A stretch of 64,000 bases of DNA from Mycobacterium saskatchewanense (GTDB taxonomy: Bacteria > Actinomycetota > Actinomycetes > Mycobacteriales > Mycobacteriaceae), in NCBI RefSeq assembly GCF_010729105.1, contig NZ_AP022573.1, positions 1,364,001-1,428,000 of the forward strand, in the 5' to 3' direction. Shown here in pieces: positions 1-64,000 of the stretch. Position numbers and translations under genes: made by a program. Every line of letters starts with the position of its first letter. Position 1 is the stretch's first letter. The notes under the pieces were generated by a model that worked only from the letters and a program-made list of their open reading frames with translations, made no database searches and had not been told where the DNA came from.

Positions 1-96
1 TTCGCGCAGCAGGATCGCCTGGGTCTGGGGCAGATTGAGGCCGACCTCGGCACACGCATGCAGCTCGCGGCGCAGGGCCCGGAGTGTGACACTCAC
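1..96 (-). CDS. M20-family amidohydrolase, N-terminal fragment (partial)
   Basis: Only the first 32 codons are in the window; the gene runs off the left edge. It begins with a GTG at 96-94 that overlaps the TGA of the upstream glyoxalase-like gene (GTGA), so the two are translationally coupled. The peptide reads MSVTLRALRREL followed by HACAEVGLNLPQTQ. This matches the conserved opening helix of M20D amidohydrolases (hippurate hydrolase and amino-acid amidohydrolase type, usual motif RRELHxxPExG). Those enzymes are two-metal hydrolases of N-acyl amino acids. The substrate cannot be judged from this fragment, and the metal ligands lie outside the window. Confidence 0.6.
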   Translation of the reverse strand, partial: MSVTLRALRRELHACAEVGLNLPQTQAILLRE

Positions 97-740
97 GATT
101 GCACGGTCCGGGTGGGCGAATCGCCCCTCAACACGATGGTGCCGGCATCAGTCGCGATTTCGACCTGGGCTATGCCACATCCCTCACCGCGACACATCAC
201 TGGCTGATCGATTGGCTGGCCCGCAAACCAATCGTTAAGAGCGTCTTCCGACTCGCCGATGGTGAGTGCCCGCACGCCGTGCGGTATCACGCGGTGGTCT
301 GCGCGAAGGTCTTGCGGATGCCCGCTGCCAGCCTCCCGTGCCAACAGGAATGGCAAGCCGGGTGATTCCCGGACGTCCTCCATACCGGCGTGGTCGATGC
401 CGATTCCGCGGCGGGTGAGCCGACCGATGCTCAGACCGCGGGCCTGGGCGGCCGTCGCCAGGCAGTCCACGCTGACCTCGACCGCCCACCCGGCGAACGC
501 CTCGTCCCGCTCGTGCAATGCGGCAAGAACGAGTCGCCCGAAAGCGTTGCGCTCCGCGAGCCTGCGATCGTGGGCGGTAACCAGTTCGAGGTAGCCCCGG
601 CCGAGCGGAACGATGTAGTTGGCCGTTCCCAGACCGTCATGGACACCGCCCTCGACGGCGGCGAGGCCTGCGTTTTTCGCGAGCCGGCGCGCGGAGCGCA
701 CCGGCTCGCTGGTGGCAATGATGACGTGGTCAAGCCGCAA
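93..740 (-). CDS. glyoxalase-like domain (VOC superfamily) protein
   Basis: A 215-residue protein opening with MRLDHVIIATSEP, the first beta strand and metal-site His of a VOC module. It continues with GLGTANYIVPLGRGYLELV, typical of the Glyoxalase_3 family (PF13468). The family is widespread in actinobacteria without a settled reaction; members are assumed to bind a metal and act on small molecules. The gene is followed with a 4-bp overlap by an M20 amidohydrolase, suggesting a small catabolic operon. Upstream lies a 134-bp gap and then the end of the PPE pair. The fold is well supported; the function is unknown. Confidence 0.75.
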   Translation of the reverse strand: MRLDHVIIATSEPVRSARRLAKNAGLAAVEGGVHDGLGTANYIVPLGRGYLELVTAHDRRLAERNAFGRLVLAALHERDEAFAGWAVEVSVDCLATAAQARGLSIGRLTRRGIGIDHAGMEDVRESPGLPFLLAREAGSGHPQDLRADHRVIPHGVRALTIGESEDALNDWFAGQPIDQPVMCRGEGCGIAQVEIATDAGTIVLRGDSPTRTVQS

Positions 741-874
741 GGGCGGGGTACCTTTCTGCCGGTCTGCGACGGGCCGGACGCAACCGCGATAGGCGGCTGG
801 CCCTAGACGCCGGTTGCCGCGGCTGCCGTCCCCGGGGGGAGGAGGGACGGAGCCACGACAACCGGCGCAAGGAG

Positions 875-2260
875 CTATTTGTTGTTGGCCTCCTGGATCA
901 GCAGGGAGGCGGTGCGCTTGAGCGCGTCGCGCTGCTTGGTCATGTCGGCGATCGCCCGGCGCAGCTGGTTGAGCTCGTCGCGTTCACTCACCGCCTCGTC
1001 CTCGGCGGCCCTGCGGTCCTGCGCCACCCAGCGGTCCGCGAGGTCGGTGTTCAGTCCCGACTCCCGGTCAAGGGCAGCGACAACTTTCGCGCGAGCACCG
1101 GTCCGGGGTCCCTGCCCGTCCCTGGGCGCGTTGACCACGCTCGCCACCGGTCCACCCAACGGCGGCATGCCCCCGTACAGGCCACCGAGCGGGTGCGCCG
1201 GCACGCCTTCGAGGTCGGCGATGGGCAGTGCGGTGGCAGCGAGGCGGACCGCCGGGGAAGCCCCGCCCCACGACGCCGGCACCGACAACTTGCCGACCGA
1301 GGCCGCCTCCCCCACGCCCGCCGAGATCGGACTGGACGAACCGACCAGGGTCGACCCCGCGCCCGATCCCCCGGACACCTGAGACGCGGCGCTGGCCGCC
1401 GCTGCCGGCGGCGTGAGGGCGGAGATCAACGGGTTCCACGCCGTCGCCACCGGAGGGGCGAACGTCAACATGGCGCCGGAGGCGTCGAAGTTCAGCCCCT
1501 CGGAGAGGATCTGGGGTCCGACGGTCAGGCTGCTCAGCGAGTTGAACAGCTGCACCGGAGAGCTGTTCAACAGATCCAGAAGCGGGTTGTTATCCAGGGT
1601 GAATCCCGACGAAAGCCCTTGCAGCAGATTGGGAACACCTGAAAGCGCGGATTGGGCATTCGACTCGCCCGCCGCGGCGGTGGCTTGGGTGACCGCGGCG
1701 CTCTGCGACGAACTTCCCGCCGGGTTGGTGGCCTGCGGCGGCGTGTTGAACGGCACCAATCGCGTCGCCGCCGCCGACGCGCCGGCATAGCCGTACATCG
1801 CCGCGGCGTCCTGGGCCCACATCTCGGCGTACTGCGCCTCGGTCGCCGCGATCGCCGGAGTGTTCTGGCCCAGAACATTCGTGGCCACCAAGGCCGACAG
1901 CAAGGCTCGGTTCACCTCGATCACCGGTGGTGGCACCGTCGCCGCGAGCGCCGCCTCGTAGGCCGCGACCGCCGATTCCATCTGACTCGCCGTCTGCTTG
2001 GCCTGCGCCGCCGTGGCACTCATCCACGACACGAAGGGCCCGACCGCCGACGTCATCATCATCGACGACGGACCGACCCACGGTCCGCTCGTCAATGCGG
2101 AAAGCACCCCTTGGTACGAGCTAGCCGCCGAGTTCAACTCCGCGGCCAGCGCGCCCCATGCCGTCGCGGCCATTACCAGCGGCGCCGGCCCCGGGCCGGC
2201 GTACATGCGACCGGAGTTGACTTCGGGCGGCAGCCCCGCGAAATCGAGAGCGCTGGTCAC
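875..2260 (-). CDS. PPE family protein, SVP subfamily (second of a tandem pair)
   Basis: A 461-residue PPE protein. The start is a GTG overlapping the stop of the upstream PPE gene (GTGA at 2257-2260), so translation is coupled. The N-terminal PPE domain (about residues 1-175) shows LPPEVNSGRMYAGPG, the GPWVGP turn (WxG) and the NTPAIAATEAQYAEMW block. The middle is rich in Gly, Ala, Ser and Pro. SVGKLSVPASW near residue 325 is the SVP signature. The last 50 residues are charged and heptad-like (SERDELNQLRRAIADMTKQR), probably a coiled coil. PPE proteins are exported by ESX type VII systems, usually with a PE partner; none is adjacent here. The function of this member is unknown. Confidence 0.9.
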   Translation of the reverse strand: MTSALDFAGLPPEVNSGRMYAGPGPAPLVMAATAWGALAAELNSAASSYQGVLSALTSGPWVGPSSMMMTSAVGPFVSWMSATAAQAKQTASQMESAVAAYEAALAATVPPPVIEVNRALLSALVATNVLGQNTPAIAATEAQYAEMWAQDAAAMYGYAGASAAATRLVPFNTPPQATNPAGSSSQSAAVTQATAAAGESNAQSALSGVPNLLQGLSSGFTLDNNPLLDLLNSSPVQLFNSLSSLTVGPQILSEGLNFDASGAMLTFAPPVATAWNPLISALTPPAAAASAASQVSGGSGAGSTLVGSSSPISAGVGEAASVGKLSVPASWGGASPAVRLAATALPIADLEGVPAHPLGGLYGGMPPLGGPVASVVNAPRDGQGPRTGARAKVVAALDRESGLNTDLADRWVAQDRRAAEDEAVSERDELNQLRRAIADMTKQRDALKRTASLLIQEANNK

Positions 2261-3660
2261 AGCATCGCCTCCTTGATCAGTCGGGCCGCCGCGTCACGTT
2301 CGGTCGCCAGATCGGCGATCTCCTTGCGCAGCTTGTCGAGTTCGTCGCGTTCCTGGCTGCTCAACGCGCTGGCGACATGGCGGCGCGCCGGTTGCGACGG
2401 CTGTGCTGGCCGACCCGCCATGACGCCCTCCCCGGTGTGGGGCTCCCCGGGCAGCGCCGGGATGACTTTCTGGGCCTGGCCCGAACGGGCCCGCGTTTGC
2501 TCGCCCCGCGGCGCATTGACCAGACTGCCCACCGGCGGGACTCCCCCGAAGAAGCTGCCCGGCGCGGCGGTCGCGGCCGGCGCCAAGCCTTCCAAACCGG
2601 CTGTCGCCAGCGGCGATGCGCTGCCGGCCAATCGGATCGCCGGGGACGAAACCCACGACTCCGGCACCGACAATTTGCCGACCGAGGCCGCCTCCCCCAG
2701 GCCCGCCGAAACCGGTGCGCCCGCGCCTGTATACGAGCCGGCCAGTGTGCCCAGCCCGGCAGCGGGTACGACATCGGAGGCTGCAGCGACCGCTCCCAGG
2801 TCGGGTGCCACATCGGCGGCCGCGGCAGCCGGCAACGCGAGGCTGTACAGGCCGCCCAGCAGCGGAGTGATACCGGACGCCGTGAACAACGGGCCACTGA
2901 CGACCAGGCTCCAGTTACCCAAGTTGGTGCTGAAGACGTTGAGGGCCGCGCCGGTGGGCGAGGAGAGGACGGTCTCCAACCACGCGGTTGGGTCGAATGC
3001 CCCTCCCAGGCCGAGGCTTTGCAGCGCGCTGGGGACCAAGTCGAGAAACTGGGTCAGGCCTGAGTCCGCGCTCGGAGCGGCCGCGGAGGCCGCGGCCTGG
3101 CTGACCGCCTCGGCTTGAGTTGCGGTGCCGGCCTGATCGGTGGTCTCGGGCGGGGCGGTGAACGCCGTTAACTTCGTCGCGGCCGCGGAAGCGCCGGCGT
3201 AGCCGTACATCGCCATGGCGTCCTGGGCCCACATCTCGGCGTATTGCGCCTCGGTGGCGGCGATCGCCGGGGTGTTCTGCCCCAGTATGTTGGTGGCGAT
3301 CAGCGCCGCCAGTAGCGCGCGATTCACCTCGATCTCAGGCGGGGGGACTGTGGCCGCAAATGCCGCCTCGTAGGCCGCAACGGCCGACCCCAACTGGCTG
3401 GCCGTTAACTCGGCCTGAACCGCGGTGGTGTTCACCCACGCCATATATGGTGCTACCGCAGCCGCCATCGTCATCGAGGACGGGCCCACCCACGGTCCGC
3501 CGGTTAGCTCGGATATGACGCCCCGGTAGGAGTTCGCCACTGAACTCAACTCCGCAGCTAAGCCATCCCAGGCCGCCGCGGCGGCGACCATCGGCCCCGC
3601 GCCCGCTCCCGCATACATTCGCCCCGAATTGATCTCCGGCGGCAACACCGCAAAATCCAT
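2257..3660 (-). CDS. PPE family protein, SVP subfamily (first of a tandem pair)
   Basis: A 467-residue PPE protein starting MDFAVLPPEINSGRMYAG. The reading frame stays open to an ATG at 3690, but GGGGAAG at -7 supports the ATG at 3660, which is also where the family begins. The PPE domain has GPWVGPSS and NTPAIAATEAQYAEMW; SVGKLSVPESW carries the SVP motif. The C-terminal stretch ERDELDKLRKEIADLATERD looks like a short coiled coil, as in its downstream neighbour. The two paralogues share whole blocks and the same C-terminal design, so they arose by tandem duplication. No PE, EspG or esx gene is next to them. The 451-bp AT-richer region upstream should hold the promoter. Confidence 0.9.
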   Translation of the reverse strand: MDFAVLPPEINSGRMYAGAGAGPMVAAAAAWDGLAAELSSVANSYRGVISELTGGPWVGPSSMTMAAAVAPYMAWVNTTAVQAELTASQLGSAVAAYEAAFAATVPPPEIEVNRALLAALIATNILGQNTPAIAATEAQYAEMWAQDAMAMYGYAGASAAATKLTAFTAPPETTDQAGTATQAEAVSQAAASAAAPSADSGLTQFLDLVPSALQSLGLGGAFDPTAWLETVLSSPTGAALNVFSTNLGNWSLVVSGPLFTASGITPLLGGLYSLALPAAAAADVAPDLGAVAAASDVVPAAGLGTLAGSYTGAGAPVSAGLGEAASVGKLSVPESWVSSPAIRLAGSASPLATAGLEGLAPAATAAPGSFFGGVPPVGSLVNAPRGEQTRARSGQAQKVIPALPGEPHTGEGVMAGRPAQPSQPARRHVASALSSQERDELDKLRKEIADLATERDAAARLIKEAML

Positions 3661-4111
3661 CACCAGCTTCCCCATCTGACTAGATTCCATGCGCCGGGCT
3701 TACACCGTTTGGCCGCAATTATTTTCAGGACACACATGAGTTTGCTCTAGACCAATGTGTTGCAGCCACAGTATGTTTCGCGTGTTGCAGCGACGATGCC
3801 ATCGGTAACGGCCATATTAACTTTGATTCACGACGCCGCCGTTAGCCCGTCAACTGCCTTGAATATCGTTCTGCCTCAACATATTTCATGTTGCTTGAAA
3901 TTCTTTCGATCGCCCGATAGATTTTGTATATCATCGAGGCATCAGACGGCGCGTCTCCGGGGTGGCGGCCGCCCTCATTTGCTCTGCGCGGTAGCCCATG
4001 TCACATACCTGCGGCAGGGAACTTCGCGGCACAGCGTGTGCGAAACGGCCGGCTGGCCGATCGACGTCCGGACCCCGCTGCGCACTCCAGGAGGCGCGGC
4101 GCTGCTGCGTA
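3661..4111. other. intergenic region upstream of the PPE pair, AT-richer than its surroundings
   Basis: No convincing gene. About 3700-3940 is visibly richer in A and T than the rest of the window. It contains an inverted repeat CAACAT-ATTTC-ATGTTG at 3877-3893 that could be an operator or small hairpin. It lies downstream of the cyclase gene and upstream of the PPE pair (both minus strand), so it probably carries the PPE promoter and the 3' end of the catabolic operon. I could not pick a definite promoter or terminator. Confidence 0.4.
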
Positions 4112-4945
4112 TTACGGCAGGACGGCAACAGCCCGGATCGGAGAGCCAGTGCCACCTATGATATTCAACGGCAGGCCGTAGAACATGAACCGTGTGTTGA
4201 CCAGCTGCCCCAGGTTCGCCAGATGCTCGGTATTCACCAACCCGTACTTCTTACAGACCATGTGGCCGCTGAACCTGCTGTCGGCGCTGTGATCGATTGC
4301 GCTGCAGTCCGTCCCGATGTTGACCACGCCCTTTTTTGCCAGGTACTCGAGCCCGTCCCAGGAAAAGCCCGGGTTGTGGTGGATGTACTGGGGAGTCGGG
4401 AAGTGACGATCGCCATAGTCGAACCAAGCCAGCACGATGTCACCTGGCCTGATCGCCTCACCCGCGGCCCCGAGTTTGGCCTCGGCGCGCCTGACGACGT
4501 CCTCGGTTGCCCAGCCCCGGCAGTCCGGATCGGGGTCGATGAACTCGGCTTCCGACATGTCCAGACAGACCGCCGACCCCCAATACATCTCCAGGGGAAG
4601 CTGATCGATGGGCATGCCCGCGGGATCATATTCGATAGTCGCATCGGAGTGTGTTCCCGCGTGCTCACTGATGATCAGGTTTCTGGCGTAGAAACCGATC
4701 TCGGTTTGGTGGAGCTCCTTGAAACGGTCATGGTCCTGGTTGACCGGGGTGAACGTCTTCTGATGGCCGAACCATACCGGCATGCCCTCGTACAGGGGCC
4801 GGGTCAGATCGACAATCTTGTGTGGCCGGTCGAGCAATGCGCCACCGAGCAGCGGAGTGCTCGCCGGCGGCGTCGGAACCCGGGATTCCATCAGCGCGCG
4901 CCGTTGACCTTCGGCGATCAGTTCCGCTCGTGTGATCACTGTCAT
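4112..4945 (-). CDS. cyclase-family hydrolase (kynurenine formamidase / isatin hydrolase superfamily)
   Basis: 277 residues. The ATG at 4945 is chosen because AGGAGG lies 8 bases upstream; the longer open frame to 5116 is not protein-like. The family (PF04199) comprises Mn or Zn amide hydrolases, including kynurenine formamidase and isatin hydrolase. The metal-binding motif is visible as SEHAGTHSDA near residue 100 (HxGTHxD), and a later block reads DCSAIDHS. It is the last gene of a tightly packed operon after a flavin reductase and an HpaB-like oxygenase. That suggests it opens or trims an amide or lactam made by the oxygenase. The substrate is not determinable from the sequence. Confidence 0.8.
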   Translation of the reverse strand: MTVITRAELIAEGQRRALMESRVPTPPASTPLLGGALLDRPHKIVDLTRPLYEGMPVWFGHQKTFTPVNQDHDRFKELHQTEIGFYARNLIISEHAGTHSDATIEYDPAGMPIDQLPLEMYWGSAVCLDMSEAEFIDPDPDCRGWATEDVVRRAEAKLGAAGEAIRPGDIVLAWFDYGDRHFPTPQYIHHNPGFSWDGLEYLAKKGVVNIGTDCSAIDHSADSRFSGHMVCKKYGLVNTEHLANLGQLVNTRFMFYGLPLNIIGGTGSPIRAVAVLP

Positions 4946-4958
4946 GGGACTGGCCCTC

Positions 4959-5510
4959 CTATGCCTGTCTGTCCAGCGCCCGAAACGACTGGTTGAAATA
5001 GAGCAGCGGGTCATGCTGGGGGCCTGACTTTGACCACCGCACCCCGCCGACCACGAGGTCGTGATCGACGATGCGTAAGCGCGACACCACGATGCAGTCC
5101 AGGTTGTACAGCGCATCGGCGATCTGCGGTGTGGACACCTCGGGGTCCTCGCGATGGATCAGTAGTGCCCGGTCGAGGAATTTCGGTATGCCGGCTTTGG
5201 CCGACGTCGCCGCCAGTTCGGCCTGAGCGGCGGACAGGATGTTGATCCCGAACCGGCCGTGCTCGGCGATGGCCGCTGCCGCGACCGTTCTCGACTCCAG
5301 GGAGCACACCAGCCGGGGCGGAGCTGCCGACAGGGACGAGCACGAACTGATCGTCACACCCCAGGGCTGGCCCTCCACCTCTACGGTGAGGATGACCACG
5401 GCGCGGGCCAGCACCCGCATGGCGGCGATGAAGTTCGGCGTCTGCTCGGTTGTGCCTACCGCGGCACTCGGGGCAGGCCGACGGCTTTGGGTACGAGGTG
5501 GGTGTCTCAT
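4959..5510 (-). CDS. flavin reductase (HpaC/RutF-like), small component of the monooxygenase
   Basis: 183 residues of the Flavin_Reduct fold: FIAAMRVLARAVVILT at the start, TISSCSSLSAAPPRLVCSL for FMN binding, and GRFGINILSAAQAELA. It would reduce FMN or FAD with NAD(P)H and hand it to the HpaB-like oxygenase encoded just upstream. Two starts are possible: a TTG at 5522 overlapping the upstream stop, or the ATG at 5510 preceded by AGGGCGGGA. I prefer the ATG. The gene lies 8 bp after the oxygenase stop and 13 bp before the cyclase start. Confidence 0.82.
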   Translation of the reverse strand: MRHPPRTQSRRPAPSAAVGTTEQTPNFIAAMRVLARAVVILTVEVEGQPWGVTISSCSSLSAAPPRLVCSLESRTVAAAAIAEHGRFGINILSAAQAELAATSAKAGIPKFLDRALLIHREDPEVSTPQIADALYNLDCIVVSRLRIVDHDLVVGGVRWSKSGPQHDPLLYFNQSFRALDRQA

Positions 5511-5518
5511 TCCCGCCC

Positions 5519-7009
5519 TCAAGCAATCCCGACATAGTCGCGAACGAGGCGGGCCGCCGAGCTACGGTCGGTCTTGCTGTACACCAAGCCTTTGACGAAG
5601 GCCGGTGGAGTGGCGTTGACATTCTCGAACAGCGCGACACGACCGGCGTGGGCACCGCATAGCAGGTCGAACACGAAGTTGAAGAAGGTGTTCTTCTCCC
5701 GGGCGGTGACGCCGGTGCCCGGGAAATACTGGTCCATTCGTGGGCCGAATTCTGGGTGATCCCAGACCTTTTCGGGCCAGCGGGCGATCAGTGCCTGACC
5801 GCAGAGATCCTGGATCTGATAGGTGATGCGCGGGTAGTTCTCGATCGAGTAGAGGCGCCCGGCGGTCACGAGATCCGGATTGGGCACTTGGACGCCGTTC
5901 CACTCCACCGATTCGTGGATCGTGGCCAGTGCATAGGCTTTGAGCGTTTGCGCGTACAAGGTGACGTCGGCGACGGCGTTCTGCACACCCGGCAGTTTGT
6001 CGGTGCCCAGAATCTCGGTGATCACCTGTGCCACGCCGGCGAAGATGTCCGCGCGGAATGCCAGGCGTGTCATGACGGACCACAGTGAGAAGGCGCAGCT
6101 TTCGTAGTACAGCGTCAGCAGTTCGAGGTTGTGAGCGCTGAAAACGTATTCGCGTGGCAGAAAGACGTTGTCGAACATGATGATCTGATCCATCTCCTCT
6201 CCGGCATGGTCGAGAGGATGGTCCGGCCGCGCCGAGTGCATGTTCGCCGTGGGCTCACGCAGCAGCAGAGCGACTCCCGGACTGTTGACCGGGATTGCCG
6301 CCCAGATCGCGGCGTCGGGCCCCAGGCCCGGTCCCAAGGTCGTCGACAACGTGAAGAAGTGTCCGAGCGCGCCCATGCTCCCGGCCACCTTCGCTCCGTT
6401 GAGCACGATGCCGTCAGGGCTTTCGTCAACGATCCGGAGCTGCGAGGGCCGCTCGTTGCGGGGAATGTTCTTGTCGGACTGCGGATCGGCAATCAAGTCC
6501 GTGCTCAGCAGGTTGTGGTCTGCGGACAGCGCCACGAAGTCTCGGACGTTCTGGGCGAATGCGGGGTTCTCCGCCTGGATCCGGTCGATCGTTGAAAGGA
6601 ATCCCAGCGCCATCATGGCGCCGTAGTCCACGGGACGGCCGTAGACACCCATGGTCCGTTTCGTGATGAACTCGGTGCCGGCTTTCTTGGCCAACAGATG
6701 ATCCCGCGTCGTCGGCACCTGCCAGCCGATCCCCCGCCGGCCACCGTCTTCCCCGGTGAAGGTCAGGATGTCACGTGATTCCGGCGCAAACTGCGCATCC
6801 AGGATCGCCGCGGTCGTCTCCACCGCGCGCAGGTCGCGATGGGCGGTGACGTCATCGACTTCTTCGCCTCGGCAGTCAATGACGCGGCGTCCGTCGCGCA
6901 GCGTCTGCTTGTACAGGTCCCCGGTGAGCAGATGCGGCTCCGGGCTCTCTTTGAGCGCCTCGACGACCTTGTCGATGCGAAGGCGTTCTGCGTCAATCGA
7001 TGCAGGCAT
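5519..7009 (-). CDS. 4-hydroxyphenylacetate 3-hydroxylase family (HpaB-like) FADH2-dependent monooxygenase
   Basis: 496 residues, full length for the HpaB family. Recognisable blocks are LLTGDLYKQTLRDGRRV at the N terminus, TKRTMGVYGRPVDYGAMMALGF, the central acyl-CoA-dehydrogenase-like fold (GIVLNGAKVAGSMGALGHF) and a C-terminal helical part (FFNFVFDLLCGAHAGRVALF). These enzymes use reduced flavin and O2 to hydroxylate phenols or related rings, and need a separate reductase, which follows directly. The start overlaps the RidA gene by 17 bp. The neighbours (RidA, NCS1 permease, cyclase hydrolase) point to a nitrogen heterocycle rather than 4-hydroxyphenylacetate; that substrate is inference. 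Confidence 0.85.
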   Translation of the reverse strand: MPASIDAERLRIDKVVEALKESPEPHLLTGDLYKQTLRDGRRVIDCRGEEVDDVTAHRDLRAVETTAAILDAQFAPESRDILTFTGEDGGRRGIGWQVPTTRDHLLAKKAGTEFITKRTMGVYGRPVDYGAMMALGFLSTIDRIQAENPAFAQNVRDFVALSADHNLLSTDLIADPQSDKNIPRNERPSQLRIVDESPDGIVLNGAKVAGSMGALGHFFTLSTTLGPGLGPDAAIWAAIPVNSPGVALLLREPTANMHSARPDHPLDHAGEEMDQIIMFDNVFLPREYVFSAHNLELLTLYYESCAFSLWSVMTRLAFRADIFAGVAQVITEILGTDKLPGVQNAVADVTLYAQTLKAYALATIHESVEWNGVQVPNPDLVTAGRLYSIENYPRITYQIQDLCGQALIARWPEKVWDHPEFGPRMDQYFPGTGVTAREKNTFFNFVFDLLCGAHAGRVALFENVNATPPAFVKGLVYSKTDRSSAARLVRDYVGIA

Positions 7010-7463
7010 CGGTGTCGTTCCCTTCGGTGATCACGGCAATGGCTTCGGCCTCGATGAGGAAGCCGTCGTACATGAGTCCCGAAACGCGGACGGCCGTGCC
7101 GCACGGTCCGGGATTCGGCAGGTACTGCATGCGGACGTTCGTCATTTTCGTCCAGTTCTCCTGCACCTCGTCGCCGTCTCCGTCGAAGCAATAGAAGGTG
7201 TTCAGCTTGACGACATGGCTCCAGTTGGCGCCGGCCGCGGCCAGCGTTTTGGTGATGTTCTCGAATACATTCCGGGTCTGGACTTCGATATCGTCCTCGC
7301 CGATGACATTGCCCCGCGCATCGGCGGACAACTGGCCGCCGATGAAGACCAGATTGCCGATCTTCCATCCCTGAGAGAACGGCGTGGGCATATGCCAGCT
7401 CCACGTGTCATCGGGCATCAGGCGTTGCCGGACAGCATTGCTCGGGACGTCGATGCGGGTCAT
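6993..7463 (-). CDS. RidA/YjgF/RutC-family protein
   Basis: 156 residues with the RidA core: PFSQGWKIGNLVFIGGQLSAD, QTRNVFENITKTLAAAG and a GPCGTAVRVSGL block carrying the conserved Arg. RidA proteins hydrolyse reactive enamines or imines or, as in RutC, aid an unstable intermediate of N-heterocycle catabolism. AGAAAGGA precedes the ATG at 7463. The 3' end overlaps the HpaB-like gene by 17 bp. Its place between a nucleobase-type permease and a flavin monooxygenase resembles the order of functions in the uracil-degrading Rut operon. Confidence 0.88.
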   Translation of the reverse strand: MTRIDVPSNAVRQRLMPDDTWSWHMPTPFSQGWKIGNLVFIGGQLSADARGNVIGEDDIEVQTRNVFENITKTLAAAGANWSHVVKLNTFYCFDGDGDEVQENWTKMTNVRMQYLPNPGPCGTAVRVSGLMYDGFLIEAEAIAVITEGNDTDACID

Positions 7464-7495
7464 TGAGAATCCTTTCTGTTGGGGTGCCGGCGTCG

Positions 7496-8947
7496 TCAGG
7501 ACGGCGTGTCGGTTGCCGGGCGGTAATGCGGAGCCAACACCAGCGATTCCGGTGCCGGGCGCCGATGAGTGCGGCTCTGGCTAGGTCCGTCGCGGCGCAT
7601 CAGGAGGAAGTAGTACACCGCGAAGGACACAAAAGACCCGACAATCCAGGCGATGTCGACACCGTCCAGTCGGCGCGCCACAATCCCGGTATAAAGGTTT
7701 CCGGACATAAAGGGAACTTGCACGAGAACGCCGATCACATAGGCGACGACGGCCGCGGCGTTGTAGTGCCCGTAGATTCCCCCGTCGGGCCGGAAGAACG
7801 ACTCGACGTCGTAATCCGCTTTCCTGATCAGGTAATAGTCAACGAGATTTATTACGCTCCACGGGATGAGGAAGTACAGCAAGATCTGGATGAAGTTGCT
7901 GTAGCTGACCAGGAAATCGTCGGAGAACCCGGCAGCGATGTACACCGACAAAAGCGTCACGATGCCGGCGATCGTGATCCGACTGCCCGCCCCGGGCAGC
8001 CAGCTGGTCTTGAACGTCTGGATGGTGGTGGCCACGCACAGCGCGGGCCCATAGAGATTGACGGTGCACGCGTCCACCGCTCCGAGGAAGAAGACCGCTA
8101 TGACGAACACTCCGACGCCGCTCGGCAGCAGGGCATTCAAGCTCTTGAGGCTGCCGTCGGATATCTGGCCGAGTAACGCCCCGATGACCATCATCGGGAT
8201 CGCGCCGCCGACGGACCCGAGGTAAGTCGCCCAGAATGCGGCCGACGACGATACGCCGACAGGAAGGTAACGCGAGTAGTCCGAGACATAGGGTGCATAC
8301 GCCAGCTGCCAGATGGCGGCTACCGAAAGCATGCCCATGAATCCGTGGACGGTGAACTGCCCCGATGTGGCTGCGGGCGAATTGGATACGCCGTGCGCGA
8401 GTAGGTATGCGAGGCTGATGATCGACGCAATCGCGAATGACGGCATGAGGAGCCGGTTCACCTTGTGGATCATTTCGTAGCCGAAGACGACCAGTAGCAA
8501 CGTGATGGCGCCGCTGATGATCAGCGCCGGCGTCGATCCCAACCTCGGGAATATCACCTGCAGCGAAGAGGCGGCCAAGACGAGGATCGACGCCAGAAAC
8601 CCGACGTACATCAAGACCACGACGGCAAGCACGAGCAGTGAGCCGCGTAGCCCGAATTGGCCACGGCTCTGCACCATCTGCGGTACGCCGAGCCTGGGGC
8701 CCTGAACCGAGTGCAGAGCGACGAAGATGGCCCCGATCATGTTGCCGATGGCTACGGCCACGATCGTCCATGCCGCGGACAAACCGTAGACGGTTGTCCC
8801 CAGCACACCCGTCACCACAGTGAGCGGCATGATCTGCACGCCGAACCAGATCGGAAATAGGGCGCGGGCGCGCCCGCGACGTGCGGCCTGCGGAATGGGA
8901 GCAATGGTTACCTGTTCGACGTGCACGGTGCGGGTGGTCGGTTCCAT
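7496..8947 (-). CDS. NCS1-family nucleobase/hydantoin-type permease
   Basis: 483 residues with about 12 hydrophobic segments. The N terminus (RALFPIWFGVQIMPLTVVTGVLG), the LGVPQMVQSRGQFG loop and the YAPYVSDYSRYLP block are characteristic of NCS1 transporters (cytosine, allantoin, hydantoin and uracil carriers, proton- or sodium-coupled). AGAAGGGCAG precedes the ATG at 8947. It is the first gene of the operon, so it likely imports the substrate degraded by the downstream enzymes. The exact ligand is unknown. Confidence 0.9.
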   Translation of the reverse strand: MEPTTRTVHVEQVTIAPIPQAARRGRARALFPIWFGVQIMPLTVVTGVLGTTVYGLSAAWTIVAVAIGNMIGAIFVALHSVQGPRLGVPQMVQSRGQFGLRGSLLVLAVVVLMYVGFLASILVLAASSLQVIFPRLGSTPALIISGAITLLLVVFGYEMIHKVNRLLMPSFAIASIISLAYLLAHGVSNSPAATSGQFTVHGFMGMLSVAAIWQLAYAPYVSDYSRYLPVGVSSSAAFWATYLGSVGGAIPMMVIGALLGQISDGSLKSLNALLPSGVGVFVIAVFFLGAVDACTVNLYGPALCVATTIQTFKTSWLPGAGSRITIAGIVTLLSVYIAAGFSDDFLVSYSNFIQILLYFLIPWSVINLVDYYLIRKADYDVESFFRPDGGIYGHYNAAAVVAYVIGVLVQVPFMSGNLYTGIVARRLDGVDIAWIVGSFVSFAVYYFLLMRRDGPSQSRTHRRPAPESLVLAPHYRPATDTPS

Positions 8948-9264
8948 CGGACTGCCCTTCTGCGCAGAAGATGAAGTGACACAGCGAAACCGAGGGGTGA
9001 ATCACTGTGTGAAGCGGGCAAAGCCGTTCCGCCCCAGCCGCATATCATTCTGTGAGCGTGCAGGTCGGGCGCATCGAAACCCGCATGACCACACTGCCTT
9101 AACGGGTTCCCGGCGTGTACGGCCAAGGTTAATTTTGTCCGGTCAACTGGGAAAGCCTGCATAATCCGGATGCAAGCCCTGTAACAAGACGTAAACAACC
9201 GACACAACGCCGTTCATATTTGCTCGGCGAGTGCTCAGCGGTCGAAACTGCCGTTGGCACCGTT
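8948..9264. promoter_or_regulatory. upstream region of the permease-oxygenase operon
   Basis: No gene seen. A perfect 14-bp palindrome, CTTCTGCGCAGAAG at 8957-8970, sits on the ribosome-binding region of the permease and could be an operator or a translation-controlling hairpin. On the minus strand a TTGACC at 9146-9141 is a candidate -35 box. The region separates the operon from its probable regulator, encoded upstream on the same strand. Confidence 0.4.
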
Positions 9265-10056
9265 TCAGATCGTCGGCGGCGTGTTGACCCACACGATCTG
9301 AGCCACCTTGGAACCACGATTGCTATAAGAGTGCTCGCGCATGCTGTCGAATGTCATGGCGTCTCCGGCCTCCAGGTCGTACACCTGATTTCCGTCGAGA
9401 ATCAATTCGATCGCGCCTCTGATGACGTAAAGGAACTCTTCGCCGTCGTGTTGCAGGGTTCCTTCGGTCCCGGCTCCGGGTTGGACGGTCACCATCAGGG
9501 ACTCGAGCACGGAGTCGCCGGTATACAGCTTCTCCCAGGCGATACCCGGCGTGCGCATGGGCAGAAGCACCCGCTCGCTCTTGCGCACCACGAGCGACGC
9601 GCTGGGTTCATCGGCCTCCAGCATGCTTGCCAGCGTCATCCCGAATGCGCGGGCGAGCTTGTGCAGCGTCCCCACCGAAGGCATCGATTGCCCGCGTTCC
9701 AGGCTGTTGATCGTCGACACCGCCAAACCGGATCCGTTTGCCAGGTCCCGCAACGACCATCCTGCTTCGCCCCGTAATTCGCGGATACGTTGGCCGATTG
9801 CGTTTGCCGGCGAGACCTTATCCGGGAAGTGCGCATTAAGGTTGGCCTTGATCGCGGTGGCCGACCACCCTTCCTGGTCGACCAGGCGCTTGAGTTCCCG
9901 CAATCGATCGACATCGGCCGCCGAATACAACCGGTGGCCCGACGACGTGCGTCGCGGGTTGAGCAAACCGTCCCTTTCCCACATGCGGATGCGGCTCGGT
10001 GACGTGCCGACCAGCTTGGCAACCTCCCCGACGTACCGGGGTCTTTCGACGGACAT
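9265..10056 (-). CDS. two-HTH regulator: MerR-type HTH, XRE HTH and cupin sensor
   Basis: 263 residues from the ATG at 10056; the upstream in-frame extension is not protein-like. Residues about 5-70 form a MerR-like HTH (YVGEVAKLVGTSPSRIRMWERDG, then HRLYSAADVDRLRELK). Residues about 85-145 form an XRE HTH (IRELRGEAGWSLRDLANGSG, STINSLERGQSMPSVGTLHK). The C terminus is a cupin (GTLQHDGEEFLYVIRG, YDLEAGDAMTFDS), the usual ligand sensor of XRE-cupin regulators. It lies upstream of the permease-oxygenase operon and divergent from the 10363 gene, so it may control both. Carrying both DNA-binding modules is unusual. Confidence 0.85.
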   Translation of the reverse strand: MSVERPRYVGEVAKLVGTSPSRIRMWERDGLLNPRRTSSGHRLYSAADVDRLRELKRLVDQEGWSATAIKANLNAHFPDKVSPANAIGQRIRELRGEAGWSLRDLANGSGLAVSTINSLERGQSMPSVGTLHKLARAFGMTLASMLEADEPSASLVVRKSERVLLPMRTPGIAWEKLYTGDSVLESLMVTVQPGAGTEGTLQHDGEEFLYVIRGAIELILDGNQVYDLEAGDAMTFDSMREHSYSNRGSKVAQIVWVNTPPTI

Positions 10057-10332
10057 TTGACGCTGCTCTTCGAAGGGATTGAAAAATATGGGACTCGCAC
10101 AGCCTAACTTCGCGCAGCCGGTGGCGCCTTGCGCGGGCGGTGACGCGGTGGGCGGTTCTCGTAGCAACATCCCGGCTGCGGCGGCCGACCGAAACACGGC
10201 TGCCCGCGCGTGGCGGTCGCGGCCATCCAGCAACTCGTATGCCGCTGCGGCCCATCATGTTTGGTGCGCGCCAGGAGCGAACGTCGAAACGTGTTCGAAA
10301 CACAAAGATCATCGGGCCGATCCAAACTCTCG

Positions 10333-10362
10333 CTACTTTTCGATCAGTCGATAGAAAAGTAG
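10333..10362. promoter_or_regulatory. inverted repeat, probable operator
   Basis: CTACTTTTCGATC and GATAGAAAAGTAG are 13-bp arms around AGTC. They are complementary except at one position, and the outer 9 bp match perfectly. The repeat ends exactly at the GTG assigned to the next gene and lies in the divergent region next to the MerR-XRE-cupin regulator. It is AT-rich for this genome, as operators often are. Which protein binds it is not shown. Confidence 0.55.
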
Positions 10363-11121
10363 GTGAAGTTGAAGCACTGCTCGGCACCGACAGTTGAAGA
10401 CCTGTGCGGAGTCTGGGTGCGTCGTTCGGTGGAGTGGCCGGACGGCCGCTCCGACACCACCACCCGCGTTACGTGGTTGCAAGGTTGGCAATGGTTTGTC
10501 GATCTGCGCCGCCCCGCGGCGTGGCCGGGGGTCAACGCGGACGTTCCGGTTGGCACGACACGACCGCCCGCCCTGGAGGCGTTCGCCGGTCGGCTGGTGC
10601 AGACCTGCCAGGCGCCGGCGGAATTCACGTGGCAGCGCACGGTCGACTGGTCACCGCAGAGCCCCCCGGACGTCGGCAGGCTGAACTGGGACGGCGACAC
10701 CCTGATCGAGGAGGGTGTCCTGCAGCCCTACCGGGAGGTGTGGGTCCGCACGGAGCGGCACAGTCCGGACGACTCGGCCACCGTGCTACTCCGGGATGAC
10801 GCCGGCCGCGACGCCGTCCTGCTGCGCTCGGCCGGGTTCTTCGGATTCGCGGTCGGGCGTCCGTCGAAGGCAGACACCCGGACCGCCGGCATGGGCTCGG
10901 ATTGCGAGATAGCGATCGGCACGATCAGCGACAGCCGTTGGCGCATAAGGTCTTCCACACGAACCGAAACGGAAGGCACGCCGATCTCGGTCCGGATCCG
11001 GGGACGACGAGCCCAGACCACCATCGCCGCACCCGCTGATCACCGCTGCCTGCTGGCCGGCAGCTGGCAGATCAGCGGTCTCACGGGAGACCCGACCCTG
11101 CTTCAGACACACCAGGAGTGA
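10363..11121 (+). CDS. hypothetical protein, 252 aa, first gene before the dioxygenase
   Basis: I do not recognise the family with confidence. The protein is soluble and Trp/Arg-rich with no signal peptide. Segments such as VRRSVEWPDGRSDTTTRV, WLQGWQWFVDLRRP and LIEEGVLQPYREVW suggest a beta-barrel or lipocalin-like fold, loosely reminiscent of HRI1-type proteins. The assigned GTG at 10363 abuts the palindrome and lacks a good Shine-Dalgarno sequence, so the true start may lie a little downstream. The stop is 2 bp before the ATG of the dioxygenase, and its last bases contain the AGGAG used by that gene. The two genes should therefore be co-transcribed. Confidence 0.6.
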   Translation: MKLKHCSAPTVEDLCGVWVRRSVEWPDGRSDTTTRVTWLQGWQWFVDLRRPAAWPGVNADVPVGTTRPPALEAFAGRLVQTCQAPAEFTWQRTVDWSPQSPPDVGRLNWDGDTLIEEGVLQPYREVWVRTERHSPDDSATVLLRDDAGRDAVLLRSAGFFGFAVGRPSKADTRTAGMGSDCEIAIGTISDSRWRIRSSTRTETEGTPISVRIRGRRAQTTIAAPADHRCLLAGSWQISGLTGDPTLLQTHQE

Positions 11122-11123
11122 AC

Positions 11124-12143
11124 ATGCCCAGTCCAACATCCTTCGATACGGTGCCCGAGATCAACATCTCGGGCCTCTCTTCCCGGGATCCCGCGGTGCG
11201 AGCCGCCGTCGCGCAGGAGCTCGGCGAGGCCGCGCACCGCGTCGGGTTCATGTACGTCAGCGGGAGCGGGGTGCCAGATGCGGTCTTCGACCGCATGCAC
11301 AATGCATCACAGGCATTCTTCGACCAACCCATGGACGCGAAAATGGCCGTCTATATCGGGAATTCGACCAATCACCGCGGATATGTGCCCGAAGGCGGAG
11401 AGGTGTTCGCGGGTGGAACGGCCGACAAGAAGGAGGCCTACGACTGCGCGCGGCACCGCCCCGATCGCGCCGGCGCCACGGCGCTGAGCGGGCCGAACCA
11501 GTGGCCGGAGCTACCGGGATTTGCCGACGCTGTCAGTGAGTATTACGAGGCGGTGTTCGAAGCGGGACGGGCGATCATGCGAGGATTCGCGCTTTATCTC
11601 TCGGAACCGGAGGACTTCTTCGACCGCGTACTGACAGATCCGCCAAGCCAACTGCGGCTCATTCACTATCCGGTGGATGAGAGCGCCGTCGACCGCCCCG
11701 GCATCGGCGCACACACCGACTACGAGTGCATCACCCTGTTGAAGGCCACGCAGCCCGGCCTCGAGGTGCTCAACGGCGCCGGTCAGTGGATCGACGTGCC
11801 GCCCAGGCCAGGCTGTTTCGTGGTCAACATCGGCGACATGTTAGAGCTGTGGACCAACGGACTGTTCGTTGCGACCACTCACCGCGTGCGTAAGGTGGTC
11901 GACGAAAGGTATTCTTACCCGCTGTTTTTCAGTGTCGATTACGACACCGTCGTCGAACCGCTGCCGAAGCTGCGGTCCCCCGGTCAGCCCCCTCGTGAAG
12001 GGCTCCGGGCGGGCGATCATCTCTTCGCGCAAACGGCACAGAGCTTCGTCTATCTGCGCGCCCGCATCGACGCCGGCGAGCTATCCCTGCCGGCAGGGTC
12101 TCTGGCGCTGTCGTCTTTTGGTCATTCCGAAACCGCACCCTGA
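11124..12143 (+). CDS. isopenicillin N synthase-like 2-oxoglutarate/Fe(II) dioxygenase
   Basis: 339 residues; ATG at 11124 with AGGAG 5 bases upstream. The N-terminal DIOX_N domain is visible (VPEINISGLSS, GEAAHRVGFMYVSGSG). The iron site is HTD in GIGAHTDYECITLL and the His in ATTHRV, followed by an Arg/Ser pair (RYSYPLFFSVDYD) that would bind 2-oxoglutarate. Such enzymes hydroxylate or oxidatively cleave amino-acid-like substrates. The neighbours (amino acid permease, guanidine-related genes) make a guanidino acid such as homoarginine a reasonable guess, since related homoarginine hydroxylases release guanidine. That assignment is inference. Confidence 0.87.
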   Translation: MPSPTSFDTVPEINISGLSSRDPAVRAAVAQELGEAAHRVGFMYVSGSGVPDAVFDRMHNASQAFFDQPMDAKMAVYIGNSTNHRGYVPEGGEVFAGGTADKKEAYDCARHRPDRAGATALSGPNQWPELPGFADAVSEYYEAVFEAGRAIMRGFALYLSEPEDFFDRVLTDPPSQLRLIHYPVDESAVDRPGIGAHTDYECITLLKATQPGLEVLNGAGQWIDVPPRPGCFVVNIGDMLELWTNGLFVATTHRVRKVVDERYSYPLFFSVDYDTVVEPLPKLRSPGQPPREGLRAGDHLFAQTAQSFVYLRARIDAGELSLPAGSLALSSFGHSETAP

Positions 12144-12154
12144 AGGGAAATCCC

Positions 12155-13705
12155 ATGGCAACCGACGTGATCGAACCACCCATCGTCGACGAAGGCCGCG
12201 ACCTCGCGACATTCGGCTACAAACAACAGCTGCATCGCAAGATGGGCCGGTTCGCCTCCTTCGCGGCAGGCTTCTCGTTCATCTCGGTGCTGACCGCCGT
12301 CTTCCAGCTGGCCGGACTCGGCTTCTCCTTCGGCGGCCCGGCATTCGTGTGGACGTGGCCGGTGGTGCTCGGGGGCCAACTCCTCGTCGCGCTGTGTTTC
12401 GCCGAACTCGCCGCCCGCTACCCTCTTTCGGGCGCGATCTACCAGTGGTCCAGCCGCCTGGCCAACCCGACATTCGGCTGGTTCGCGGGCTGGATCATGA
12501 TCGTCGGCCAGATCGTCGTCATGACCAGCGCGGCCATCGCCCTGCAAGTGGTGCTGCCGCAGATCTGGAGTGGCTTTCAACTGATCGGCGGCGACCCCTC
12601 CCCCACCACCACGACAGGCGTGCACAACGCAATCCTGTTGGCGGGCATCCTGATGGCGCTGACCACCATCATCAACATCATCGGCATCAGGCTGATGGCC
12701 CTGATCAACAACATCGGTGTGGTGTCGGAGATCAGCGGCGCCACCGCCATCATCATCCTGCTCATCGCACACGGCGGACGCTCGGGCGGCGTCCTGGTCA
12801 CGACCGGTACCGTCAGCCACGCGGGCTACTTCGGCGCCCTGCTGTGCGCTTCCTTCACCGCCGCCTACGTCCTGGTCGGATTCGACAGCGCCAGTGAGAT
12901 GTCGGAGGAAACCCGCAACGCGCGCCGAATCGCGCCGCGCACCACCCTGCGCGCCCTGTCGGCGGCGGGGATACTCGGATTCGGGATCATCGTGGCGATG
13001 GTCCTCGCCGCCCCCAGCCTCACCGACGGCAAGCTCGCCGACGAGGGACCCGCCTACGTGGTCGCGACCGTGCTGTCGGGGACGACCGGGAAGATCTTGC
13101 TGACCATGGTCGCCATCGCGATCTGCGTCGCGACACTGGCGATACAGACCGCAGGCTCGCGCATGCTGTTCTCCATGGCCCGCGACAGACGCACCCTGTT
13201 CCATGGCGTGCTTTCCCATGTTCCCCAACGCACCGGCACCCCCGCGGCCGCCGCGATCGCGATCGGAATCAGCGCCACCGCGGTGCTGATGCTCAACCTC
13301 GGACCCCAGGCCGCCTTCGTCGCAATGGAATCGACCTGCATCATCATCATTTACCTCGCCTACCTGATGGTCACCGGCGCAATGCTGGTGAAGCGCCTAC
13401 GCGGCGAACGAGTGTTCAACGCCGACGCCTTCGACGACGACGGCCGACGCGCCTTCAGCATGGGACGAGCGGGCCTGTGGCTGAATGCCGCGGCGGTCGC
13501 CTACGGCGCCGCCATGTTCGTCAACCTGATCTGGCCCCGCCAATCGATCTACGACCCCCAGGGCGGTCACTGGTATCTCCAGTATTTTCCGCTGATGTTC
13601 ACCGCCGGAACGATCGTCGTGGGCGCGGTGATCTACGCCGCCGTCCACGGGACACCAAACACCCTGAAGCTCCGGCAATGGACGCTCGCACCGTCCGTCG
13701 ACTGA
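12155..13705 (+). CDS. APC-superfamily amino acid/amine permease
   Basis: 516 residues with about 12 hydrophobic segments. Family landmarks are FASFAAGFSFISVLTAVF at the first helix, ARYPLSGAIYQWSS, and FDSASEMSEETRNARRIAPR in the loop after helix 6. This is the amino acid/choline/GABA branch (AmtA/BAT1-like). The ATG follows AAGGG, 11 bp after the dioxygenase stop, so it is in the same operon. It probably imports the amino acid or guanidino compound used by the dioxygenase. Confidence 0.9.
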   Translation: MATDVIEPPIVDEGRDLATFGYKQQLHRKMGRFASFAAGFSFISVLTAVFQLAGLGFSFGGPAFVWTWPVVLGGQLLVALCFAELAARYPLSGAIYQWSSRLANPTFGWFAGWIMIVGQIVVMTSAAIALQVVLPQIWSGFQLIGGDPSPTTTTGVHNAILLAGILMALTTIINIIGIRLMALINNIGVVSEISGATAIIILLIAHGGRSGGVLVTTGTVSHAGYFGALLCASFTAAYVLVGFDSASEMSEETRNARRIAPRTTLRALSAAGILGFGIIVAMVLAAPSLTDGKLADEGPAYVVATVLSGTTGKILLTMVAIAICVATLAIQTAGSRMLFSMARDRRTLFHGVLSHVPQRTGTPAAAAIAIGISATAVLMLNLGPQAAFVAMESTCIIIIYLAYLMVTGAMLVKRLRGERVFNADAFDDDGRRAFSMGRAGLWLNAAAVAYGAAMFVNLIWPRQSIYDPQGGHWYLQYFPLMFTAGTIVVGAVIYAAVHGTPNTLKLRQWTLAPSVD

Positions 13706-13741
13706 GCCGCGTCCCACAGCAGGGTTCGTGTAGCCTGAATC

Positions 13742-13757
13742 GCTGAAACGTTCCTGC
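13742..13757. promoter_or_regulatory. LacI-type operator candidate O1 (autoregulation)
   Basis: GCTGAAACGTTCCTGC is a near-palindrome with the central CG typical of LacI-family operators. It ends 19 bp before the CTG start of the LacI gene. It shares the core GAAACGTT with two more sites upstream of the M24 peptidase gene (16867 and 16933). Confidence 0.6.
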
Positions 13758-13776
13758 AGTCTTTGGGGAGGCCCGG

Positions 13777-14814
13777 CTGAAGCGCCCCGAGGTCAACGCT
13801 GCGCGGGCAGCCACCCGTGGCCGGGTCACCATCAAGGACATCGCGCGCGTCGCCGGTGTCTCGGTCACGACGGTGTCGGATGCCCTGTCCGGCAACGGCC
13901 GGCTGACTGCCGGGACGCGCGAGCGGGTGCGCAAGATCGCCGACGACCTCGGCTACCGGCCGAGCGCGGCCGCCCGCAGCCTGGTGGGCGCGCGCACCGG
14001 GCTCCTGCTGATGTCGGTGAGCGCGCCGGGGACCGAACCCTCGTCGCTGTGGAACATCGACTTCTTCGCCAATCTCATGACGGCGGCGGCAATCCGATCG
14101 GCGGAGCGGGGCTTCGCGTTGGCGCTGTCGCCGGCATCGGTGCCGCCGAACTTGTCTTACGACGGCGTGATCATCGTCGACCCCACCGCCGCGGACGACG
14201 GCCTGCTGGTGCAGGTTGCTCGCGACCGGGTCCCGCTCGTCACCGTGGGCCGGACACCGGCGGGGCACCCGTGGGTGGACAACGACTACCCGACCCTCGT
14301 CCCCGCGATCATGGACCACTTTCGGGCTGCGGGCGCGCGCCGTCCGGCGTTGTTGGCGGGCGACCCGGCAACCTCGTACGTCCGCGACACGGTCGAGCAG
14401 TACACGCAATGGTGCGCGGCCCACCGTTGCGCCACCCGCATCGCCTATGTCGACGACGGCATCACCGAAGAGTCCGGGCGGGCCGCCGCGAAGCGATTGC
14501 TGTCGCGCCGCGTGCGCTCGGACGCCGTGTTGGCAACGCTCGACCGCCTCGCGCTGGGCGTCACGGCCGCCGTCGAAGAGGTCGGGTTGTCGGTTCCCGA
14601 GGACGTCTTGGTCGCCGCACTCGGTGACAGCGCGACGATCAAGCACTCGCGAGTGCCGATCACCGCAGTAGACCTGATGCCACAGCAGATCGGAACGGCC
14701 GCGGTCGATTCGTTGATCGCGCGCATCACCGGACGCGTGGCCGTGCCGAATCAGGTTGTGCCCGGCCATCTTCGGCTCCGGGCGAGCACCGACCGTCAGC
14801 GCGGCTCGTCATGA
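13777..14814 (+). CDS. LacI-family transcriptional regulator with probable CTG start
   Basis: The HTH reads VTIKDIARVAGVSVTTVSDAL and is followed by the hinge YRPSAAARSLVGARTG, then a periplasmic-binding-protein-like sensor domain (GVIIVDPTAADD, VGRTPAGHPWVDNDYPT). The first ATG/GTG/TTG in frame (13873) would cut the HTH in half. The frame is open back to an upstream TGA at 13744. The only credible start is CTG at 13777, with GGGGAGG five bases before it, giving 345 residues. The 3' end overlaps the convergent hydrolase gene by 19 bp. It probably represses itself and the M24-hydrolase operon through the GAAACGTT sites; the effector is unknown. Confidence 0.88.
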   Translation: MKRPEVNAARAATRGRVTIKDIARVAGVSVTTVSDALSGNGRLTAGTRERVRKIADDLGYRPSAAARSLVGARTGLLLMSVSAPGTEPSSLWNIDFFANLMTAAAIRSAERGFALALSPASVPPNLSYDGVIIVDPTAADDGLLVQVARDRVPLVTVGRTPAGHPWVDNDYPTLVPAIMDHFRAAGARRPALLAGDPATSYVRDTVEQYTQWCAAHRCATRIAYVDDGITEESGRAAAKRLLSRRVRSDAVLATLDRLALGVTAAVEEVGLSVPEDVLVAALGDSATIKHSRVPITAVDLMPQQIGTAAVDSLIARITGRVAVPNQVVPGHLRLRASTDRQRGSS

Positions 14815-15599
14815 TCGCGGTATAACTCCGGCCGCAGGTGCCTCAGGTAGTCGACATCGGACGGCGTGTCCCGCCGCAGCGGCACCTCGACGACCGCGAC
14901 GCGCCGCCGGCACCCAAAGTCCTCCAGGATCTGCCCGTCCGAGCCCACGACCCGGGAGCCGCCGACAAATTCGAAGCCCGACTCCGAACCGACGCGGTTC
15001 ACGTAGATCAGCGGGGTCCGGTTGTCCAACGCCCGCGCGCACGACGCCACCAGGTGATCGCCGTGGAAGGGCGCCATGTTGGCCGCGATACCGATGAAGA
15101 CGTCGGGGTTCTGAAAGGCAAGGGCACGCGCCACTTCGGCGATCTCCAGGTCGAAGCAGATCATCGGGCCGATGCGCACCGTGCCGACATCGACGCAGGC
15201 CAATCGGTCACCCGCGCCGAAGACGGACCCTTCGGTCCCGAACAGGTGAGTCTTGCGGTAGTTTCCGGCGATCGAGCCCGCGGAGTCGATGACCAGCATC
15301 GAGTTGTACACGGCCCCGTCGTCGCCGCGCTCGAGATAGCCACCGACAAAGGCGGTCTGAAATTCGGCGGATACCCGGCGGATCGCGGATATCGCGGCCG
15401 CATCGAGTCCCATGGCCAGCCCCCCGAGGCGGTCCAACTGGTAGCCCGTCAGGAAGAGCTCGGGAAAGACCGCGATGTCGACGCCGGGCCGCTCGCCGAG
15501 GAGGACCCGGACCCGCTCGACGTTGGCGTCGACGTCGCGCGGGGCCGGGCTCTCCTGCACCATCAGGGTGAGCAGCCGGTCCGGTCGGGCACCGGTCAT
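14796..15599 (-). CDS. carbon-nitrogen hydrolase (nitrilase superfamily amidase)
   Basis: 267 residues from the ATG at 15599, where the conserved domain begins. The Glu-Lys-Cys triad is visible: Glu in AVFPELFLTGYQ, Lys in NYRKTHLFGTE and Cys in GPMICFDLEI. Members hydrolyse linear amides or N-carbamoyl compounds; omega-amidase, N-carbamoylputrescine amidase and guanidinobutyramide-type activities occur in the family. It follows the M24 peptidase gene by 10 bp in the same operon and is convergent with the LacI gene. The substrate is unknown, but a guanidino-amide would fit the setting. Confidence 0.88.
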   Translation of the reverse strand: MTGARPDRLLTLMVQESPAPRDVDANVERVRVLLGERPGVDIAVFPELFLTGYQLDRLGGLAMGLDAAAISAIRRVSAEFQTAFVGGYLERGDDGAVYNSMLVIDSAGSIAGNYRKTHLFGTEGSVFGAGDRLACVDVGTVRIGPMICFDLEIAEVARALAFQNPDVFIGIAANMAPFHGDHLVASCARALDNRTPLIYVNRVGSESGFEFVGGSRVVGSDGQILEDFGCRRRVAVVEVPLRRDTPSDVDYLRHLRPELYRDHDEPR

Positions 15600-15609
15600 C
15601 GTCCGATCG

Positions 15610-16773
15610 TCAGCCGTCCAGGCCGTAGCCCGCGGGCGAAAGCCTGCGAACGCCATCATGTTCGACGACATAGTTGTCTTCCAGCTTGAGCAGCAGGAAG
15701 CGTCCGTCGACCTCGAGGCCGGTCTCCGGCTCCAGGGCGATGACGCTGTTCTCCACCAGCACCTGGTCGCGGTCGGTCATCGATTCCCGGTAGATCGTGG
15801 GCAGTTCGCAGGCGCGCAAACCCACCCCGTGTCCGATGGCATACGGGGTGGTGGGCAGCCCCTCCGACCGCAGGTATTCGTTCACGACGTCATCGATTTG
15901 CGATACGCGGACACCCGGTTTGGCGGCGTCGGCGGCGACCTCGTGCGCCTTGAGCAGTTTGGCGTACACCGACTTGATCTCCGCGCGGGTGTCGCCGCCC
16001 ACGAAGCCGGTACGCGCGATGTCGGAGGCATAGCCGTGCCGGCCGTAGAGACCGATGTCGAAGAAGTAGGGATCGCCTTCCGCGAGCACCGTGCCCTCGG
16101 CGAACCAGCCGCCGTCTCCGCGGCTGTGGTTGCACAACGAGTGACTCAGAAACTCCGGACCGCTTTCCTGCAGGCTCGCCATGACCGCGGCCAGCACGTC
16201 GTGGTCGGTCATACCGGCTTCGGCGGCCTTGAAACCGGCCTCGGCGCCGCGCGAATTGACGATGCTGGCATCTTCGAGCAACCGGATCTCGTCCGGAGTC
16301 TTGCGGATGCGCACGTCGTAGAGCTCGCAGCCAACCGGAACGAATTCTGCACCGGGCAACGCAGATTCGAGCCGTCGCAGCACGGCGGGATCGATCAGTT
16401 CGATCCCGACCTTCTTGGCGCCGCCGAGTGCACCGACCAGTCCCGCCGTCCACGTCTCGGGGTGCCCGACCATCGGTGCCCAGGACGGCATCGGATGGAT
16501 CGCGCTGATCCACGGCAGTTCCGCGAGCGGATCGACCTGGGTTTGGTCGACCCACGGCGCAAAGATCTCGGCCCGGCCATCCTGGTCGACCACGGCGGCG
16601 AACCAGTCGAATGCCTCCGAAATGATTTGCGTGCGGTAGTCGGTCGCATACCGGATGTGGTCGAAGCCGGTCAGCAATAGGTGCGACAGGCCTTGTCGCC
16701 TCATCAGATCGGCGACTGCTTCGCGGCGATCGTTTCGCAGCCGATCGACATCGACGGCGGACCAGTCGTACAT
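15610..16773 (-). CDS. M24-family metallopeptidase (Xaa-Pro dipeptidase-like)
   Basis: 387 residues; ATG at 16773 with AAGAGGAG upstream, rather than the longer frame to 16884. An N-terminal creatinase-like domain (LSHLLLTGFDHIRYATDYRT) precedes the pita-bread catalytic domain. The five metal ligands appear present: Asp in YFFDIGLYG, Asp in ASDIARTGF, His in IGHGVGL, and Glu in IYRES and EDNYVV. Creatinase itself lacks these ligands, so this is more likely a true metallohydrolase (dipeptidase, or ectoine-hydrolase-like) than creatinase. It is divergent from the riboswitch-controlled genes and preceded by two LacI-type operator candidates. Confidence 0.85.
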   Translation of the reverse strand: MYDWSAVDVDRLRNDRREAVADLMRRQGLSHLLLTGFDHIRYATDYRTQIISEAFDWFAAVVDQDGRAEIFAPWVDQTQVDPLAELPWISAIHPMPSWAPMVGHPETWTAGLVGALGGAKKVGIELIDPAVLRRLESALPGAEFVPVGCELYDVRIRKTPDEIRLLEDASIVNSRGAEAGFKAAEAGMTDHDVLAAVMASLQESGPEFLSHSLCNHSRGDGGWFAEGTVLAEGDPYFFDIGLYGRHGYASDIARTGFVGGDTRAEIKSVYAKLLKAHEVAADAAKPGVRVSQIDDVVNEYLRSEGLPTTPYAIGHGVGLRACELPTIYRESMTDRDQVLVENSVIALEPETGLEVDGRFLLLKLEDNYVVEHDGVRRLSPAGYGLDG

Positions 16774-16866
16774 GACGGACTCCTCTTGGGGCTGAGCGCA
16801 GATCGCGGGGGCGATCGCGTGGACGGGACGAGCGACAAACGCGGCGACGGTGCCGACGGCCTGCGT

Positions 16867-16882
16867 GCAGAAACGTTTCTTC
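16867..16882. promoter_or_regulatory. LacI-type operator candidate O2
   Basis: GCAGAAACGTTTCTTC contains the perfect 12-bp palindrome AGAAACGTTTCT with a central CG. It lies 94 bp upstream of the M24 peptidase start. It is the best-matching of three related sites in the island. Confidence 0.65.
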
Positions 16883-16932
16883 ACCAGTCGAAGCGCCTAC
16901 CCGCGATGTACGGCGGGGTTGAGGCCATGATT

Positions 16933-16948
16933 GCAGAAACGTTCCTTC
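16933..16948. promoter_or_regulatory. LacI-type operator candidate O3
   Basis: GCAGAAACGTTCCTTC differs from O2 at one position and is centred 66 bp away from it. Paired sites at this spacing could allow looping or cover both divergent promoters. Confidence 0.6.
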
Positions 16949-17087
16949 ATGTCTACCGTCAGCCGCCGGAGCCAGCGCGAAAAGTGTTGGCGCCTAGCGC
17001 AAGCCGTCGGTTACATTGCCGACATCTGGCAGAAATGGCGGCGACACGTGCGCCGCTTAGCGTTTCTGCCAGGTTCCCGACGGGAAT

Positions 17088-17178
17088 CTGTGCCTAGGGT
17101 TCCGCTCGCACGAGGCCTGGACCGAGGGGCGCACCCGCACCGCCTGCGGGCACACCAGGGGACAAAAGCCCGGAAGGA
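17088..17178 (+). ncRNA. guanidine-I riboswitch (ykkC aptamer)
   Basis: Three diagnostic blocks occur in the right order and spacing: CTAGGGTTCCG at 17094-17104, CTGGACCGAG at 17117-17126 (consensus CTGGTCCGAG), and GGGACAAAAGCCCGG at 17159-17173. Between the last two is a perfect stem, CCCGCA/TGCGGG, at 17134-17150. These are the conserved elements of the ykkC/guanidine-I aptamer, which binds free guanidinium. It lies on the plus strand upstream of the leader ORF, the creatininase-like gene and the ligase gene, so that transcript should respond to guanidine. No second copy was found before the carboxylase operon. Confidence 0.92.
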
Positions 17179-17181
17179 TTG

Positions 17182-17216
17182 CGGAGCCTTCGCTCCGAAG
17201 TCATCGGAGGGCAGCA
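17182..17216 (+). promoter_or_regulatory. expression platform of the guanidine riboswitch
   Basis: Two mutually exclusive hairpins follow the aptamer: CGGAGC-CTTC-GCTCCG at 17182-17197 and TCCGA-AGTCA-TCGGA at 17194-17208. The second pairs with the left part of the GGAGGG Shine-Dalgarno sequence (17207-17212), so it would hide the ribosome site. The first would free it. There is no U-run, so control is more likely of translation than of termination. The switching mechanism is inferred from base pairing only. Confidence 0.55.
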
Positions 17217-17282
17217 ATGCCTCTGGTCAGCGGTGGGCAATCGGCGCGCCGTCCGCGCATCCCCGAAACGGTTTCGTCGTGA
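17217..17282 (+). CDS. short leader ORF (21 codons) coupled to the creatininase-like gene
   Basis: ATG at 17217 with GGAGGG five bases upstream is the best ribosome site in the leader. It encodes a 21-residue Arg/Ser/Pro-containing peptide beginning MPLVSGGQ. Its TGA (17280-17282) overlaps the GTG of the creatininase-like gene, which has no Shine-Dalgarno of its own. The leader ORF may therefore pass ribosomes on to that gene under riboswitch control. The peptide resembles nothing I know and need not have a function of its own. Confidence 0.5.
   Translation: MPLVSGGQSARRPRIPETVSS
17264..17276. repeat. 13-bp palindrome CGAAACGGTTTCG
   Basis: A perfect inverted repeat (CGAAAC-G-GTTTCG) just before the GTG of the creatininase-like gene. 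It shares the GAAAC/GTTTC half-sites of the LacI operator candidates but has an odd centre. It could be a further, weaker site or a small hairpin at the start codon. Confidence 0.35.
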
Positions 17283-18064
17283 GGTGGGGCGAATGCACCT
17301 CGCCGCAGCTCGGCCGGCTCAACTTGGCGGATCGGGTCGGGCTGGTCCCGGTGGGAGCCATCGAGCAACACGGTCCGCATCTACCGACCGACACCGACAC
17401 CAGACTCGCGCAGGCGATATGTGACGGAGCCGCCGCGCGATGTGCTGCCGCGATCGTGCTGCCGGCCCTATCGGTGGGGTGCAGCCTGGGCCATGGGACG
17501 GCCTTCCCGGGGACGCTGTCACTGTTCCCCGAAGAGCTGTCCCGACTCCTGATTCGTGTCGCCGAGTGGTCGGCCCTGAGCGGCCTCACTCGCCTGATCT
17601 TCGTCAACGGGCACATGGGCAACGTCGCGGCGCTGGGTGCGGCGACCGATCGGCTGCGGTTCTCCCGACCCGGCCTCAAGTCCAACTGGGTCGACTGGTG
17701 GAACGCCAGCCGCGAGATCACCGCTGAGGTGCTGGCCGACGGTGAGGACATCCACGCCAACCGAGCGGAGACTTCACTCGCGCTGCATGTGTTCCCTGAA
17801 CTGGTCGATCTCTCCGCGATGACCGGCGCCGACGACCCGGACCGCACCGGCGGCCTGACCTTTCGCTATACAGCAGAAGTGTTGTCGGGCAACGGCGTCA
17901 CGGGCTGTCCGTCGCAGGCCACGGCGGCGCTCGGCGAAACGCTCTTCGAAGCGATCGTGGATGTCGTTGCCGGCAAGGCCCTTGCCGGGATCGCCGAAGA
18001 GCCACCGCTACCCCGGCCGCACGGCCGAACCCCCGAACTCATCGAATTTTCAGGAGGCAGTTGA
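17279..18064 (+). CDS. creatininase-family metal-dependent amidohydrolase
   Basis: 261 residues from a GTG at 17279. Family motifs are LVPVGAIEQHGPHLPTDTD (Glu, His and Asp metal ligands), FVNGHMGN and DIHANRAETS. The family hydrolyses cyclic or linear amides: creatinine, mycofactocin precursor, and formamide intermediates in riboflavin/F420 biosynthesis. Its transcript is preceded by a guanidine-I riboswitch, and the next gene is a glutamine synthetase-like ligase (1-base overlap TGATG). A role on a guanidino lactam or amide is likely. Creatinine itself is only one candidate, since the nearby M24 protein does not look like creatinase. Confidence 0.85.
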   Translation: MRWGECTSPQLGRLNLADRVGLVPVGAIEQHGPHLPTDTDTRLAQAICDGAAARCAAAIVLPALSVGCSLGHGTAFPGTLSLFPEELSRLLIRVAEWSALSGLTRLIFVNGHMGNVAALGAATDRLRFSRPGLKSNWVDWWNASREITAEVLADGEDIHANRAETSLALHVFPELVDLSAMTGADDPDRTGGLTFRYTAEVLSGNGVTGCPSQATAALGETLFEAIVDVVAGKALAGIAEEPPLPRPHGRTPELIEFSGGS

Positions 18065-19446
18065 TGGATACGGTCAACGTCGTCGAACCCAACCACCGGG
18101 AGCTCGCGGAATCGCTCGCGCGCCGTGGCGTGAAGTATGCACTGGGTTCGTGGATCGATGTGCACGGCAGACCCAAGACGAAGGCGGTGCCCATCGATCA
18201 CCTTCCCAACATGCTGGCCGGCTCGGAGCGCTTCACTCCCCGGGGCATCACCGGATTCGGCGCGATGGACCCGCAGGAAGAGGAGTCCGTCGCGATACCG
18301 GACCTCACCACGTTGCGGCAGCTGTCCTGGGACAAACGGTTTGTCTGGATGGCCGCCGACATCATGTTCGGCGGGACCGAGCCCCTCGATCAGTGTCCGC
18401 GCAGCATTCTCAAAGCACAGCTGAACAGGGCGCGCGAACTGGGATTCGAGTTCAAACTCGGTGTCGAGACCGAGGTTTTCGTGTTCAACCCGGCCGAGCC
18501 GCGGGACGCGACCGGCTACCTGACACCGCTCGCCGCCAGCGGCGGTCTCAAACCCTGCCCGGCCTATGATGCCGAAGCCACGCTGGATGCGTCGGAGTTC
18601 CTCGACGATTTCGTGACAGCCCTGCGCGACAACGACTTCGGCGTCTTCAGCTTCGACCACGAGGGCGGTGACGGGCAGTACGAATTCGACTTCGAGTACG
18701 ACGGTGCGCTCGAGATGGCCGACCGGATAACCTTCTTCCGCCTGATGATCCGCCAGATCGCCAAGCGGCACGGCCTCGCGGTCACCTTCATGCCCAAGCC
18801 GTACACCGAAGCGTGGGGATCCGGCCACCACTACAACATGAGCCTGGTGTCGTCCGAGACCGGCGCGAACCTCATGCGCGATCCCGCTGACCCGCGAGGG
18901 ATGGGCTGGAGCGCAACGGCGTACGCCTTCGTCGCGGGCCTCATGCGGCATGCGGACGCCCTTGCCGCGATCGTGACGCCGACGGTCAATTCCTACAAGC
19001 GGCTCAACCCCAAGCTGGCCGACGGCACGCCCTCATGGGCACCGGTGTGGTCGGCCTATGGTGAACAAAATCGATCGTGCATGCTGCGGTTGCCCAAGAA
19101 CCGCCCGGCGGTGGAGAACCGCGTCGTCGACTCGGCGGCGAACACCTACCTGGCAGCGGCGTTTTCGCTGGCCGCCGGGCTCGACGGAATCGAACGCGGG
19201 CTGGATCCCGGGGACCCGGTGGACGTCGCGCTGGTCGACACGCAGGCGGACCCGACCCTGAACGCCGTTCGGCTGCCGCGCAACTTGCTCGAGGCGACCG
19301 ACGCCTTCGCCCGCAGCGAGCTGGCCGGCCGAGTCTTTCCCAAGCGTTTCGTCGCCGAATACGTCGACATGAAATACTCGGAATGGCATTCGTACCACAG
19401 CACGGTGAGCGACTGGGAGCGGGATCGCTACCTGTTTGCGCTGTGA
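18064..19446 (+). CDS. type III glutamine synthetase-like ligase (GlnT / gamma-glutamyl-amine ligase)
   Basis: 460 residues. AGGAGG precedes the ATG at 18064, which shares one base with the upstream stop. Glutamine synthetase blocks are present: KLGVETEVFVFN (metal Glu), DGQYEFDFEYDGAL, SGHHYNMSL (nucleotide/metal His) and NRSCMLRLPKNRPAVENRV. The opening VKYALGSWIDVHGRPKTKAVPIDHL is typical of the GlnT branch, whose members make glutamine or gamma-glutamylated amines such as gamma-glutamylmethylamide. In this operon it may trap ammonia or an amine released from a guanidino compound. Confidence 0.87.
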   Translation: MDTVNVVEPNHRELAESLARRGVKYALGSWIDVHGRPKTKAVPIDHLPNMLAGSERFTPRGITGFGAMDPQEEESVAIPDLTTLRQLSWDKRFVWMAADIMFGGTEPLDQCPRSILKAQLNRARELGFEFKLGVETEVFVFNPAEPRDATGYLTPLAASGGLKPCPAYDAEATLDASEFLDDFVTALRDNDFGVFSFDHEGGDGQYEFDFEYDGALEMADRITFFRLMIRQIAKRHGLAVTFMPKPYTEAWGSGHHYNMSLVSSETGANLMRDPADPRGMGWSATAYAFVAGLMRHADALAAIVTPTVNSYKRLNPKLADGTPSWAPVWSAYGEQNRSCMLRLPKNRPAVENRVVDSAANTYLAAAFSLAAGLDGIERGLDPGDPVDVALVDTQADPTLNAVRLPRNLLEATDAFARSELAGRVFPKRFVAEYVDMKYSEWHSYHSTVSDWERDRYLFAL

Positions 19447-19459
19447 GGAGGCATCAGTT

Positions 19460-20086
19460 TTGACGCAGTCCCGAGCCCCGTCGACACGGTCGCACCACCG
19501 CAGGCGAGCGGTGCTCCGTTCGACGGCCGCCGTGTTGCGCCGGCGGGGATTCGACGCGGTCACGAGCCGGTCCGTCGCCGCGGAGGGTGGCCTGCCGGAA
19601 CAGACCGTGCGGGCCTACTATCCCTCTCGCGACGATCTGCGCGCCGCCGGGCTCAAGTTCATGCTCAACGGGTGGATCGAGCAGGCCAACGACTTCATCA
19701 AGCGCCTTCCCACGAGTCTCGATCTCGAGGAGACGGCCCGCCTCATCATCGAGGTCGCCACGGTGCATGCCGCCGAGGACGAGTCCTTCACCCGCGCAAC
19801 AATCTCCGGTGTTTACGAGCGGTACCTGCAGGCGGGCAAGCACGCCGAACTGACCTCGTTGATCAGTGCGTACAACGACGTGCTGGCCGACCTGGTCGGC
19901 CATGTGCTGGCACGCAACGGCCGGCACGCCAGCCCCCGGGTGTGCCGTGCCGTCCTGGCGGTCGCGGACGGAACCGTGATCTATGAACTCGCGGCCGGGG
20001 AAAATCCCGTGCCCCGGGCGATTCAGATGCTCGAATTCGCGATACCGCAACTCTGCGCGCCCCCAGGCGATCGCCAAACCCGATGA
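19460..20086 (+). CDS. TetR-type transcriptional regulator
   Basis: 208 residues from a TTG at 19460 with GAGGAGG upstream, 13 bp after the ligase stop, so in the same operon. The HTH is AVLRRRGFDAVTSRSVAAEGGLPEQTVRAYYPSRDDL in outline (a TetR helix-turn-helix at residues about 20-65). The C-terminal ligand domain is poorly conserved. It probably regulates the island. Confidence 0.75.
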   Translation: MTQSRAPSTRSHHRRRAVLRSTAAVLRRRGFDAVTSRSVAAEGGLPEQTVRAYYPSRDDLRAAGLKFMLNGWIEQANDFIKRLPTSLDLEETARLIIEVATVHAAEDESFTRATISGVYERYLQAGKHAELTSLISAYNDVLADLVGHVLARNGRHASPRVCRAVLAVADGTVIYELAAGENPVPRAIQMLEFAIPQLCAPPGDRQTR

Positions 20087-20120
20087 GAATCCCGCGGCGG
20101 AGGATGGCATCCTCTGTGGA

Positions 20121-20828
20121 ATGACCCAACCCCGCCGCGGACGCCCCAGGATCATCGATCAGCGCAGGCCTGGCGACACGCCCCGGGAGGAGATTCTCGA
20201 CGCCGCCGCCGAGCTGTTCACCGAATGCGGGTACACCGCGACATCGACGCGGGCCATCGCCGACGCCGTCGGCATCAGGCAGAGCAGCATCTATCACCAC
20301 TTCGAGACCAAGGACGACATCCTCGACAACCTGCTGGTGCGTACGGTTGACGCGTCGGCGACACTGGCGCGACAGCTCCTCGACCACCCGGGCTCGGCGG
20401 CCAGCCGCCTCTACGTCATGGTCTGGTACGACTCCCACCAGTTGCTGGCCAGTCGCTGGAATCTGGGTGCCCTGTATCAGTTGCCGGAGAGCCGGGGTAC
20501 CAAGTTCCCCCGCTTCGAGTCGCGTCGCGAGTACCTCCGAAAGGGCTATCGTCAACTCGCGCGCCAGACCTGCTCCGAGTCCAGCGCCTGGCAGCGGCGA
20601 CCGAAAATCGAGACGACCGTCGCGACGGAGCTGCCGTTCCACTTCGTCGAGACGGCGATTCAGATCAGGCTCGATACCCCGGGGTGGTTGGGCAAGGTGG
20701 GGGCGCAGTGCATCGCCACGGGCATCGCCGACTCCTGCTTGCGCGCACTGACCGCCACCAGCGGGACGAGACTGAAGGCGCAGGCGCATCGCATACTCGG
20801 CGAGTTGACGGCACCTCCGGAGGAATGA
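20121..20828 (+). CDS. TetR-family transcriptional regulator
   Basis: 235 residues from the ATG at 20121. A clear TetR HTH: REEILDAAAELFTECGYTAT, then RAIADAVGIRQSSIYHHFE. It lies 34 bp after another TetR-like gene and is convergent with the allophanate hydrolase gene, whose 3' end is 26 bp away. It may regulate the carboxylase operon, but no operator is evident. Confidence 0.88.
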   Translation: MTQPRRGRPRIIDQRRPGDTPREEILDAAAELFTECGYTATSTRAIADAVGIRQSSIYHHFETKDDILDNLLVRTVDASATLARQLLDHPGSAASRLYVMVWYDSHQLLASRWNLGALYQLPESRGTKFPRFESRREYLRKGYRQLARQTCSESSAWQRRPKIETTVATELPFHFVETAIQIRLDTPGWLGKVGAQCIATGIADSCLRALTATSGTRLKAQAHRILGELTAPPEE

Positions 20829-20854
20829 CCGGCATCGCCCGAAAGGCGATGAGC

Positions 20855-22618
20855 TCAGGCCGATGTCGCCTCCGCGGCGGACTGCACTGCCCGCAGATAG
20901 GTCGGCCAGTCCCCGTACTGGGAGATGTCCTCGCCTTCCTGCCAAGCGTCGAGGGCGCAGCCGAAGCCGACCACCTCATCCCCGTTTGCCAGGGTGATGG
21001 GCCCCAGCGCCATCGGCGCGGGCAGGGCCGCGAGGAATTCGCCCAACATGGCCGTGCCGACGAGCCACAGTTCGCCTCGGATCGGCACGCCGGCCCGGGC
21101 GCCGACCCGGACCAGCCCCGGCTTGGCCGGCGCAGTGTCGAGGCGAGCGAGGCGGTAGAGCGGCGCGGTGGCGGCGGGCCCCACCCAGCGGGCCCCGCGA
21201 CCGGTGAGTTGATGCGCCAGGGGCTGGTCGCGCAGATGCGCACCGACGACGAAAAGTTGGGTCGCGGCAAAGCCGGCTCGTACCGGCCATGGGGCGGGGG
21301 CCTGTTGAGGTTCCTTCTGCGGCAGTGAGACCGCGCCGGGCCGGGCCACCGGCGGCGTCGGGACGACGGCTAGGCGCGCCAGGTCCAGTGCGACCGCGTC
21401 GGCCCCCGACCTGGCCACCACAGTGACGCCGAATTGGGAACCGTCGGCCGTGCCCGCCGGCACCGCGACCGCGCAGAGATCCATCAAATTGCAGAAGTTG
21501 GTGTAGACGCCGAGCGCGGAGTTGACGGCCACGGGGTCGGCGGCGACCTGCGCGATCGTCGGGTGGTGTGTCGTGGTGGGAACCAGCAACGCGTCACAGC
21601 CGCCCAATTCGGCGAGCGCGGACGCGGTGAGCTCGGCGAGCCGGACGCGGTCGGCGAGCAGGTCGGTGGCGCGCACCGTCCCCGCGGCCGACACGATCGC
21701 CCCGACCGTCGGATCCACCTCGGCCGGGTGGGCGTCGACGAAAGCCCCTACGGCTTCGTGCCTTTCGGCCACCAGGCCGCCGTCGTAGAGCAACCGAGCC
21801 GCATCAAGGAAGGGGGCTAGGTCGATTTCCCGCAGCGCTACACCGCGTTTCGCGAGGCGGTCGCAGGCATCGCGGAACGCCGACCGCCACGATCCGGACA
21901 ATCCCGGCAGCTCCCGCGGGACCGCCACGGTGGCCCTCGACGGCACGGCCAGCGGCGCGTCGGGCGGAAATGGGCGGGCGCCACCGGCCATTACCCCCAT
22001 CGCGACGTCGGCCGTGTCGATGTCGCGCGCCAGCACCGTCACGCAGTCGTAGGAGCGGCACGCGGGAACGACACCGTCGATCGGCACCAGGCCGGGCGTG
22101 GGTTTGATGCCCACGACACCCTGCAGCGCCGCGGGCACCCGGCCGGATCCCGCGGTATCGGTGCCAACCGCGACATCGGCTAGCCCGAGGGCGACAGCGA
22201 CCGCCGAACCGGAGCTCGAGCCGCCCGAGATGTACTCGGGGCGACGGGCATCCCGCACCGCTCCGTGCGGGCTGCGCGTGCCGACCAGACCGGTCGCGAA
22301 CTGGTCGAGGTTGGTCGCGCCCAGGACGACAGCGCCCGCGTCGCGTAACCGCGCCACCACGGGGGCGTCGGCGGCCGCCGGTGCGGTCGCGAAAGCGGGA
22401 CATCCTGCGGTGGTCGCCAGCCCGGCAACGTCGACGTTGTTCTTGACGGCGGCGACGAGTCCGGCAAGCGGCCGGTCCTCGCCGTTCGCGACGGAGTCGT
22501 CGACGGCCGCCGCCTCGGCCAGCGCGTCTGCCATGGGCCGCAGGAAGACCCAGATCTCCGGGCGGTCGACGGCCTCGATGGCCGCGTACGCCGCGCGCAC
22601 CCGGTCGACGGCGCTCAT
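20855..22618 (-). CDS. atzF: allophanate hydrolase (amidase-signature plus C-terminal domain)
   Basis: 587 residues. The start ATG at 22618 overlaps the upstream carboxylase stop (ATGA). The amidase-signature domain (about 1-440) has the Ser-cisSer-Lys residues in VAAVKNNVDVAG and SGGSSSGSAVAVALG, with GTDTAGSGRVPA following. The last 120 residues (FVVGAHLRDQPLAHQL to QEGEDISQYGDW) are the AtzF/DUR1-type C-terminal domain, so this is a full allophanate hydrolase. It splits allophanate into two ammonia and two CO2 (the second domain acts on the N-carboxycarbamate intermediate). It completes degradation of urea or of guanidine via carboxyguanidine. Confidence 0.93.
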   Translation of the reverse strand: MSAVDRVRAAYAAIEAVDRPEIWVFLRPMADALAEAAAVDDSVANGEDRPLAGLVAAVKNNVDVAGLATTAGCPAFATAPAAADAPVVARLRDAGAVVLGATNLDQFATGLVGTRSPHGAVRDARRPEYISGGSSSGSAVAVALGLADVAVGTDTAGSGRVPAALQGVVGIKPTPGLVPIDGVVPACRSYDCVTVLARDIDTADVAMGVMAGGARPFPPDAPLAVPSRATVAVPRELPGLSGSWRSAFRDACDRLAKRGVALREIDLAPFLDAARLLYDGGLVAERHEAVGAFVDAHPAEVDPTVGAIVSAAGTVRATDLLADRVRLAELTASALAELGGCDALLVPTTTHHPTIAQVAADPVAVNSALGVYTNFCNLMDLCAVAVPAGTADGSQFGVTVVARSGADAVALDLARLAVVPTPPVARPGAVSLPQKEPQQAPAPWPVRAGFAATQLFVVGAHLRDQPLAHQLTGRGARWVGPAATAPLYRLARLDTAPAKPGLVRVGARAGVPIRGELWLVGTAMLGEFLAALPAPMALGPITLANGDEVVGFGCALDAWQEGEDISQYGDWPTYLRAVQSAAEATSA

Positions 22619-25600
22619 GCCGACACCTCCATGACGTCCCTTTCCGATAGGGGCGGGGCCACGACCACCAACGGGGTGCCCGGGTCGACCTGGTGGCCCG
22701 CCTCCACCAATACCCTTGTGACGACACCGTCGACGGGGGCGGTCAATACCGTCTCCATCTTCATCGCCTCGAGCGCAAGCAGCGCCTGACCCGCGACCAC
22801 ATCGTCGCCGACCGCGACGTCCACCCTCCACACGTTCGAGGAGAACGGCGCGTCCACCCGCTGCTCGTCGCGGTCAAGCACCAGGTCGACGCTGGCGGCC
22901 GCAGAACGGGATTCGGCCCGTTGCGCGCGGTCGAACTCCCCCGCCGCAGCCCACGCGTCGCGTTCGGCGGCGAACGCGACGCTCTGGCGCGCGCGGAACT
23001 CCGCGATCGATTCCGCATGGTCGGACAGGAACCGCTCGTGGTCGGCGAGCGAGAAGGAACCCGGGGTGATCTCGACGGTGCCCCGGCCCGCGGCCAGGTC
23101 GGCGCGCAGGTCCAGCAACTCCTCCGCCGAAACCGGGTACCAGCTGATGCGGTCGAAGAATCTGAGCAGGCAAGGGTTTTCGGGCTCGAACGGCGCGGTG
23201 TGCCGATAGCTGCTCCACACCTGCGTGGTCCGTCCTACGAACTGATAGCCGCCCGGCCCCTCCATCCCGTAGATGCACAGATACGCGCCGCCGATGCCGA
23301 CCGAGTTCTCGGCCGTCCAGGTGCGTGCGGGGTTGTACTTGGTAGTCACCAACCGGTGCCGGGGATCGAGCGGTGTCGCCACGGGCGCGCCGAGGTACAC
23401 GTCGCCGAGGCCCAGCGTCAGGTACTCCGCCGAGAACACGATCCCCATGACTTCGTCGCGCGACGCCAAACCGTTGACCCGCCTGATGAACTCGATGTTC
23501 GACGGGCACCACGGCGCGTCGTCACGCACCCCCGACATGTACCGCGCGATGGCCTCACGGGTCGCGGGGTCGTCCCAGCTCAAGGGCAGCCGGACCGACC
23601 TGCTCGGGACGACGATATCCGACGTCGCCGGCAGCGTTTCTTCCACGTCCGACAGCAACCCGAGCAAGCTGTTGACCGACAGCTCGTCCGGGTCCACATG
23701 CACCTGCAGCGACCGGATTCCCGGTGTCAGGTCGATGATTCCGGACACGCCGCCGTCCCGGCGCAGCTCGTCCAGTCTGCGATGCAGGGCATGAACGCGG
23801 ACGCGCAGCGCGAGATCGAGGACCATCTCGCCGTACTCGACCAGGACGTTGTCGTCGCCGCTGCGGCGGTAGGTGACCGAAGGACCGCCGTCCAGGGCTC
23901 GGCGGGCGAGCACTCCGTCGTCGCCGTCGCCGCCGGTGCGGGGCACGAAACCCGCTGCGCCGCGGGCTTTCCCCACATCGCGGCGCGACGGCACGTCAGC
24001 GGCGCGGACGGGGACGAACCGGACGGTGTCGCCCGGGCGCAGTTGCCCCAGTTTCCACCGATCGGCCGAGGTGACGGTGAGGGGGCAAACGAAGCCACCC
24101 AGGCTCGGGCCATCGGGGCCGAGCAGGATCGGGGTGTCACCGGTGAAATCCAGCGCACCCACGGAATAGGCGTTGTCGTGGATGTTCGACGGGTGCAATC
24201 CGGCTGCCCCGCCGTCGGGTCGCGCCCATTCCGGCTTGGGGCCTTCGAGGCGCACGCCGGTGCGCGCCGAGTTGAAGTGCACGCGGTACCGGCTGTGACA
24301 AATGCTGTCGATGTCGGCGCGGGTGAAGAATTCCGGCGCGCCGTGCGGGCCCTCGGTGACGGCGAGTTCCCAGTCGGACCGCATCGCCGGGCGCTCCACG
24401 GGCGGCACCGCCGCCGTAGCCCCCTGGCGCACTGTGGGGTTGGCGCGCAGCACGTCGCCGGTCACCAGTGCACGCCCGCCGTGACCGCCGAACCGCCCGA
24501 GCGTGAAGGTGGACGCGCTGCCGAGATAATCCGGCACATCGAACCCACCGGCGATGAGCACGTATGTGCGCAAACCTTTCTCGGCGGCCCCGACGTCGAG
24601 CACGCCGCCCGCCGGAACCTCGACAGGCTCCCACATCCGCACGGGCGCCCCGTCCACCGTCACCGGGCATTCGGCCCCCGTGACGCACACCGTCGTCGGG
24701 TGCGTCACGCGCAGCGCCGGGCCCGTCGACGTACACTCGAGCCCCGGTGCCCCGTCGGCGTTGCCGAGGGCGCGGTTGCCGAGGCGAAACGACAGGTCGT
24801 CCATCGGCCCGCTCGGCGGCACCCCGACGTCCCACCTGCCCAGCCGCCCGGGCAGGTCCTGAACCGTGGTCAGCAGGCCCGGGCGCTCGACTGTGACGCT
24901 GGGGCGCGGATCCTCGACGCCGGCGAAGGTGGCGGTGCTGTGCGTGGCGGCCCGCACGTCGCGGTGATCCAACGCCGCGCGCGCCGCGCCGATGTTGACC
25001 TCGATGCCCCGCACGTCGGTGGCGTCCAGGGCGGCGCCGAGCCGATCCAGGGCGGTGTCGCGGTCGGAGGCCGCGACAATGACTTTGGCCAGCAGTGGGT
25101 CGTATGACGCCGTGACGTCGGTGCCCGCCTCGACCCAGGTGTCGACGCGGACGTCGCTCCCGTCGGCGAGCCGGTCGGGGAAGGTGACCGCAGTGAGAAT
25201 TCCGGTGCTGGGGCGGTAGTCGCGCCACGGGTTTTCGGCATACACCCGCGCCTCCACCGCGTGTCCCACCACGGCGACGGCACCGGTGGTGGCGCCGGGT
25301 GCCAGGTGTTCGGACAGCATCTCCCGTTCGCCGCGGGCCAGCCGAAACATCCAACCCGGCAGGTCGATCCCGGTCACCGCCTCGGTGACGGGGTGCTCCA
25401 CTTGCAGGCGCGCGTTCACCTCGAGGAACGACGCCTGCTTGCGCCGCGGGTCGTAGACGAATTCGACGGTGCCCGCCGACCGGTAGTTCACCGACGCGGC
25501 CAGCGCGCGCGACGAGGAATGCAACAGCTCGCGCAGGTCATCGGGCAGGGCGGGCGCCGGCGCCTCTTCGATCACCTTCTGGTTGCGGCGCTGCAGCGAA

Positions 25601-26289
25601 CAGTCTCGGTCGCCCAGCGACAGTACCCGACCGGTGCCGTCGCCGAAGATCTGCACCTCGACGTGGCGCGCGTCGTCGACGAAGCGCTCCACGAATACGC
25701 CCGCCGATCCGAAGCTGCGCTCCGCGAGCCGGGACACGCGGTCGAATGCCGTGCGCACATCGGTGCGGTCGCGGCACACCTGCATGCCGATCCCGCCGCC
25801 ACCGCCGGTGGCCTTGAGGATGACGGGATACCCGATGTCGTCGGCCGCCCGGGTCGCCGCGGCCGCGCCGTCGAGCAGATCGGACCCGGGAAACACCGGC
25901 ACGCCCGACGCCACGGCCGCCGCGCGGGCCGTGTGTTTGGTGCCGAACACCCGCAGTTGATGCGGGGTCGGGCCGACGAAGGACATGCCGGCGTCTTCGA
26001 CGGCAGCAGCGAAATCGGCGTCCTCGGACAGAAACCCGTACCCGGGGTGGACCATGTCGGCGCCGGTCTGGTCGGCGGCGGCAAGGATCGCGTCGACGCG
26101 CAGGTAGCTTTCACCGGGCGCGGCGGGGCCGAGCCGCACCGCGGCATCGGCCATTCGGACGTGCGGCGCGCCCCGGTCGGCGTCGGAGAACACCGCGACC
26201 GTGCGCAGGCCCAGCAGCCGCGCCGACCGCACCAGCCGGACGGCGATCTCCCCCCGATTGGCGATCAGGACCGTCCGCGTCGCGCTCAC
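22615..26289 (-). CDS. biotin-dependent urea/guanidine carboxylase
   Basis: 1224 residues from a GTG at 26289 (GTGA overlap with the upstream gene). An N-terminal biotin carboxylase begins TVLIANRGEIAVRLVRSARLLG and has the ATP-grasp glycine loop (KATGGGGGIGMQVC). Next are the two carboxyltransferase halves (AHS2: VQDLPGRLGRWDVGVPPSGPMDD; AHS1: DDNVLVEYGEMVLDLALR). The C-terminal biotinyl domain carries ALEAMKMETVLTAP. In operons with two DUF1989 proteins this enzyme is usually a guanidine carboxylase making carboxyguanidine; without them it would be read as urea carboxylase. Sequence alone does not prove the substrate. Confidence 0.92.
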   Translation of the reverse strand: MSATRTVLIANRGEIAVRLVRSARLLGLRTVAVFSDADRGAPHVRMADAAVRLGPAAPGESYLRVDAILAAADQTGADMVHPGYGFLSEDADFAAAVEDAGMSFVGPTPHQLRVFGTKHTARAAAVASGVPVFPGSDLLDGAAAATRAADDIGYPVILKATGGGGGIGMQVCRDRTDVRTAFDRVSRLAERSFGSAGVFVERFVDDARHVEVQIFGDGTGRVLSLGDRDCSLQRRNQKVIEEAPAPALPDDLRELLHSSSRALAASVNYRSAGTVEFVYDPRRKQASFLEVNARLQVEHPVTEAVTGIDLPGWMFRLARGEREMLSEHLAPGATTGAVAVVGHAVEARVYAENPWRDYRPSTGILTAVTFPDRLADGSDVRVDTWVEAGTDVTASYDPLLAKVIVAASDRDTALDRLGAALDATDVRGIEVNIGAARAALDHRDVRAATHSTATFAGVEDPRPSVTVERPGLLTTVQDLPGRLGRWDVGVPPSGPMDDLSFRLGNRALGNADGAPGLECTSTGPALRVTHPTTVCVTGAECPVTVDGAPVRMWEPVEVPAGGVLDVGAAEKGLRTYVLIAGGFDVPDYLGSASTFTLGRFGGHGGRALVTGDVLRANPTVRQGATAAVPPVERPAMRSDWELAVTEGPHGAPEFFTRADIDSICHSRYRVHFNSARTGVRLEGPKPEWARPDGGAAGLHPSNIHDNAYSVGALDFTGDTPILLGPDGPSLGGFVCPLTVTSADRWKLGQLRPGDTVRFVPVRAADVPSRRDVGKARGAAGFVPRTGGDGDDGVLARRALDGGPSVTYRRSGDDNVLVEYGEMVLDLALRVRVHALHRRLDELRRDGGVSGIIDLTPGIRSLQVHVDPDELSVNSLLGLLSDVEETLPATSDIVVPSRSVRLPLSWDDPATREAIARYMSGVRDDAPWCPSNIEFIRRVNGLASRDEVMGIVFSAEYLTLGLGDVYLGAPVATPLDPRHRLVTTKYNPARTWTAENSVGIGGAYLCIYGMEGPGGYQFVGRTTQVWSSYRHTAPFEPENPCLLRFFDRISWYPVSAEELLDLRADLAAGRGTVEITPGSFSLADHERFLSDHAESIAEFRARQSVAFAAERDAWAAAGEFDRAQRAESRSAAASVDLVLDRDEQRVDAPFSSNVWRVDVAVGDDVVAGQALLALEAMKMETVLTAPVDGVVTRVLVEAGHQVDPGTPLVVVAPPLSERDVMEVSA

Positions 26290-26945
26290 TCGCCGTCCGC
26301 CTGACCCGGCCGGGTCACGATCATGCGGACTGGTGTGGGGTCGAATGCGTTGCACGGGTTGTTGATCTGCGGGCAGTTCGACACCAGGACCAGCGTGTCG
26401 ATGTCCGCACGCAGCGCGACCCGCTTGCCCGGCGCGGACAGGCCGTCGACGATGCCGAGCGCGCCGTCGGGGTCCACGGGCACGTTCATGAACCAGTTGA
26501 TGTTGCTGGCAAGGTCCCGCGCGCCGAGGCCGTAGCGCGCGCCCTCGATCAGGAAGTTCTCCATGCAGCCGTGCTGGGCCCGGGTGTGCTGACCGTAGCG
26601 CAGGGTGTTGGACTCCTTGGAGCAAGCGCCGCCGAGGGTGTCGTGGGCACCCACCTCGTCGGCGACCACCGTCATCAGTGCGGCACCGGTGTCCGCGCGC
26701 AGCACCGATCCGGTGGTCAGGGTGATGCGCCCTTGCCGCGCAATGGTTTCCGGCGCCGAGTAGCGGACCGACGTGTCGACGGCGGAATAGAGTAGGCAGT
26801 CCACGGCCTGGTTGCCGGCGAGGTCGACGATGGTCAGCGCGTCGCCGGCGGCGACCACCGCCGACCACGCCGCGCGCGGGGCGACGGTCTGGTCGAGGAT
26901 CACCGCTCCGTTCACGAGCGCAGCGGTCGAGCAGCTCGTGGTCAC
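26286..26945 (-). CDS. DUF1989 protein, UAAP2 type (carboxyguanidine deiminase subunit)
   Basis: 219 residues of the urea-amidolyase-associated-protein type. Key blocks are IVDLAGNQAVDCLLYSA, DEVGAHDTLGGACSKESNT with the conserved Cys, HGCMENFLIEGARYGLG, and NINWFMNVPVDPDG. DUF1989 pairs next to a urea-type carboxylase form the carboxyguanidine deiminase CgdAB, converting carboxyguanidine to allophanate and ammonia. It overlaps both neighbours by 4 bp. This subunit keeps the Cys residues thought to bind metal; its partner does not. Confidence 0.87.
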   Translation of the reverse strand: MTTSCSTAALVNGAVILDQTVAPRAAWSAVVAAGDALTIVDLAGNQAVDCLLYSAVDTSVRYSAPETIARQGRITLTTGSVLRADTGAALMTVVADEVGAHDTLGGACSKESNTLRYGQHTRAQHGCMENFLIEGARYGLGARDLASNINWFMNVPVDPDGALGIVDGLSAPGKRVALRADIDTLVLVSNCPQINNPCNAFDPTPVRMIVTRPGQADGE

Positions 26946-27817
26946 AGCACTCCTCGGGCGGCTAGGTCGGCGTCGGTGTTGGCCACGGCCTGTCGGTGCT
27001 CGGGGCCCAGAGGGCCGACCAGGTCGCCGGCCACCAGCCGATCAAGGTCGGCCGGCGCGGTCCACGCGTGAAGCCGCAAGGGCGAACACGTGAATCGGGG
27101 CCTCGGGTCCAGGGGGTGAGCGGTGTTGGCGACCAGAACGATCGCGTCGACGTGCAGAAGCAAATCGACGTGGGTGCCCGGACCCGACGATCCCCGCCAA
27201 TCGAACGTGCCGTTCGATCCGACCCGAACACCCTGGAAGAACGACAGCGACGGCGGCAGATCACGTTGGGACAAACCGTGTTTGAGCGCCCCGAGCAAAA
27301 ACAGCTGGCGACCCGCCGGGGACGCCGACTCGGGCGCGCCGGATCCGTATTTCTCCTCGTTGCCCGCGAGCGTCGTCGTGCCCGTGAGGGCGTCGTGGGC
27401 ACCCGACGTGTCGGCGACGATCGTCGCCAGGACCCGGCCGAAGCCGCTCAGCAGCGGGTGTCCGGCGCCGAGGTAAGCCTGCCACGGCACCTTAACCGTG
27501 TCGGCGATGTTGAGCCGCTCGTGCGGGGCGTCGGCCCGGTGCAGCAACAGGTGCGCGCACGCGTTGCCGTCCGGGTCGGCCAGGCGGACACGGGTGCCAC
27601 GCGACAGGACGGCGGTGGTGTAGCCGCCGGGCGCCACCGTCTCCGACCACACCAACCGCTCGGCCGGGACGTCCAGCGGACGGGTCGGGCTTTCGCCGGC
27701 CGGGACGTGACGCATGAAGTCCGCGGTCCGCCCGTGCTGCGCCCGCGCGTGAGCGCGGGCGCCCGCCGTCGTGGCGGTCGACGACGCGCCGTGGGCCTCG
27801 GTCGTGTCAGCGGTCAC
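26942..27817 (-). CDS. DUF1989 protein, UAAP1 type (carboxyguanidine deiminase subunit)
   Basis: 291 residues. A GTG at 27817 with AGGG upstream is preferred over the longer open frame. The DUF1989 domain shows VLSRGTRVRLADPDGNACAHLLL, VADTSGAHDALTG, LFLLGALKHGLSQRDLPPSLSFF and VDLLLHVDAIVLVANTAHPLDP. It lacks the cysteines of its partner, as UAAP1 proteins do. It is the first gene of the operon, and the four genes overlap by 4 bp throughout, which implies co-translation and fixed stoichiometry. Predicted to act with the next gene on carboxyguanidine. Confidence 0.86.
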   Translation of the reverse strand: MTADTTEAHGASSTATTAGARAHARAQHGRTADFMRHVPAGESPTRPLDVPAERLVWSETVAPGGYTTAVLSRGTRVRLADPDGNACAHLLLHRADAPHERLNIADTVKVPWQAYLGAGHPLLSGFGRVLATIVADTSGAHDALTGTTTLAGNEEKYGSGAPESASPAGRQLFLLGALKHGLSQRDLPPSLSFFQGVRVGSNGTFDWRGSSGPGTHVDLLLHVDAIVLVANTAHPLDPRPRFTCSPLRLHAWTAPADLDRLVAGDLVGPLGPEHRQAVANTDADLAARGVL

Positions 27818-28160
27818 GGGCAATCCCTCGATCTCTCGCGGGCGGCGCCGCCCCCGGCCAATATCTATCAAGTGACAGTTTTGTCTGCACCAGACTAGCG
27901 CGCCCGGTGGCCTCGAGATCAACAGCAGAGGGCCCGCGTGCGAATTTGCTTACGCGAACGTAACATCCGGCCAGAATGGGTTGGCTGCCCCGAAGTGCCC
28001 GCCCCACCGCTACTCCCTGGCGGCGCGGCGGACATCCCTCGCTGTGAGGTGGACGACAGGAGCGCCACCGAGCACGCGAAAAGGCGGCCACCCGCTCGGC
28101 TACCGGCCGGATCGACGTGGCCGAGCCAACCGCGTTTGCCCCGCCTCGTAAGGTGACCGC
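27818..28160. promoter_or_regulatory. divergent region between the carboxylase operon and the esterase gene
   Basis: No gene and no second guanidine riboswitch seen. An inverted repeat GTCTG-CAC-CAGAC at 27883-27895, about 65 bp upstream of the operon start, is a candidate operator. Promoters for both directions should lie here. Confidence 0.4.
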
Positions 28161-29429
28161 ATGCAGAGAGCTCGAACCCTTCACCTCGCCCGGCAGATCG
28201 GGTCGCTCGGCGTCACGGCGGTCACCGCCATGTCGACGCTGAACGCCTACCGACCCCTGGCCCGCCGCGGGTACCTGTCGCTCTTCTCGTGGATCTTCGG
28301 CATGGTGGTCACCGAACTGCCCCTGCAGACCTTGGTGAGCCAGCTCGGTGGGCTCGCGCTGACGGCACGCCGGCTGACTCGGCCGGTGCGGGCGCTGGCC
28401 TGGCTGGTCGCCGGTGTGTCGGCGCTGGGACTCATGAACTTCAGCCGCTCCGGCCACCGGGCCAACATTCCGCTCAACCAGGCCCTCGACGACGCGCTCG
28501 GACCCGACCGCCGCACCGAGTCGGGGGACCTCTGGCGCCGGCCGGAGGGCGCCGGCACCGCCAAGACGCCGGGGCTGCTGCGAATGCTGCGGGTCTACGG
28601 CGACTACGCCCACGACTCGAACATCAGCTACGGCGAATTCGGCAGGGCCAACCACCTGGACATCTGGCGGCGCCCCGACCTCGACCCCAACGGTCAGGCG
28701 CCGGTCCTCTTCCAGATCCCGGGCGGGGCTTGGACCACGGGAAACAAACGCGGGCAAGCACATCCGCTGATGAGCCACCTCGCCGAGCTGGGATGGATCT
28801 GTGTTGCAATCAACTACCGGCACAGCCCGCGCAACACCTGGCCCGACCACATCGTCGACGTCAAGCGCTCCCTCGCGTGGGTCAAGGAACACATCGCCGA
28901 CTACGGGGGCGACACCGAATTCATCGCGATTACCGGCGGTTCGGCCGGCGGCCACCTGTCGTCGCTGGCGGCGCTGACCCCCAACGTGGCGCAGTTCCAG
29001 CCGGGATTCGAGGGCGCCGACACCCGGGTGCAGGCCGCGGTGCCGTTCTACGGCGTCTACGACTTCACGCGCTTCAACGACGCCATGCACCCGATGATGC
29101 CAGGCCTGCTGGTGAAATCGGTGATGAAGCAACGGCCCTCGACCAACCTGCAGGTCTACCGCGACGCGTCGCCGATCGACCATGTGTCCGAGGACGCTCC
29201 GCCGTTCTTCGTGCTGCACGGCCAGAACGACTCGCTGGTCCCCGTGGAGCAGGCCCGCGCCTTCGTCCACGAGCTGCGGGAAGTCAGCAAGCAGCCCGTC
29301 GCTTACGCCGAATTGCCCTACACGCAGCACGCTTTCGACATCTTCGGCTCGGCGCGCGCGGCGCACACGGCGGTCGCCGTCGAGCAGTTCCTGGCCGAGG
29401 TCTACGCGGGCAAGACGGCCACGGCGTAG
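28161..29429 (+). CDS. alpha/beta-hydrolase carboxylesterase (LipC-like)
   Basis: 422 residues. AAGGTGA precedes the ATG. An N-terminal hydrophobic stretch of about 100 residues with two or three membrane-like segments (SLFSWIFGMVVTELPLQTL, ALAWLVAGVSALGL) precedes the catalytic domain. Oxyanion-hole motif PGGAW, nucleophile motif GGSAGG, acid in HGQNDSLVP and His in YTQHAFD are all in place. It resembles mycobacterial cell-envelope esterases of the LipC/LipO type. Substrates are probably short acyl esters. Confidence 0.87.
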   Translation: MQRARTLHLARQIGSLGVTAVTAMSTLNAYRPLARRGYLSLFSWIFGMVVTELPLQTLVSQLGGLALTARRLTRPVRALAWLVAGVSALGLMNFSRSGHRANIPLNQALDDALGPDRRTESGDLWRRPEGAGTAKTPGLLRMLRVYGDYAHDSNISYGEFGRANHLDIWRRPDLDPNGQAPVLFQIPGGAWTTGNKRGQAHPLMSHLAELGWICVAINYRHSPRNTWPDHIVDVKRSLAWVKEHIADYGGDTEFIAITGGSAGGHLSSLAALTPNVAQFQPGFEGADTRVQAAVPFYGVYDFTRFNDAMHPMMPGLLVKSVMKQRPSTNLQVYRDASPIDHVSEDAPPFFVLHGQNDSLVPVEQARAFVHELREVSKQPVAYAELPYTQHAFDIFGSARAAHTAVAVEQFLAEVYAGKTATA

Positions 29430-29448
29430 GCCCGCCGCCACGCGTCTG

Positions 29449-29883
29449 CTATCGGACCGTCACGGTCGCCGTGTAGGTGCACGTCGGCTTGGGATCCTTG
29501 CCGACGATGCTGGCGTAGGAGGTGGTGATCGTCGTCGTGCCGGGCTTCTGCGCGGTGAACGTCCACACCTCGGTGCCGGGGGCGCCCAGCGCGTCGGTGG
29601 TCGGCTGCACGAACGCGTGGCTCTCCTGCTTAAGGACCGACGGCTCACCGATCTTCATGTCGGGTTTCCAGCGGTACGGCGTCGTGTAATTGGAGCCCAG
29701 CTTGACGGTCAGCGTGTTGCCGACGGCCAGATCGATACTCTGGGTGATGGCGCTCTGCTTGAGAACATCGTCCATCGGGACCTGCAGGATCTTGGCCGAC
29801 GGCGGATTCCGGGACGCGAAGTGACAGCCCGCCACCGTCGACGAGGCGAGTAGGGCGACTGCCACCAGCAGCCTGATCTTCAC
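29449..29883 (-). CDS. chagasin-like (I42) peptidase inhibitor lipoprotein
   Basis: 144 residues from a GTG at 29883 with AAGGGGG upstream. A lipoprotein signal with lipobox VAGC lies at residues about 17-20. The chagasin fold is suggested by GSNYTTPYRW (loop matching NPTTGYxW) and by GAPGTEVWTFTAQKPGTTTI. Family members inhibit papain-like cysteine proteases. The mature protein would be anchored on the outer face of the membrane. It is convergent with the esterase gene, 19 bp apart. Confidence 0.8.
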   Translation of the reverse strand: MKIRLLVAVALLASSTVAGCHFASRNPPSAKILQVPMDDVLKQSAITQSIDLAVGNTLTVKLGSNYTTPYRWKPDMKIGEPSVLKQESHAFVQPTTDALGAPGTEVWTFTAQKPGTTTITTSYASIVGKDPKPTCTYTATVTVR

Positions 29884-29991
29884 GCGAATCCCCCTTCGGT
29901 TCGGCTCAGAACTTAATATTCCAGGCCGGCGGGCGGACAAGAGGCCACCGTTTGGGCGTCGCGTTTGCTGACGGTCGGGTAGCTTCTGTGC

Positions 29992-31080
29992 ATGTTCGGC
30001 ATCATCCGGCCCTGCCGGCGCCGGCTCGGCGCTGAGCTCGCGGCGGCCTGGACAGCCCAATTGTGCGGATTGTGCCTGGCCCTGCGCGACGACTACGGCC
30101 AGGTGGCGCGGGTGGCCACCAACTACGACGGGCTCGTCGTCTCCTTGCTGGTCGAGGCGCAGTCAACCTCGCAACCCACCCGCCGCAGGGCCGGGCCGTG
30201 CCCGCTGCGCGCGATGCGCCGGGCCGACGTCGCGACCGGCGAGTGCGTGCGGCTGGCCGCGGTGGTGTCGCTGGCGCTGGCCGCAGCGAAGGTGCGCGAC
30301 CACGCCGAAGACCGCGACGGCATCGCCGGCGTGGCCGCGGTGCGGCCCGCGGCGCGCCGCCTCGCCGAGCGCTGGGTGCGCCAGGGCGCCGACGCCGGCC
30401 CCACCCTGGGGTTCAACACCGGCGTGCTGGTCGCCGCGATGGGCCGGCAGGCCGACCTGGAGGCGGCGGCCGGCCCCGGCAGCCCCCTGCTGGCGGTGAC
30501 CGAGCCCACCGAGACCGCCGTCGCCGCCGCCTTCGCGCACACCGCCGTGCTGGCCGGCCGCCCGGGCAACCAGGAGCCGCTGGGCGAGGTCGGCCGGCTG
30601 TTCGGCCGGGTGGCGCACCTGCTCGACGCGGTCGAGGACTACCGCGAGGACGCGGCGCGCCGCAGGTGGAACCCCATGGCCGCGACGGCGACGCCCTTCG
30701 AGGCCGTCCGCGCGCTGTGTGACGACGCGGCGCTGGGCATCGAGTTGGCCCTGTCCGACGTGGAGTTCACCGACCGGCGCCTCGTCCACCGGTTGCTGAC
30801 GGGCGAAATCCGTCGGGCCGTGTCGCGCACGTTCACGCGGGTCGGCTACCCGGGCGGAGTCGAGGACCCCAATCCGCGCAAGTCCCGCCGCGGCCAGCAG
30901 GAGCCCATCAACTTCGCCAACGAGCCGGGTGCGGCACCCGAGACGCCCGACCCCGGCCCGCGCGGCCGCAGGCGGGGCGGAGACGGGGGGAGCACCTGCA
31001 TCTGCTGCTGCGACAGCTGCGACTGCTGCTGCTGCGACGACGCCTGTTGCGAGTGCGGGGACTGCTGCGACTGCACGTAG
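29992..31080 (+). CDS. DUF5685 family protein with 15-cysteine C-terminal tail
   Basis: 362 residues. It starts MFGIIRPCRRRLG and has AQLCGLCLALRDDYG, the hallmarks of actinobacterial DUF5685, which may bind metal through its N-terminal cysteines. The body is helical and Ala-rich. The last 29 residues contain 15 Cys and 7 acidic residues (runs such as CICCCDSCDCCCC), a strikingly metallothionein-like tail. Function unknown; metal or Fe-S binding is plausible. Confidence 0.8.
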   Translation: MFGIIRPCRRRLGAELAAAWTAQLCGLCLALRDDYGQVARVATNYDGLVVSLLVEAQSTSQPTRRRAGPCPLRAMRRADVATGECVRLAAVVSLALAAAKVRDHAEDRDGIAGVAAVRPAARRLAERWVRQGADAGPTLGFNTGVLVAAMGRQADLEAAAGPGSPLLAVTEPTETAVAAAFAHTAVLAGRPGNQEPLGEVGRLFGRVAHLLDAVEDYREDAARRRWNPMAATATPFEAVRALCDDAALGIELALSDVEFTDRRLVHRLLTGEIRRAVSRTFTRVGYPGGVEDPNPRKSRRGQQEPINFANEPGAAPETPDPGPRGRRRGGDGGSTCICCCDSCDCCCCDDACCECGDCCDCT

Positions 31081-31213
31081 CGATAGCGCATCCCCATCGC
31101 TCTAACCGGTCACGTGTCGCACTCCAGGTTGGTACCAATGGGGCCCGTGTGGCCGCTGCGCTCACCGACGTGATCGAAACCCCACGGCGCGCAAGTCGAG
31201 CCGGTCCGGCAGG

Positions 31214-32815
31214 ATGGGTTCGGTGTTTGGCCTCGTCCTCATCGTCTCGCTCGTGTCCACCGTCATCGTGGGGACGGTCATCGGCCGGCGCTACCGCGTC
31301 GGCCCCCCGGTGCTGCTCATCCTGCTCGGCACGTTGCTGGGCCTGATTCCTGCGTTCGCCCACGTCCAGGTCAACGGTGAGATCGTCCTGCTGCTGTTCC
31401 TGCCGGCCATCCTTTATTGGGAGGGCTTGGGCATCAGCATCCGCGAGATCCGCAAGAACCTGCGCATCATCGTCTTCCTGAGCGTGGCCCTCGTCATCGT
31501 CACCGCGTTTGCGGTGTCGTGGACGGCGCGGGCGCTGGGCATGGAGTCGCACGCGGCGGCCGTCCTGGGCGCCGTGCTCTCCCCCACCGACGCCGCGGCC
31601 GTGGCCGGCCTCGCCAAGAAGCTGCCCCGCCGGTCGCTGACCGTGCTCAAGGCCGAGAGTCTCATCAACGACGGCACCGCGCTGGTGCTATTCGCCGTGA
31701 GCGTCCACGTCGCAATCGGCGGGGCCGCGATCACCCCGTTCGACCTGACCGTCCGGTTCATCGTCTCCTATCTCGGTGGGATCGCCGCCGGGCTGCTCGT
31801 CGGCGGACTCGCCACCCTGGTGCGCAAGCGCATCGACGCGCCGCAGGAGGAGGGCGCGCTGAGCCTGCTGACACCGTTCGCGGCGTTCCTGCTGGCGCAG
31901 GCGGTCGACTGCAGCGGCGTCGTCGCGGTCATGGTGGCGGCCCTGGTGCTCGCCTACGCCGGGCCGATCGTGATCCGTGCCCGCTCCCGCCTGCAGGCCT
32001 ACGGGTTCTGGGACATCACGACGTTCTTGCTGAACGGCTCGCTGTGGGTGTTCGTCGGGGTTCAGATCCCGGGCGCGCTGCGCGGGGTGTCCAACATCGA
32101 TGGCGGCCTGCCCCACGCCGCATTCATCGCGCTCGCCGTCACCGGCGTCGTGATCCTCTCCCGCATCTTCTGGGGCGAGATCACGACCGTCCTGCTGCGC
32201 GTCATCGACCGACGCGAGGTTCAGCGCGCCCGTCGCGTCGACTGGCGGATGCGGTTCGTCACCGTCTGGGCGGGCTTCCGCGGGGCGGTTTCGCTGGCCG
32301 CGGCGCTGGCCGTGCCGATGACCACCCTCAGCGGCGCGCCCTTCCCGGACCGCAGCCTGCTCATCTTCATCGTCGTATTCGTGATCCTGGTGACCGTGCT
32401 GGTGCAGGGCAGCTCGCTGCCGGCCGTGGTCCGCTGGGCCCGCATCCCCGACGACGTGGCCCACACCGAGGAGCTGCAGCTCGCGCGGACGAGGGGCGTT
32501 CAGGCCGCGCTCGACGCGCTGCCGATGGTCGCCGACGAAGTGGGCATCAGCGACGAGCTGCGCCGACGGCTGCAGAAGGAATACGAGGAGAAAGCCGCGG
32601 TGGCCATCGCCACCGAGAACGATTCGCCGGACAACCGCCTGCTCAAGGGCAAGGAGAAGGTGCGCCAGGTGCGGCTCGGCGTGCTCGAACACAAGCGCCG
32701 GGAGATCACCGCCCTGCGTAACCAGAACCTCATCGACGACATCGTGCTGCGCGAGCTGCAGGAAGAGATGGACCTGGAGGAAGTCCAGCTCCTCAACGCG
32801 GCCGACAGTGACTGA
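31214..32815 (+). CDS. CPA1-family Na+/H+ antiporter
   Basis: 533 residues with about 12 hydrophobic segments and a C-terminal cytosolic helical domain of about 120 residues. The acid-rich exchange motifs are SPTDAAAV (helix 5) and LINDGTALVLF (helix 6), as in NhaP/NHE-type exchangers. The tail has the Arg/Glu-rich RRLQKEYEEKAA helices often seen in actinobacterial members. The ATG at 31214 has AGG immediately before it; the GTG at 31223 has better Shine-Dalgarno spacing and may be the true start. Confidence 0.9.
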   Translation: MGSVFGLVLIVSLVSTVIVGTVIGRRYRVGPPVLLILLGTLLGLIPAFAHVQVNGEIVLLLFLPAILYWEGLGISIREIRKNLRIIVFLSVALVIVTAFAVSWTARALGMESHAAAVLGAVLSPTDAAAVAGLAKKLPRRSLTVLKAESLINDGTALVLFAVSVHVAIGGAAITPFDLTVRFIVSYLGGIAAGLLVGGLATLVRKRIDAPQEEGALSLLTPFAAFLLAQAVDCSGVVAVMVAALVLAYAGPIVIRARSRLQAYGFWDITTFLLNGSLWVFVGVQIPGALRGVSNIDGGLPHAAFIALAVTGVVILSRIFWGEITTVLLRVIDRREVQRARRVDWRMRFVTVWAGFRGAVSLAAALAVPMTTLSGAPFPDRSLLIFIVVFVILVTVLVQGSSLPAVVRWARIPDDVAHTEELQLARTRGVQAALDALPMVADEVGISDELRRRLQKEYEEKAAVAIATENDSPDNRLLKGKEKVRQVRLGVLEHKRREITALRNQNLIDDIVLRELQEEMDLEEVQLLNAADSD

Positions 32816-32828
32816 CAGCGGCTAAGGC

Positions 32829-33989
32829 GTGTTGCAGACGGTCGCTATCCGCGGCTACCGCTCCCTTCGAGAGGTGGTCCTGCCGCTGGGTCGGCTGTCG
32901 CTCATCACGGGCGCCAACGGCGCCGGCAAGTCGTCGCTGTACCGGGCGCTGCGGCTGCTGGCCGATTGCGGCCGCGGCGAAGTGATCGGCTCACTGGCGC
33001 GCGAGGGCGGCCTGCAGTCGGTGCTGTGGGCGGGGCCCGAGCAGACGAGCGGCGCCCGGCGGACCGGCACGACCGAGGGAACCGCCCGGACCCGGCCGGT
33101 GTCCCTCGAATTGGGCTTCGCCGCGGACGATTTCGGGTATCTGGTGGATCTCGGCATGCCGCAGATGGCCGGGCCCGGATCGGAATTCGCCCGCGACCCG
33201 GAGATCAAGCGGGAGGCGCTGTTCGCCGGGCCGGTGTTGCGCAACGCCACCACACTGGTGCGCCGAACTCGCGATTACGCCGAAGTGAGCGCCGAATCCG
33301 GCCGCGGCTTCGACGAGTTGTGCCGCAACTTGCCGTCCTATCGCAGCGTCCTCACCGAGTACGCGCATCCGCAGGCCCTCCCCGAGCTGGCGGCCGTGCG
33401 CGAACGACTGCGCGGGTGGCGGTTTTACGACGGCTTCCGCGTCGACGCGGGCGCGCCCGCGCGGCGGCCGCAGATCGGTACGCGGACCCCGGTGCTCGCC
33501 GACGACGGCAGCGACGTCGCCGCCGCCATCCAGACGATCGTCGAAGCGGGTCTCGATGACCTGCACCGCATCGTCGCCGACGCGTTCGACGGCGCGACAG
33601 TCTCGGTCGCCGTCAGCGACGGCCTGTTCGACCTCCAGCTGCGGCAGCGCGGCATGCTGCGTCCGCTCCGGTCGGCGGAATTGTCCGACGGCACAATGCG
33701 TTTCCTGCTCTGGGCCGCCGCGCTGCTGAGCCCGCAACCCCCCTCGCTGATGGTCCTCAACGAACCCGAGACCTCCCTGCACCCGAGCCTCGTGCGTCCG
33801 CTGGCCTCGCTGATCCGCACCGCCGCCGAGCAGACTCAGGTCGTGGTGGTCACCCATTCCCGCGCCCTGTTGACCGGGACCGCGACGAGCGACGCCGCCG
33901 AGATCGAGCTCTTCAAGGAGTGGGGCGAGACCCGCGTCGCGGGGCAGGAGCTGCTGAGCACGCCTCCGTGGGACTGGGGCAAACGCTAG
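32829..33989 (+). CDS. AAA-family ATPase (OLD/SMC-like, RecF-type)
   Basis: 386 residues. TGANGAGKSSLYRAL near residue 30 is the Walker A motif. LSDGTMRFLLWAAALL is the ABC-type signature, SLMVLNEPETSLHP is Walker B, and VVVVTHSRALL is the switch His. There is no long coiled coil and no attached nuclease domain. Such stand-alone AAA_21 ATPases are common in actinobacteria, with roles in DNA repair, defence or toxin systems; no partner gene is next to it. It starts 13 bp after the antiporter stop. Confidence 0.85.
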   Translation: MLQTVAIRGYRSLREVVLPLGRLSLITGANGAGKSSLYRALRLLADCGRGEVIGSLAREGGLQSVLWAGPEQTSGARRTGTTEGTARTRPVSLELGFAADDFGYLVDLGMPQMAGPGSEFARDPEIKREALFAGPVLRNATTLVRRTRDYAEVSAESGRGFDELCRNLPSYRSVLTEYAHPQALPELAAVRERLRGWRFYDGFRVDAGAPARRPQIGTRTPVLADDGSDVAAAIQTIVEAGLDDLHRIVADAFDGATVSVAVSDGLFDLQLRQRGMLRPLRSAELSDGTMRFLLWAAALLSPQPPSLMVLNEPETSLHPSLVRPLASLIRTAAEQTQVVVVTHSRALLTGTATSDAAEIELFKEWGETRVAGQELLSTPPWDWGKR

Positions 33990-33993
33990 ACAA

Positions 33994-34025
33994 TTGCACG
34001 ATGGGCAATCTTGCCCATCGTGCAA
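33994..34025. promoter_or_regulatory. perfect 15-bp-arm inverted repeat, TetR operator candidate
   Basis: TTGCACGATGGGCAA and TTGCCCATCGTGCAA are exact reverse complements separated by TC (32 bp in all). It ends 20 bp before the ATG of the following TetR gene. The 2-bp spacer would be too tight for a hairpin loop, so an operator is more likely than a terminator, though it also sits just after the ATPase stop. Confidence 0.75.
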
Positions 34026-34045
34026 CTTTCGCTTACCGTGGCGGC

Positions 34046-34693
34046 ATGCCCGAACGACCGCACGGACTGCGGGAGCGCAAGAAGGCGGACACCCGGCGCG
34101 CGCTGAGCGACGCCGCGCTGCAGCTGGCATTCGAGCGCGGGATGGAGCGCGTGACGCGCGACGACATCGCGAACCTGGCCGGGGTGTCGTTGCGCACGTT
34201 CAACAACTACTTCACCGGCAAGTATGAAGCCCTCGCCTACCGGCAGGCCGAGCGCACGCGGCGCGCGATCGCCGCCCTTCGAGAGCGACCCTCCGAAGAA
34301 CCGCTGTGGACGTCGATCGCTCACGTGGTGCTCGAGGCCCTGGAAGCCGATTTCGGTGACGTCCGCGGCGAGGAGAACCTGGTGCCGAGCCGCGAGGAAC
34401 TCGTGGAAATCCGCAAGTTGCTGATGAATCCTCGGGTGCGGAACGCATTGCCGCAGGACCTTTCCGACGGATGGCTCCGGGCGATCGCTGAACGCACCGG
34501 CACCGACCCCGAGCGCGACCTGTACCCGCGGCTGGTGGCGGCCGTAGTGCGCGCGGTCGGTGACGCGGCGGCGGAAACTTATGTGCGGGCGGATCCGCCC
34601 GTGCCGATCACCGAATTAATTCGCTCGGGCTTCGCCGCGGTCAGCGCGGGGTTACCCGAACCCACCAGAAGTGAGGCGGCGCAACATGACTGA
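34046..34693 (+). CDS. TetR-family regulator of the adjacent monooxygenase
   Basis: 215 residues from the ATG at 34046. A TetR HTH opens the protein: RRALSDAALQLAFERGMERV, then DDIANLAGVSLRTFNNYFTGK. Its 3' end overlaps the start of the monooxygenase gene by 8 bp, so the pair is co-transcribed. The perfect palindrome just upstream implies autoregulation of the unit. Ligand unknown, probably the substrate of the monooxygenase. Confidence 0.9.
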   Translation: MPERPHGLRERKKADTRRALSDAALQLAFERGMERVTRDDIANLAGVSLRTFNNYFTGKYEALAYRQAERTRRAIAALRERPSEEPLWTSIAHVVLEALEADFGDVRGEENLVPSREELVEIRKLLMNPRVRNALPQDLSDGWLRAIAERTGTDPERDLYPRLVAAVVRAVGDAAAETYVRADPPVPITELIRSGFAAVSAGLPEPTRSEAAQHD

Positions 34694-36209
34694 GGAACAT
34701 GCCGACATCGTCATCTCCGGCGCCGGACCCAACGGATTGATGCTGGCGTGCGAGCTCGCGCTGGCCGGCGTCAGGCCCGTCGTGCTCGACAAGCTTCCCG
34801 GCCCCAGCCCGGAGCCCAAGGCCAATGGCCTTGTGGGGCAGGTGGTTCGGATGCTGGACATGCGGGGCCTGTACCGGGCGTTTACGGGCGACCCGACCCA
34901 TCCGCAACCCGCCGGCGGATGGATCTTCGCGGCCATGACGCTCAACTTTCAGTCGGTGCCCGACAATCCGATGTACGCGATGGCCATCCCGCAGCCGAGA
35001 TTGGTGCGGCTGCTGGAGAAGCGAGCCCGCGATCTCGGCGTGGACCTGCGATGGGGCAACGAGCTCACCGCCTTGCGACATGACCCGGAATCCGTCGGGC
35101 TGACGGTGTCATCCCCGGGCAGCGACTACCGCATCACGGCCGGCCACCTGGTGGGCGCCGACGGCGGACGCAGCCCCGTCCGCAAGGCGGTGGGCATCGA
35201 CTTTCCCGGTACCACCCTGGACGTCGTCGGACGGCTCGCCCACGTCCACGTCCCCGCCGAACTGCGCCGCGCCGACGGTGGCATCGACATCCCGGGGTTC
35301 GGGCCACTTCCTTTCGGCCACACGAGGTTGGACACCGGCGGGGTGATCTACGCGGAGTTCGAACCGGGGCAGTCGCTGTTCGGCACCATGGAGTTCGGCC
35401 CGCCGGTCGAGGAGACCCCGATGAGCCTGGCCGAAGTGTTCGCCAGCGCACGCCGCGTGCTCGGCGTCGACGTCCCATTCGGAGAACCGAAAGGGCCGGG
35501 GCCACATGCGCTCCGGCGGGTCAACGGGCAGAACACCCGCCACGCGGCGCATTATCGCGATGGTCGGGTCCTGTTGCTCGGCGACGCGGCCCACGTCCAC
35601 AGCGCCATGGGCGGGCCCGGCCTCAACCTGGGCCTGCAGGACGCGATGAACCTGGGCTGGAAGCTCGCCGCCCACCTCAAGGGCGATTCACCGGCCGGCC
35701 TTCTCGACACCTACGAGTCCGAGCGCCACCCGGTGGGCGAGCGCGTGATGATGCACTCGCAGGCCCAGACGGCGCTGATGCTGCCGGGCGCCGAGGTCGC
35801 CGCGCTGCGGGCCCTGCTGGGCGAGCTGTTCGACATCCACGACGTCGCCAAGCACATGGCGGCGCTGCTGGCCGGTTCCGACGTGCGGTACGACGTCGGT
35901 GACGATCACCGGCTGTCCGGATGGCCCGCTCCCGAGCTGACCCTGGCCGACGGCCGCCGGCTCGCCGAACTGCTGCACGACGCCCGCCCGGTACTGCTCG
36001 ACCTCGGCGGCGGCGTCGGGACAGCGGCGCGCGGCTGGGCGGACCGGGTCGACGTCGTCCGCGCGAGCGCCGTCGACCCGCCCGCCGCGGCGCTGCTGAT
36101 CCGACCCGACGGATACGTCGCCTGGGCGGCCGACGCCGTCGGCCCCGACCAAGAGGCCGGCCTGCGCACGGCGCTGCGGCGCTGGTGGGGAGCCGAGACG
36201 GGCGCGTAG
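34686..36209 (+). CDS. FAD-dependent aromatic-type monooxygenase (PheA/TfdB family)
   Basis: 507 residues from the ATG at 34686 with GAGG upstream. FAD-binding motifs are present: DIVISGAGPNGLMLACELALAG (GxGxxG), VGADGGRSPVRK (DG motif) and LLGDAAHVHSAMGGPGLNLG (GD motif). The C-terminal thioredoxin-like domain (VLLDLGGGVG to AALLIRPDGYVAWAA) is typical of phenol-hydroxylase-type and polyketide-tailoring enzymes. It uses NAD(P)H and O2 to hydroxylate an aromatic ring. Substrate unknown. Confidence 0.88.
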   Translation: MTEEHADIVISGAGPNGLMLACELALAGVRPVVLDKLPGPSPEPKANGLVGQVVRMLDMRGLYRAFTGDPTHPQPAGGWIFAAMTLNFQSVPDNPMYAMAIPQPRLVRLLEKRARDLGVDLRWGNELTALRHDPESVGLTVSSPGSDYRITAGHLVGADGGRSPVRKAVGIDFPGTTLDVVGRLAHVHVPAELRRADGGIDIPGFGPLPFGHTRLDTGGVIYAEFEPGQSLFGTMEFGPPVEETPMSLAEVFASARRVLGVDVPFGEPKGPGPHALRRVNGQNTRHAAHYRDGRVLLLGDAAHVHSAMGGPGLNLGLQDAMNLGWKLAAHLKGDSPAGLLDTYESERHPVGERVMMHSQAQTALMLPGAEVAALRALLGELFDIHDVAKHMAALLAGSDVRYDVGDDHRLSGWPAPELTLADGRRLAELLHDARPVLLDLGGGVGTAARGWADRVDVVRASAVDPPAAALLIRPDGYVAWAADAVGPDQEAGLRTALRRWWGAETGA

Positions 36210-36234
36210 CACCGTCATCGACAAGACTGTCCGC

Positions 36235-37917
36235 ATGGCCCCCACCAACCCCGGTGAACCCGTGCGCAGCGCGCAGAAGATTGTCGACGTGCTCACCGCG
36301 CAGGGCGTCGAGTACATCTTCGGGGTGCCCGGCGCCAAGATCGACGCCGTCTACGACGCCCTGGCCGACTCCGGTCCGCAGCTGGTGGTGTGCCGCCAGG
36401 AGCAGAACGCCGCCTTCATGGCCGGGGCCGTCGGTCGCCTGACCGGCATCCCGGGCGTGGTGCTGGTGACGTCGGGGCCCGGCACCGCCAACCTGGCCAC
36501 CGGACTGCTAACGGCGAACACCGAACAGGACCCCGTGGTCGCGTTGTGCGGGGCCGTCCGCCGCGTGGACCGGCTCAAGCGCACCCATCAGTCGATGGAC
36601 GCCGCGGCGTTGCTCAGGACGGTCACCAAGTTCACCGGCGAGATCAACGATCCCGACAACGCCGCCGAGGCGACCGTCGCCGCCTTCCGCGCCGCGGCCG
36701 GCGAGCCGCGCGGGGCCGCCGCGGTGGTGCTGCCGGCCGACGTCCTCGCCGCGCCCACCACAGCGGGCATCACGGCCCGGCTGCCGATCCCGCCGCTGGC
36801 GTCAGCCCCCACAGCCGCAATCGCCAAGGTCGGGGAGCTCGTCCGCGCCGCGCGCCGCCCGGCGCTGCTCGTCGGCATGCGCGGCGCCGACCCCGACAGC
36901 TGCCAGGCGCTGCGCTCCCTCGTCGCCGCCACCGGGCTGCCCGTGGTCGAAACCTTCCAGGCCGCCGGCGTCATCTCCCGCGCGCTGGAGGACAACTTCC
37001 TGGGCCGGGTCGGCCTCTTTCGCAATCAGCCCGGCGACGTCATCGTCGGTCAGGCCGACGTCCTGGTCACGATCGGCTACGACGCCGTCGAGTACGACCC
37101 GGAATTGTGGAACAACGATGCCGAACGCACCGTCGTGCACATCGACTCGCTCCCGGCCGACGTCGACAACCACTACCAGCCGGCGCTGGAATTGCTCGGC
37201 AACGTCGCGGCCTCGCTCACGGCGCTGACCGACACCCTTGTCGGGCTCACCCTCAGCGACGACTACCGCAACGAGATCGCCATCCAGCGAAATGCATTGT
37301 CAGACATGATCAACACCGCGCGCGATCACACGCTCGACGGTCCGGGCCTCGACCCGGTGGCCGTCGTGTTGCGCCTGCGCGACGAACTCGACGACACCGC
37401 CACCATCGCCTGTGACATCGGCTCGGTCTACATCTTCATGGCCCGCCACTTCCGGGTCTACGAACCCAGGCGGCTGCTCTTCTCCAATGGCCAACAGACC
37501 CTGGGCGTCGCGCTGCCCTGGGCGATGGCAGCCTGCCTGGTGCGCCCCGGCACCCCGGTGGTGTCCGTCTCCGGAGACGGCGGATTCCTTTTCTCCGCTC
37601 AGGAACTCGAGACCGCGACTCGGCTCGGGCTGACATTCACCCACGTGATCTTCCGTGACAACAGCTACGACATGGTCGGCTTCCAGGAGGTCCTCAAGTA
37701 CGGGCGCAAGTCCGGCGTGCAACTCGCCGACTACGACATCGTCTCCTACGCAGCCGCTTTCGGCGCGCGCGGGTACCGGGTGAACACCCTCGACGAGTTC
37801 AGCTCGACCCTGCGCCGGGCCTTGGCCGAAAACGGGCCGTCGCTGATCGACGTTCCCGTCGACTACAGCCGCAACACCGATCTCGCCGCCCACCTGCACG
37901 ACGACCCCTTCGAGTGA
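36235..37917 (+). CDS. alsS: acetolactate synthase, catabolic AlsS type
   Basis: 560 residues of the thiamine-diphosphate family. The N-terminal catalytic Glu is in CRQEQNAAFMAGA, and the TPP-binding motif is GDGGFLFSAQELETATR to DNSYDM (GDG to N). It condenses two pyruvate to 2-acetolactate. The next gene, overlapping by the coupling distance, encodes acetolactate decarboxylase, which identifies this as the acetoin-forming enzyme rather than the biosynthetic IlvB. No regulatory subunit (IlvN) is nearby. Confidence 0.88.
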   Translation: MAPTNPGEPVRSAQKIVDVLTAQGVEYIFGVPGAKIDAVYDALADSGPQLVVCRQEQNAAFMAGAVGRLTGIPGVVLVTSGPGTANLATGLLTANTEQDPVVALCGAVRRVDRLKRTHQSMDAAALLRTVTKFTGEINDPDNAAEATVAAFRAAAGEPRGAAAVVLPADVLAAPTTAGITARLPIPPLASAPTAAIAKVGELVRAARRPALLVGMRGADPDSCQALRSLVAATGLPVVETFQAAGVISRALEDNFLGRVGLFRNQPGDVIVGQADVLVTIGYDAVEYDPELWNNDAERTVVHIDSLPADVDNHYQPALELLGNVAASLTALTDTLVGLTLSDDYRNEIAIQRNALSDMINTARDHTLDGPGLDPVAVVLRLRDELDDTATIACDIGSVYIFMARHFRVYEPRRLLFSNGQQTLGVALPWAMAACLVRPGTPVVSVSGDGGFLFSAQELETATRLGLTFTHVIFRDNSYDMVGFQEVLKYGRKSGVQLADYDIVSYAAAFGARGYRVNTLDEFSSTLRRALAENGPSLIDVPVDYSRNTDLAAHLHDDPFE

Positions 37918-37922
37918 GGACC

Positions 37923-38720
37923 ATGGACTCGCATTCGAACTCATACGAGCGGTTCCGACATTGGGCCACAACGCTTCTCCGCCACCACGATGGAGACGAG
38001 GTGTTCCAGTTCTCGACGATCGGCGCCCTGCTCGAGGGCGTCTACGACGGCGACGTCACCGTCGCCGACATCCTGCGCCACGGCGACTTCGGGCTGGGCA
38101 CCTTCAACCATCTCGACGGCGAAATGGTGATCCTCGACGGGGTCTGCTACCGATTGCGCGCCGACGGCAGCGCCGGACGCGCGGCGCCGAGCGACCGCAC
38201 TCCGTTCGCGGCGGTCACCAGGTTCCACAGCGACTTCGAGATCGCCATCAACTCCCGCACCGACCGCGCCGAGGTGATCGCGGCGATCGACCGGCGAATC
38301 GAGAGCCCCAACTTGATTTACGGTGTACGCATCACCGGGCACTTCGCCGAGCTACGCACCCGCACGGTGATGGCGCAGAAGCAGCCTTATCCTCCCCTGA
38401 CGCAGGCGACCGAGGGGCAGGCCGAAACCGCGTTCAGCGATGTGTCCGGCACGGTGGTCGGATTCCGGACTCCCGACTTCGAGCAGGGCATTTCGGTGGC
38501 CGGTTATCATCTGCACTTCCTCGACGATGAGCGCACCGGCGGCGGCCACATCCTGGACTTCGTGCTCGACCGTGGCACCGTCGCCGTCAGCGGAGCCTCC
38601 CAATTGCACCTGAGCCTGCCGACCTCGGGCGCGTTTTTGGGCGCCCAATTGTCGGGCCCCGACCTGACGGAACGGATCAACAAGGCCGAAGGCGGTGCCC
38701 ACGACCAAGATTCGAATTAG
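37923..38720 (+). CDS. alsD: alpha-acetolactate decarboxylase
   Basis: 265 residues. The ATG at 37923 follows GAGG and lies 5 bp after the alsS stop. Family motifs are VFQFSTIGALLEGVYDGD, GLGTFNHLDGEMVILDG, and the zinc-binding block GYHLHFLDDERTGGGHIL with its histidines. It converts 2-acetolactate to (R)-acetoin. With AlsS it forms a two-gene acetoin pathway that removes pyruvate and limits acidification. Confidence 0.9.
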   Translation: MDSHSNSYERFRHWATTLLRHHDGDEVFQFSTIGALLEGVYDGDVTVADILRHGDFGLGTFNHLDGEMVILDGVCYRLRADGSAGRAAPSDRTPFAAVTRFHSDFEIAINSRTDRAEVIAAIDRRIESPNLIYGVRITGHFAELRTRTVMAQKQPYPPLTQATEGQAETAFSDVSGTVVGFRTPDFEQGISVAGYHLHFLDDERTGGGHILDFVLDRGTVAVSGASQLHLSLPTSGAFLGAQLSGPDLTERINKAEGGAHDQDSN

Positions 38721-38727
38721 GTCCGCG

Positions 38728-39180
38728 TCACCAGCGGACCTGACTGCGGCACAACGAGTCCAGGAATGGCGGGCACTCCTTGAGACACATGTAGCTCGGG
38801 TACGACGCGCCCGCCCCGCGCACGCAGGACTCGAAACCCTGGTATCCCGAATACGCCAGGAACGCGAGGTAGATCAGCAGGAGGCCCGGCAGCACCACTG
38901 CCAGAAACCCGAGAACCACGCCGGCGAGTGCGATCCCGCCATTGCCGGCGGGGCCGCGCCTCAGCCGTCGACGCGCGACTGCGCCGGTCGCCACGGCACC
39001 CCCGCCGAGGACGACGCTGGCGGCCGCGGCCACGACGATGGCAACGTCCGCGACGTTGGCCGCATGCGCGACGGCCACGCCCCAGACTGACCAGAACACC
39101 ACGACGGCAACGACCGCCAACCCCAACGAGATGATGCCCAGCCTGGGCGAACTCGGCGGCGAATCGCGCAACCCTGTCAT
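38728..39180 (-). CDS. DUF4190-like small membrane protein
   Basis: 150 residues from the ATG at 39180. Three hydrophobic segments: LGIISLGLAVVAVVVFWSVW, NVADVAIVVAAAASVVLGGG and IALAGVVLGFLAVVLPGLLL. The pattern fits DUF4190, widespread and uncharacterised. A C-terminal outside loop holds four cysteines (including MCLKECPP and DSLC). It is convergent with alsD, 7 bp apart. Confidence 0.7.
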   Translation of the reverse strand: MTGLRDSPPSSPRLGIISLGLAVVAVVVFWSVWGVAVAHAANVADVAIVVAAAASVVLGGGAVATGAVARRRLRRGPAGNGGIALAGVVLGFLAVVLPGLLLIYLAFLAYSGYQGFESCVRGAGASYPSYMCLKECPPFLDSLCRSQVRW

Positions 39181-39295
39181 GAACGACAGATTATCGGGCG
39201 TTCCGAGCGTGGGCGGGCGAAATTTAATGGAGTGTTCAGGCACGCGTCGATCCACCATCGTTGACTGCACATGCGCGCCGCGTGTCCTCACGAGT

Positions 39296-40435
39296 ATGCG
39301 TGTAGTGCAGGTCGCCAACTTCTACGGCCCCCGTTCCGGGGGGCTTCGCACGGCGGTGGACCGACTCGGCGCCGAATACTGCGCCAACGGGCACGAGGTC
39401 TTCCTCATCGTCCCGGGCCAGCGCACGGATCGCGTCCGCCTGCACAGCGGTGTGGTGCGAATTACGTTGCCCGCAAGGCTGATTCCTTTCACGGGCGGTT
39501 ACCGAGCGGTGCTGCCAGGGCCGGTGAAGGCGCTGCTCGAAGCGCTGCAACCCGACGCCCTGGAGGTGTCCGACCGGCTCACGCTGCGCTCACTGGGCAG
39601 GTGGGGTCGCGAATATGGCGCAACCACAGTCATGATCTCCCACGAGCGGCTGGATCGCCTTGTGGGCCAAATCCTTCCGCGTCGTCCGGCACAGAAGTTC
39701 GCCGACTTCGCCAACGCGCGCACGGCCGCAGACTACGACACCGTCGTGTGCACCACCGCATTCGCGCGCGAGGAATTCGACCGCATCGGCGCCACCAACA
39801 CCGTCACCGTGCCACTGGGCGTCGACCTACAGACCTTCCATCCACGGCGGCACTCTTATCTGGTCCGGCGGCGCTGGGCCGCGCCGACGCAGATGCTGCT
39901 GGTGCACTGCGGCCGGCTCTCCGTCGAAAAGCGCGTCGACCGGAGCATCGACGCGCTCGGGGCGCTCTACCACGCCGGCGTCGACGCCCGGCTCGTCGTG
40001 GTGGGTGAGGGGCCGCTGCGGGCCAGACTGGAGCGCCAGGCCGCGCGGCTCCCGATCGACTTCACCGGCTTCATCAACGACCGGCACACCGTGGCCGGCC
40101 TGCTCGCCTCGGCCGACGTCACGCTCGCGCCCGGCCCACACGAGACCTTCGGGCTGGCCGCCCTCGAGTCACTCGCCTGCGGGACGCCCGCGGTGGTTTC
40201 GCGCACGTCGGCATTGAGTGAGATCGTCACCCCGGACAGCGGCGAGCTGGCCGACAACCACCCGGCCGCCATCGCGCACGCCGTCGGCGCCATCGTCAGC
40301 CGACCCGAATATCACCGCCGCACGTCTGCAAGGCGCCGCGCCGAGGACTTCACCTGGCACCGGGCCGCGACCGGGATGCTGGCCTCACTGGGAGCGCCGG
40401 GCGATCAGCCTGACGGTTCCGAACACACCGCGTAG
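39296..40435 (+). CDS. GT4-family glycosyltransferase (mannosyltransferase-like)
   Basis: 379 residues from the ATG at 39296. A GT-B fold: the N-terminal domain begins MRVVQVANFYGPRSGGLRTAV. The C-terminal donor-binding domain has VHCGRLSVEKRVDRSIDAL, VVVGEGPLR and GPHETFGLAALESLACGTPAV (the EX7E motif). It resembles mycobacterial GDP-mannose-dependent transferases acting on lipid or glycolipid acceptors. The acceptor cannot be told. Confidence 0.87.
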   Translation: MRVVQVANFYGPRSGGLRTAVDRLGAEYCANGHEVFLIVPGQRTDRVRLHSGVVRITLPARLIPFTGGYRAVLPGPVKALLEALQPDALEVSDRLTLRSLGRWGREYGATTVMISHERLDRLVGQILPRRPAQKFADFANARTAADYDTVVCTTAFAREEFDRIGATNTVTVPLGVDLQTFHPRRHSYLVRRRWAAPTQMLLVHCGRLSVEKRVDRSIDALGALYHAGVDARLVVVGEGPLRARLERQAARLPIDFTGFINDRHTVAGLLASADVTLAPGPHETFGLAALESLACGTPAVVSRTSALSEIVTPDSGELADNHPAAIAHAVGAIVSRPEYHRRTSARRRAEDFTWHRAATGMLASLGAPGDQPDGSEHTA

Positions 40436-40452
40436 CCCGAGCGACGGGACGG

Positions 40453-40785
40453 TCAGCCGTTGCCGCTGGGCTTGCTCGGGCTGTGCTTGCCCGGGCAGTA
40501 GTCCGCGGTGGCCGCGCCGATGAACGTCTCGGCCTGCGCCTGGCTCAGCTTGGCCGAGCCCGTCAGCTGGTCGACCTCGTCCTTCTGGGTGTAGCCGGCG
40601 TCGAGATCCTGGCACATCACGTGCGCCATGTTCACCGGGTTCCCGAGGTGGATGCCGTGCGACTCCAGGTACGAGACGAAGTCGGAGTCCGTCGTGTCGG
40701 CGCGCGCCACAGTCGAGGGGGTCACCATGGCCGCCAGAGCCACGCCAACGGCGAACGCTGCAAGTTTCTTGGTCATTTCGCTCAT
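40453..40785 (-). CDS. DUF732 secreted protein
   Basis: About 110 residues; the start is ATG 40785 or 40776, and GGGGAG lies just upstream. A Sec signal peptide (AAFAVGVALAAMVTPSTVARA) is followed by the DUF732 domain: SDFVSYLESHGIHLGNP, MCQDLDAGYTQKDEVDQL, QAETFIGAATADYCPG. The two cysteines probably form a disulfide. DUF732 proteins are small exported mycobacterial proteins of unknown role. A paralogue lies at 41840. Confidence 0.85.
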   Translation of the reverse strand: MSEMTKKLAAFAVGVALAAMVTPSTVARADTTDSDFVSYLESHGIHLGNPVNMAHVMCQDLDAGYTQKDEVDQLTGSAKLSQAQAETFIGAATADYCPGKHSPSKPSGNG

Positions 40786-40984
40786 CACTCCCCGAAGCTC
40801 CACGTCAGCTCGGACCCAACACGAAAGTCCGAGGTATTACCCCCGGATGTGGGTAATACTTCCGTGCTAGCGGGTCGACGGTCAATAGCCCGCTCGCGGC
40901 ATGGTCGGGGAAACCCAAAGCTGCACATGCCGTTAACGTTTGGTTCGGTTGGAGTTTAACTTCTTTCTCCGGGAGGTCTCGACG

Positions 40985-41839
40985 GTGAACGTTCGCGATC
41001 GGGTGCTGATCTCGGCCACGGAGCTGGCCGCCCTCATCGACTTCGGCCGCCCGCTGACCGTTCTCGACGTCCGCTGGCGGCTCGACCAGCCCGACGGGCG
41101 CGCGGCCTACCTGGACGGCCACCTTCCGGGCGCGGTGTACGTGTCGCTCGAGGACGAACTCAGCGACCACACGCTGAAAGGCCGCGGCCGCCATCCGCTG
41201 CCCTCGGGCCGCAGCCTGGAGGCCGCGGCGCGCAGGTGGGGTGTCCGGCAGGGCGAGCTGGTAGTGGTCTACGACGACTGGAACCGGGCCGGTTCCGCGC
41301 GCGCCTGGTGGGTGCTGACGGCCGCGGGCCTCGAGAACGTGCGCATCCTGGACGGCGGATTGCCCGCCTGGCGGTCGGCCGGACGGCGGCTCGAGGCGGG
41401 TCCGGTCGACCCGCAACCAGGCAATGTCGTTGTGCCGCATGATGACCTGTATTCGGGAGGACGAGCGACGTTGACGGCGGCGCGGATTGGCGCCGGCGGC
41501 GCGGTCCTGCTCGATGCCCGGGCGCCCGAGCGCTTCCGTGGTGACGTCGAACCCATCGACCCGGTCGCCGGGCACATCCCGGGCGCGCGGAACCTGCCGA
41601 GCGGCGCGGTCCTGGCCGACGACGGCACGTTCGTCGCCGACGGCGTGATCGGCAAGCTGTTGTCCGATCGCGGTATCGACAGCGGCGGCGAGGTGGGTGT
41701 CTACTGCGGATCGGGCGTCACCGCGGCCATCGCGATCGCCGCCCTCGCGGCCGCGGGTCGGGACGCCGCGCTGTATCCGGGGTCATGGTCCGAGTGGTGC
41801 GCGGACACCAGCCGACCGGTGAGCCGGGGAACGGAATAG
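40985..41839 (+). CDS. thiosulfate sulfurtransferase (two-domain rhodanese)
   Basis: 284 residues; GTG at 40985 with GGGAGG eight bases upstream. Two rhodanese domains are present. The first has LDVRWRLDQPDGRAAYLDGHLPGAVYV; the second has DARAPERFRGDVEPIDPVAGHIPGA. The active Cys is in VGVYCGSGVTAA, the CxSGVTA loop of thiosulfate/3-mercaptopyruvate sulfurtransferases. It transfers sulfane sulfur to cyanide or thiols. Its stop is followed at once by the stop of the convergent DUF732 gene. Confidence 0.92.
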   Translation: MNVRDRVLISATELAALIDFGRPLTVLDVRWRLDQPDGRAAYLDGHLPGAVYVSLEDELSDHTLKGRGRHPLPSGRSLEAAARRWGVRQGELVVVYDDWNRAGSARAWWVLTAAGLENVRILDGGLPAWRSAGRRLEAGPVDPQPGNVVVPHDDLYSGGRATLTAARIGAGGAVLLDARAPERFRGDVEPIDPVAGHIPGARNLPSGAVLADDGTFVADGVIGKLLSDRGIDSGGEVGVYCGSGVTAAIAIAALAAAGRDAALYPGSWSEWCADTSRPVSRGTE

Positions 41840-42175
41840 TTAGGAGCCGCCGCGGCCGGGGCTGTGGTACTTCGGGCAGTACTCCGCGGTGGCGGCGCCG
41901 ACGAAGAACTCCGCCTGGGCCTGGCTCAGTTGGTGTTCCGTCAACTGCTTCACCTCGTCGGACTGGTTGTATCCCGCCTCGAGGTCCTGGCACATGGTGC
42001 GCGCCATGTTCCCGGTCTGGGACGCCGTGCCGAGGTGGATCCCGTGCTCCGCAAGGTAGTTCGTGAAGTCCGCATCTCTGTCGTCGGCGTGGGCCAGGGC
42101 CGCGGTCAGGAACATTGCGGCCGCCAGCGTGCTGAACGCGTACGTGAAGAACCGTTCCACCGATCTGCCGATCAC
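41840..42175 (-). CDS. DUF732 secreted protein (paralogue)
   Basis: 111 residues from a GTG at 42175. A signal peptide (FFTYAFSTLAAAMFLTAALAHA) precedes the DUF732 domain with DADFTNYLAEHGIHLG, MCQDLEAGYNQSDEVKQLT and QAEFFVGAATAEYCP. It is closely similar to the protein at 40453, and the two flank the sulfurtransferase gene in the same orientation. The start is not certain, since no strong Shine-Dalgarno is seen. Confidence 0.83.
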   Translation of the reverse strand: MIGRSVERFFTYAFSTLAAAMFLTAALAHADDRDADFTNYLAEHGIHLGTASQTGNMARTMCQDLEAGYNQSDEVKQLTEHQLSQAQAEFFVGAATAEYCPKYHSPGRGGS

Positions 42176-42422
42176 GGTCGAAGTCTCACACCGCGCCGAC
42201 GCTGGCGACGAGGGCCGGAAGTAACACGCCGCAGAGCCCGAGGTCCCGACCAATCCCGGCCGGGTCCGCGGCTGGTCTGCTTGTCCAACTTATTCAACGC
42301 CGAGATCGCTGCGGCGGTCGCGATCCACGGCGAAAGCACGACCCGCACAGCAATCTCGGCGATTGGCGCTTGGGGGGCTAGTCTCAGCGGCGGTACACGT
42401 GACCCCCAAAGGAGCCGGTCGC

Positions 42423-43223
42423 ATGCTCGAAGTCATCGACAAAGCACCCCACACCGACTGTGAAAAGACGCCGCTGCTTTTCGTACACGGTGCCTGGCAC
42501 GGCGCCTGGTGCTGGGACGAGCACTTCCTCGATTTCTTCGCCGAACGGGGCTATCGGTCGGTGGCCGTGAGCCTTCGCGGCCACGGAAAGAGCGCCGCGC
42601 CGAAGCCGCTGCGCCTCTGTTCGATGGCCGACCTGGTCGAGGACGTCGCGTCGGTCGCCGACGGCCTGCCCCGGCGGCCCGTCGTTGTCGGCCACTCGAT
42701 GGGCGGCTTCGTTGTGCAGAAATATCTGGAGTCCCACGACGCCCCGGCGGCCGTGCTACTGGCGGCGGTCCCCCCGAGCGGAATCACATCGTTCCTTGCC
42801 CGCCGATTCCGAATGCACCCCTGGCGCTTCACCCTCGACCTCGCCCGGGGTAGATCGCAACGCAGCGTGTGCGGCACGCCCGACCTGGCCCGCGAGGCCT
42901 TTTTCTCGGGTGCGACCCCCGAGTCCGAAGTCGCGCGGTTCACCACGTACCTCGGCGAAGAATATGTGGGCAGACACGTGCTCGACATGCTCATGCTCGA
43001 CCTTCCCAAGCCACATCTCGTCACCGCCCCGCTGCTCGTCCTGGGCGCCGAGCACGACACCTGTTTCTCGGCGCGCGAGATCCACAAGACCGCGGCCGCC
43101 TACCGGACCGAGGCGGAAATCGTCCCGGACATGGGCCACGACATGATGCTCGAGCCCGGGTGGTCGGCCGTCGCCGAACGCATCCACGCGTGGCTGGAAG
43201 CGCGCGATCCGGCCAGGAACTAA
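42423..43223 (+). CDS. alpha/beta-fold hydrolase
   Basis: 266 residues; AAAGGAG precedes the ATG at 42423. Oxyanion region FVHGAWHGAWCWDEHF, nucleophile VVGHSMGGFVVQ, acid in GAEHDTCFS and His in DMGHDMM. The HGAWHGAWCW motif is frequent in esterase/lactonase-like hydrolases. The 3' end overlaps the convergent P450 gene by 4 bp. Substrate unknown. Confidence 0.87.
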   Translation: MLEVIDKAPHTDCEKTPLLFVHGAWHGAWCWDEHFLDFFAERGYRSVAVSLRGHGKSAAPKPLRLCSMADLVEDVASVADGLPRRPVVVGHSMGGFVVQKYLESHDAPAAVLLAAVPPSGITSFLARRFRMHPWRFTLDLARGRSQRSVCGTPDLAREAFFSGATPESEVARFTTYLGEEYVGRHVLDMLMLDLPKPHLVTAPLLVLGAEHDTCFSAREIHKTAAAYRTEAEIVPDMGHDMMLEPGWSAVAERIHAWLEARDPARN

Positions 43224-44479
43224 CCCGTGCTGCACGGTAGACGTTTGATGCCGTGGAAGAACGAGGAGCGCAACCGGTCCGGCGGTCCGGTGACCGTCAG
43301 GCCCGGTACGTTCGCATACAGCTCTTCGAGCATCACGCGCAGTTCGAGACGGGCCAGCTGCGCCCCGAGGCAGAAATGCACTCCGCCGCCGCCGAATGCG
43401 GCGTGGCCCGCGTCCGGGCGCGTGACGTCGAATCGGTCGGCGGCGTCGAACACCTCCTCGTCCCGGTTGGCCGACAGGTAGTGCATCAGCACCCAGTCGC
43501 CGGCGGGAATCCGCTGACCGCGGATCTCGACGTCGCGGGTGACCGTGCGGCGAAAGTGCATCACCGGGGTCGCCCAGCGCAGCAATTCCTCCACGGCGGG
43601 CTTGATCGCGTCGGGCTGGCTTGCCAGCAGGGCCCGCTGGTCAGGGTGCTCGGCGAGCGCCAGGATGCCGTGACTGAGCGTGTTGCGGGTGGTTTCGTTC
43701 CCGGCGATTGCCAGCAGCAGGAAGAACTCGTTGAGCTGATCGGGGTTGAGCTTCTCGCCGTCGACCTCGGCCGCCAGCAACGCCGACAAGATGTCGTCGG
43801 TGAGTCCGTGCTTGCGCCGGTGTTCCACCAATTCGGCACAGTAGGAAAACATTTCGGCAGCGGCCTGACCCAGGGCCTGCGGCGTGGGCGCGTAGTCGGG
43901 ATCCTCGATGCCGAGACTTCCGATGGCGTTGCTCCATCGGAACACGTCCATGCGATCCGCGGCCGGCACCCCGAGCACGTCGGCGATCACCTGTAGCGAC
44001 ATCTCGGCGGAAATCTCGGTGACGGCGTCGAATTCACCCTTGTCCATGATGCTGTCGACGATGCCGCGGGCGACCGCCCGCATCGACGATTCGAGGCGCT
44101 GCACGTTGCGGACCGTGAAGCCCTGGTTGATCAGCTTGCGGTAGTGCACGTGGCGGGGCGGGTCGATGCCGGGCAGCATCGCCGAATTCGGCGCCGCCTC
44201 GACCTCTACGAGGGTGTTACCCCTACTGCTGGTGAAGGTCTCGGTGTCGCGGCTGACCGATCGGACGTCGGCGTGCTTGGTCAACAGCCACGCTCTGGGT
44301 AGTCCGGGAAGGTGCACGGGGTGCACCGGCGAGGTCGCCCGCAGCCGGGTCAGCGCCTCGAACGGGGCACCGCTGACGAAGGTGTCCGGATCCAGCACCG
44401 CCGCGGCGGCGCGGTCGACGTCGCTGGTCTGGTTCTCCGCGACCAGCGATCCCACCAGCGTCGGCTTGGGAATGTTCAT
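43220..44479 (-). CDS. cytochrome P450
   Basis: 419 residues from the ATG at 44479. I-helix AGNETTRN, ExxR in EELLRWATPVMHFRRT, and the heme loop FGGGGVHFCLGAQLARLE with the Cys ligand are present. The sequence type is close to the mycobacterial soluble P450s that oxidise lipids, sterols or small aromatics. A ferredoxin is not encoded nearby. It is preceded by a TetR gene 11 bp upstream in the same direction, so they are probably co-transcribed. Confidence 0.92.
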   Translation of the reverse strand: MNIPKPTLVGSLVAENQTSDVDRAAAAVLDPDTFVSGAPFEALTRLRATSPVHPVHLPGLPRAWLLTKHADVRSVSRDTETFTSSRGNTLVEVEAAPNSAMLPGIDPPRHVHYRKLINQGFTVRNVQRLESSMRAVARGIVDSIMDKGEFDAVTEISAEMSLQVIADVLGVPAADRMDVFRWSNAIGSLGIEDPDYAPTPQALGQAAAEMFSYCAELVEHRRKHGLTDDILSALLAAEVDGEKLNPDQLNEFFLLLAIAGNETTRNTLSHGILALAEHPDQRALLASQPDAIKPAVEELLRWATPVMHFRRTVTRDVEIRGQRIPAGDWVLMHYLSANRDEEVFDAADRFDVTRPDAGHAAFGGGGVHFCLGAQLARLELRVMLEELYANVPGLTVTGPPDRLRSSFFHGIKRLPCSTG

Positions 44480-44490
44480 CGGTTCTCCGC

Positions 44491-45090
44491 TCACGCTTCC
44501 ACGAATGACTTGACCCCGGCGACGATCACGTGGAGTCCGGATCGAAACCGGTTGGCCTCCTGCCGCTTTTTGAGGACGGCCCCGGCGGCCCGGCGCGATT
44601 CCTCGAGACTGACCGAGCCCAGCAGATATGTGTACAAGACCGTATGCGCCGCGGCCACATCGGACTTGGCGAGTCCCGCCTCGGCAAGCAGGGCGCGGCT
44701 GAGGCCGTCGAGTCGACGCGCGGCCTCCGTCCCGCCGCTGGTCTGCAGGATGCCCGCCACGCCCGGCACTCCCAGGATGACTTCCCTCGCGTCGCAATAG
44801 AGGTTCGTCAGCCGCACGTCCCAACCATCGCCACGGGGTTCGGGAACGTCGTCCAGCACCGACGCGCCCAGCAGTTCGAGAGCCGCACGCTTCCCGGGCA
44901 CGTGGTAGTACACCGACGGCACCGCGGCGCCAAGCTCGGCGGCCAGCGCCCGCATCGTCACGCCGTGTACGCCGATGCGGCGCGCCAGGTTGCGCAGGGC
45001 CGTCACCACTTCGGCGCCGTCCAGCTCGCCGTAGGCGCGTCGGGCTCCCGCCTGCAGGGCGATTCGTTTGTTCGCGGCGGGCAAGGCCAC
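44491..45090 (-). CDS. TetR-family regulator (TetR_C-type)
   Basis: 199 residues from a GTG at 45090. The HTH is VVTALRNLARRIGVHGVTMR, then LAAELGAAVPSVYYHVPGK. The C-terminal part matches the TetR_C fold. It is divergent from an SDR gene, with a strong palindrome in the gap, and precedes the P450 gene. It probably represses both transcripts. Confidence 0.87.
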   Translation of the reverse strand: MALPAANKRIALQAGARRAYGELDGAEVVTALRNLARRIGVHGVTMRALAAELGAAVPSVYYHVPGKRAALELLGASVLDDVPEPRGDGWDVRLTNLYCDAREVILGVPGVAGILQTSGGTEAARRLDGLSRALLAEAGLAKSDVAAAHTVLYTYLLGSVSLEESRRAAGAVLKKRQEANRFRSGLHVIVAGVKSFVEA

Positions 45091-45100
45091 CCCCGGGGTC

Positions 45101-45127
45101 GTAGATTCGAGCGTTGTTCGAATCTAC
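45101..45127. promoter_or_regulatory. inverted repeat, TetR operator candidate
   Basis: GTAGATTCGA and TCGAATCTAC are perfect 10-bp arms with a 7-bp spacer. They lie between the TetR gene (starts 10 bp to the left) and the SDR gene (starts at 45180). The position suits control of both divergent promoters. Confidence 0.7.
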
Positions 45128-45179
45128 CCCCGGGCGATCCTGCCCGGATCGGCGGGTCGGCCCCGGTAGCATTGCCGCA

Positions 45180-45962
45180 ATGACGGGCCGGCTCGACGGC
45201 AAGGTCGCCATCATCACCGGCGCGAGTACCGGCCTGGGGCCCGTACTCGGTGCGGTGTTCGCGCGCGAGGGTGCCAAGGTGCTGCTGGCCGCGCGGCGCG
45301 AGGAGCTGGTGCGCGAAGCCGCCGTCAGGGCGGGACCGGACGCGATCGCGATGCGCGCCGACGTGACCGACGAGGTCGCCGTCGCCGCCATGGTCGACCG
45401 CGCGGTCGACGAGTTCGGTCACGTCGACATCCTGTGTAACAACGCCGCGGCGCCCGGCGAGGATCGCTGGATCTGGGAGCAGACCCTGGACAACTGGAAC
45501 GCGACCCTGGCCATCGACGTCACCGCCGCCATGCTGTGCACCCGCGAGGTGCTCAACCGGTCGATGCTGCGGCGCCGCCGCGGTGTCATCCTGAACTTCT
45601 CGTCGACCGCCAGCTACGCCGGCATGGCCCGCAAGACGCACTACGTGACCGCCAAGGCCTCGCTTCGGGCGTTCACCAAGGCGGTCGCGCTGGAGGTCGG
45701 CCCGTACGGAATCCGTTGCAACTGCATCGTGCCCGGCGCCATCGACACCGAGCTGTGGCGCCGGTGGTTGCAACGCAGAGCCGACGAACAGGGGGTCGAC
45801 TTTGGCGCCCTGCGCGCAAAACTCCTCAAGGGCGTTGCGCTGCAGGATATCTCGTCGACAGAGGACGTCGCCAACCTGGCGCTGTTCCTGGCCGGCGACG
45901 AGAGCCGCACCATCACGGGACAATCCATCCCCGTCGACGCCGGGGGGTACATGCAGGGATGA
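45180..45962 (+). CDS. short-chain dehydrogenase/reductase
   Basis: 260 residues from the ATG at 45180. The Rossmann motif is VAIITGASTGLGPVLG; NNAA follows at residue about 90, and the catalytic Ser and YxxxK are in NFSSTASYAG and HYVTAKASLRA. The C-terminal PVDAGGYMQG is standard for the classical SDR family. It is coupled to the next gene (ATGA). An NAD(P)-dependent alcohol or ketone oxidoreductase; substrate unknown, perhaps linked to the P450 product. Confidence 0.9.
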   Translation: MTGRLDGKVAIITGASTGLGPVLGAVFAREGAKVLLAARREELVREAAVRAGPDAIAMRADVTDEVAVAAMVDRAVDEFGHVDILCNNAAAPGEDRWIWEQTLDNWNATLAIDVTAAMLCTREVLNRSMLRRRRGVILNFSSTASYAGMARKTHYVTAKASLRAFTKAVALEVGPYGIRCNCIVPGAIDTELWRRWLQRRADEQGVDFGALRAKLLKGVALQDISSTEDVANLALFLAGDESRTITGQSIPVDAGGYMQG

Positions 45963-46693
45963 GCACGATCCGGGTCAAGGCGGGCATCTTCAGCCTGACC
46001 GCCGCAGCGCCGTTCGACGACGGCAGCTATCTGCGTTGGCACCTGCTCGACCACATGCCAGAGCAGTACCAGCTGCCGGGCATCGTGCACGGGTTGCGCT
46101 GGATAGCCGACGGCGATTGTCCCGGCCGCCGGCTGGCCGCCGACGGGCCCTTGGGACAGGTCGGCAACGCGGTGCACTACCTGGTCGGGGATCCCGTCGA
46201 GCGGACGTTCGACGACTTCGTCGCCCTCGGGCGCGCGCTGCGGGAGAACGGCCGCTTCCCCGTCACCCGGCCGTCGCTGCAAGTCGCGGGCCTGCGCCTG
46301 CTGCAGTGGCACGCCTCGCCCGGCGCGCTCGTCTTCCCGGAGGTGGTGCCGTTCCGGCCGCACCGCGGGATCCTGCTGATCGTCGAGGAGGCGAACGGCG
46401 GCCGGCCCGACGAGTGGCTGCAATGGCTACACGCCGAGCACTACCCCGCGCTGCTGGCGACGCCCGGCACGGCGGGCGCATGGACCTTCGGTTCCAGCGC
46501 CGGATGGACCCACCTGCCCGGGGGCTGGCGCACGGATCGCCAGTACATCACCGTTGTCTACCTCGACGCCGACCCGCTCACCACGACCGACGCGCTGGCC
46601 GCTCGCGTCGAGCAGCGGTGGCGATCGGGCGCCGTGCGGCCCGTCTTCGCCGGGCCGCTGCGCAGCATGGTCACCTGGGAGGCGTGGCCGTGA
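45959..46693 (+). CDS. hypothetical protein, probably dimeric alpha/beta-barrel type
   Basis: 244 residues. It overlaps the SDR stop by 4 bp, so it is in the same operon. Two similar halves begin with RVKAGIFSL and with HRGILLIVEEANGG. Each contains a YLRWHLLDHMPE- or WLQWLHAEHYPA-like helix, the EthD-type pattern (HxxEHxP). It may be a fused pair of EthD/DABB domains, as seen in proteins accompanying P450 or SDR systems. The function is unknown. Confidence 0.65.
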   Translation: MSTIRVKAGIFSLTAAAPFDDGSYLRWHLLDHMPEQYQLPGIVHGLRWIADGDCPGRRLAADGPLGQVGNAVHYLVGDPVERTFDDFVALGRALRENGRFPVTRPSLQVAGLRLLQWHASPGALVFPEVVPFRPHRGILLIVEEANGGRPDEWLQWLHAEHYPALLATPGTAGAWTFGSSAGWTHLPGGWRTDRQYITVVYLDADPLTTTDALAARVEQRWRSGAVRPVFAGPLRSMVTWEAWP

Positions 46694-46792
46694 GTCCCGG
46701 ACGCGGCAATTTGATTCCTCGCCGCAGAAATGGCAACTTCCCGACACGAACACGACCTATAGTCCACGCGGCGTTCGACCAGAGGAGGTGAG

Positions 46793-47308
46793 ATGACGAA
46801 TTCGAACCATCGCCGGCCAGGTAGGCGGATCGTCCTCGCGGCGGCCGGCGTCGGGTTGACGATCGTCGGGGGATGCTCGGGCAACGGCGGCGCACCGACG
46901 TCCGCCCCCAGCTCGACGGCGGCCTCGGTGACCGCAACCGTCATGCTCGACGGGAACAAGCACACGCTGATCGCCCCGGTGAAGTGCAGCAGTGCGGCGG
47001 CGCAGCCGAGCGCGACACCGGCCGAGTCCGGGGACCTCACTACCCGCATCGACGTCCACGACGACTCGGCGTCGGTGTCGATGGCGATATCGGACGAGAA
47101 GCCACCGAGCGTCGACGGCTTCGCAATTTCGCTCAAGGTCAGTTCCGGCGAGTACCGGCTGCCCTATCAGGCGCCCCAATCGGCGACCCAGGTGCAGGCA
47201 ACCAAGGACGGCAAGAGCTACACGGTGACCGGGACGGGCCAGGGCGTCTCACCCAATCAGGGCGACGTGCACCAGGTGACGTTCGGCGTTCACGTCAACT
47301 GCCCGTGA
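46793..47308 (+). CDS. lpqH: LpqH-family 19-kDa-type lipoprotein antigen
   Basis: 171 residues; AGGAGG precedes the ATG. A lipoprotein signal with lipobox IVGGC ends near residue 28, followed by a Ser/Thr/Pro/Ala spacer and the LpqH domain (SVTATVMLDGNKHTL, SYTVTGTGQGVSPNQG, QVTFGVHVNCP). Two cysteines in the mature domain suit the family disulfide. It is membrane-anchored, surface-exposed and specific to mycobacteria, with LprI/LpqH-like host-interaction roles known for homologues. This may be one of several paralogues. Confidence 0.85.
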   Translation: MTNSNHRRPGRRIVLAAAGVGLTIVGGCSGNGGAPTSAPSSTAASVTATVMLDGNKHTLIAPVKCSSAAAQPSATPAESGDLTTRIDVHDDSASVSMAISDEKPPSVDGFAISLKVSSGEYRLPYQAPQSATQVQATKDGKSYTVTGTGQGVSPNQGDVHQVTFGVHVNCP

Positions 47309-47408
47309 AAGTCGCTGTCCCGCAGCGTGTTAAGTCGGCGTCCGTGGCACCCGTCATCCGACCCCGCGGAGGCTGTCCGCCTCGAAAAGACGCTCGAGGA
47401 CGGGCCCG

Positions 47409-48434
47409 TTGTCCGATAGCGGCCCTCTCTGCGATGCTGACGGCTTGGACATCTTCGCGGAATGGCAAAACGGCGGCACCGAACTTCGGTGGCGGTCGAC
47501 GACCGCCGCCAACGACGGTCGGGAGGTGGCGGTGTTCAGCCGCCGCTGCGGCACCCCCGGGGCGCCCGCGCTCGTGCTGGTGCACGGCTTCCCGACGTCG
47601 AGCATCGACTATTTCGCGCTGGCGAAAGAACTGCATTCCGAGTTCGACGTCTACGTGCTCGACTTCCCCGGCTACGGCCTGTCCGACAAGCCACCCGAGC
47701 CGTACGTGTACTCCCTGTACGACGACGCCCGCCTGCTCGTCTACGCCATCGCCCAGGTGTGGAGGCTCAGCGATTTCCGGATGCTCACACACGACCGCGG
47801 CAGCAGCATCGGGATGATCGCCCTCGGCTTGCTGGCGGCGCTGGACCCGCCCGCCGCCCCCCTCGACCTGATCCTGACCAACGGCAACGTCTACCTTCCG
47901 CTCTCGAACCTCACGGCGTTCCAGACCGCGCTACTCGACCCCGCGACCGCGCGGCCGACCGCGGCGGCGACCACACCGGAGATGCTGGCGGCCGGCATGG
48001 GCGCCAGCACCTTCATGCCGCGCCGCACGCTGGACGACCCGGAGATTGCGGCGCTGGCACGGTGTTTCGCGCACAACGACGGCGTCCGCGTGCTGCCCGA
48101 CACCATCCAATACCTCAACGAGCGCGCCGCCGACGAAACCAGTTGGCTGGAAGCGCTTTCCGAGAGCCCTGTCAACACCACCGTGGTGTGGGGGCTGCAC
48201 GACAACGTCGCGCCGCTGCGCGTACCCAATCACGTGTGGCAGACGTACCTGAAGAACAAGCCGGGACGCAACCGCTATTGGGTGGTGCCCGGTGCCGACC
48301 ACTACCTGCAGTGCGACGCGCCCGGGCAATTGGCCGAGATCGTGCGCCTCACGGCCCGGGGCAACGACCTCGCGCTGCAGACGCTGGGCAACCAACCCGA
48401 CGGCGCGGTGTTGGTCGACATCAGCGCGCCCTAG
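47409..48434 (+). CDS. alpha/beta-fold hydrolase, haloalkane dehalogenase/epoxide hydrolase-like
   Basis: 341 residues from a TTG at 47409 with GAGGA nine bases upstream; the start is uncertain. Blocks are LVLVHGFPTSSIDYFALA, DFPGYGLSDKP, LTHDRGSSIGM (Asp nucleophile where esterases have Ser), VWGLHDNVAPL and PGADHYLQ. An Asp nucleophile is typical of haloalkane dehalogenases and epoxide hydrolases. The exact reaction is not clear. Confidence 0.75.
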   Translation: MSDSGPLCDADGLDIFAEWQNGGTELRWRSTTAANDGREVAVFSRRCGTPGAPALVLVHGFPTSSIDYFALAKELHSEFDVYVLDFPGYGLSDKPPEPYVYSLYDDARLLVYAIAQVWRLSDFRMLTHDRGSSIGMIALGLLAALDPPAAPLDLILTNGNVYLPLSNLTAFQTALLDPATARPTAAATTPEMLAAGMGASTFMPRRTLDDPEIAALARCFAHNDGVRVLPDTIQYLNERAADETSWLEALSESPVNTTVVWGLHDNVAPLRVPNHVWQTYLKNKPGRNRYWVVPGADHYLQCDAPGQLAEIVRLTARGNDLALQTLGNQPDGAVLVDISAP

Positions 48435-48464
48435 CTGCCGGCGGGCCTGCCGCCCACCACGTTG

Positions 48465-48520
48465 CCCAACGTCGAGTTGTTGCGGGAAAACGCCAATTTG
48501 GGCGCAACAACTCCACGTTG
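48465..48520. repeat. dispersed palindromic repeat, copy 1
   Basis: CCCAACGTCGAGTTGTTG at 48465-48482 is mirrored with one mismatch by CGCAACAACTCCACGTTG at the right end, around a central part of about 20 bp. The same 18-bp arm occurs in reverse orientation at 58656-58673. A mycobacterial palindromic intergenic element or bidirectional terminator is plausible. Confidence 0.6.
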
Positions 48521-48570
48521 AACGCAGACGCGCCCGGCATGGCTCAGCCCGCGCGGCTTAGTCTGCCGGG

Positions 48571-49773
48571 GTGACGCCGAACCCCCTCGAAGAACTGACG
48601 CTGAGCCAACTGCGCCTCCGCACCAGCATGAAGTGGCGCGCGCATCCGGCCGACGTCTTGCCGTTGTGGGTGGCCGAGATGGACGTGCCTTTGCCGCCGA
48701 CGGTGGCCGGGGTGCTGCGCGGGGCGATCGACCGCGGCGACACGGGTTATCCCTGCGGCACCACGCTCGCCGAGGGCGTCAGCGAATTCGCCGCACGCCG
48801 CTGGCAGTGGCACGACCTGGACATCGGCCGCACCGCGGTCGTCCCGGACGTGATGCTCGGCGTCGTCGAAACGCTGCGCCTGGTCACCGACCGCGGCGAC
48901 GCCGTCGTCGTCAACCCTCCGGTCTACGCCCCCTTCTACGCGTTCGTGTCGCACGATGGCCGCCGGGTGATCGAGGCACCGCTCGGGCCGGCGGGTCGCA
49001 TCGACCTGGGCGCCTTGGAGGACGCGTTCACCCGAGCCCGCGCCTCGGCCGGTAAGGTCGCCTACCTGCTGTGCAATCCTCACAATCCGACGGGCTCGGT
49101 GCACACCCTCGAGGAGCTGCGTGGGGTCGCCGAGCTGGCGCGGCGGTTCGCCGTCCGCGTGGTCTCGGACGAAATCCACGCGCCGGTCATCCTGTCGGGG
49201 TCGCGGTTCGTCCCGTATCTGACCGTGCCCGGCGGCGAAGACGCGTTCGCCCTGACGTCGGCGTCCAAGGCGTGGAATCTCTCCGGCGTCAAGGCGGCCC
49301 TGGCCATCGCCGGTCCCGAGGCGGCGGCTGACCTGGCCCGGATGCCGGAGGAGGTCAGCCACGGCCCGAGTCACCTGGGTGTCATCGCGCACGCCGAAGC
49401 CTTCAGGAGCGGCGGGGATTGGCTCGACGGGCTGCTGAGCGGCCTCGACGAGAACCGAACGCTGCTGGCCGAACTGGTCGACGAGCACCTGCCCGAAGTG
49501 AAATTGCTACGGCCGCAGGGCACCTATCTCGCATGGCTGGACTGCCGGCGGCTCGGCGTCGCGGAAGAGGCCTGCACCGACGGGCTCGCCGTGGTCGCCG
49601 ACCTGTCCGGACCCGCCCGCTGGTTTCTCGACAATGCGCGTGTCGCGCTCAGTTCCGGCCATGTGTTCGGTATGGGCGGGGCCGGTCACGTGCGGCTGAA
49701 CTTCGCGACCTCGAAAGCCATTCTGACCGAGGCCGTCTCTCGCATGGGCCGGGCCCTCGCCGACCGGCAGTAG
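48571..49773 (+). CDS. MalY/PatB-type PLP-dependent aminotransferase (cystathionine beta-lyase-like)
   Basis: 400 residues from a GTG at 48571. Fold type I aminotransferase motifs are [38 protein letters not shown] and the PLP Lys in [11 protein letters not shown]. The Arg that binds carboxylate is in [10 protein letters not shown]. MalY/PatB proteins act as C-S beta-lyases, so cystathionine beta-lyase activity is the default guess. Confidence 0.9.
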
Positions 49774-49918
49774 GCCAAAACCCCTCGAAATCGCATGTTT
49801 TCAGGCCCCTGAACCGTGGCCCCCGCCGAGCCCGCCTTATGCGCTCGAATCTGCCCCTAGACGAAATCGCGACGGGGAGAGAGGCTTACACGGTGCCCGC
49901 TCACCTGAGGAGCTGAAT

Positions 49919-50824
49919 ATGGATGTGCTGCGGACTCCAGACTCCCGATTCGAAAACCTCGAGGGATACCCGTTCGTAGCGAACTACCTGACCGTGGCGG
50001 CCTGCGACGGCCAGCCGGTGCGCATGCACTACCTCGACGAGGGCCCGGAAGACGGGCCACCCATCGTGCTGCTGCACGGCGAGCCCACCTGGAGCTACCT
50101 CTACCGCACGATGATCCCGCCGCTGGCCGACGCCGGCAATCGTGTCCTCGCGCCCGACCTCATCGGTTTCGGCCGCTCGGACAAACCCACCCGTCCCGAG
50201 GACTACACGTACCTGCGGCACGTCCAATGGGTCACGTCGTGGTTCGAGCGCCTCAACCTGACCGGCCTCACCCTGTTCGTGCAGGACTGGGGCGCGCTGA
50301 TCGGGCTGCGGATCGCCGCCGAACAGGGCGATCGCATCGCGCGCCTGGTGGTGGCCAACGGCTTCCTGCCCACCGCGCAGCGGCCCACCCCGCCGGCCTT
50401 CTACCTCTGGCGGGCCTTCGCCCGCTACTCCCCCGTGCTGCCCGCCGGCCGCATCGTCGCCACGGCCACCGTCCGCAGGGTCCCGCCCAAAGTGCGGGCC
50501 GGCTATGACGCGCCGTTCCCGGACAAGACGTACCAGGCCGGGGCGCGGGCGTTCCCGCAACTGGTGCCCACCTCACCGCACGATCCGGCGATCCGCGCCA
50601 ACCGGGCGGCGTGGGACGCGCTGGGCCGATGGGAAAAGCCCTTTTTGGCCATCTTCGGTTCTCGCGATCCGATCCTCGGGCGCGCGGACCGCCCCCTGAT
50701 CAAGCACGTCCCCGGCGCGGCCGGCCAACCGCACGCCCGGATCAACGCCGGCCACTTCATCCAGGAGGACAGCGGTCCCGAACTCGCCGACCGCATCGTT
50801 TCCTGGCAACAGGCGATCCGCTGA
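49919..50824 (+). CDS. haloalkane dehalogenase
   Basis: 301 residues; GAGGAG precedes the ATG at 49919. [27 protein letters not shown], nucleophile Asp in [11 protein letters not shown] and His in [12 protein letters not shown] match mycobacterial haloalkane dehalogenases (DhmA/Rv2296 type). It hydrolyses carbon-halogen bonds of alkyl halides. Length and motifs are typical. It is convergent with the amidohydrolase gene. Confidence 0.9.
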
Positions 50825-50830
50825 CAGCGA

Positions 50831-51859
50831 TCACCGCGTGCTCAGCAGCCGGGCCACGCCGCGCATGACCGCCCTGCTGGCCGTGTGACGCGCCCGGTCG
50901 AGGATCGATCCGGCGCTCGGGGGGCGGCTTGCCCCCAAGCGCGGGAACAGCGTCAGCGCGTTGGCCGAATCGATCGCCGCCCGGGCGTCCGCGTCGAGCC
51001 CGGGGTAGGTCTCGAGGCCGGCGGCGAACAGCTTCCCGGCGGCGATCGGCGCGAAGGGCCAGTCGGAGCCGAAGGTGACGTGTCCGGGCCTGGCGAAGGC
51101 GAGCAGGCTCGGCAACGCCGCGGCGCTCGAGGACAACGCGGTGTCGAAGTAGAAACCGGCGAAGTCATCGAGGCTGTCCAGCATGCTGCGCCCGGTGTCG
51201 CTCATGATGCTGATCGCCATCCGCTGCGAGGCGTACGGAACGAAGCCGCCCGCGTGGCTGAGGATGAATCGGATGTTGGGATATCTCCGGCAGATCCCGT
51301 TGCGCACAAGCAGATACGCCGCGCGGGTGGTGTCGAGCAGGAAGTCGACGGCGAACGGCGCGACCCCGTCCACCGGGGGGCCGGGCAGCTCGGCCGGGTG
51401 GATGAACGCCACCGCCGACCGGGCGTCCAGCGCGGCGAACAGGTCGTCCTGGTCGGCCTGGCCGAGATAGGTGCCCGCGCCGTTGGCGAGCAGCACCACC
51501 CCGTCGGCGCGCAGTTCGTCGAGCGAGCGGGCCACCTCGTCGACCGATGCGGCGAGATGCGGCATCGGGACGGTCGCGAAGAACCCGAGCCGATTGGGTT
51601 GAGCCGCAACCACTTCGGCGAGGTAGTCGTTGAGGTCGCGGGCTGCGGCGGTGGCGTCGCGGGCGTCGGCCAGGAAGGCCGTGCCCGGGGTGGACACCGA
51701 CAGGATCGCGGCGGCGACGTTCAGCTCGTCCATCGCCTGCAGCGACGCCTCGGGGCTCCAGTCGGGCAGGGCGCGGCCACTGGCATCGTCAACCTTGGCC
51801 TTGCGCAGCGCATCTCGGTAGAAGGGTGGAACCGCGTGATGGTGGGTGTCGATCCGCAA
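50831..51859 (-). CDS. amidohydrolase-2 family protein (ACMSD-like)
   Basis: 342 residues from a TTG at 51859, with GGAGGAG further upstream. The metal-binding HxH is at RIDTHHHAVPP, with His in FIHPAEL and ILSHAGGF and Asp in TFGSDWPFA. Family members decarboxylate or hydrolyse aromatic ring products (aminocarboxymuconate semialdehyde decarboxylase). It ends the minus-strand arm of the aromatic catabolic locus, suggesting a role on the ring-cleavage product in place of part of the usual route. Confidence 0.87.
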   Translation of the reverse strand: MRIDTHHHAVPPFYRDALRKAKVDDASGRALPDWSPEASLQAMDELNVAAAILSVSTPGTAFLADARDATAAARDLNDYLAEVVAAQPNRLGFFATVPMPHLAASVDEVARSLDELRADGVVLLANGAGTYLGQADQDDLFAALDARSAVAFIHPAELPGPPVDGVAPFAVDFLLDTTRAAYLLVRNGICRRYPNIRFILSHAGGFVPYASQRMAISIMSDTGRSMLDSLDDFAGFYFDTALSSSAAALPSLLAFARPGHVTFGSDWPFAPIAAGKLFAAGLETYPGLDADARAAIDSANALTLFPRLGASRPPSAGSILDRARHTASRAVMRGVARLLSTR

Positions 51860-51876
51860 GGACGTCGCTCCTCCGG

Positions 51877-52878
51877 TCAGTCGGGAATGCCCGCGCCGGC
51901 CAGCGCGGGAACCACGTCCTCATGGTGTATCAGGGACGCCGCGCCGGTCTTGAACTGGGTGATCTTGTCGATGATGGTCTGCCCCTCCGGCCGGTGGCCC
52001 CATATGCTGATGCCCCGGTAGGTCGCCGGTTCCCAGGTGGTCTCGTCGACGACGATCGGATTCCAGCCCAATTCCCACTCGAATCCCGAGGGCGTGACGG
52101 CGTAGAACGACAGCTCCTTGTCGTTGGTGTGCTGCCCCACGCCCAGCGCCATCCGGAAGCCGAGTTCCTTCACGCGCCGGTACGCGGCCGCCATGTCGTC
52201 GAGTTCGGCGACCTGGACGTTGACGTGCTGCACCCGGGTGCGAATCGGGTTCAGTCGCAGGCGCTGGACCGCGGCGATCGCCACCGTGTGGTGGCGCTCG
52301 TTCACCCGCAGGAATCGAATCTTGAACTTGACCCCGTTGATCGTCTCTTCGATGAAGTCGGACAGACGCGCGTCGAAGACGGTGTCGTAGTAGCCACGCG
52401 TCCGGTGCGGCTGGGTGGTCGTGACGGCGACGTGGCCCAGACCCGCGGTGCCGGTCACGAAGCCGCCGGCGGCCGCGGTATGCAAGGGCACCGTGGCGGT
52501 ACGCGGGCGCGTGAAAACCTCCTGGGCCAGGTTGTTGGGCCCCGGGAAGCGGGCCAGCCGTGCCACGCCGCGCAGGGCGGTCTGCTCGTCGGTGCCTTCA
52601 CTCACCGGCACGCCGTGGCCCTTGATGCGCGCCAGGACGGTGTCGAACGTCTCGTCGTCGTCCAGGGACCAGCCGAGCGTGGTGACGTCTTCGGCGGGGC
52701 CGCGCTGCAGGAGGAACCGGCATTCCTGGTCATCGAGGCGGAAGCGGATGGCGTCCGCGGACCAGTCGTCGAGGTGCATGCCGATCGCATCGCGCCCGAA
52801 TCGCCGCCAGTCGCCGAACTTTTCGGTTTCGACGACGACATAGCCCAGGTGGACCCTGCCGAAAACCGAGGGCATCAT
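51877..52878 (-). CDS. type I extradiol ring-cleavage dioxygenase (BphC-like)
   Basis: 333 residues from the ATG at 52878, overlapping the upstream stop (ATGA). Two VOC domain pairs are present. The Fe(II) ligands are His in GLGHVAVTT, His in VQHVNVQV and Glu in GFEWELGW. It cleaves a catechol next to a hydroxyl group (2,3-dihydroxybiphenyl 1,2-dioxygenase class). It follows the C-C hydrolase gene, with the flavin hydroxylase two genes upstream. Confidence 0.9.
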   Translation of the reverse strand: MMPSVFGRVHLGYVVVETEKFGDWRRFGRDAIGMHLDDWSADAIRFRLDDQECRFLLQRGPAEDVTTLGWSLDDDETFDTVLARIKGHGVPVSEGTDEQTALRGVARLARFPGPNNLAQEVFTRPRTATVPLHTAAAGGFVTGTAGLGHVAVTTTQPHRTRGYYDTVFDARLSDFIEETINGVKFKIRFLRVNERHHTVAIAAVQRLRLNPIRTRVQHVNVQVAELDDMAAAYRRVKELGFRMALGVGQHTNDKELSFYAVTPSGFEWELGWNPIVVDETTWEPATYRGISIWGHRPEGQTIIDKITQFKTGAASLIHHEDVVPALAGAGIPD

Positions 52879-53747
52879 GGCCGCCCCGCGGCGAGGGCCG
52901 AGTCGGGGCTGAGGAAGTCGGTGACCAACTGGTTGAAAAGCTCGGCGCGTTCCCATTGCATCCAGTGCCCGGTGTGCGATGTCATGACCAACTCGGCGTT
53001 GGGCAACAGATTGAGCAGCATCGGCCCACCGGCCGGCCGGTTGACCTTGTCGTCGCGGCCCCACAGGATCAGGGTCGGAGTCGGGAGGACCCTGAGCCGG
53101 CGGTCGCGGGTGAGGTCCATTCGCCACAGGGCCCGCGGCCCCGACGGTCGGCGCAGCGGCGGGTCCGCGACCACCTCGGGGTCGATCGATGCGCGATAGC
53201 GCGTGTCGATCAGCTCGTCGGGCACGGCGGCTCCGTCGTACACCAGGTAGGTGCGGATGAAGGCGGCGAGCTTCTCGCGGCTGGGGCCATCGCCGCCGTA
53301 GTAGGACAGGAGGCTCCTCAGGCCCGCCGTGGGAAGTCCCCGGGTGGTGCCGATCCCGCCGGGACCCATCAGGACCAGCTTGCCGACGCGGTGCGGGGTG
53401 TCCAGGGCGAGGCGCAGTGCGGCCGCTCCGCCGTACGAGTTGCCGACGAGGTGGGCGTTGTCGATGCCGAGCGCGTCGATGAGGCCGCGGATCACGTCCG
53501 CGAGGTAACCGAAGGGATCGTCGTGGTCCACGCCCTTGGCCGACCTGCCGTAGCCGGGCATGTCGGGCACGATCAGCCGGAAACGCTCGGCGAGGGCGTC
53601 GATGTTGCGCGAGTAGTTAGACACCCCGGACGCGCCGGGGCCGCCGCCGTGCAGCATTACGACAGGCGGTCCACTTCCCTTTTCGGAGAAGAAGATTGGC
53701 TTGCCGGCCACGGTGACGGTGCGCTCGTGGCATCGGGTGGTGGTCAT
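52875..53747 (-). CDS. meta-cleavage product C-C bond hydrolase (MhpC/BphD/HsaD-like)
   Basis: 290 residues from the ATG at 53747 (ATGA with the upstream stop). HGGGPGASGVSNY is the MhpC/BphD oxyanion loop; nucleophile LVGNSYGGAAAL, acid GRDDKVNRPAGG, His TSHTGHWMQWE. It hydrolyses the vinylogous 1,5-diketone made by the extradiol dioxygenase into a carboxylic acid and 2-hydroxypenta-2,4-dienoate. Confidence 0.92.
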   Translation of the reverse strand: MTTTRCHERTVTVAGKPIFFSEKGSGPPVVMLHGGGPGASGVSNYSRNIDALAERFRLIVPDMPGYGRSAKGVDHDDPFGYLADVIRGLIDALGIDNAHLVGNSYGGAAALRLALDTPHRVGKLVLMGPGGIGTTRGLPTAGLRSLLSYYGGDGPSREKLAAFIRTYLVYDGAAVPDELIDTRYRASIDPEVVADPPLRRPSGPRALWRMDLTRDRRLRVLPTPTLILWGRDDKVNRPAGGPMLLNLLPNAELVMTSHTGHWMQWERAELFNQLVTDFLSPDSALAAGRP

Positions 53748-55330
53748 GCGTTCACTCCAATCGGGGCGGTGGGAACGGGCGGCATCAGATCGACGAGGCC
53801 GGCCGGAGGCGCCGGCAACGGATCGCCGGCCGCGGCGGCCGCGAAGACAAAGCGGTCCGGACGCAGCACGACCGCGGCCGCCTTCTTTCCGTTCAGCCAA
53901 CGGGTGAGCGCGCCGTCGTCGTCGCGGACCGACCCCGCCGACGCGCCGGCGCTCGTCAGGGCGAGCGTTCGAGCCCCCAGCCGGGCCCATCGGTCGGCGC
54001 CGGCCGGTGCGACCCCGAGGTGCAGGACCGCCCATCCCCCACCGAGCGCGTCGTCCAGGCGCAGGGTTTGTCCCGCGGCGTCGGTGACCCACGGCTGCGG
54101 TAGCTGCCAGCCGACCGCGGCGTGGTCACGGGACGCGAAGAACCCTTCCGGGTAGCGCGCGTCGGGAAGCCAGATCAGGTTGCGCCCGGCCTCGAGGACT
54201 CCGGGCAGGCGGGTAACCGCACGCAGTAGGTGGTTTCGCAACCATGCCAACGATTTCCGGCGTTCGGTGATAATCCGGCCGTTGCGCACCGCCCGTCGGG
54301 TGACCACGGTGACGTGGGGTTTCCGCTCGGCCTGGTAGGAGTCGAGCAGCGAGGCGGGCGCCCGCCCCCGCGCCACGGCGGCGATCTTCCAGCACAGGTT
54401 CGCCACGTCGCGCACCCCGGCCGACATGCCCTGGCCGATCCACGGTGGCATGGCGTGGGCGGCATCCCCGGCCAGGAAGACGCGGCCGACGCGCCACCGG
54501 TCGGCGACGCGCACGTGGTGGCTGTAGATGACGGCGCGCAGGATCTTCACGTGGTCCTCGGTTACGCCCTGGTCGTGCAGCACCTCCCAGATGGCCGCGT
54601 CGGTGACCAGCCTGGCCTCGTCCTCGCCGGCCCGTGCCGGGAACTCCCAGCGATGATGGCCCAGCGGCGTGGGGCAGTCGACGGTCGGGCGGTCCGGGTT
54701 GCAGTGGAAACGCAACCGGTCGTGGCCATCCCATTCGCGAATCACCTTGGTGTCGATGACAACCCAGCGTTCGGCGTAGGTGCGTCCGTCGTATCCGATC
54801 CCGAGTTGGCCGCGCGTCGGCGAGGATCCGCCGTCGGCGGCGATCACGTACGAGGCGCGCAGTCGCTTGAGGGTGTCGGTGCGCAGGTCCGCCAACATCA
54901 GGTCGGCCCGGCCGTCGGCATTGGCCACCCGCAGGCATTCGTGTTCGAGCAGCACCTCGACGTTGGGGAACCGGGCGACGCCCTCGCGCAGCACGTGATC
55001 GACCGCGGGTTGATACAGGAACTGCTGTGGCGGATGACCGCAGCCACGGGGCGCCATGGTGGTCTGGATGAACGGAACGCCGTCGGCATCGACCCAGGCC
55101 AACGGCCGGTCCGGCAGCATGTCCTGCTGCAGCCGGTCCGCCAGTCCGACGGACTGCCAGATGCGCATGACCTCCTCGTCGGTGGAGATGGCCCGCGCCC
55201 GCCCGTACACGTCGAGGTCGCGCTCGACGACGACGACCTTCAGGCCCAGAGCGCCAAGAAGATTGGCCGCGGTGGCACCAGTGGGGCCATAACCGATCAC
55301 CGCCACGTCGTAAACCGAATCGCCGTTCAC
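53744..55330 (-). CDS. FAD-dependent 3-(3-hydroxyphenyl)propionate hydroxylase-like enzyme (MhpA)
   Basis: 528 residues. A GTG at 55330 is preferred; the ATG at 55372 lies within the operator repeats. Motifs: VAVIGYGPTGATAANLLG (GxGxxG), AADGGSSPTRGQLG (DG) and LAGDAAHAMPPWIGQGM (GD). MhpA hydroxylates 3-hydroxyphenylpropionate to the catechol, feeding the downstream extradiol dioxygenase. Substrate range is assumed from the family and the operon. Confidence 0.9.
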   Translation of the reverse strand: MNGDSVYDVAVIGYGPTGATAANLLGALGLKVVVVERDLDVYGRARAISTDEEVMRIWQSVGLADRLQQDMLPDRPLAWVDADGVPFIQTTMAPRGCGHPPQQFLYQPAVDHVLREGVARFPNVEVLLEHECLRVANADGRADLMLADLRTDTLKRLRASYVIAADGGSSPTRGQLGIGYDGRTYAERWVVIDTKVIREWDGHDRLRFHCNPDRPTVDCPTPLGHHRWEFPARAGEDEARLVTDAAIWEVLHDQGVTEDHVKILRAVIYSHHVRVADRWRVGRVFLAGDAAHAMPPWIGQGMSAGVRDVANLCWKIAAVARGRAPASLLDSYQAERKPHVTVVTRRAVRNGRIITERRKSLAWLRNHLLRAVTRLPGVLEAGRNLIWLPDARYPEGFFASRDHAAVGWQLPQPWVTDAAGQTLRLDDALGGGWAVLHLGVAPAGADRWARLGARTLALTSAGASAGSVRDDDGALTRWLNGKKAAAVVLRPDRFVFAAAAAGDPLPAPPAGLVDLMPPVPTAPIGVNA

Positions 55331-55360
55331 TGCCGTCCCGCCTTCGTGTCGGACTTGTTC

Positions 55361-55396
55361 TGTAGCGATCATTACGCTAGTGTAGCGATCACTACA
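55361..55396. promoter_or_regulatory. tandem TetR-type operators in the divergent promoter
   Basis: TGTAGCGATCA occurs twice, at 55361 and 55381, exactly 20 bp apart. The repeats extend into inverted halves (TAGCG...CGCTA and TGTAG...CTACA). The block lies between the MhpA-like gene and the TetR gene and covers the region where both promoters must lie. Confidence 0.75.
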
Positions 55397-55418
55397 GAGT
55401 CAAGATCCAGGAGTTCCG

Positions 55419-56045
55419 TTGGCCGACACACCGAAGCGCCGACGCCGGGTCGACGGTGAGGCATCCCGGATCCGCATCCTCGACGCCGCCACCGAGATCG
55501 CCAGCGAACGCGGGTACGAGGGGACGAGCATCGGGCTGGTCAGTGCCAAGTGCGGGCTGCCCGCCAGCTCCATCTACTGGCATTTCAAGGACAAGGACGA
55601 TCTGATCGCCGCGGTGATCGAGCGCAGCTTCGCCCACTGGCTGGCGGCGTGGCAGCTACCCGCGGACGGCACTGGGCGCGAACGCCTTTCGGTCGTTGCC
55701 ATGCAGATCGCAAAGGCGTTGCTGGACTGCCCCGACTTCCTGCGGCTGGGGTTGATGCTCGCCCTGGAACGACGCCCCGTCGAGCCGCGGGCCCGCGCGA
55801 TGTTCCTCGCCGTCCGCGACCGCGCCTTCGAGACCCTGGTGCCCGCCATCGGTGCTCTCACCCCTGGACTGACCGACGCGCAGGTGCGTCGGCTGGCCAC
55901 CTACGCGATCGCCGGCGCCGACGGGCTGTTCATCGCCAAGGAGATCGGTGGCGACTCGATCGACCTCCCCGCGCTGTTCGAGATGCATGCCGCGGCGCTG
56001 TACGACAGCGCCGTCCGGATGACGGCCGATGGGGAGATGCGATGA
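55419..56045 (+). CDS. TetR-family regulator of the aromatic catabolic locus
   Basis: 208 residues from a TTG at 55419 with AGGAG upstream. [23 protein letters not shown], then [21 protein letters not shown]. The ligand domain has typical TetR_C features. It is divergent from the hydroxylase gene, with tandem operators between, and is coupled (ATGA) to the acetaldehyde dehydrogenase gene. Probably relieved by an aromatic intermediate. Confidence 0.9.
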
Positions 56046-56998
56046 CCTCCGCCGAGCGCTGGCCGGTCGCCATCATCGGAACCGGCACCATAGGCACCGA
56101 CCTGATGATGAAGATCGCCGCCGACGACGGCCCGCTGACCGTAGCCGCCATGGTGGGCATCGACGCAGACTCGGACGGGCTGGCCCGGGCGCGGCGGATG
56201 GGCGTGCCGACCACGGCCGACGGGGTGGCGGGCTTGCTAGTGATGCCGGACTTCCCCGAGATCAGGCTCGCCTTCGACGCCACGTCCGCCGCCGGGCACC
56301 GGGCGAACTGGACGGCCCTGCGCAACAGCGGGATTCGCATGCTCGACCTCACGCCCGCCTCGATCGGCCCGTTCTGCGTGCCCGTGGTCAACCTGGACGG
56401 CCACCTCGATGCGCCCAACCTCAACATGGTCACCTGCGGCGGGCAGGCAACGGTGCCGATCGTCGCGGCCGTCGGCAAGGCCGGAATCGTCTCCTACGCC
56501 GAAATCGTTTCGTCGATTTCCGCCAGGACCGCGGGACCCGGAACCCGCGCGAACATCGACGAGTTCGTCGAAACCACGGCCGCGGCGCTGCGGGTCGTCG
56601 GCGGCGCGCTGCGGGGCAAGGCCGTGATGATCCTCAATCCCGCCGACCCCCCGGTCGTCATGCGCAACACGGTGTACTGCCTCGTCGACGGTGACCCGGA
56701 CCGGCACGCGATCGAGGAGGCCATTCACGAGATGGCCGGCCGGGTGGCCGCGTACGTGCCCGGCTACCGCCTCAAGCAGGACGTCCAGTTCGAGGCCTTC
56801 GGCTCCGACCAGCCGCTCTACCTGCCCGAGACCGGGAAGTTCATCGGCACCCGCGTCACGGTGATGCTGGAGATCACCGGTGCGGGGCACTACCTTCCCC
56901 CCTACGCCGGAAACCTGGACATCATGACTTCGGCCGCCAAGGCCACCGCCGAGCGAATCGCCACTCATGCCGCCAGACGCGCCGGGGCTGCAACATGA
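56042..56998 (+). CDS. acetaldehyde dehydrogenase (acylating), MhpF/HsaG-type
   Basis: 318 residues; starts within the TetR stop (ATGA). Rossmann motif [14 protein letters not shown], catalytic Cys in [12 protein letters not shown], and GRKFIG-like end ([15 protein letters not shown]). It forms acetyl-CoA from acetaldehyde, NAD and CoA, in complex with the next gene product through substrate channelling. Confidence 0.93.
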
Positions 56999-58005
56999 CC
57001 CGGCGCGTCTATATCAGCGATGTCACGCTGCGCGACGGCATGCATGCGGTCCGCCACCAATACACCCTCGAGCAAGCGACCACGATCGCCCGCGCCCTCG
57101 ACGCCGCCGGCGTCGACTCGATCGAGGTCGCCCACGGCGACGGGCTGGGGGGTTCGAGCTGCGTGTACGGATTCGGCGCCCACACCGACCTGGAGTGGAT
57201 CGAGACGGTCGCCGGTGCGGTGCACGGCTCCCGGGTCGCGACGCTCCTGCTGCCCGGGCTGGGCACCGTGCGCAATCTCCGCGACGCGCACCGGGCGGGC
57301 GCGGCCGTCGTGCGCGTCGCGACCCACTCCACCGAGGCCGACATCGCGGCCCCCTACCTCGCCGCGGCCCGCGAGCTCGGAATGGAGGCCGTCGGCTTCC
57401 TCATGATGAGCCACCTCGCCACCCCGGCCAGGCTGGCCGCCCAAGCCAAATTGATGGAGGGGTACGGGGCGGCGTGCGTCTATGTCGTCGATTCCGGTGG
57501 AGCGATGACGATGCGCGACGTCGGGGAACGCGTCGATGCCCTGAGCCAAACGCTCTTTCCAACAACGGAAGTCGGCATCCACGCCCATCACAATCTGTCA
57601 CTGGGCGTCGCGAACTCGATCACTGCCGTGGAGCACGGCGCGCACCGGGTCGACGCCTCCCTCGCCGGCATGGGCGCTGGCGCGGGCAACGCGCCGCTGG
57701 AGGTGTTCATCGCCGCCGCCTCGCGCCTCGGCTGGGACCATGGCTGCGACCTGCACCGGCTGCAGGACGCCGCCGACGATCTCGTCCGGCCCCTGCAGGA
57801 CCGGCCGGTCCGGGTCGATCGGGAGACCCTCACCCTGGGGTACGCGGGCGTGTACTCGAGCTTCCTGCGGCACGCCGAAACCGCCGCCGCGCGCTTCGAC
57901 ATCGACGCGCGCACGCTGCTGGAAGAGGCCGGCCGACGCGGGATGGTCGGCGGTCAGGAGGACATGCTCGTCGACATCGCCCTCGACCTCACCGCGCTGC
58001 GCTGA
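56995..58005 (+). CDS. 4-hydroxy-2-oxovalerate aldolase (MhpE/HsaF-type)
   Basis: 336 residues; overlaps the dehydrogenase stop by 4 bp. [21 protein letters not shown] opens the DRE-TIM barrel; the metal ligands are the Asp of TLRD and His in [11 protein letters not shown]. The C-terminal domain (communication domain) is present. It splits 4-hydroxy-2-oxovalerate into pyruvate and acetaldehyde. The upstream dehydrogenase uses the acetaldehyde. Confidence 0.93.
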
Positions 58006-58054
58006 CTGTCGCGATTCCTGGCCCACATCCTCGGTTCGGTGCAACGATCAGTGC

Positions 58055-58504
58055 ATGAACGGGGCGATGATGGGCTTCCTCGGCATGGTGTTCGGCGCTT
58101 CCGCGGTGGGCGTGGCGGGCGTGGCGAGGTCGGTCGTCGACACGGTGCTGCCGCGAATGATGGACGGCGCCAACCACAAAAGCCAGATGAGCATCAACCT
58201 GCAGGCCCAGCGCCACGAGGCCATTCAGCGGTGGCGGGCCGGGTTGGCGGGAGCGCGGGACGACTACCGGCGATGGGCGGCCGGACCCCGTGACGTCGAC
58301 GCGCCGAACGTTGTCGGCGACGAGTGGTTCGAGGGCCTGCGGCCGCACCTGCCCACCACCGGCGAAGCCGCGAAGTACCGCAGTGCGTGCGAGATCCACT
58401 GCGACAACACGACGACTATGCAGCTCTCGCTGGAGATCGGTCGGATCGAACGGGAATGGACCGACGAGGCGATGGGCGCCGGCCGCCGCAACCGTCGCGG
58501 CTGA
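58055..58504 (+). CDS. hypothetical protein, 149 aa
   Basis: ATG at 58055. An N-terminal hydrophobic stretch (MMGFLGMVFGASAVGVAGVA) may be a membrane anchor. The rest is charged and helical, with QAQRHEAIQRWRAGLAGARDDYRRW. I do not recognise a family. It lies 50 bp after the aldolase gene but is not coupled to it. An 18-bp tandem repeat follows its stop. Confidence 0.6.
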   Translation: MNGAMMGFLGMVFGASAVGVAGVARSVVDTVLPRMMDGANHKSQMSINLQAQRHEAIQRWRAGLAGARDDYRRWAAGPRDVDAPNVVGDEWFEGLRPHLPTTGEAAKYRSACEIHCDNTTTMQLSLEIGRIEREWTDEAMGAGRRNRRG

Positions 58505-58526
58505 AGGAGGCGCCGCGGGGGAGTCC

Positions 58527-58616
58527 GAGCCCAACACCCGCGCCGCGCCCAACACCCGCGCCGAGCCCAACACCCTCGCCGAGCCCAACACCCTCGCCGA
58601 GCCCAACACCCGCGCC
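58527..58616. repeat. 18-bp tandem repeat, five copies
   Basis: Five 18-bp units of the type GAGCCCAACACCCGCGCC, with one-base variants (G/T at one position, and GCG for GAG in the second unit). A partial sixth unit follows. It lies between two convergent genes and next to a dispersed palindromic repeat. It is the kind of locus that varies in copy number between strains. Confidence 0.8.
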
Positions 58617-58617
58617 G

Positions 58618-58673
58618 AGCGTCGACTTGTTGTCGAGTTTTGGCGCCCCCGGGCCCAACAACTCGACGTTGGG
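58618..58673. repeat. dispersed palindromic repeat, copy 2
   Basis: The right arm CAACAACTCGACGTTGGG (58656-58673) is the reverse complement of the 18-bp arm at 48465-48482. It is imperfectly mirrored by the left side (CGTCGACTTGTTGTCGAG). It lies between the convergent hypothetical and CysQ genes, directly after the 18-bp tandem repeat. Confidence 0.6.
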
Positions 58674-58686
58674 TGCTGGGGAAGGC

Positions 58687-59415
58687 CTAGCCGGTGACGG
58701 CGAGCACCGCCTCGGCCAACTCCGGGCGGCAGACGACCAGGTCCGGCAACTTGGGGTCCGGCTGGTTGTAGGCCAACGGCGAACCGTCGATGCGGGAGGT
58801 GTGCAAGCCGGCGGCCCGCGCGACGGCCACGGGCGCGGCCGAGTCCCACTCATACTGGCCGCCGGCGTGCACGTAGACGTCGGACAGGCCCTGGACGATC
58901 GACGCCACCTTCGCCCCGGCGGAGCCCATCTCCACCAGGGTGCCATCCAGCGCGTCGCGAACGGAGAGTGCAATGGCGGGCGGGCGGGTCCGCGATACCA
59001 CGATGCGCGGCTTGCCGTGCGCGGCGGGCGGGGCCGCCACCTGTGGTGTCGCCAGCGTCAAACCTTGCGCGGGCAGGGCCACCGCGCCGGCGACGAGCTC
59101 GCCGGCCCGCCATAGCGCGACATGCACAGCCCAATCCTCGCGCCCGAGCTCGGAGAACTCGCGCGTCCCGTCCAGCGGATCGACGATCCACACCCGCTCC
59201 GAGCGAAGTCGCACCGGATCGTCGGCGCCCTCCTCGGACAGCACCGCGTCGTCGGGCCGCTCGGCCGTGAGGGCGCTCATCAGGAAATTGTGGGATCGCT
59301 TGTCGCCGGCCGCTTTTCGCTCGCTCGCGTCGGCTTCGGCAAATTCCTCGCGCACCCCGAGCAGGAGGCGGCCCGCCTCGGTGGCCAACCGCGCGGCCAG
59401 TTCGTCGTCGTCCAT
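58687..59415 (-). CDS. cysQ: 3'(2'),5'-bisphosphate nucleotidase / inositol-phosphatase family (CysQ)
   Basis: 242 residues from the ATG at 59415. The Mg sites are Glu in LSEEG, DPLDGTREF and WDSAAPVAVA. The DPLDGTREF motif is that of CysQ-type PAP phosphatases in the inositol monophosphatase superfamily. It degrades 3'-phosphoadenosine 5'-phosphate from sulfate assimilation. The 3' end is near the palindromic repeat. Confidence 0.9.
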   Translation of the reverse strand: MDDDELAARLATEAGRLLLGVREEFAEADASERKAAGDKRSHNFLMSALTAERPDDAVLSEEGADDPVRLRSERVWIVDPLDGTREFSELGREDWAVHVALWRAGELVAGAVALPAQGLTLATPQVAAPPAAHGKPRIVVSRTRPPAIALSVRDALDGTLVEMGSAGAKVASIVQGLSDVYVHAGGQYEWDSAAPVAVARAAGLHTSRIDGSPLAYNQPDPKLPDLVVCRPELAEAVLAVTG

Positions 59416-59542
59416 CAGCGACTCACCTATCGTCTCGAACCCAAAAATGTTGGTAGTGTTGGCCAAGTTACTCTGCCATACCGGCGCCGCTACAGCCACC
59501 CCTGGGCGTGAAATCCCGGCCGGAACCTGTAAATCTGTTGAT

Positions 59543-60160
59543 GTGAGCGGGGGTAACAATTTTTCGGTTGACCGGTTCCGTCGCCTTCCACGCGGTCGGG
59601 TCCTCGTGATCGGTGCCGTCGCGGCCGTCGTGGTGATCGGCGCACTCGCCTTTGCCGGCTTTCGGTTGACGCATGGCGGTAGCAGGTCGGCGACGACCTC
59701 CGAGGCGCCCCCGCCGCCGGAGAGCTTCGCCCTTCCGGGCTGCTACAACCTCTCGGCCCCACCGGTCGAGCGTCCGAGGCGGCTCAGCATCCTGGGCTGT
59801 GCGAGCGTAGCCGTTGCGGTGCAAGACATGTCATGGAGTTCTTGGGGACCGCAGGGCGCCGACGGCACCGGAACCGCCGTTTTCAAGATCTGCGACCCGA
59901 ACTGCGCGGCCGGCTATCAACTGACCAACCCCGTCGTCGTGCACGCGTGGAATCCCCAGCCGCCCCGGGCCGACGCCATCTGCCAGGCCGGCCTGAAGAT
60001 CTTCGCCGACGTGATCCTGGCCTTCCCCAAGGGCGCCCCGCCGCCCACCGCGCAGAAGATGAACGCCCAGTACAACGGGATGCCGGCCGTGCACTATGCC
60101 AACTACCAGGGCGGCAGCAACCGCGACACCCAGTTCATCGGCTACACGTTCTGCAACTGA
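59543..60160 (+). CDS. hypothetical single-pass membrane/exported protein
   Basis: 205 residues from a GTG at 59543 (start uncertain, no clear Shine-Dalgarno). An N-terminal anchor (VLVIGAVAAVVVIGALAFAGF) is preceded by RRLPRGR. The outer domain is Pro/Ser/Thr-rich at first, then holds several cysteines (GCYNLS, LGCASV, CDPNCAAG, AICQAG, FCN). Probably disulfide-rich and extracytoplasmic. No known family. Confidence 0.65.
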   Translation: MSGGNNFSVDRFRRLPRGRVLVIGAVAAVVVIGALAFAGFRLTHGGSRSATTSEAPPPPESFALPGCYNLSAPPVERPRRLSILGCASVAVAVQDMSWSSWGPQGADGTGTAVFKICDPNCAAGYQLTNPVVVHAWNPQPPRADAICQAGLKIFADVILAFPKGAPPPTAQKMNAQYNGMPAVHYANYQGGSNRDTQFIGYTFCN

Positions 60161-60163
60161 TCG

Positions 60164-61339
60164 CTAGACCTCGATGACGACGGCGCCGCCCTGGCCGCCG
60201 CCCGCGCACATCGCCGCGACGCCGATGCCGCCGCCGCGCCGGGCCAGCTCGTAGGCGAGCGTGGTGACCATCCGGGCGCCCGAGGCGGCGATCGGGTGAC
60301 CCAGGCTGCAGCCGCTGCCCGAGAAGTTCACCTTCTCCTCGTCTATCCCGTACTCCCGGCACGCCGCGATCGGTACGGACGCGAACGCCTCGTTGATCTC
60401 CCACAACGCGACGTCGTCGACCGACAGACCGGCCCGCTGCAGCACCTTGCCGATGACCTTGACCGCGCCGAGGCCGCAGTCGCGGGGTGGGACGCCCGCG
60501 GCCGCCCAGGCCCTAACCGTGCCCATCACGTTGAGGTTCTCGGCGGCGGCGTACTCGCGGTCGACGAGCGCGACGGCCGCGGCGGCATCGTTGGTGCCGC
60601 TGCTGTTGCCCGCCGTGATCGAGAACCCCTCGATCTCGGGGTGCAGCACCTTGAGCCCGGCGAGTTTCTCCACCGTGGTGTCGCGGCGCGGGTGCTCGTC
60701 GACCGAGAACTCGGTCACCGAGCCGTCGAGCTGGGTGATCTTCAGCGGGAGGATCTCGTCAACGAACTTGCCCGCGTCCATCGCGGCGATCGCCCGCTGA
60801 TGGGACCGCGCCGCCCAGGCATCCATCTCCCCGCGGGTGATGCCGACGGCCTGCGCGGTGTTCCAGCCCACGGTGATCGACATGTCGCGCGCCGGGGCGT
60901 CGGGGGTCTCGACGTGCGTCGGGGGCATCCACTGCTCCTGGAACTTCAGCTCGGGCCCCGGAATGCGCCAGCTGGTCAGCGGCGTCATCGACAGCGACTG
61001 CACGCCGCCGGCGATCAGCACGCGCTCCATCCCCGAGCCGATCTGCGCCGCGGCGTTGCCGATCGCGGTCAGGCTCCCCGCGCAGTGGCGGTTCACGGAC
61101 TGACCCGGGATGTCCTCCATGCCAGTCGCGGTCGCCGCATAACGGGCCAAATCGCCTCCGCCATAGTGTGATTCGGCGAAGATGATGTCATCGATAGCGG
61201 ACGGGTCGACGCCGGACCTACGCACCACCTCGGGGAGCACGGCGGTGATCAGCGTCTCGGGGGGCGTATTGACCAGCGTTCCCTTGAAGGAGCGGCCGAT
61301 CGCCGTCCGGACGGCTCCGACAATGACGGGTGTAGCCAT
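60164..61339 (-). CDS. acetyl-CoA acetyltransferase / thiolase (FadA5-like)
   Basis: 391 residues from the ATG at 61339. The nucleophilic Cys is in VNRHCAGSLTAI; NEAFA, GCSLGHPIAASGARM (His) and CAGGGQGGA (second Cys) complete the thiolase set. It cleaves 3-ketoacyl-CoA or condenses acetyl-CoA; mycobacterial relatives include the steroid side-chain thiolase FadA5. It is divergent from the bicupin gene. Confidence 0.9.
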   Translation of the reverse strand: MATPVIVGAVRTAIGRSFKGTLVNTPPETLITAVLPEVVRRSGVDPSAIDDIIFAESHYGGGDLARYAATATGMEDIPGQSVNRHCAGSLTAIGNAAAQIGSGMERVLIAGGVQSLSMTPLTSWRIPGPELKFQEQWMPPTHVETPDAPARDMSITVGWNTAQAVGITRGEMDAWAARSHQRAIAAMDAGKFVDEILPLKITQLDGSVTEFSVDEHPRRDTTVEKLAGLKVLHPEIEGFSITAGNSSGTNDAAAAVALVDREYAAAENLNVMGTVRAWAAAGVPPRDCGLGAVKVIGKVLQRAGLSVDDVALWEINEAFASVPIAACREYGIDEEKVNFSGSGCSLGHPIAASGARMVTTLAYELARRGGGIGVAAMCAGGGQGGAVVIEV

Positions 61340-61542
61340 GTTCCCCACCTAAGGCTGGATTGGGCGATCGGACGCGCGAATCGTATCAAATACCGTATGG
61401 GCAATAGTAACGGGCCGCCCCGCGCGGCCCGCAGCTTGATAGACGCCGATGATCGGCACATCGAAGACGGGTGTTGGACGCGGTGCATCAGCAACGCCAC
61501 TGTTATGGGCAGACATTCAGTCCGCTCCATGAGGAGGGTGAA

Positions 61543-62601
61543 ATGCTCACGCAGGCAGGCACACACGTCTCATCGTTGACCAACGGCGAGATTGTCGAAG
61601 AGTCCGACCTCGGCTCGATCCGGCGCCTGACAGCCGACAATTTCCCGATCCTGAAGGGGTTGTCGATCAAGCGGTTGCTGGTCAACCCGGGCGCCATGCG
61701 CACGCCGCACTGGCACGCCAACGCCAACGAGTTGACCTACTGCGTGTCCGGCACGGCGTTGGTTTCCGTCCTGGACACCGGCAGCCGATTCTCATCCTTC
61801 GTCGTGCGCCGGGGCGACATGTTCCACATCGACTCCGGATCGCTGCACCACATCGAGAACATCGGCGACGACACAGCGGAGTTCGTCATCACCTTCCGCA
61901 GCGAGCGGCCCGAGGACTTCGGACTCGGCGCTGCCTTCGGGGCGATGACCGACGCGGTGCTCGGCAACACGTACGACCTGCCCGCGTCCGATTTCGCGGC
62001 CATCCGCCGCAGCACCGCCGATCGCGCGCTGGCCGCCCGCGACGGCGACCCGAACGTGCCGTCGACGGCGTACTTCGACGACCCGCACAAGTTCTCGGTC
62101 GACGCGATGACCCCGCCGGTCAGCCTCGCCGTCGGCTCGGCCAGGACCGCACGCGTGCAATACTGGCCTGCACTCAAAGACCTGTCGATGTACTCGCTAC
62201 GGATCCGCGAGGACGGCATGCGGGAGCCGCACTGGCACCCGATCACCGCCGAGATGGGCTACGTCAACCGCGGCGGCGCCCGGATGACCGTCATGGATCC
62301 CGACGGCACCCTGGACACGTGGTACCTGCAGCAAGGCGACGTCTACTTCATCCCCCGCGCCTACCCGCACCACATCGAGGTCTTCGACGCCCCCGAGATG
62401 CACTTCTGCATCTTCTTCGACCAGCCGACCCCGGGCGACATCGGGTACCGCACCTCGGTGAGCGCGTACTCGCGCCAGGTGCTCGCCGCGACCTTCGACA
62501 CCCACGTCGACGACCTGCCCCAATACCCGTTCACGAAGGCCGACCCGCTGATCGTCAAGCGCCGCAACCCCGTTGACGCACACGCCGTCGGCGAGCGGTA
62601 A
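61543..62601 (+). CDS. bicupin, oxalate decarboxylase-like
   Basis: 352 residues; GAGGAGGGTG precedes the ATG at 61543. Two cupin domains each have HWHxxxxE-type metal motifs: HWHANANELTYC with HHIEN further on, and HWHPITAEMGYV with HHIEV. This matches the Mn-dependent oxalate decarboxylase/oxidase family architecture. The activity cannot be told from metal sites alone; other bicupins exist. Confidence 0.85.
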   Translation: MLTQAGTHVSSLTNGEIVEESDLGSIRRLTADNFPILKGLSIKRLLVNPGAMRTPHWHANANELTYCVSGTALVSVLDTGSRFSSFVVRRGDMFHIDSGSLHHIENIGDDTAEFVITFRSERPEDFGLGAAFGAMTDAVLGNTYDLPASDFAAIRRSTADRALAARDGDPNVPSTAYFDDPHKFSVDAMTPPVSLAVGSARTARVQYWPALKDLSMYSLRIREDGMREPHWHPITAEMGYVNRGGARMTVMDPDGTLDTWYLQQGDVYFIPRAYPHHIEVFDAPEMHFCIFFDQPTPGDIGYRTSVSAYSRQVLAATFDTHVDDLPQYPFTKADPLIVKRRNPVDAHAVGER

Positions 62602-62650
62602 TCGCGGGTCCGGCTTTCGGCTCGTTCGGCGGGCAGGACAGAATGGCACA

Positions 62651-63043
62651 ATGACCACCGCGCCCCTCGCCCCACGTGACGCGACCCGGACCGCCGCATA
62701 CCGCGTGGCGGCGATGCTGATGGGCATCGGAACCATCCACTTCCTGGCGCCCCGACCGTTCGACACCATCGTTCCGGCCGAGCTGCCCGGAAGCGCCCGG
62801 TTCTACACCTACGCGTCCGGCGTCGCCGAGATCGCCGTCGGGGCGCTGCTGGTGCCGCGACGCACCCGACGGCAGGCGGCGCTGGCGGCCGCGGTGCTGT
62901 TCGTGGGGGTCTTCCCCGCGAACTGCAATATGGTGCGGCTGTGGTGGGGCAAGCCTTGGCCCATGCGCATCGCCGCGCTGGCCCGGCTACCCCTGCAGAT
63001 CCCGATGATCACCACCGCAATGAAGATCCGCCGCAACAGCTGA
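62651..63043 (+). CDS. DoxX-like small membrane protein
   Basis: 130 residues from the ATG at 62651. About four hydrophobic segments (AMLMGIGTIHFLAP, ASGVAEIAVGALLV, ALAAAVLFVGVFPANCNMV, LPLQIPMITTAM). FIHFL-like and GVAEI blocks match the DoxX/DUF4870-like family. Function unknown; related proteins influence redox or terminal oxidase systems. Confidence 0.75.
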   Translation: MTTAPLAPRDATRTAAYRVAAMLMGIGTIHFLAPRPFDTIVPAELPGSARFYTYASGVAEIAVGALLVPRRTRRQAALAAAVLFVGVFPANCNMVRLWWGKPWPMRIAALARLPLQIPMITTAMKIRRNS

Positions 63044-63261
63044 CCGCTCCCTTTGTCTCCGCGCGGCGGCGCGCGGCATTCGAGTGTGAACTGACGGCTT
63101 CCTTCGTGCATCCAGGGTGGCGCATTTCGCGGAATTTCAGACCTGGGCCCACGATGAAATCCCTGAGCACACAATCGAGTGCCCAGGCGCACACTCAGAA
63201 GTCCGGTCGTTCGTGACCTTCCGCGTTCGACAGGCCGGCGACCGGTTTCAACGACTTGCCC

Positions 63262-63864
63262 CTACGAGGCGGGCAGTTGTCCGCGGCCGTCCACCGAGCG
63301 GCCGAGAAACGCCATGAGTCCGGTGGTCGGTGTTGCGCCGGACGGCACGGGCTGGGCGGGGCCGAAGCCGCCCGGCCTCCGCAACATGCTTTCCGGCACG
63401 GATCCGAGCAGCCCCCGACATAGCGCGAACAGATTTTCGGGCAGCTCGATCTGCCGACCCTGGGAGCGCTCGACGTCCCAGGTGTGCAACGCCAAGTCCG
63501 AGACCGGATAGACCAGCGCCCGGCGCAACGGGACCTCGCCCTCCGGCGACACGCGCATCGCGTCGAGATCGGCACCCGGCAGGGCCTCACGCAACCGCGC
63601 GGCCAGCTCGCGAAGCCGGCCCGCCGGGTCGTCACACACCCAGTCGGCCGGCCGGGACGGGCCGGCCCAGATCTCCCCGTCCTCGACGAGCGTCACGATC
63701 TTCGCCGCGCTGCCGATCGCGTGGCCCACCAGATCACGCAGGGTCCAGCCCTCGAGATTCGATGGCTGAGACCAGCGCTCCGGCGCAATCTGATCGACGG
63801 CGTCGATCAGCATGTCGAACGCCTCGGTAGCCATCGTGCCGATCGATGCGGTTGCGTCGTTCAT
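63262..63864 (-). CDS. TIGR03086-family metal-binding protein (mycothiol/DinB-like)
   Basis: 200 residues from the ATG at 63864. NLEGWTLRDLVGHAIGSA, WDVERSQGRQIELP and DLALHTWDVERS with its His match the TIGR03086/maleylpyruvate isomerase-like DinB fold (metal held by three His). Related proteins are mycothiol-dependent enzymes in actinobacteria. The substrate is unknown. The small peptide ORF upstream is on the same strand. Confidence 0.85.
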   Translation of the reverse strand: MNDATASIGTMATEAFDMLIDAVDQIAPERWSQPSNLEGWTLRDLVGHAIGSAAKIVTLVEDGEIWAGPSRPADWVCDDPAGRLRELAARLREALPGADLDAMRVSPEGEVPLRRALVYPVSDLALHTWDVERSQGRQIELPENLFALCRGLLGSVPESMLRRPGGFGPAQPVPSGATPTTGLMAFLGRSVDGRGQLPAS

Positions 63865-63880
63865 GCCGATCAGCGTCCCT

Positions 63881-63955
63881 TCATGAGACCGCGACAACGC
63901 CGGCCACCGCGGCGGTGCCCACCATGATCACGCGTGCAGCGGTTCGAGGTGTCAT
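63881..63955 (-). CDS. putative small hydrophobic peptide, 24 aa
   Basis: ATG at 63955 with AAGAAGG eight bases upstream, and TGA at 63881. The peptide begins MTPRTAARVIMVG and continues with Ala, Val and Gly only up to a final Ser, so it would span or insert in the membrane. It lies 16 bp before the TIGR03086 gene. Too short to judge by sequence; a leader peptide is the alternative. Confidence 0.35.
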   Translation of the reverse strand: MTPRTAARVIMVGTAAVAGVVAVS

Positions 63956-64000
63956 GGCGCGACCTTCTTCGTGATGAGAGATTCGAAAGCCACTTTCGAT

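Follow-up and report, generated by a model that had tools for sequence, protein, structure and literature searches.

A ykkC-type riboswitch, likely a variant of guanidine-I, precedes a creatininase-family hydrolase and a glutamine synthetase-like ligase in a mycobacterial guanidine island

It was through guanidine riboswitches that guanidine metabolism was discovered, and only few guanidine-producing enzymes are known (PMC12508155). In the parts of that paper used here, the published guanidine carboxylase pathway consists of the carboxylase, CgdA/B and AtzF, and guanidine hydrolase is a ureohydrolase-family enzyme. In V. boliviensis, the 2OG/Fe(II) dioxygenase MgdH and the small beta-barrel lyase MgdL, with the catalytic residues D49 and R51, demethylate methylguanidine (PMC12508155). 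According to the sections of PMC6031431 on ligand classes, A46 marks guanidine-I, and a pyrimidine marks the ykkC subtypes 2a and 2b. A short uORF relays the signal of the ppe2 B12 riboswitch in M. tuberculosis, as the relevant passages of PMC11260477 describe. Here, we compare these systems with a locus in a 64,000 nucleotide stretch of Mycobacterium saskatchewanense DNA (the window), where an aptamer stands before genes for a creatininase-family amidohydrolase (CRN) and a glutamine synthetase-like ligase (GS).

An earlier note on this DNA had placed a guanidine-I riboswitch here because of three conserved blocks and a perfect CCCGCA/TGCGGG stem. All are present at the positions claimed. The CTAGGGTTCCG block lies at 17094-17104, the CTGGACCGAGG block begins at 17117, the GGGGACAAAAGCCCGG block is found near the 3' end of the aptamer, and the stem (17134-17139 and 17145-17150) forms the P2 helix. 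The covariance model supports the fold and family: searched with an E-value threshold in the stretch 16900-17400, RF00442 (Guanidine-I) matched at 17083-17178 on the forward strand with 60.6 bits (E 2.1e-10) and aligned over its full length (model positions 1-107 of 107). This is 2.4 bits under the gathering score of 63, and a default Rfam scan of the 64 kb window therefore returned no family at its gathering score. At E<=10, the 6.0 Mb genome contains no RF00442 match besides this aptamer. At E<=1e-3 such matches occur in 99 of 396 genomes of the genus sample (53 of 396 above the cut-off) and in 6 of 201 genomes of a family-wide draw. The minimum-free-energy fold of the aptamer region by itself is unremarkable (z -0.59). 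A chance match to RF00442 is implausible, and the riboswitch is real. A score below the gathering threshold could also stem from a decayed aptamer without function. We give this next to no weight, since aptamer, linker hairpin and leader ORF are all kept in the window and six relatives, with CRN proteins that share 68-88% identity with that of the window. The window element is a real ykkC-type riboswitch and likely a variant of guanidine-I. It resembles the guanidine-I riboswitch (ykkC subtype 1, RF00442) in fold, in the three conserved blocks and in the guanidine gene neighborhood. It differs by a G instead of an A at the marker nucleotide, by altered letters before GGGA in P3, by a leader ORF between aptamer and gene, and by its score of 60.6 bits against the gathering score of 63.

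The features of the locus are collected in Table 1. The creatininase-like hydrolase and GlnT-like ligase named in the earlier note do stand directly downstream of the aptamer and were recognized as PF02633 and PF00120 proteins. The same note had set them against the classical carboxylase or exporter genes. This contrast is valid only as far as the operon next to the aptamer is concerned, because the carboxylase pathway is encoded in the same island, 3.7 kb downstream on the other strand (20855-27817). By Pfam architectures, gca, cgdA, cgdB and atzF are all present together, and the carboxylase, two DUF1989 genes and the allophanate hydrolase gene lie within 11 kb.

Table 1. Features of the riboswitch locus and the surrounding guanidine island (window positions).
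Feature	Position	Strand	Remarks
PuuR-like regulator	9265-10056	-	
U10, MgdL-like beta-barrel protein	10429..11121	+	no Pfam family; invariant D-x-R
DIOX, 2OG/Fe(II) dioxygenase, MgdH-like	11151..12143	+	HTD at 199 counted from 11118
Permease, TIGR03428-like ("permease, urea carboxylase system")	12155..13705	+	605 bits, cut-off 740
LacI-type regulator	13873..14814	+	
Carbon-nitrogen hydrolase (nitrilase superfamily)	14796..15599	-	
M24/creatinase-family hydrolase	15610..16773	-	divergent
ykkC/guanidine-I-type aptamer	17083..17178	+	P1/P1a/P1b, P2 (17134-17150), P3; RF00442 60.6 bits, E 2.1e-10
Marker nucleotide	17127..17127	+	G where guanidine-I has A and subtype 2 a pyrimidine; presumed position 46 in literature numbering; from letter and column comparison
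Linker hairpin CGGAGC...GCTCCG	17182..17197	+	5 or 6 of 6 pairs kept in 7/7 sequences
Shine-Dalgarno/start region of leader ORF	17203..17227	+	can pair with aptamer P3 strands or itself
Leader ORF, MPLVSGGQSARRPRIPETVSS*	17217..17282	+	21 codons; GGAGGG upstream; stop TGA overlaps CRN start GTG (GTGA)
CRN, creatininase-family amidohydrolase (PF02633)	17279..18064	+	start GTG without clear own ribosome-binding site
GS, type-III glutamine-synthetase-like / glutamate-amine ligase (PF00120)	18064..19446	+	
TetR-family regulator 1	19511..20086	+	
TetR-family regulator 2	20121..20828	+	
Allophanate hydrolase	20855..22618	-	Amidase + AH_C
Urea/guanidine carboxylase	22615..26289	-	biotin carboxylase + carboxyltransferase, 1224 aa
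DUF1989, CgdB-like	26286..26915	-	carboxyguanidine deiminase subunit; A/B choice by analogy
DUF1989, CgdA-like	26942..27817	-	

Upstream of the riboswitch, U10 and DIOX form an arm of their own. A Pfam search with U10 found no family, and W16 and D25-x-R27 are invariant in 11/11 aligned relatives. Its structure was modeled as almost entirely beta (mean pLDDT 82), and at E<=0.001 the model matches a single PDB entry, yeast HRI1 (3rby, E 9e-5, TM 0.53). U10 and DIOX are adjacent in seven of the nine U10-bearing genomes among 394 searched in the class. Because of the D-x-R motif, the all-beta model and the adjacency to DIOX, we read the two as MgdL- and MgdH-like; the window hence holds the combination of a 2OG/Fe(II) dioxygenase and a small beta-barrel D-x-R protein. 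Compared with the V. boliviensis proteins as these are described, U10-DIOX is probably a methylguanidine-demethylation pair. The V. boliviensis gca/mgdH/mgdL operon shares with the window a Gd-I riboswitch, the carboxylase pathway, a 2OG/Fe(II) dioxygenase and a D-x-R lyase. However, the operon legend in PMC12508155 names neither CRN nor GS, and the window riboswitch precedes CRN-GS and not gca or mgdH. A U10 search in Salinisphaera japonica, run without a positive control, gave no match. On a Methylophilaceae contig of 6.8 kb (L220:4328-6255), a guanidine-I aptamer stands before an MgdL-like gene, behind which a TIGR03427-like binding protein is encoded; the contig gave no DIOX match. In two phyla, Rieske oxygenase genes are found close to CRN-GS (L126:4371-5465, L128:12645-13841), where the window has the 2OG/Fe(II) dioxygenase instead.

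A scan of a species-genome collection with a CRN alignment confirmed at least 588 relatives, and the best 80 of these were analyzed. Their loci were picked by CRN similarity and not by guanidine genes. In 34 loci among the best 80, GS is encoded no more than 2 kb from CRN and in the same orientation. Genes for CgdA/B or the carboxylase were found in the fetched flank of 19 of these 34 CRN-GS loci and in 0 of the 46 without GS (p 1.6e-9; best 80 of at least 588), and these flank counts are lower bounds because flank length varies between contigs. Within the same best 80, a CgdB relative (E<=1e-20) is encoded in 31 of 34 genomes of the CRN-GS set versus 13 of 43 without adjacent GS (p 4e-8). The 34-genome set comprises 33 of the 34 GS-positive loci (L124 was left out) plus L125, where a short-chain dehydrogenase gene and not GS follows CRN; the comparison set holds 43 of the 45 genomes without adjacent GS. 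One of the 13 CgdB-positive cases in the latter, L147, is cut at the contig edge and has possibly lost its GS. RF00442 matches were obtained in 11 of the 34 CRN-relative genomes, 10 of them above the cut-off. Outside Actinobacteria, an aptamer directly before the CRN operon was found only in L138 and L157 among the best 80 of at least 588 relatives. L138 has two guanidine-I aptamers, one in front of an ABC importer-CRN-GS operon and the other in front of CgdAB-carboxylase-allophanate hydrolase; L157 has the same two-aptamer arrangement, judged by gene order and ORF size. Four Mycobacterium loci with the order GS-CRN (L127, L132, L134, L153) gave no flank hit for CgdA/B or the carboxylase and no RF00442 match in the genome, and each genome has one CgdB-like gene. 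No CRN match was found on plasmids at E<=1e-20.

Three of the 34 genomes lack CgdB, namely two from Acidimicrobiaceae (G583 and G584; loci L125 and L126) and Methylobacillus arboreus (G600; L142). On one contig, G583 combines an RF00442 match of 83.8 bits with one gene each for urease and an arginase-family protein. G584 likewise has urease on one contig with two arginase-family genes and an RF00442 match, which is weak here (31.5 bits). Judged by this gene content, G583 and G584 probably use the other known guanidine degradation route. Since CRN-type genes thus also occur with the other route, in these two related genomes, a feeder or side reaction fits them better than a step of the carboxyguanidine route. 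G600 has CRN-GS and urease, and searches for CgdB, RF00442 and arginase-family genes gave no match. We conclude, on the basis of gene content and order, that CRN-GS is a conserved pair tied to guanidine metabolism. A missing feeder reaction is suggested by the occurrence of the pair next to guanidine genes in Actinobacteria, Proteobacteria and Verrucomicrobia, and also by the CRN-type genes in two genomes seemingly on another degradation route. The extension of the riboswitch regulon put forward in the earlier note holds insofar as the pair is linked to guanidine genes in several phyla; the association may already be contained in subscription papers.

What CRN and GS do can be narrowed down by comparison with known enzymes. 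CRN shares PF02633 and the conserved EQHG and NGH motifs with creatininase (1j2t) and MftE, but it stays below both equivalog cut-offs: it reaches 105.2 bits with the creatininase model TIGR04448 (cut-off 235) and 135.5 bits with the MftE model TIGR03964 (cut-off 172). Its identity as the mycofactocin protein MftE is ruled out on this score. CRN residues E29, H31, D40, H112, H159 and E164 are kept in 8/8 aligned sequences. The alignment further shows that creatininase E122, W174 and E177 are replaced in CRN by G114, E156 and a gap, respectively; E122 has a metal role in creatininase. The family names PF02633 and Creatinase_N/M24 could suggest an island for creatinine degradation, in which CRN would act as creatininase and the divergent M24 protein would act as creatinase, yielding urea and sarcosine. 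We consider this highly improbable, given the large distance of CRN from the creatininase cut-off and the residues just listed. Furthermore, the M24 protein scores 74.5 bits with prolidase-type chains versus 37.6 bits with creatine amidinohydrolase, and the surroundings of CRN in L114 and L116 gave no M24 match.

The best solved relatives of GS in the PDB are 7cql and the glutamate-methylamine ligase 9qur. Together with the fact that several carriers are methylotrophs by name, this would fit a gamma-glutamyl-amide module for methylamine or another amine that is merely co-regulated with guanidine genes. Against the type III glutamine synthetase model TIGR03105, however, the window GS reaches 434 bits and stays under the cut-off of 469.6 (its relatives in L138 and L142 score 649 and 651 bits), general domain scans of the island recognized no further methylamine-pathway gene, and the co-occurrence is with guanidine genes. 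Hence, a methylamine module seems rather unlikely to us. Creatinine, the substrate of creatininase, is a cyclic acyl-guanidine, which makes hydrolysis of an acyl- or glutamyl-guanidine by CRN chemically plausible. As a tentative scheme for the feeder reaction, GS might act by glutamylation and CRN by cleaving an amide or acyl-guanidine bond; in this way the carboxylase pathway would receive guanidine nitrogen that stems from a substituted guanidine.

Between aptamer and CRN lies the leader ORF. In 7/7 mycobacterial CRN loci such an ORF of 15-21 codons has a stop overlapping the CRN start, and an overlap of this kind is also present in L110, a DIOX-first operon of genus g18. These eight loci therefore share with ppe2-type uORF coupling a short ORF after the aptamer with an overlapping stop. 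L111 and L112 have no leader ORF, and the gene proper starts after the aptamer. By eye, no GGAG-like motif was seen just 5' of the CRN starts. The first leader codons, with the letters CCTCTGGT, are kept in 6/7 loci, and the remainder of the peptide is not conserved. A crude search for overlaps at other riboswitches flagged 4/50 symporter, 9/32 TauE and 5/10 EamA loci, with duplicates kept in and many cases looking like chance. The locus thus resembles the M. tuberculosis ppe2 B12 switch as portrayed in PMC11260477, which likewise combines a riboswitch, a short uORF, an AUGA-type stop/start overlap and a gene without Shine-Dalgarno motif. It differs in aptamer and ligand, and the ppe2 element is an experimentally shown OFF switch (PMC11260477).

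Translational control by the riboswitch is likely. No transcription terminator was noticed by eye. One compensatory pair was seen in the linker hairpin, in L114. If both P3 strands paired with the leader start region, over 14 pairs in all, neither the aptamer P3 nor a 10-pair Shine-Dalgarno hairpin could form at the same time. The 14-pair and the 10-pair leader pairing each persist with <=1 mismatch in 6/7 loci and are lost in L114 (9/14 and 5/10 pairs); no covariation was found in them across the seven loci. Constrained folding covered the window, L113, L119, L118, L120, L116 and L114, and L110 was left out. With the whole aptamer forced (longer tail), the Shine-Dalgarno accessibility dropped from 0.56 to 0.14 in the window, from 0.51 to 0.15 in L113 and from 0.36 to 0.03 in L120. 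It stayed nearly flat in L119 (0.20 to 0.19), L118 (0.20 to 0.21) and L116 (0.57 to 0.56) and rose only in L114 (0.25 to 0.52). With P3 alone forced, accessibility fell in the window (0.54 to 0.15) and in L120 (0.33 to 0.14), increased slightly in L113 (0.51 to 0.60) and changed little in L119 (0.20 to 0.21), L118 (0.20 to 0.21), L116 (0.56 to 0.59) and L114 (0.23 to 0.19). A simple ON switch made from the leader pairings finds no support in these values, as accessibility mostly falls or stays. They could rather fit a translational OFF switch, in which folding of the aptamer frees CCUCUGGU from the ACCAGGGG strand and CCUCUGGU then closes the Shine-Dalgarno hairpin. The mutually exclusive, well-kept pairings and the loss of unpaired Shine-Dalgarno probability in the window speak for such a switch. 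On the other side, guanidine riboswitches are described as inducing expression in the passages at hand of PMC12508155, the pairing of the free state takes in GGGC of the Shine-Dalgarno region as well, the folding values favor neither direction in L119, L118 and L116 and the opposite one in L114, and L113 changes sign under the lighter constraint. An OFF switch is therefore a possibility that we hold with some doubt.

The nucleotide at 17127 sets the aptamer apart from the described classes. This G is neither the A of guanidine-I nor the pyrimidine stated for subtypes 2a and 2b, in a column that we infer to be position 46 of the literature. The covariance model supports fold and family, but the G at this presumed marker position makes the class name Guanidine-I, as used in the earlier note, provisional. 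The subtype 2 RNAs (2a for ppGpp, 2b for PRPP and the orphan 2d before phn_DUF6 transporters) have their scaffold in common with the window; as far as described, 2a and 2b differ from it by the pyrimidine at the marker, and these subtypes stand with other genes (eLife 33908, PMC6031431). We surveyed the marker in 107 distinct RF00442 loci, 104 from the genus and three from genus g18, after removal of two duplicates. Downstream of the 104 loci stand CRN-GS (7), symporter (49), TauE-type (31), EamA-type (10) and deaminase-set (2) genes, with five unclassified; of the symporter (SSF), TauE and EamA classes one representative each was domain-scanned. The aptamers of genus g18 precede DIOX-CRN-GS (L110, genome G017), U10-DIOX (L111, G043) and permease-CgdA/B-carboxylase (L112, G043).

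Setting aside 44 loci with C and one unreadable locus, the marker is G in 8/9 riboswitches before CRN or MgdH/MgdL-like genes versus 0/53 others (Fisher p 2.7e-9, with loci that are not independent). The 53 loci with A comprise 48 symporter loci, that is all readable ones (1/49 was unreadable), two deaminase sets, one permease-CgdAB-carboxylase operon and two unclassified loci. G is found in 6/7 mycobacterial CRN loci including the window, the exception being L116/L060 with A. In genus g18, G precedes both U10-DIOX and DIOX-CRN-GS, and within genome G043 it stands before U10-DIOX and A before permease-CgdAB-carboxylase. L224, outside the survey set, provides one further G, and the only downstream ORF scanned there encodes a partial YjeF_N protein. 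The marker is A in L138, L157 and L220, which all lie outside Actinobacteria and in which ABC-CRN-GS or an MgdL-like gene follows the aptamer. Twelve further U10-DIOX loci of the class showed no RF00442-like aptamer by pattern within ~1.5 kb on either side, and cmscan of five of them gave no RF00442 match; the marker sample is thus not enlarged by them.

This distribution could reflect a specificity variant that binds methylguanidine or another substituted guanidine and not guanidinium itself, matching the MgdL/MgdH- and CRN-type operons under its control. The split between G and A loci across the survey and within G043 argues for such a change, and the column behaves like the published sorter of ykkC ligand classes, as set out in PMC6031431. 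Set against this are the A in the CRN locus L116/L060, the G in L224 with its unrecognized downstream function, the A in the three loci outside Actinobacteria and the presumed mapping of the column to position 46; moreover, G may simply be tolerated with the ligand unchanged. From the sequence comparison an altered ligand of the marker-G aptamer is possible, and we regard a switch to substituted guanidines as doubtful but worth considering. In a broader and more speculative form, which we think unlikely as a whole, the actinobacterial marker-G riboswitches would represent a third ykkC ligand state: sensing a substituted guanidine, with methylguanidine as first choice, they would control through a re-initiation leader peptide a ligase-hydrolase pair that frees guanidine from such compounds and is absent from the searchable literature. 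The natural change at a ligand-specificity marker, tied to methylguanidine-type operons, makes ligand switching in ykkC RNAs testable.

Taken together, the riboswitch would be the control element of one operon within a complete (methyl)guanidine nitrogen-assimilation island. The aptamer of ykkC/guanidine-I fold, assigned by the covariance model, would sense guanidinium or a close N-alkyl relative and, as the conserved complementarity suggests, control translation of the leader ORF via competing pairings. Ribosomes finishing the leader would re-initiate at the overlapping CRN start, and GS follows; we assume re-initiation because of the start/stop overlap, the missing own Shine-Dalgarno sequence and the M. 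tuberculosis precedent. CRN-GS would most likely serve as a feeder module ahead of guanidine degradation. We consider this chain from aptamer over leader ORF to a CRN-GS feeder operon in a guanidine island to be fairly probable as a whole.

A link between a guanidine riboswitch and creatininase (creatinine amidohydrolase), or a joint mention of creatininase, guanidine and glutamine synthetase, was not found in the open-licence literature; most subscription papers lie outside it, and their tables may hold such a link. The searchable portions of PMC12508155 do not contain "glutamine synthetase", and their "creatinin" passages concern creatinine. A 2025 review of guanidine in bacteria contains neither "creatin" nor "glutamine synthetase". 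"ykkC" and "creatinin" are mentioned together in a paper on an amidase in Paenibacillus, in the part available. In the excerpts consulted, published M. smegmatis transcriptomes count urea carboxylase genes and a "creatininase subfamily protein" as nitrogen-responsive and show no CRN-GS pair.

Several other loci deserve mention. In the window, genes at 4112-8947 on the reverse strand encode a putative cyclase, a flavin reductase, an HpaB-type monooxygenase, a RidA-type protein and a permease of the cytosine/purine type; they may form another cluster for the degradation of nitrogen compounds, next to the guanidine island. PPE gene pairs are found near the island in the window (875-3675) and also in L118 and L119, at differing distances. 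On the Acidimicrobiaceae contigs L218, L219, L225 and L226, an RF00442 match occurs with urease and arginase-family genes, which suggests a guanidine hydrolase-urease cluster, and in L225 and L226 an aptamer-like motif precedes the arginase-family genes. Mycobacterial RF00442 matches of ~40-59 bits stand before TauE-type and EamA-type transporter genes (L062-L107, e.g. L096:7001-7114 and L102:7001-7115), most of them with a changed P3, and the marker is C in 31/31 TauE and 10/10 EamA loci. With this C they fit the ykkC subtype 2 type, unlike the window, and by sequence they seem to resemble the orphan subtype 2d (phn_DUF6) more than guanidine-I. The association of a ykkC-type RNA with TauE may be new.
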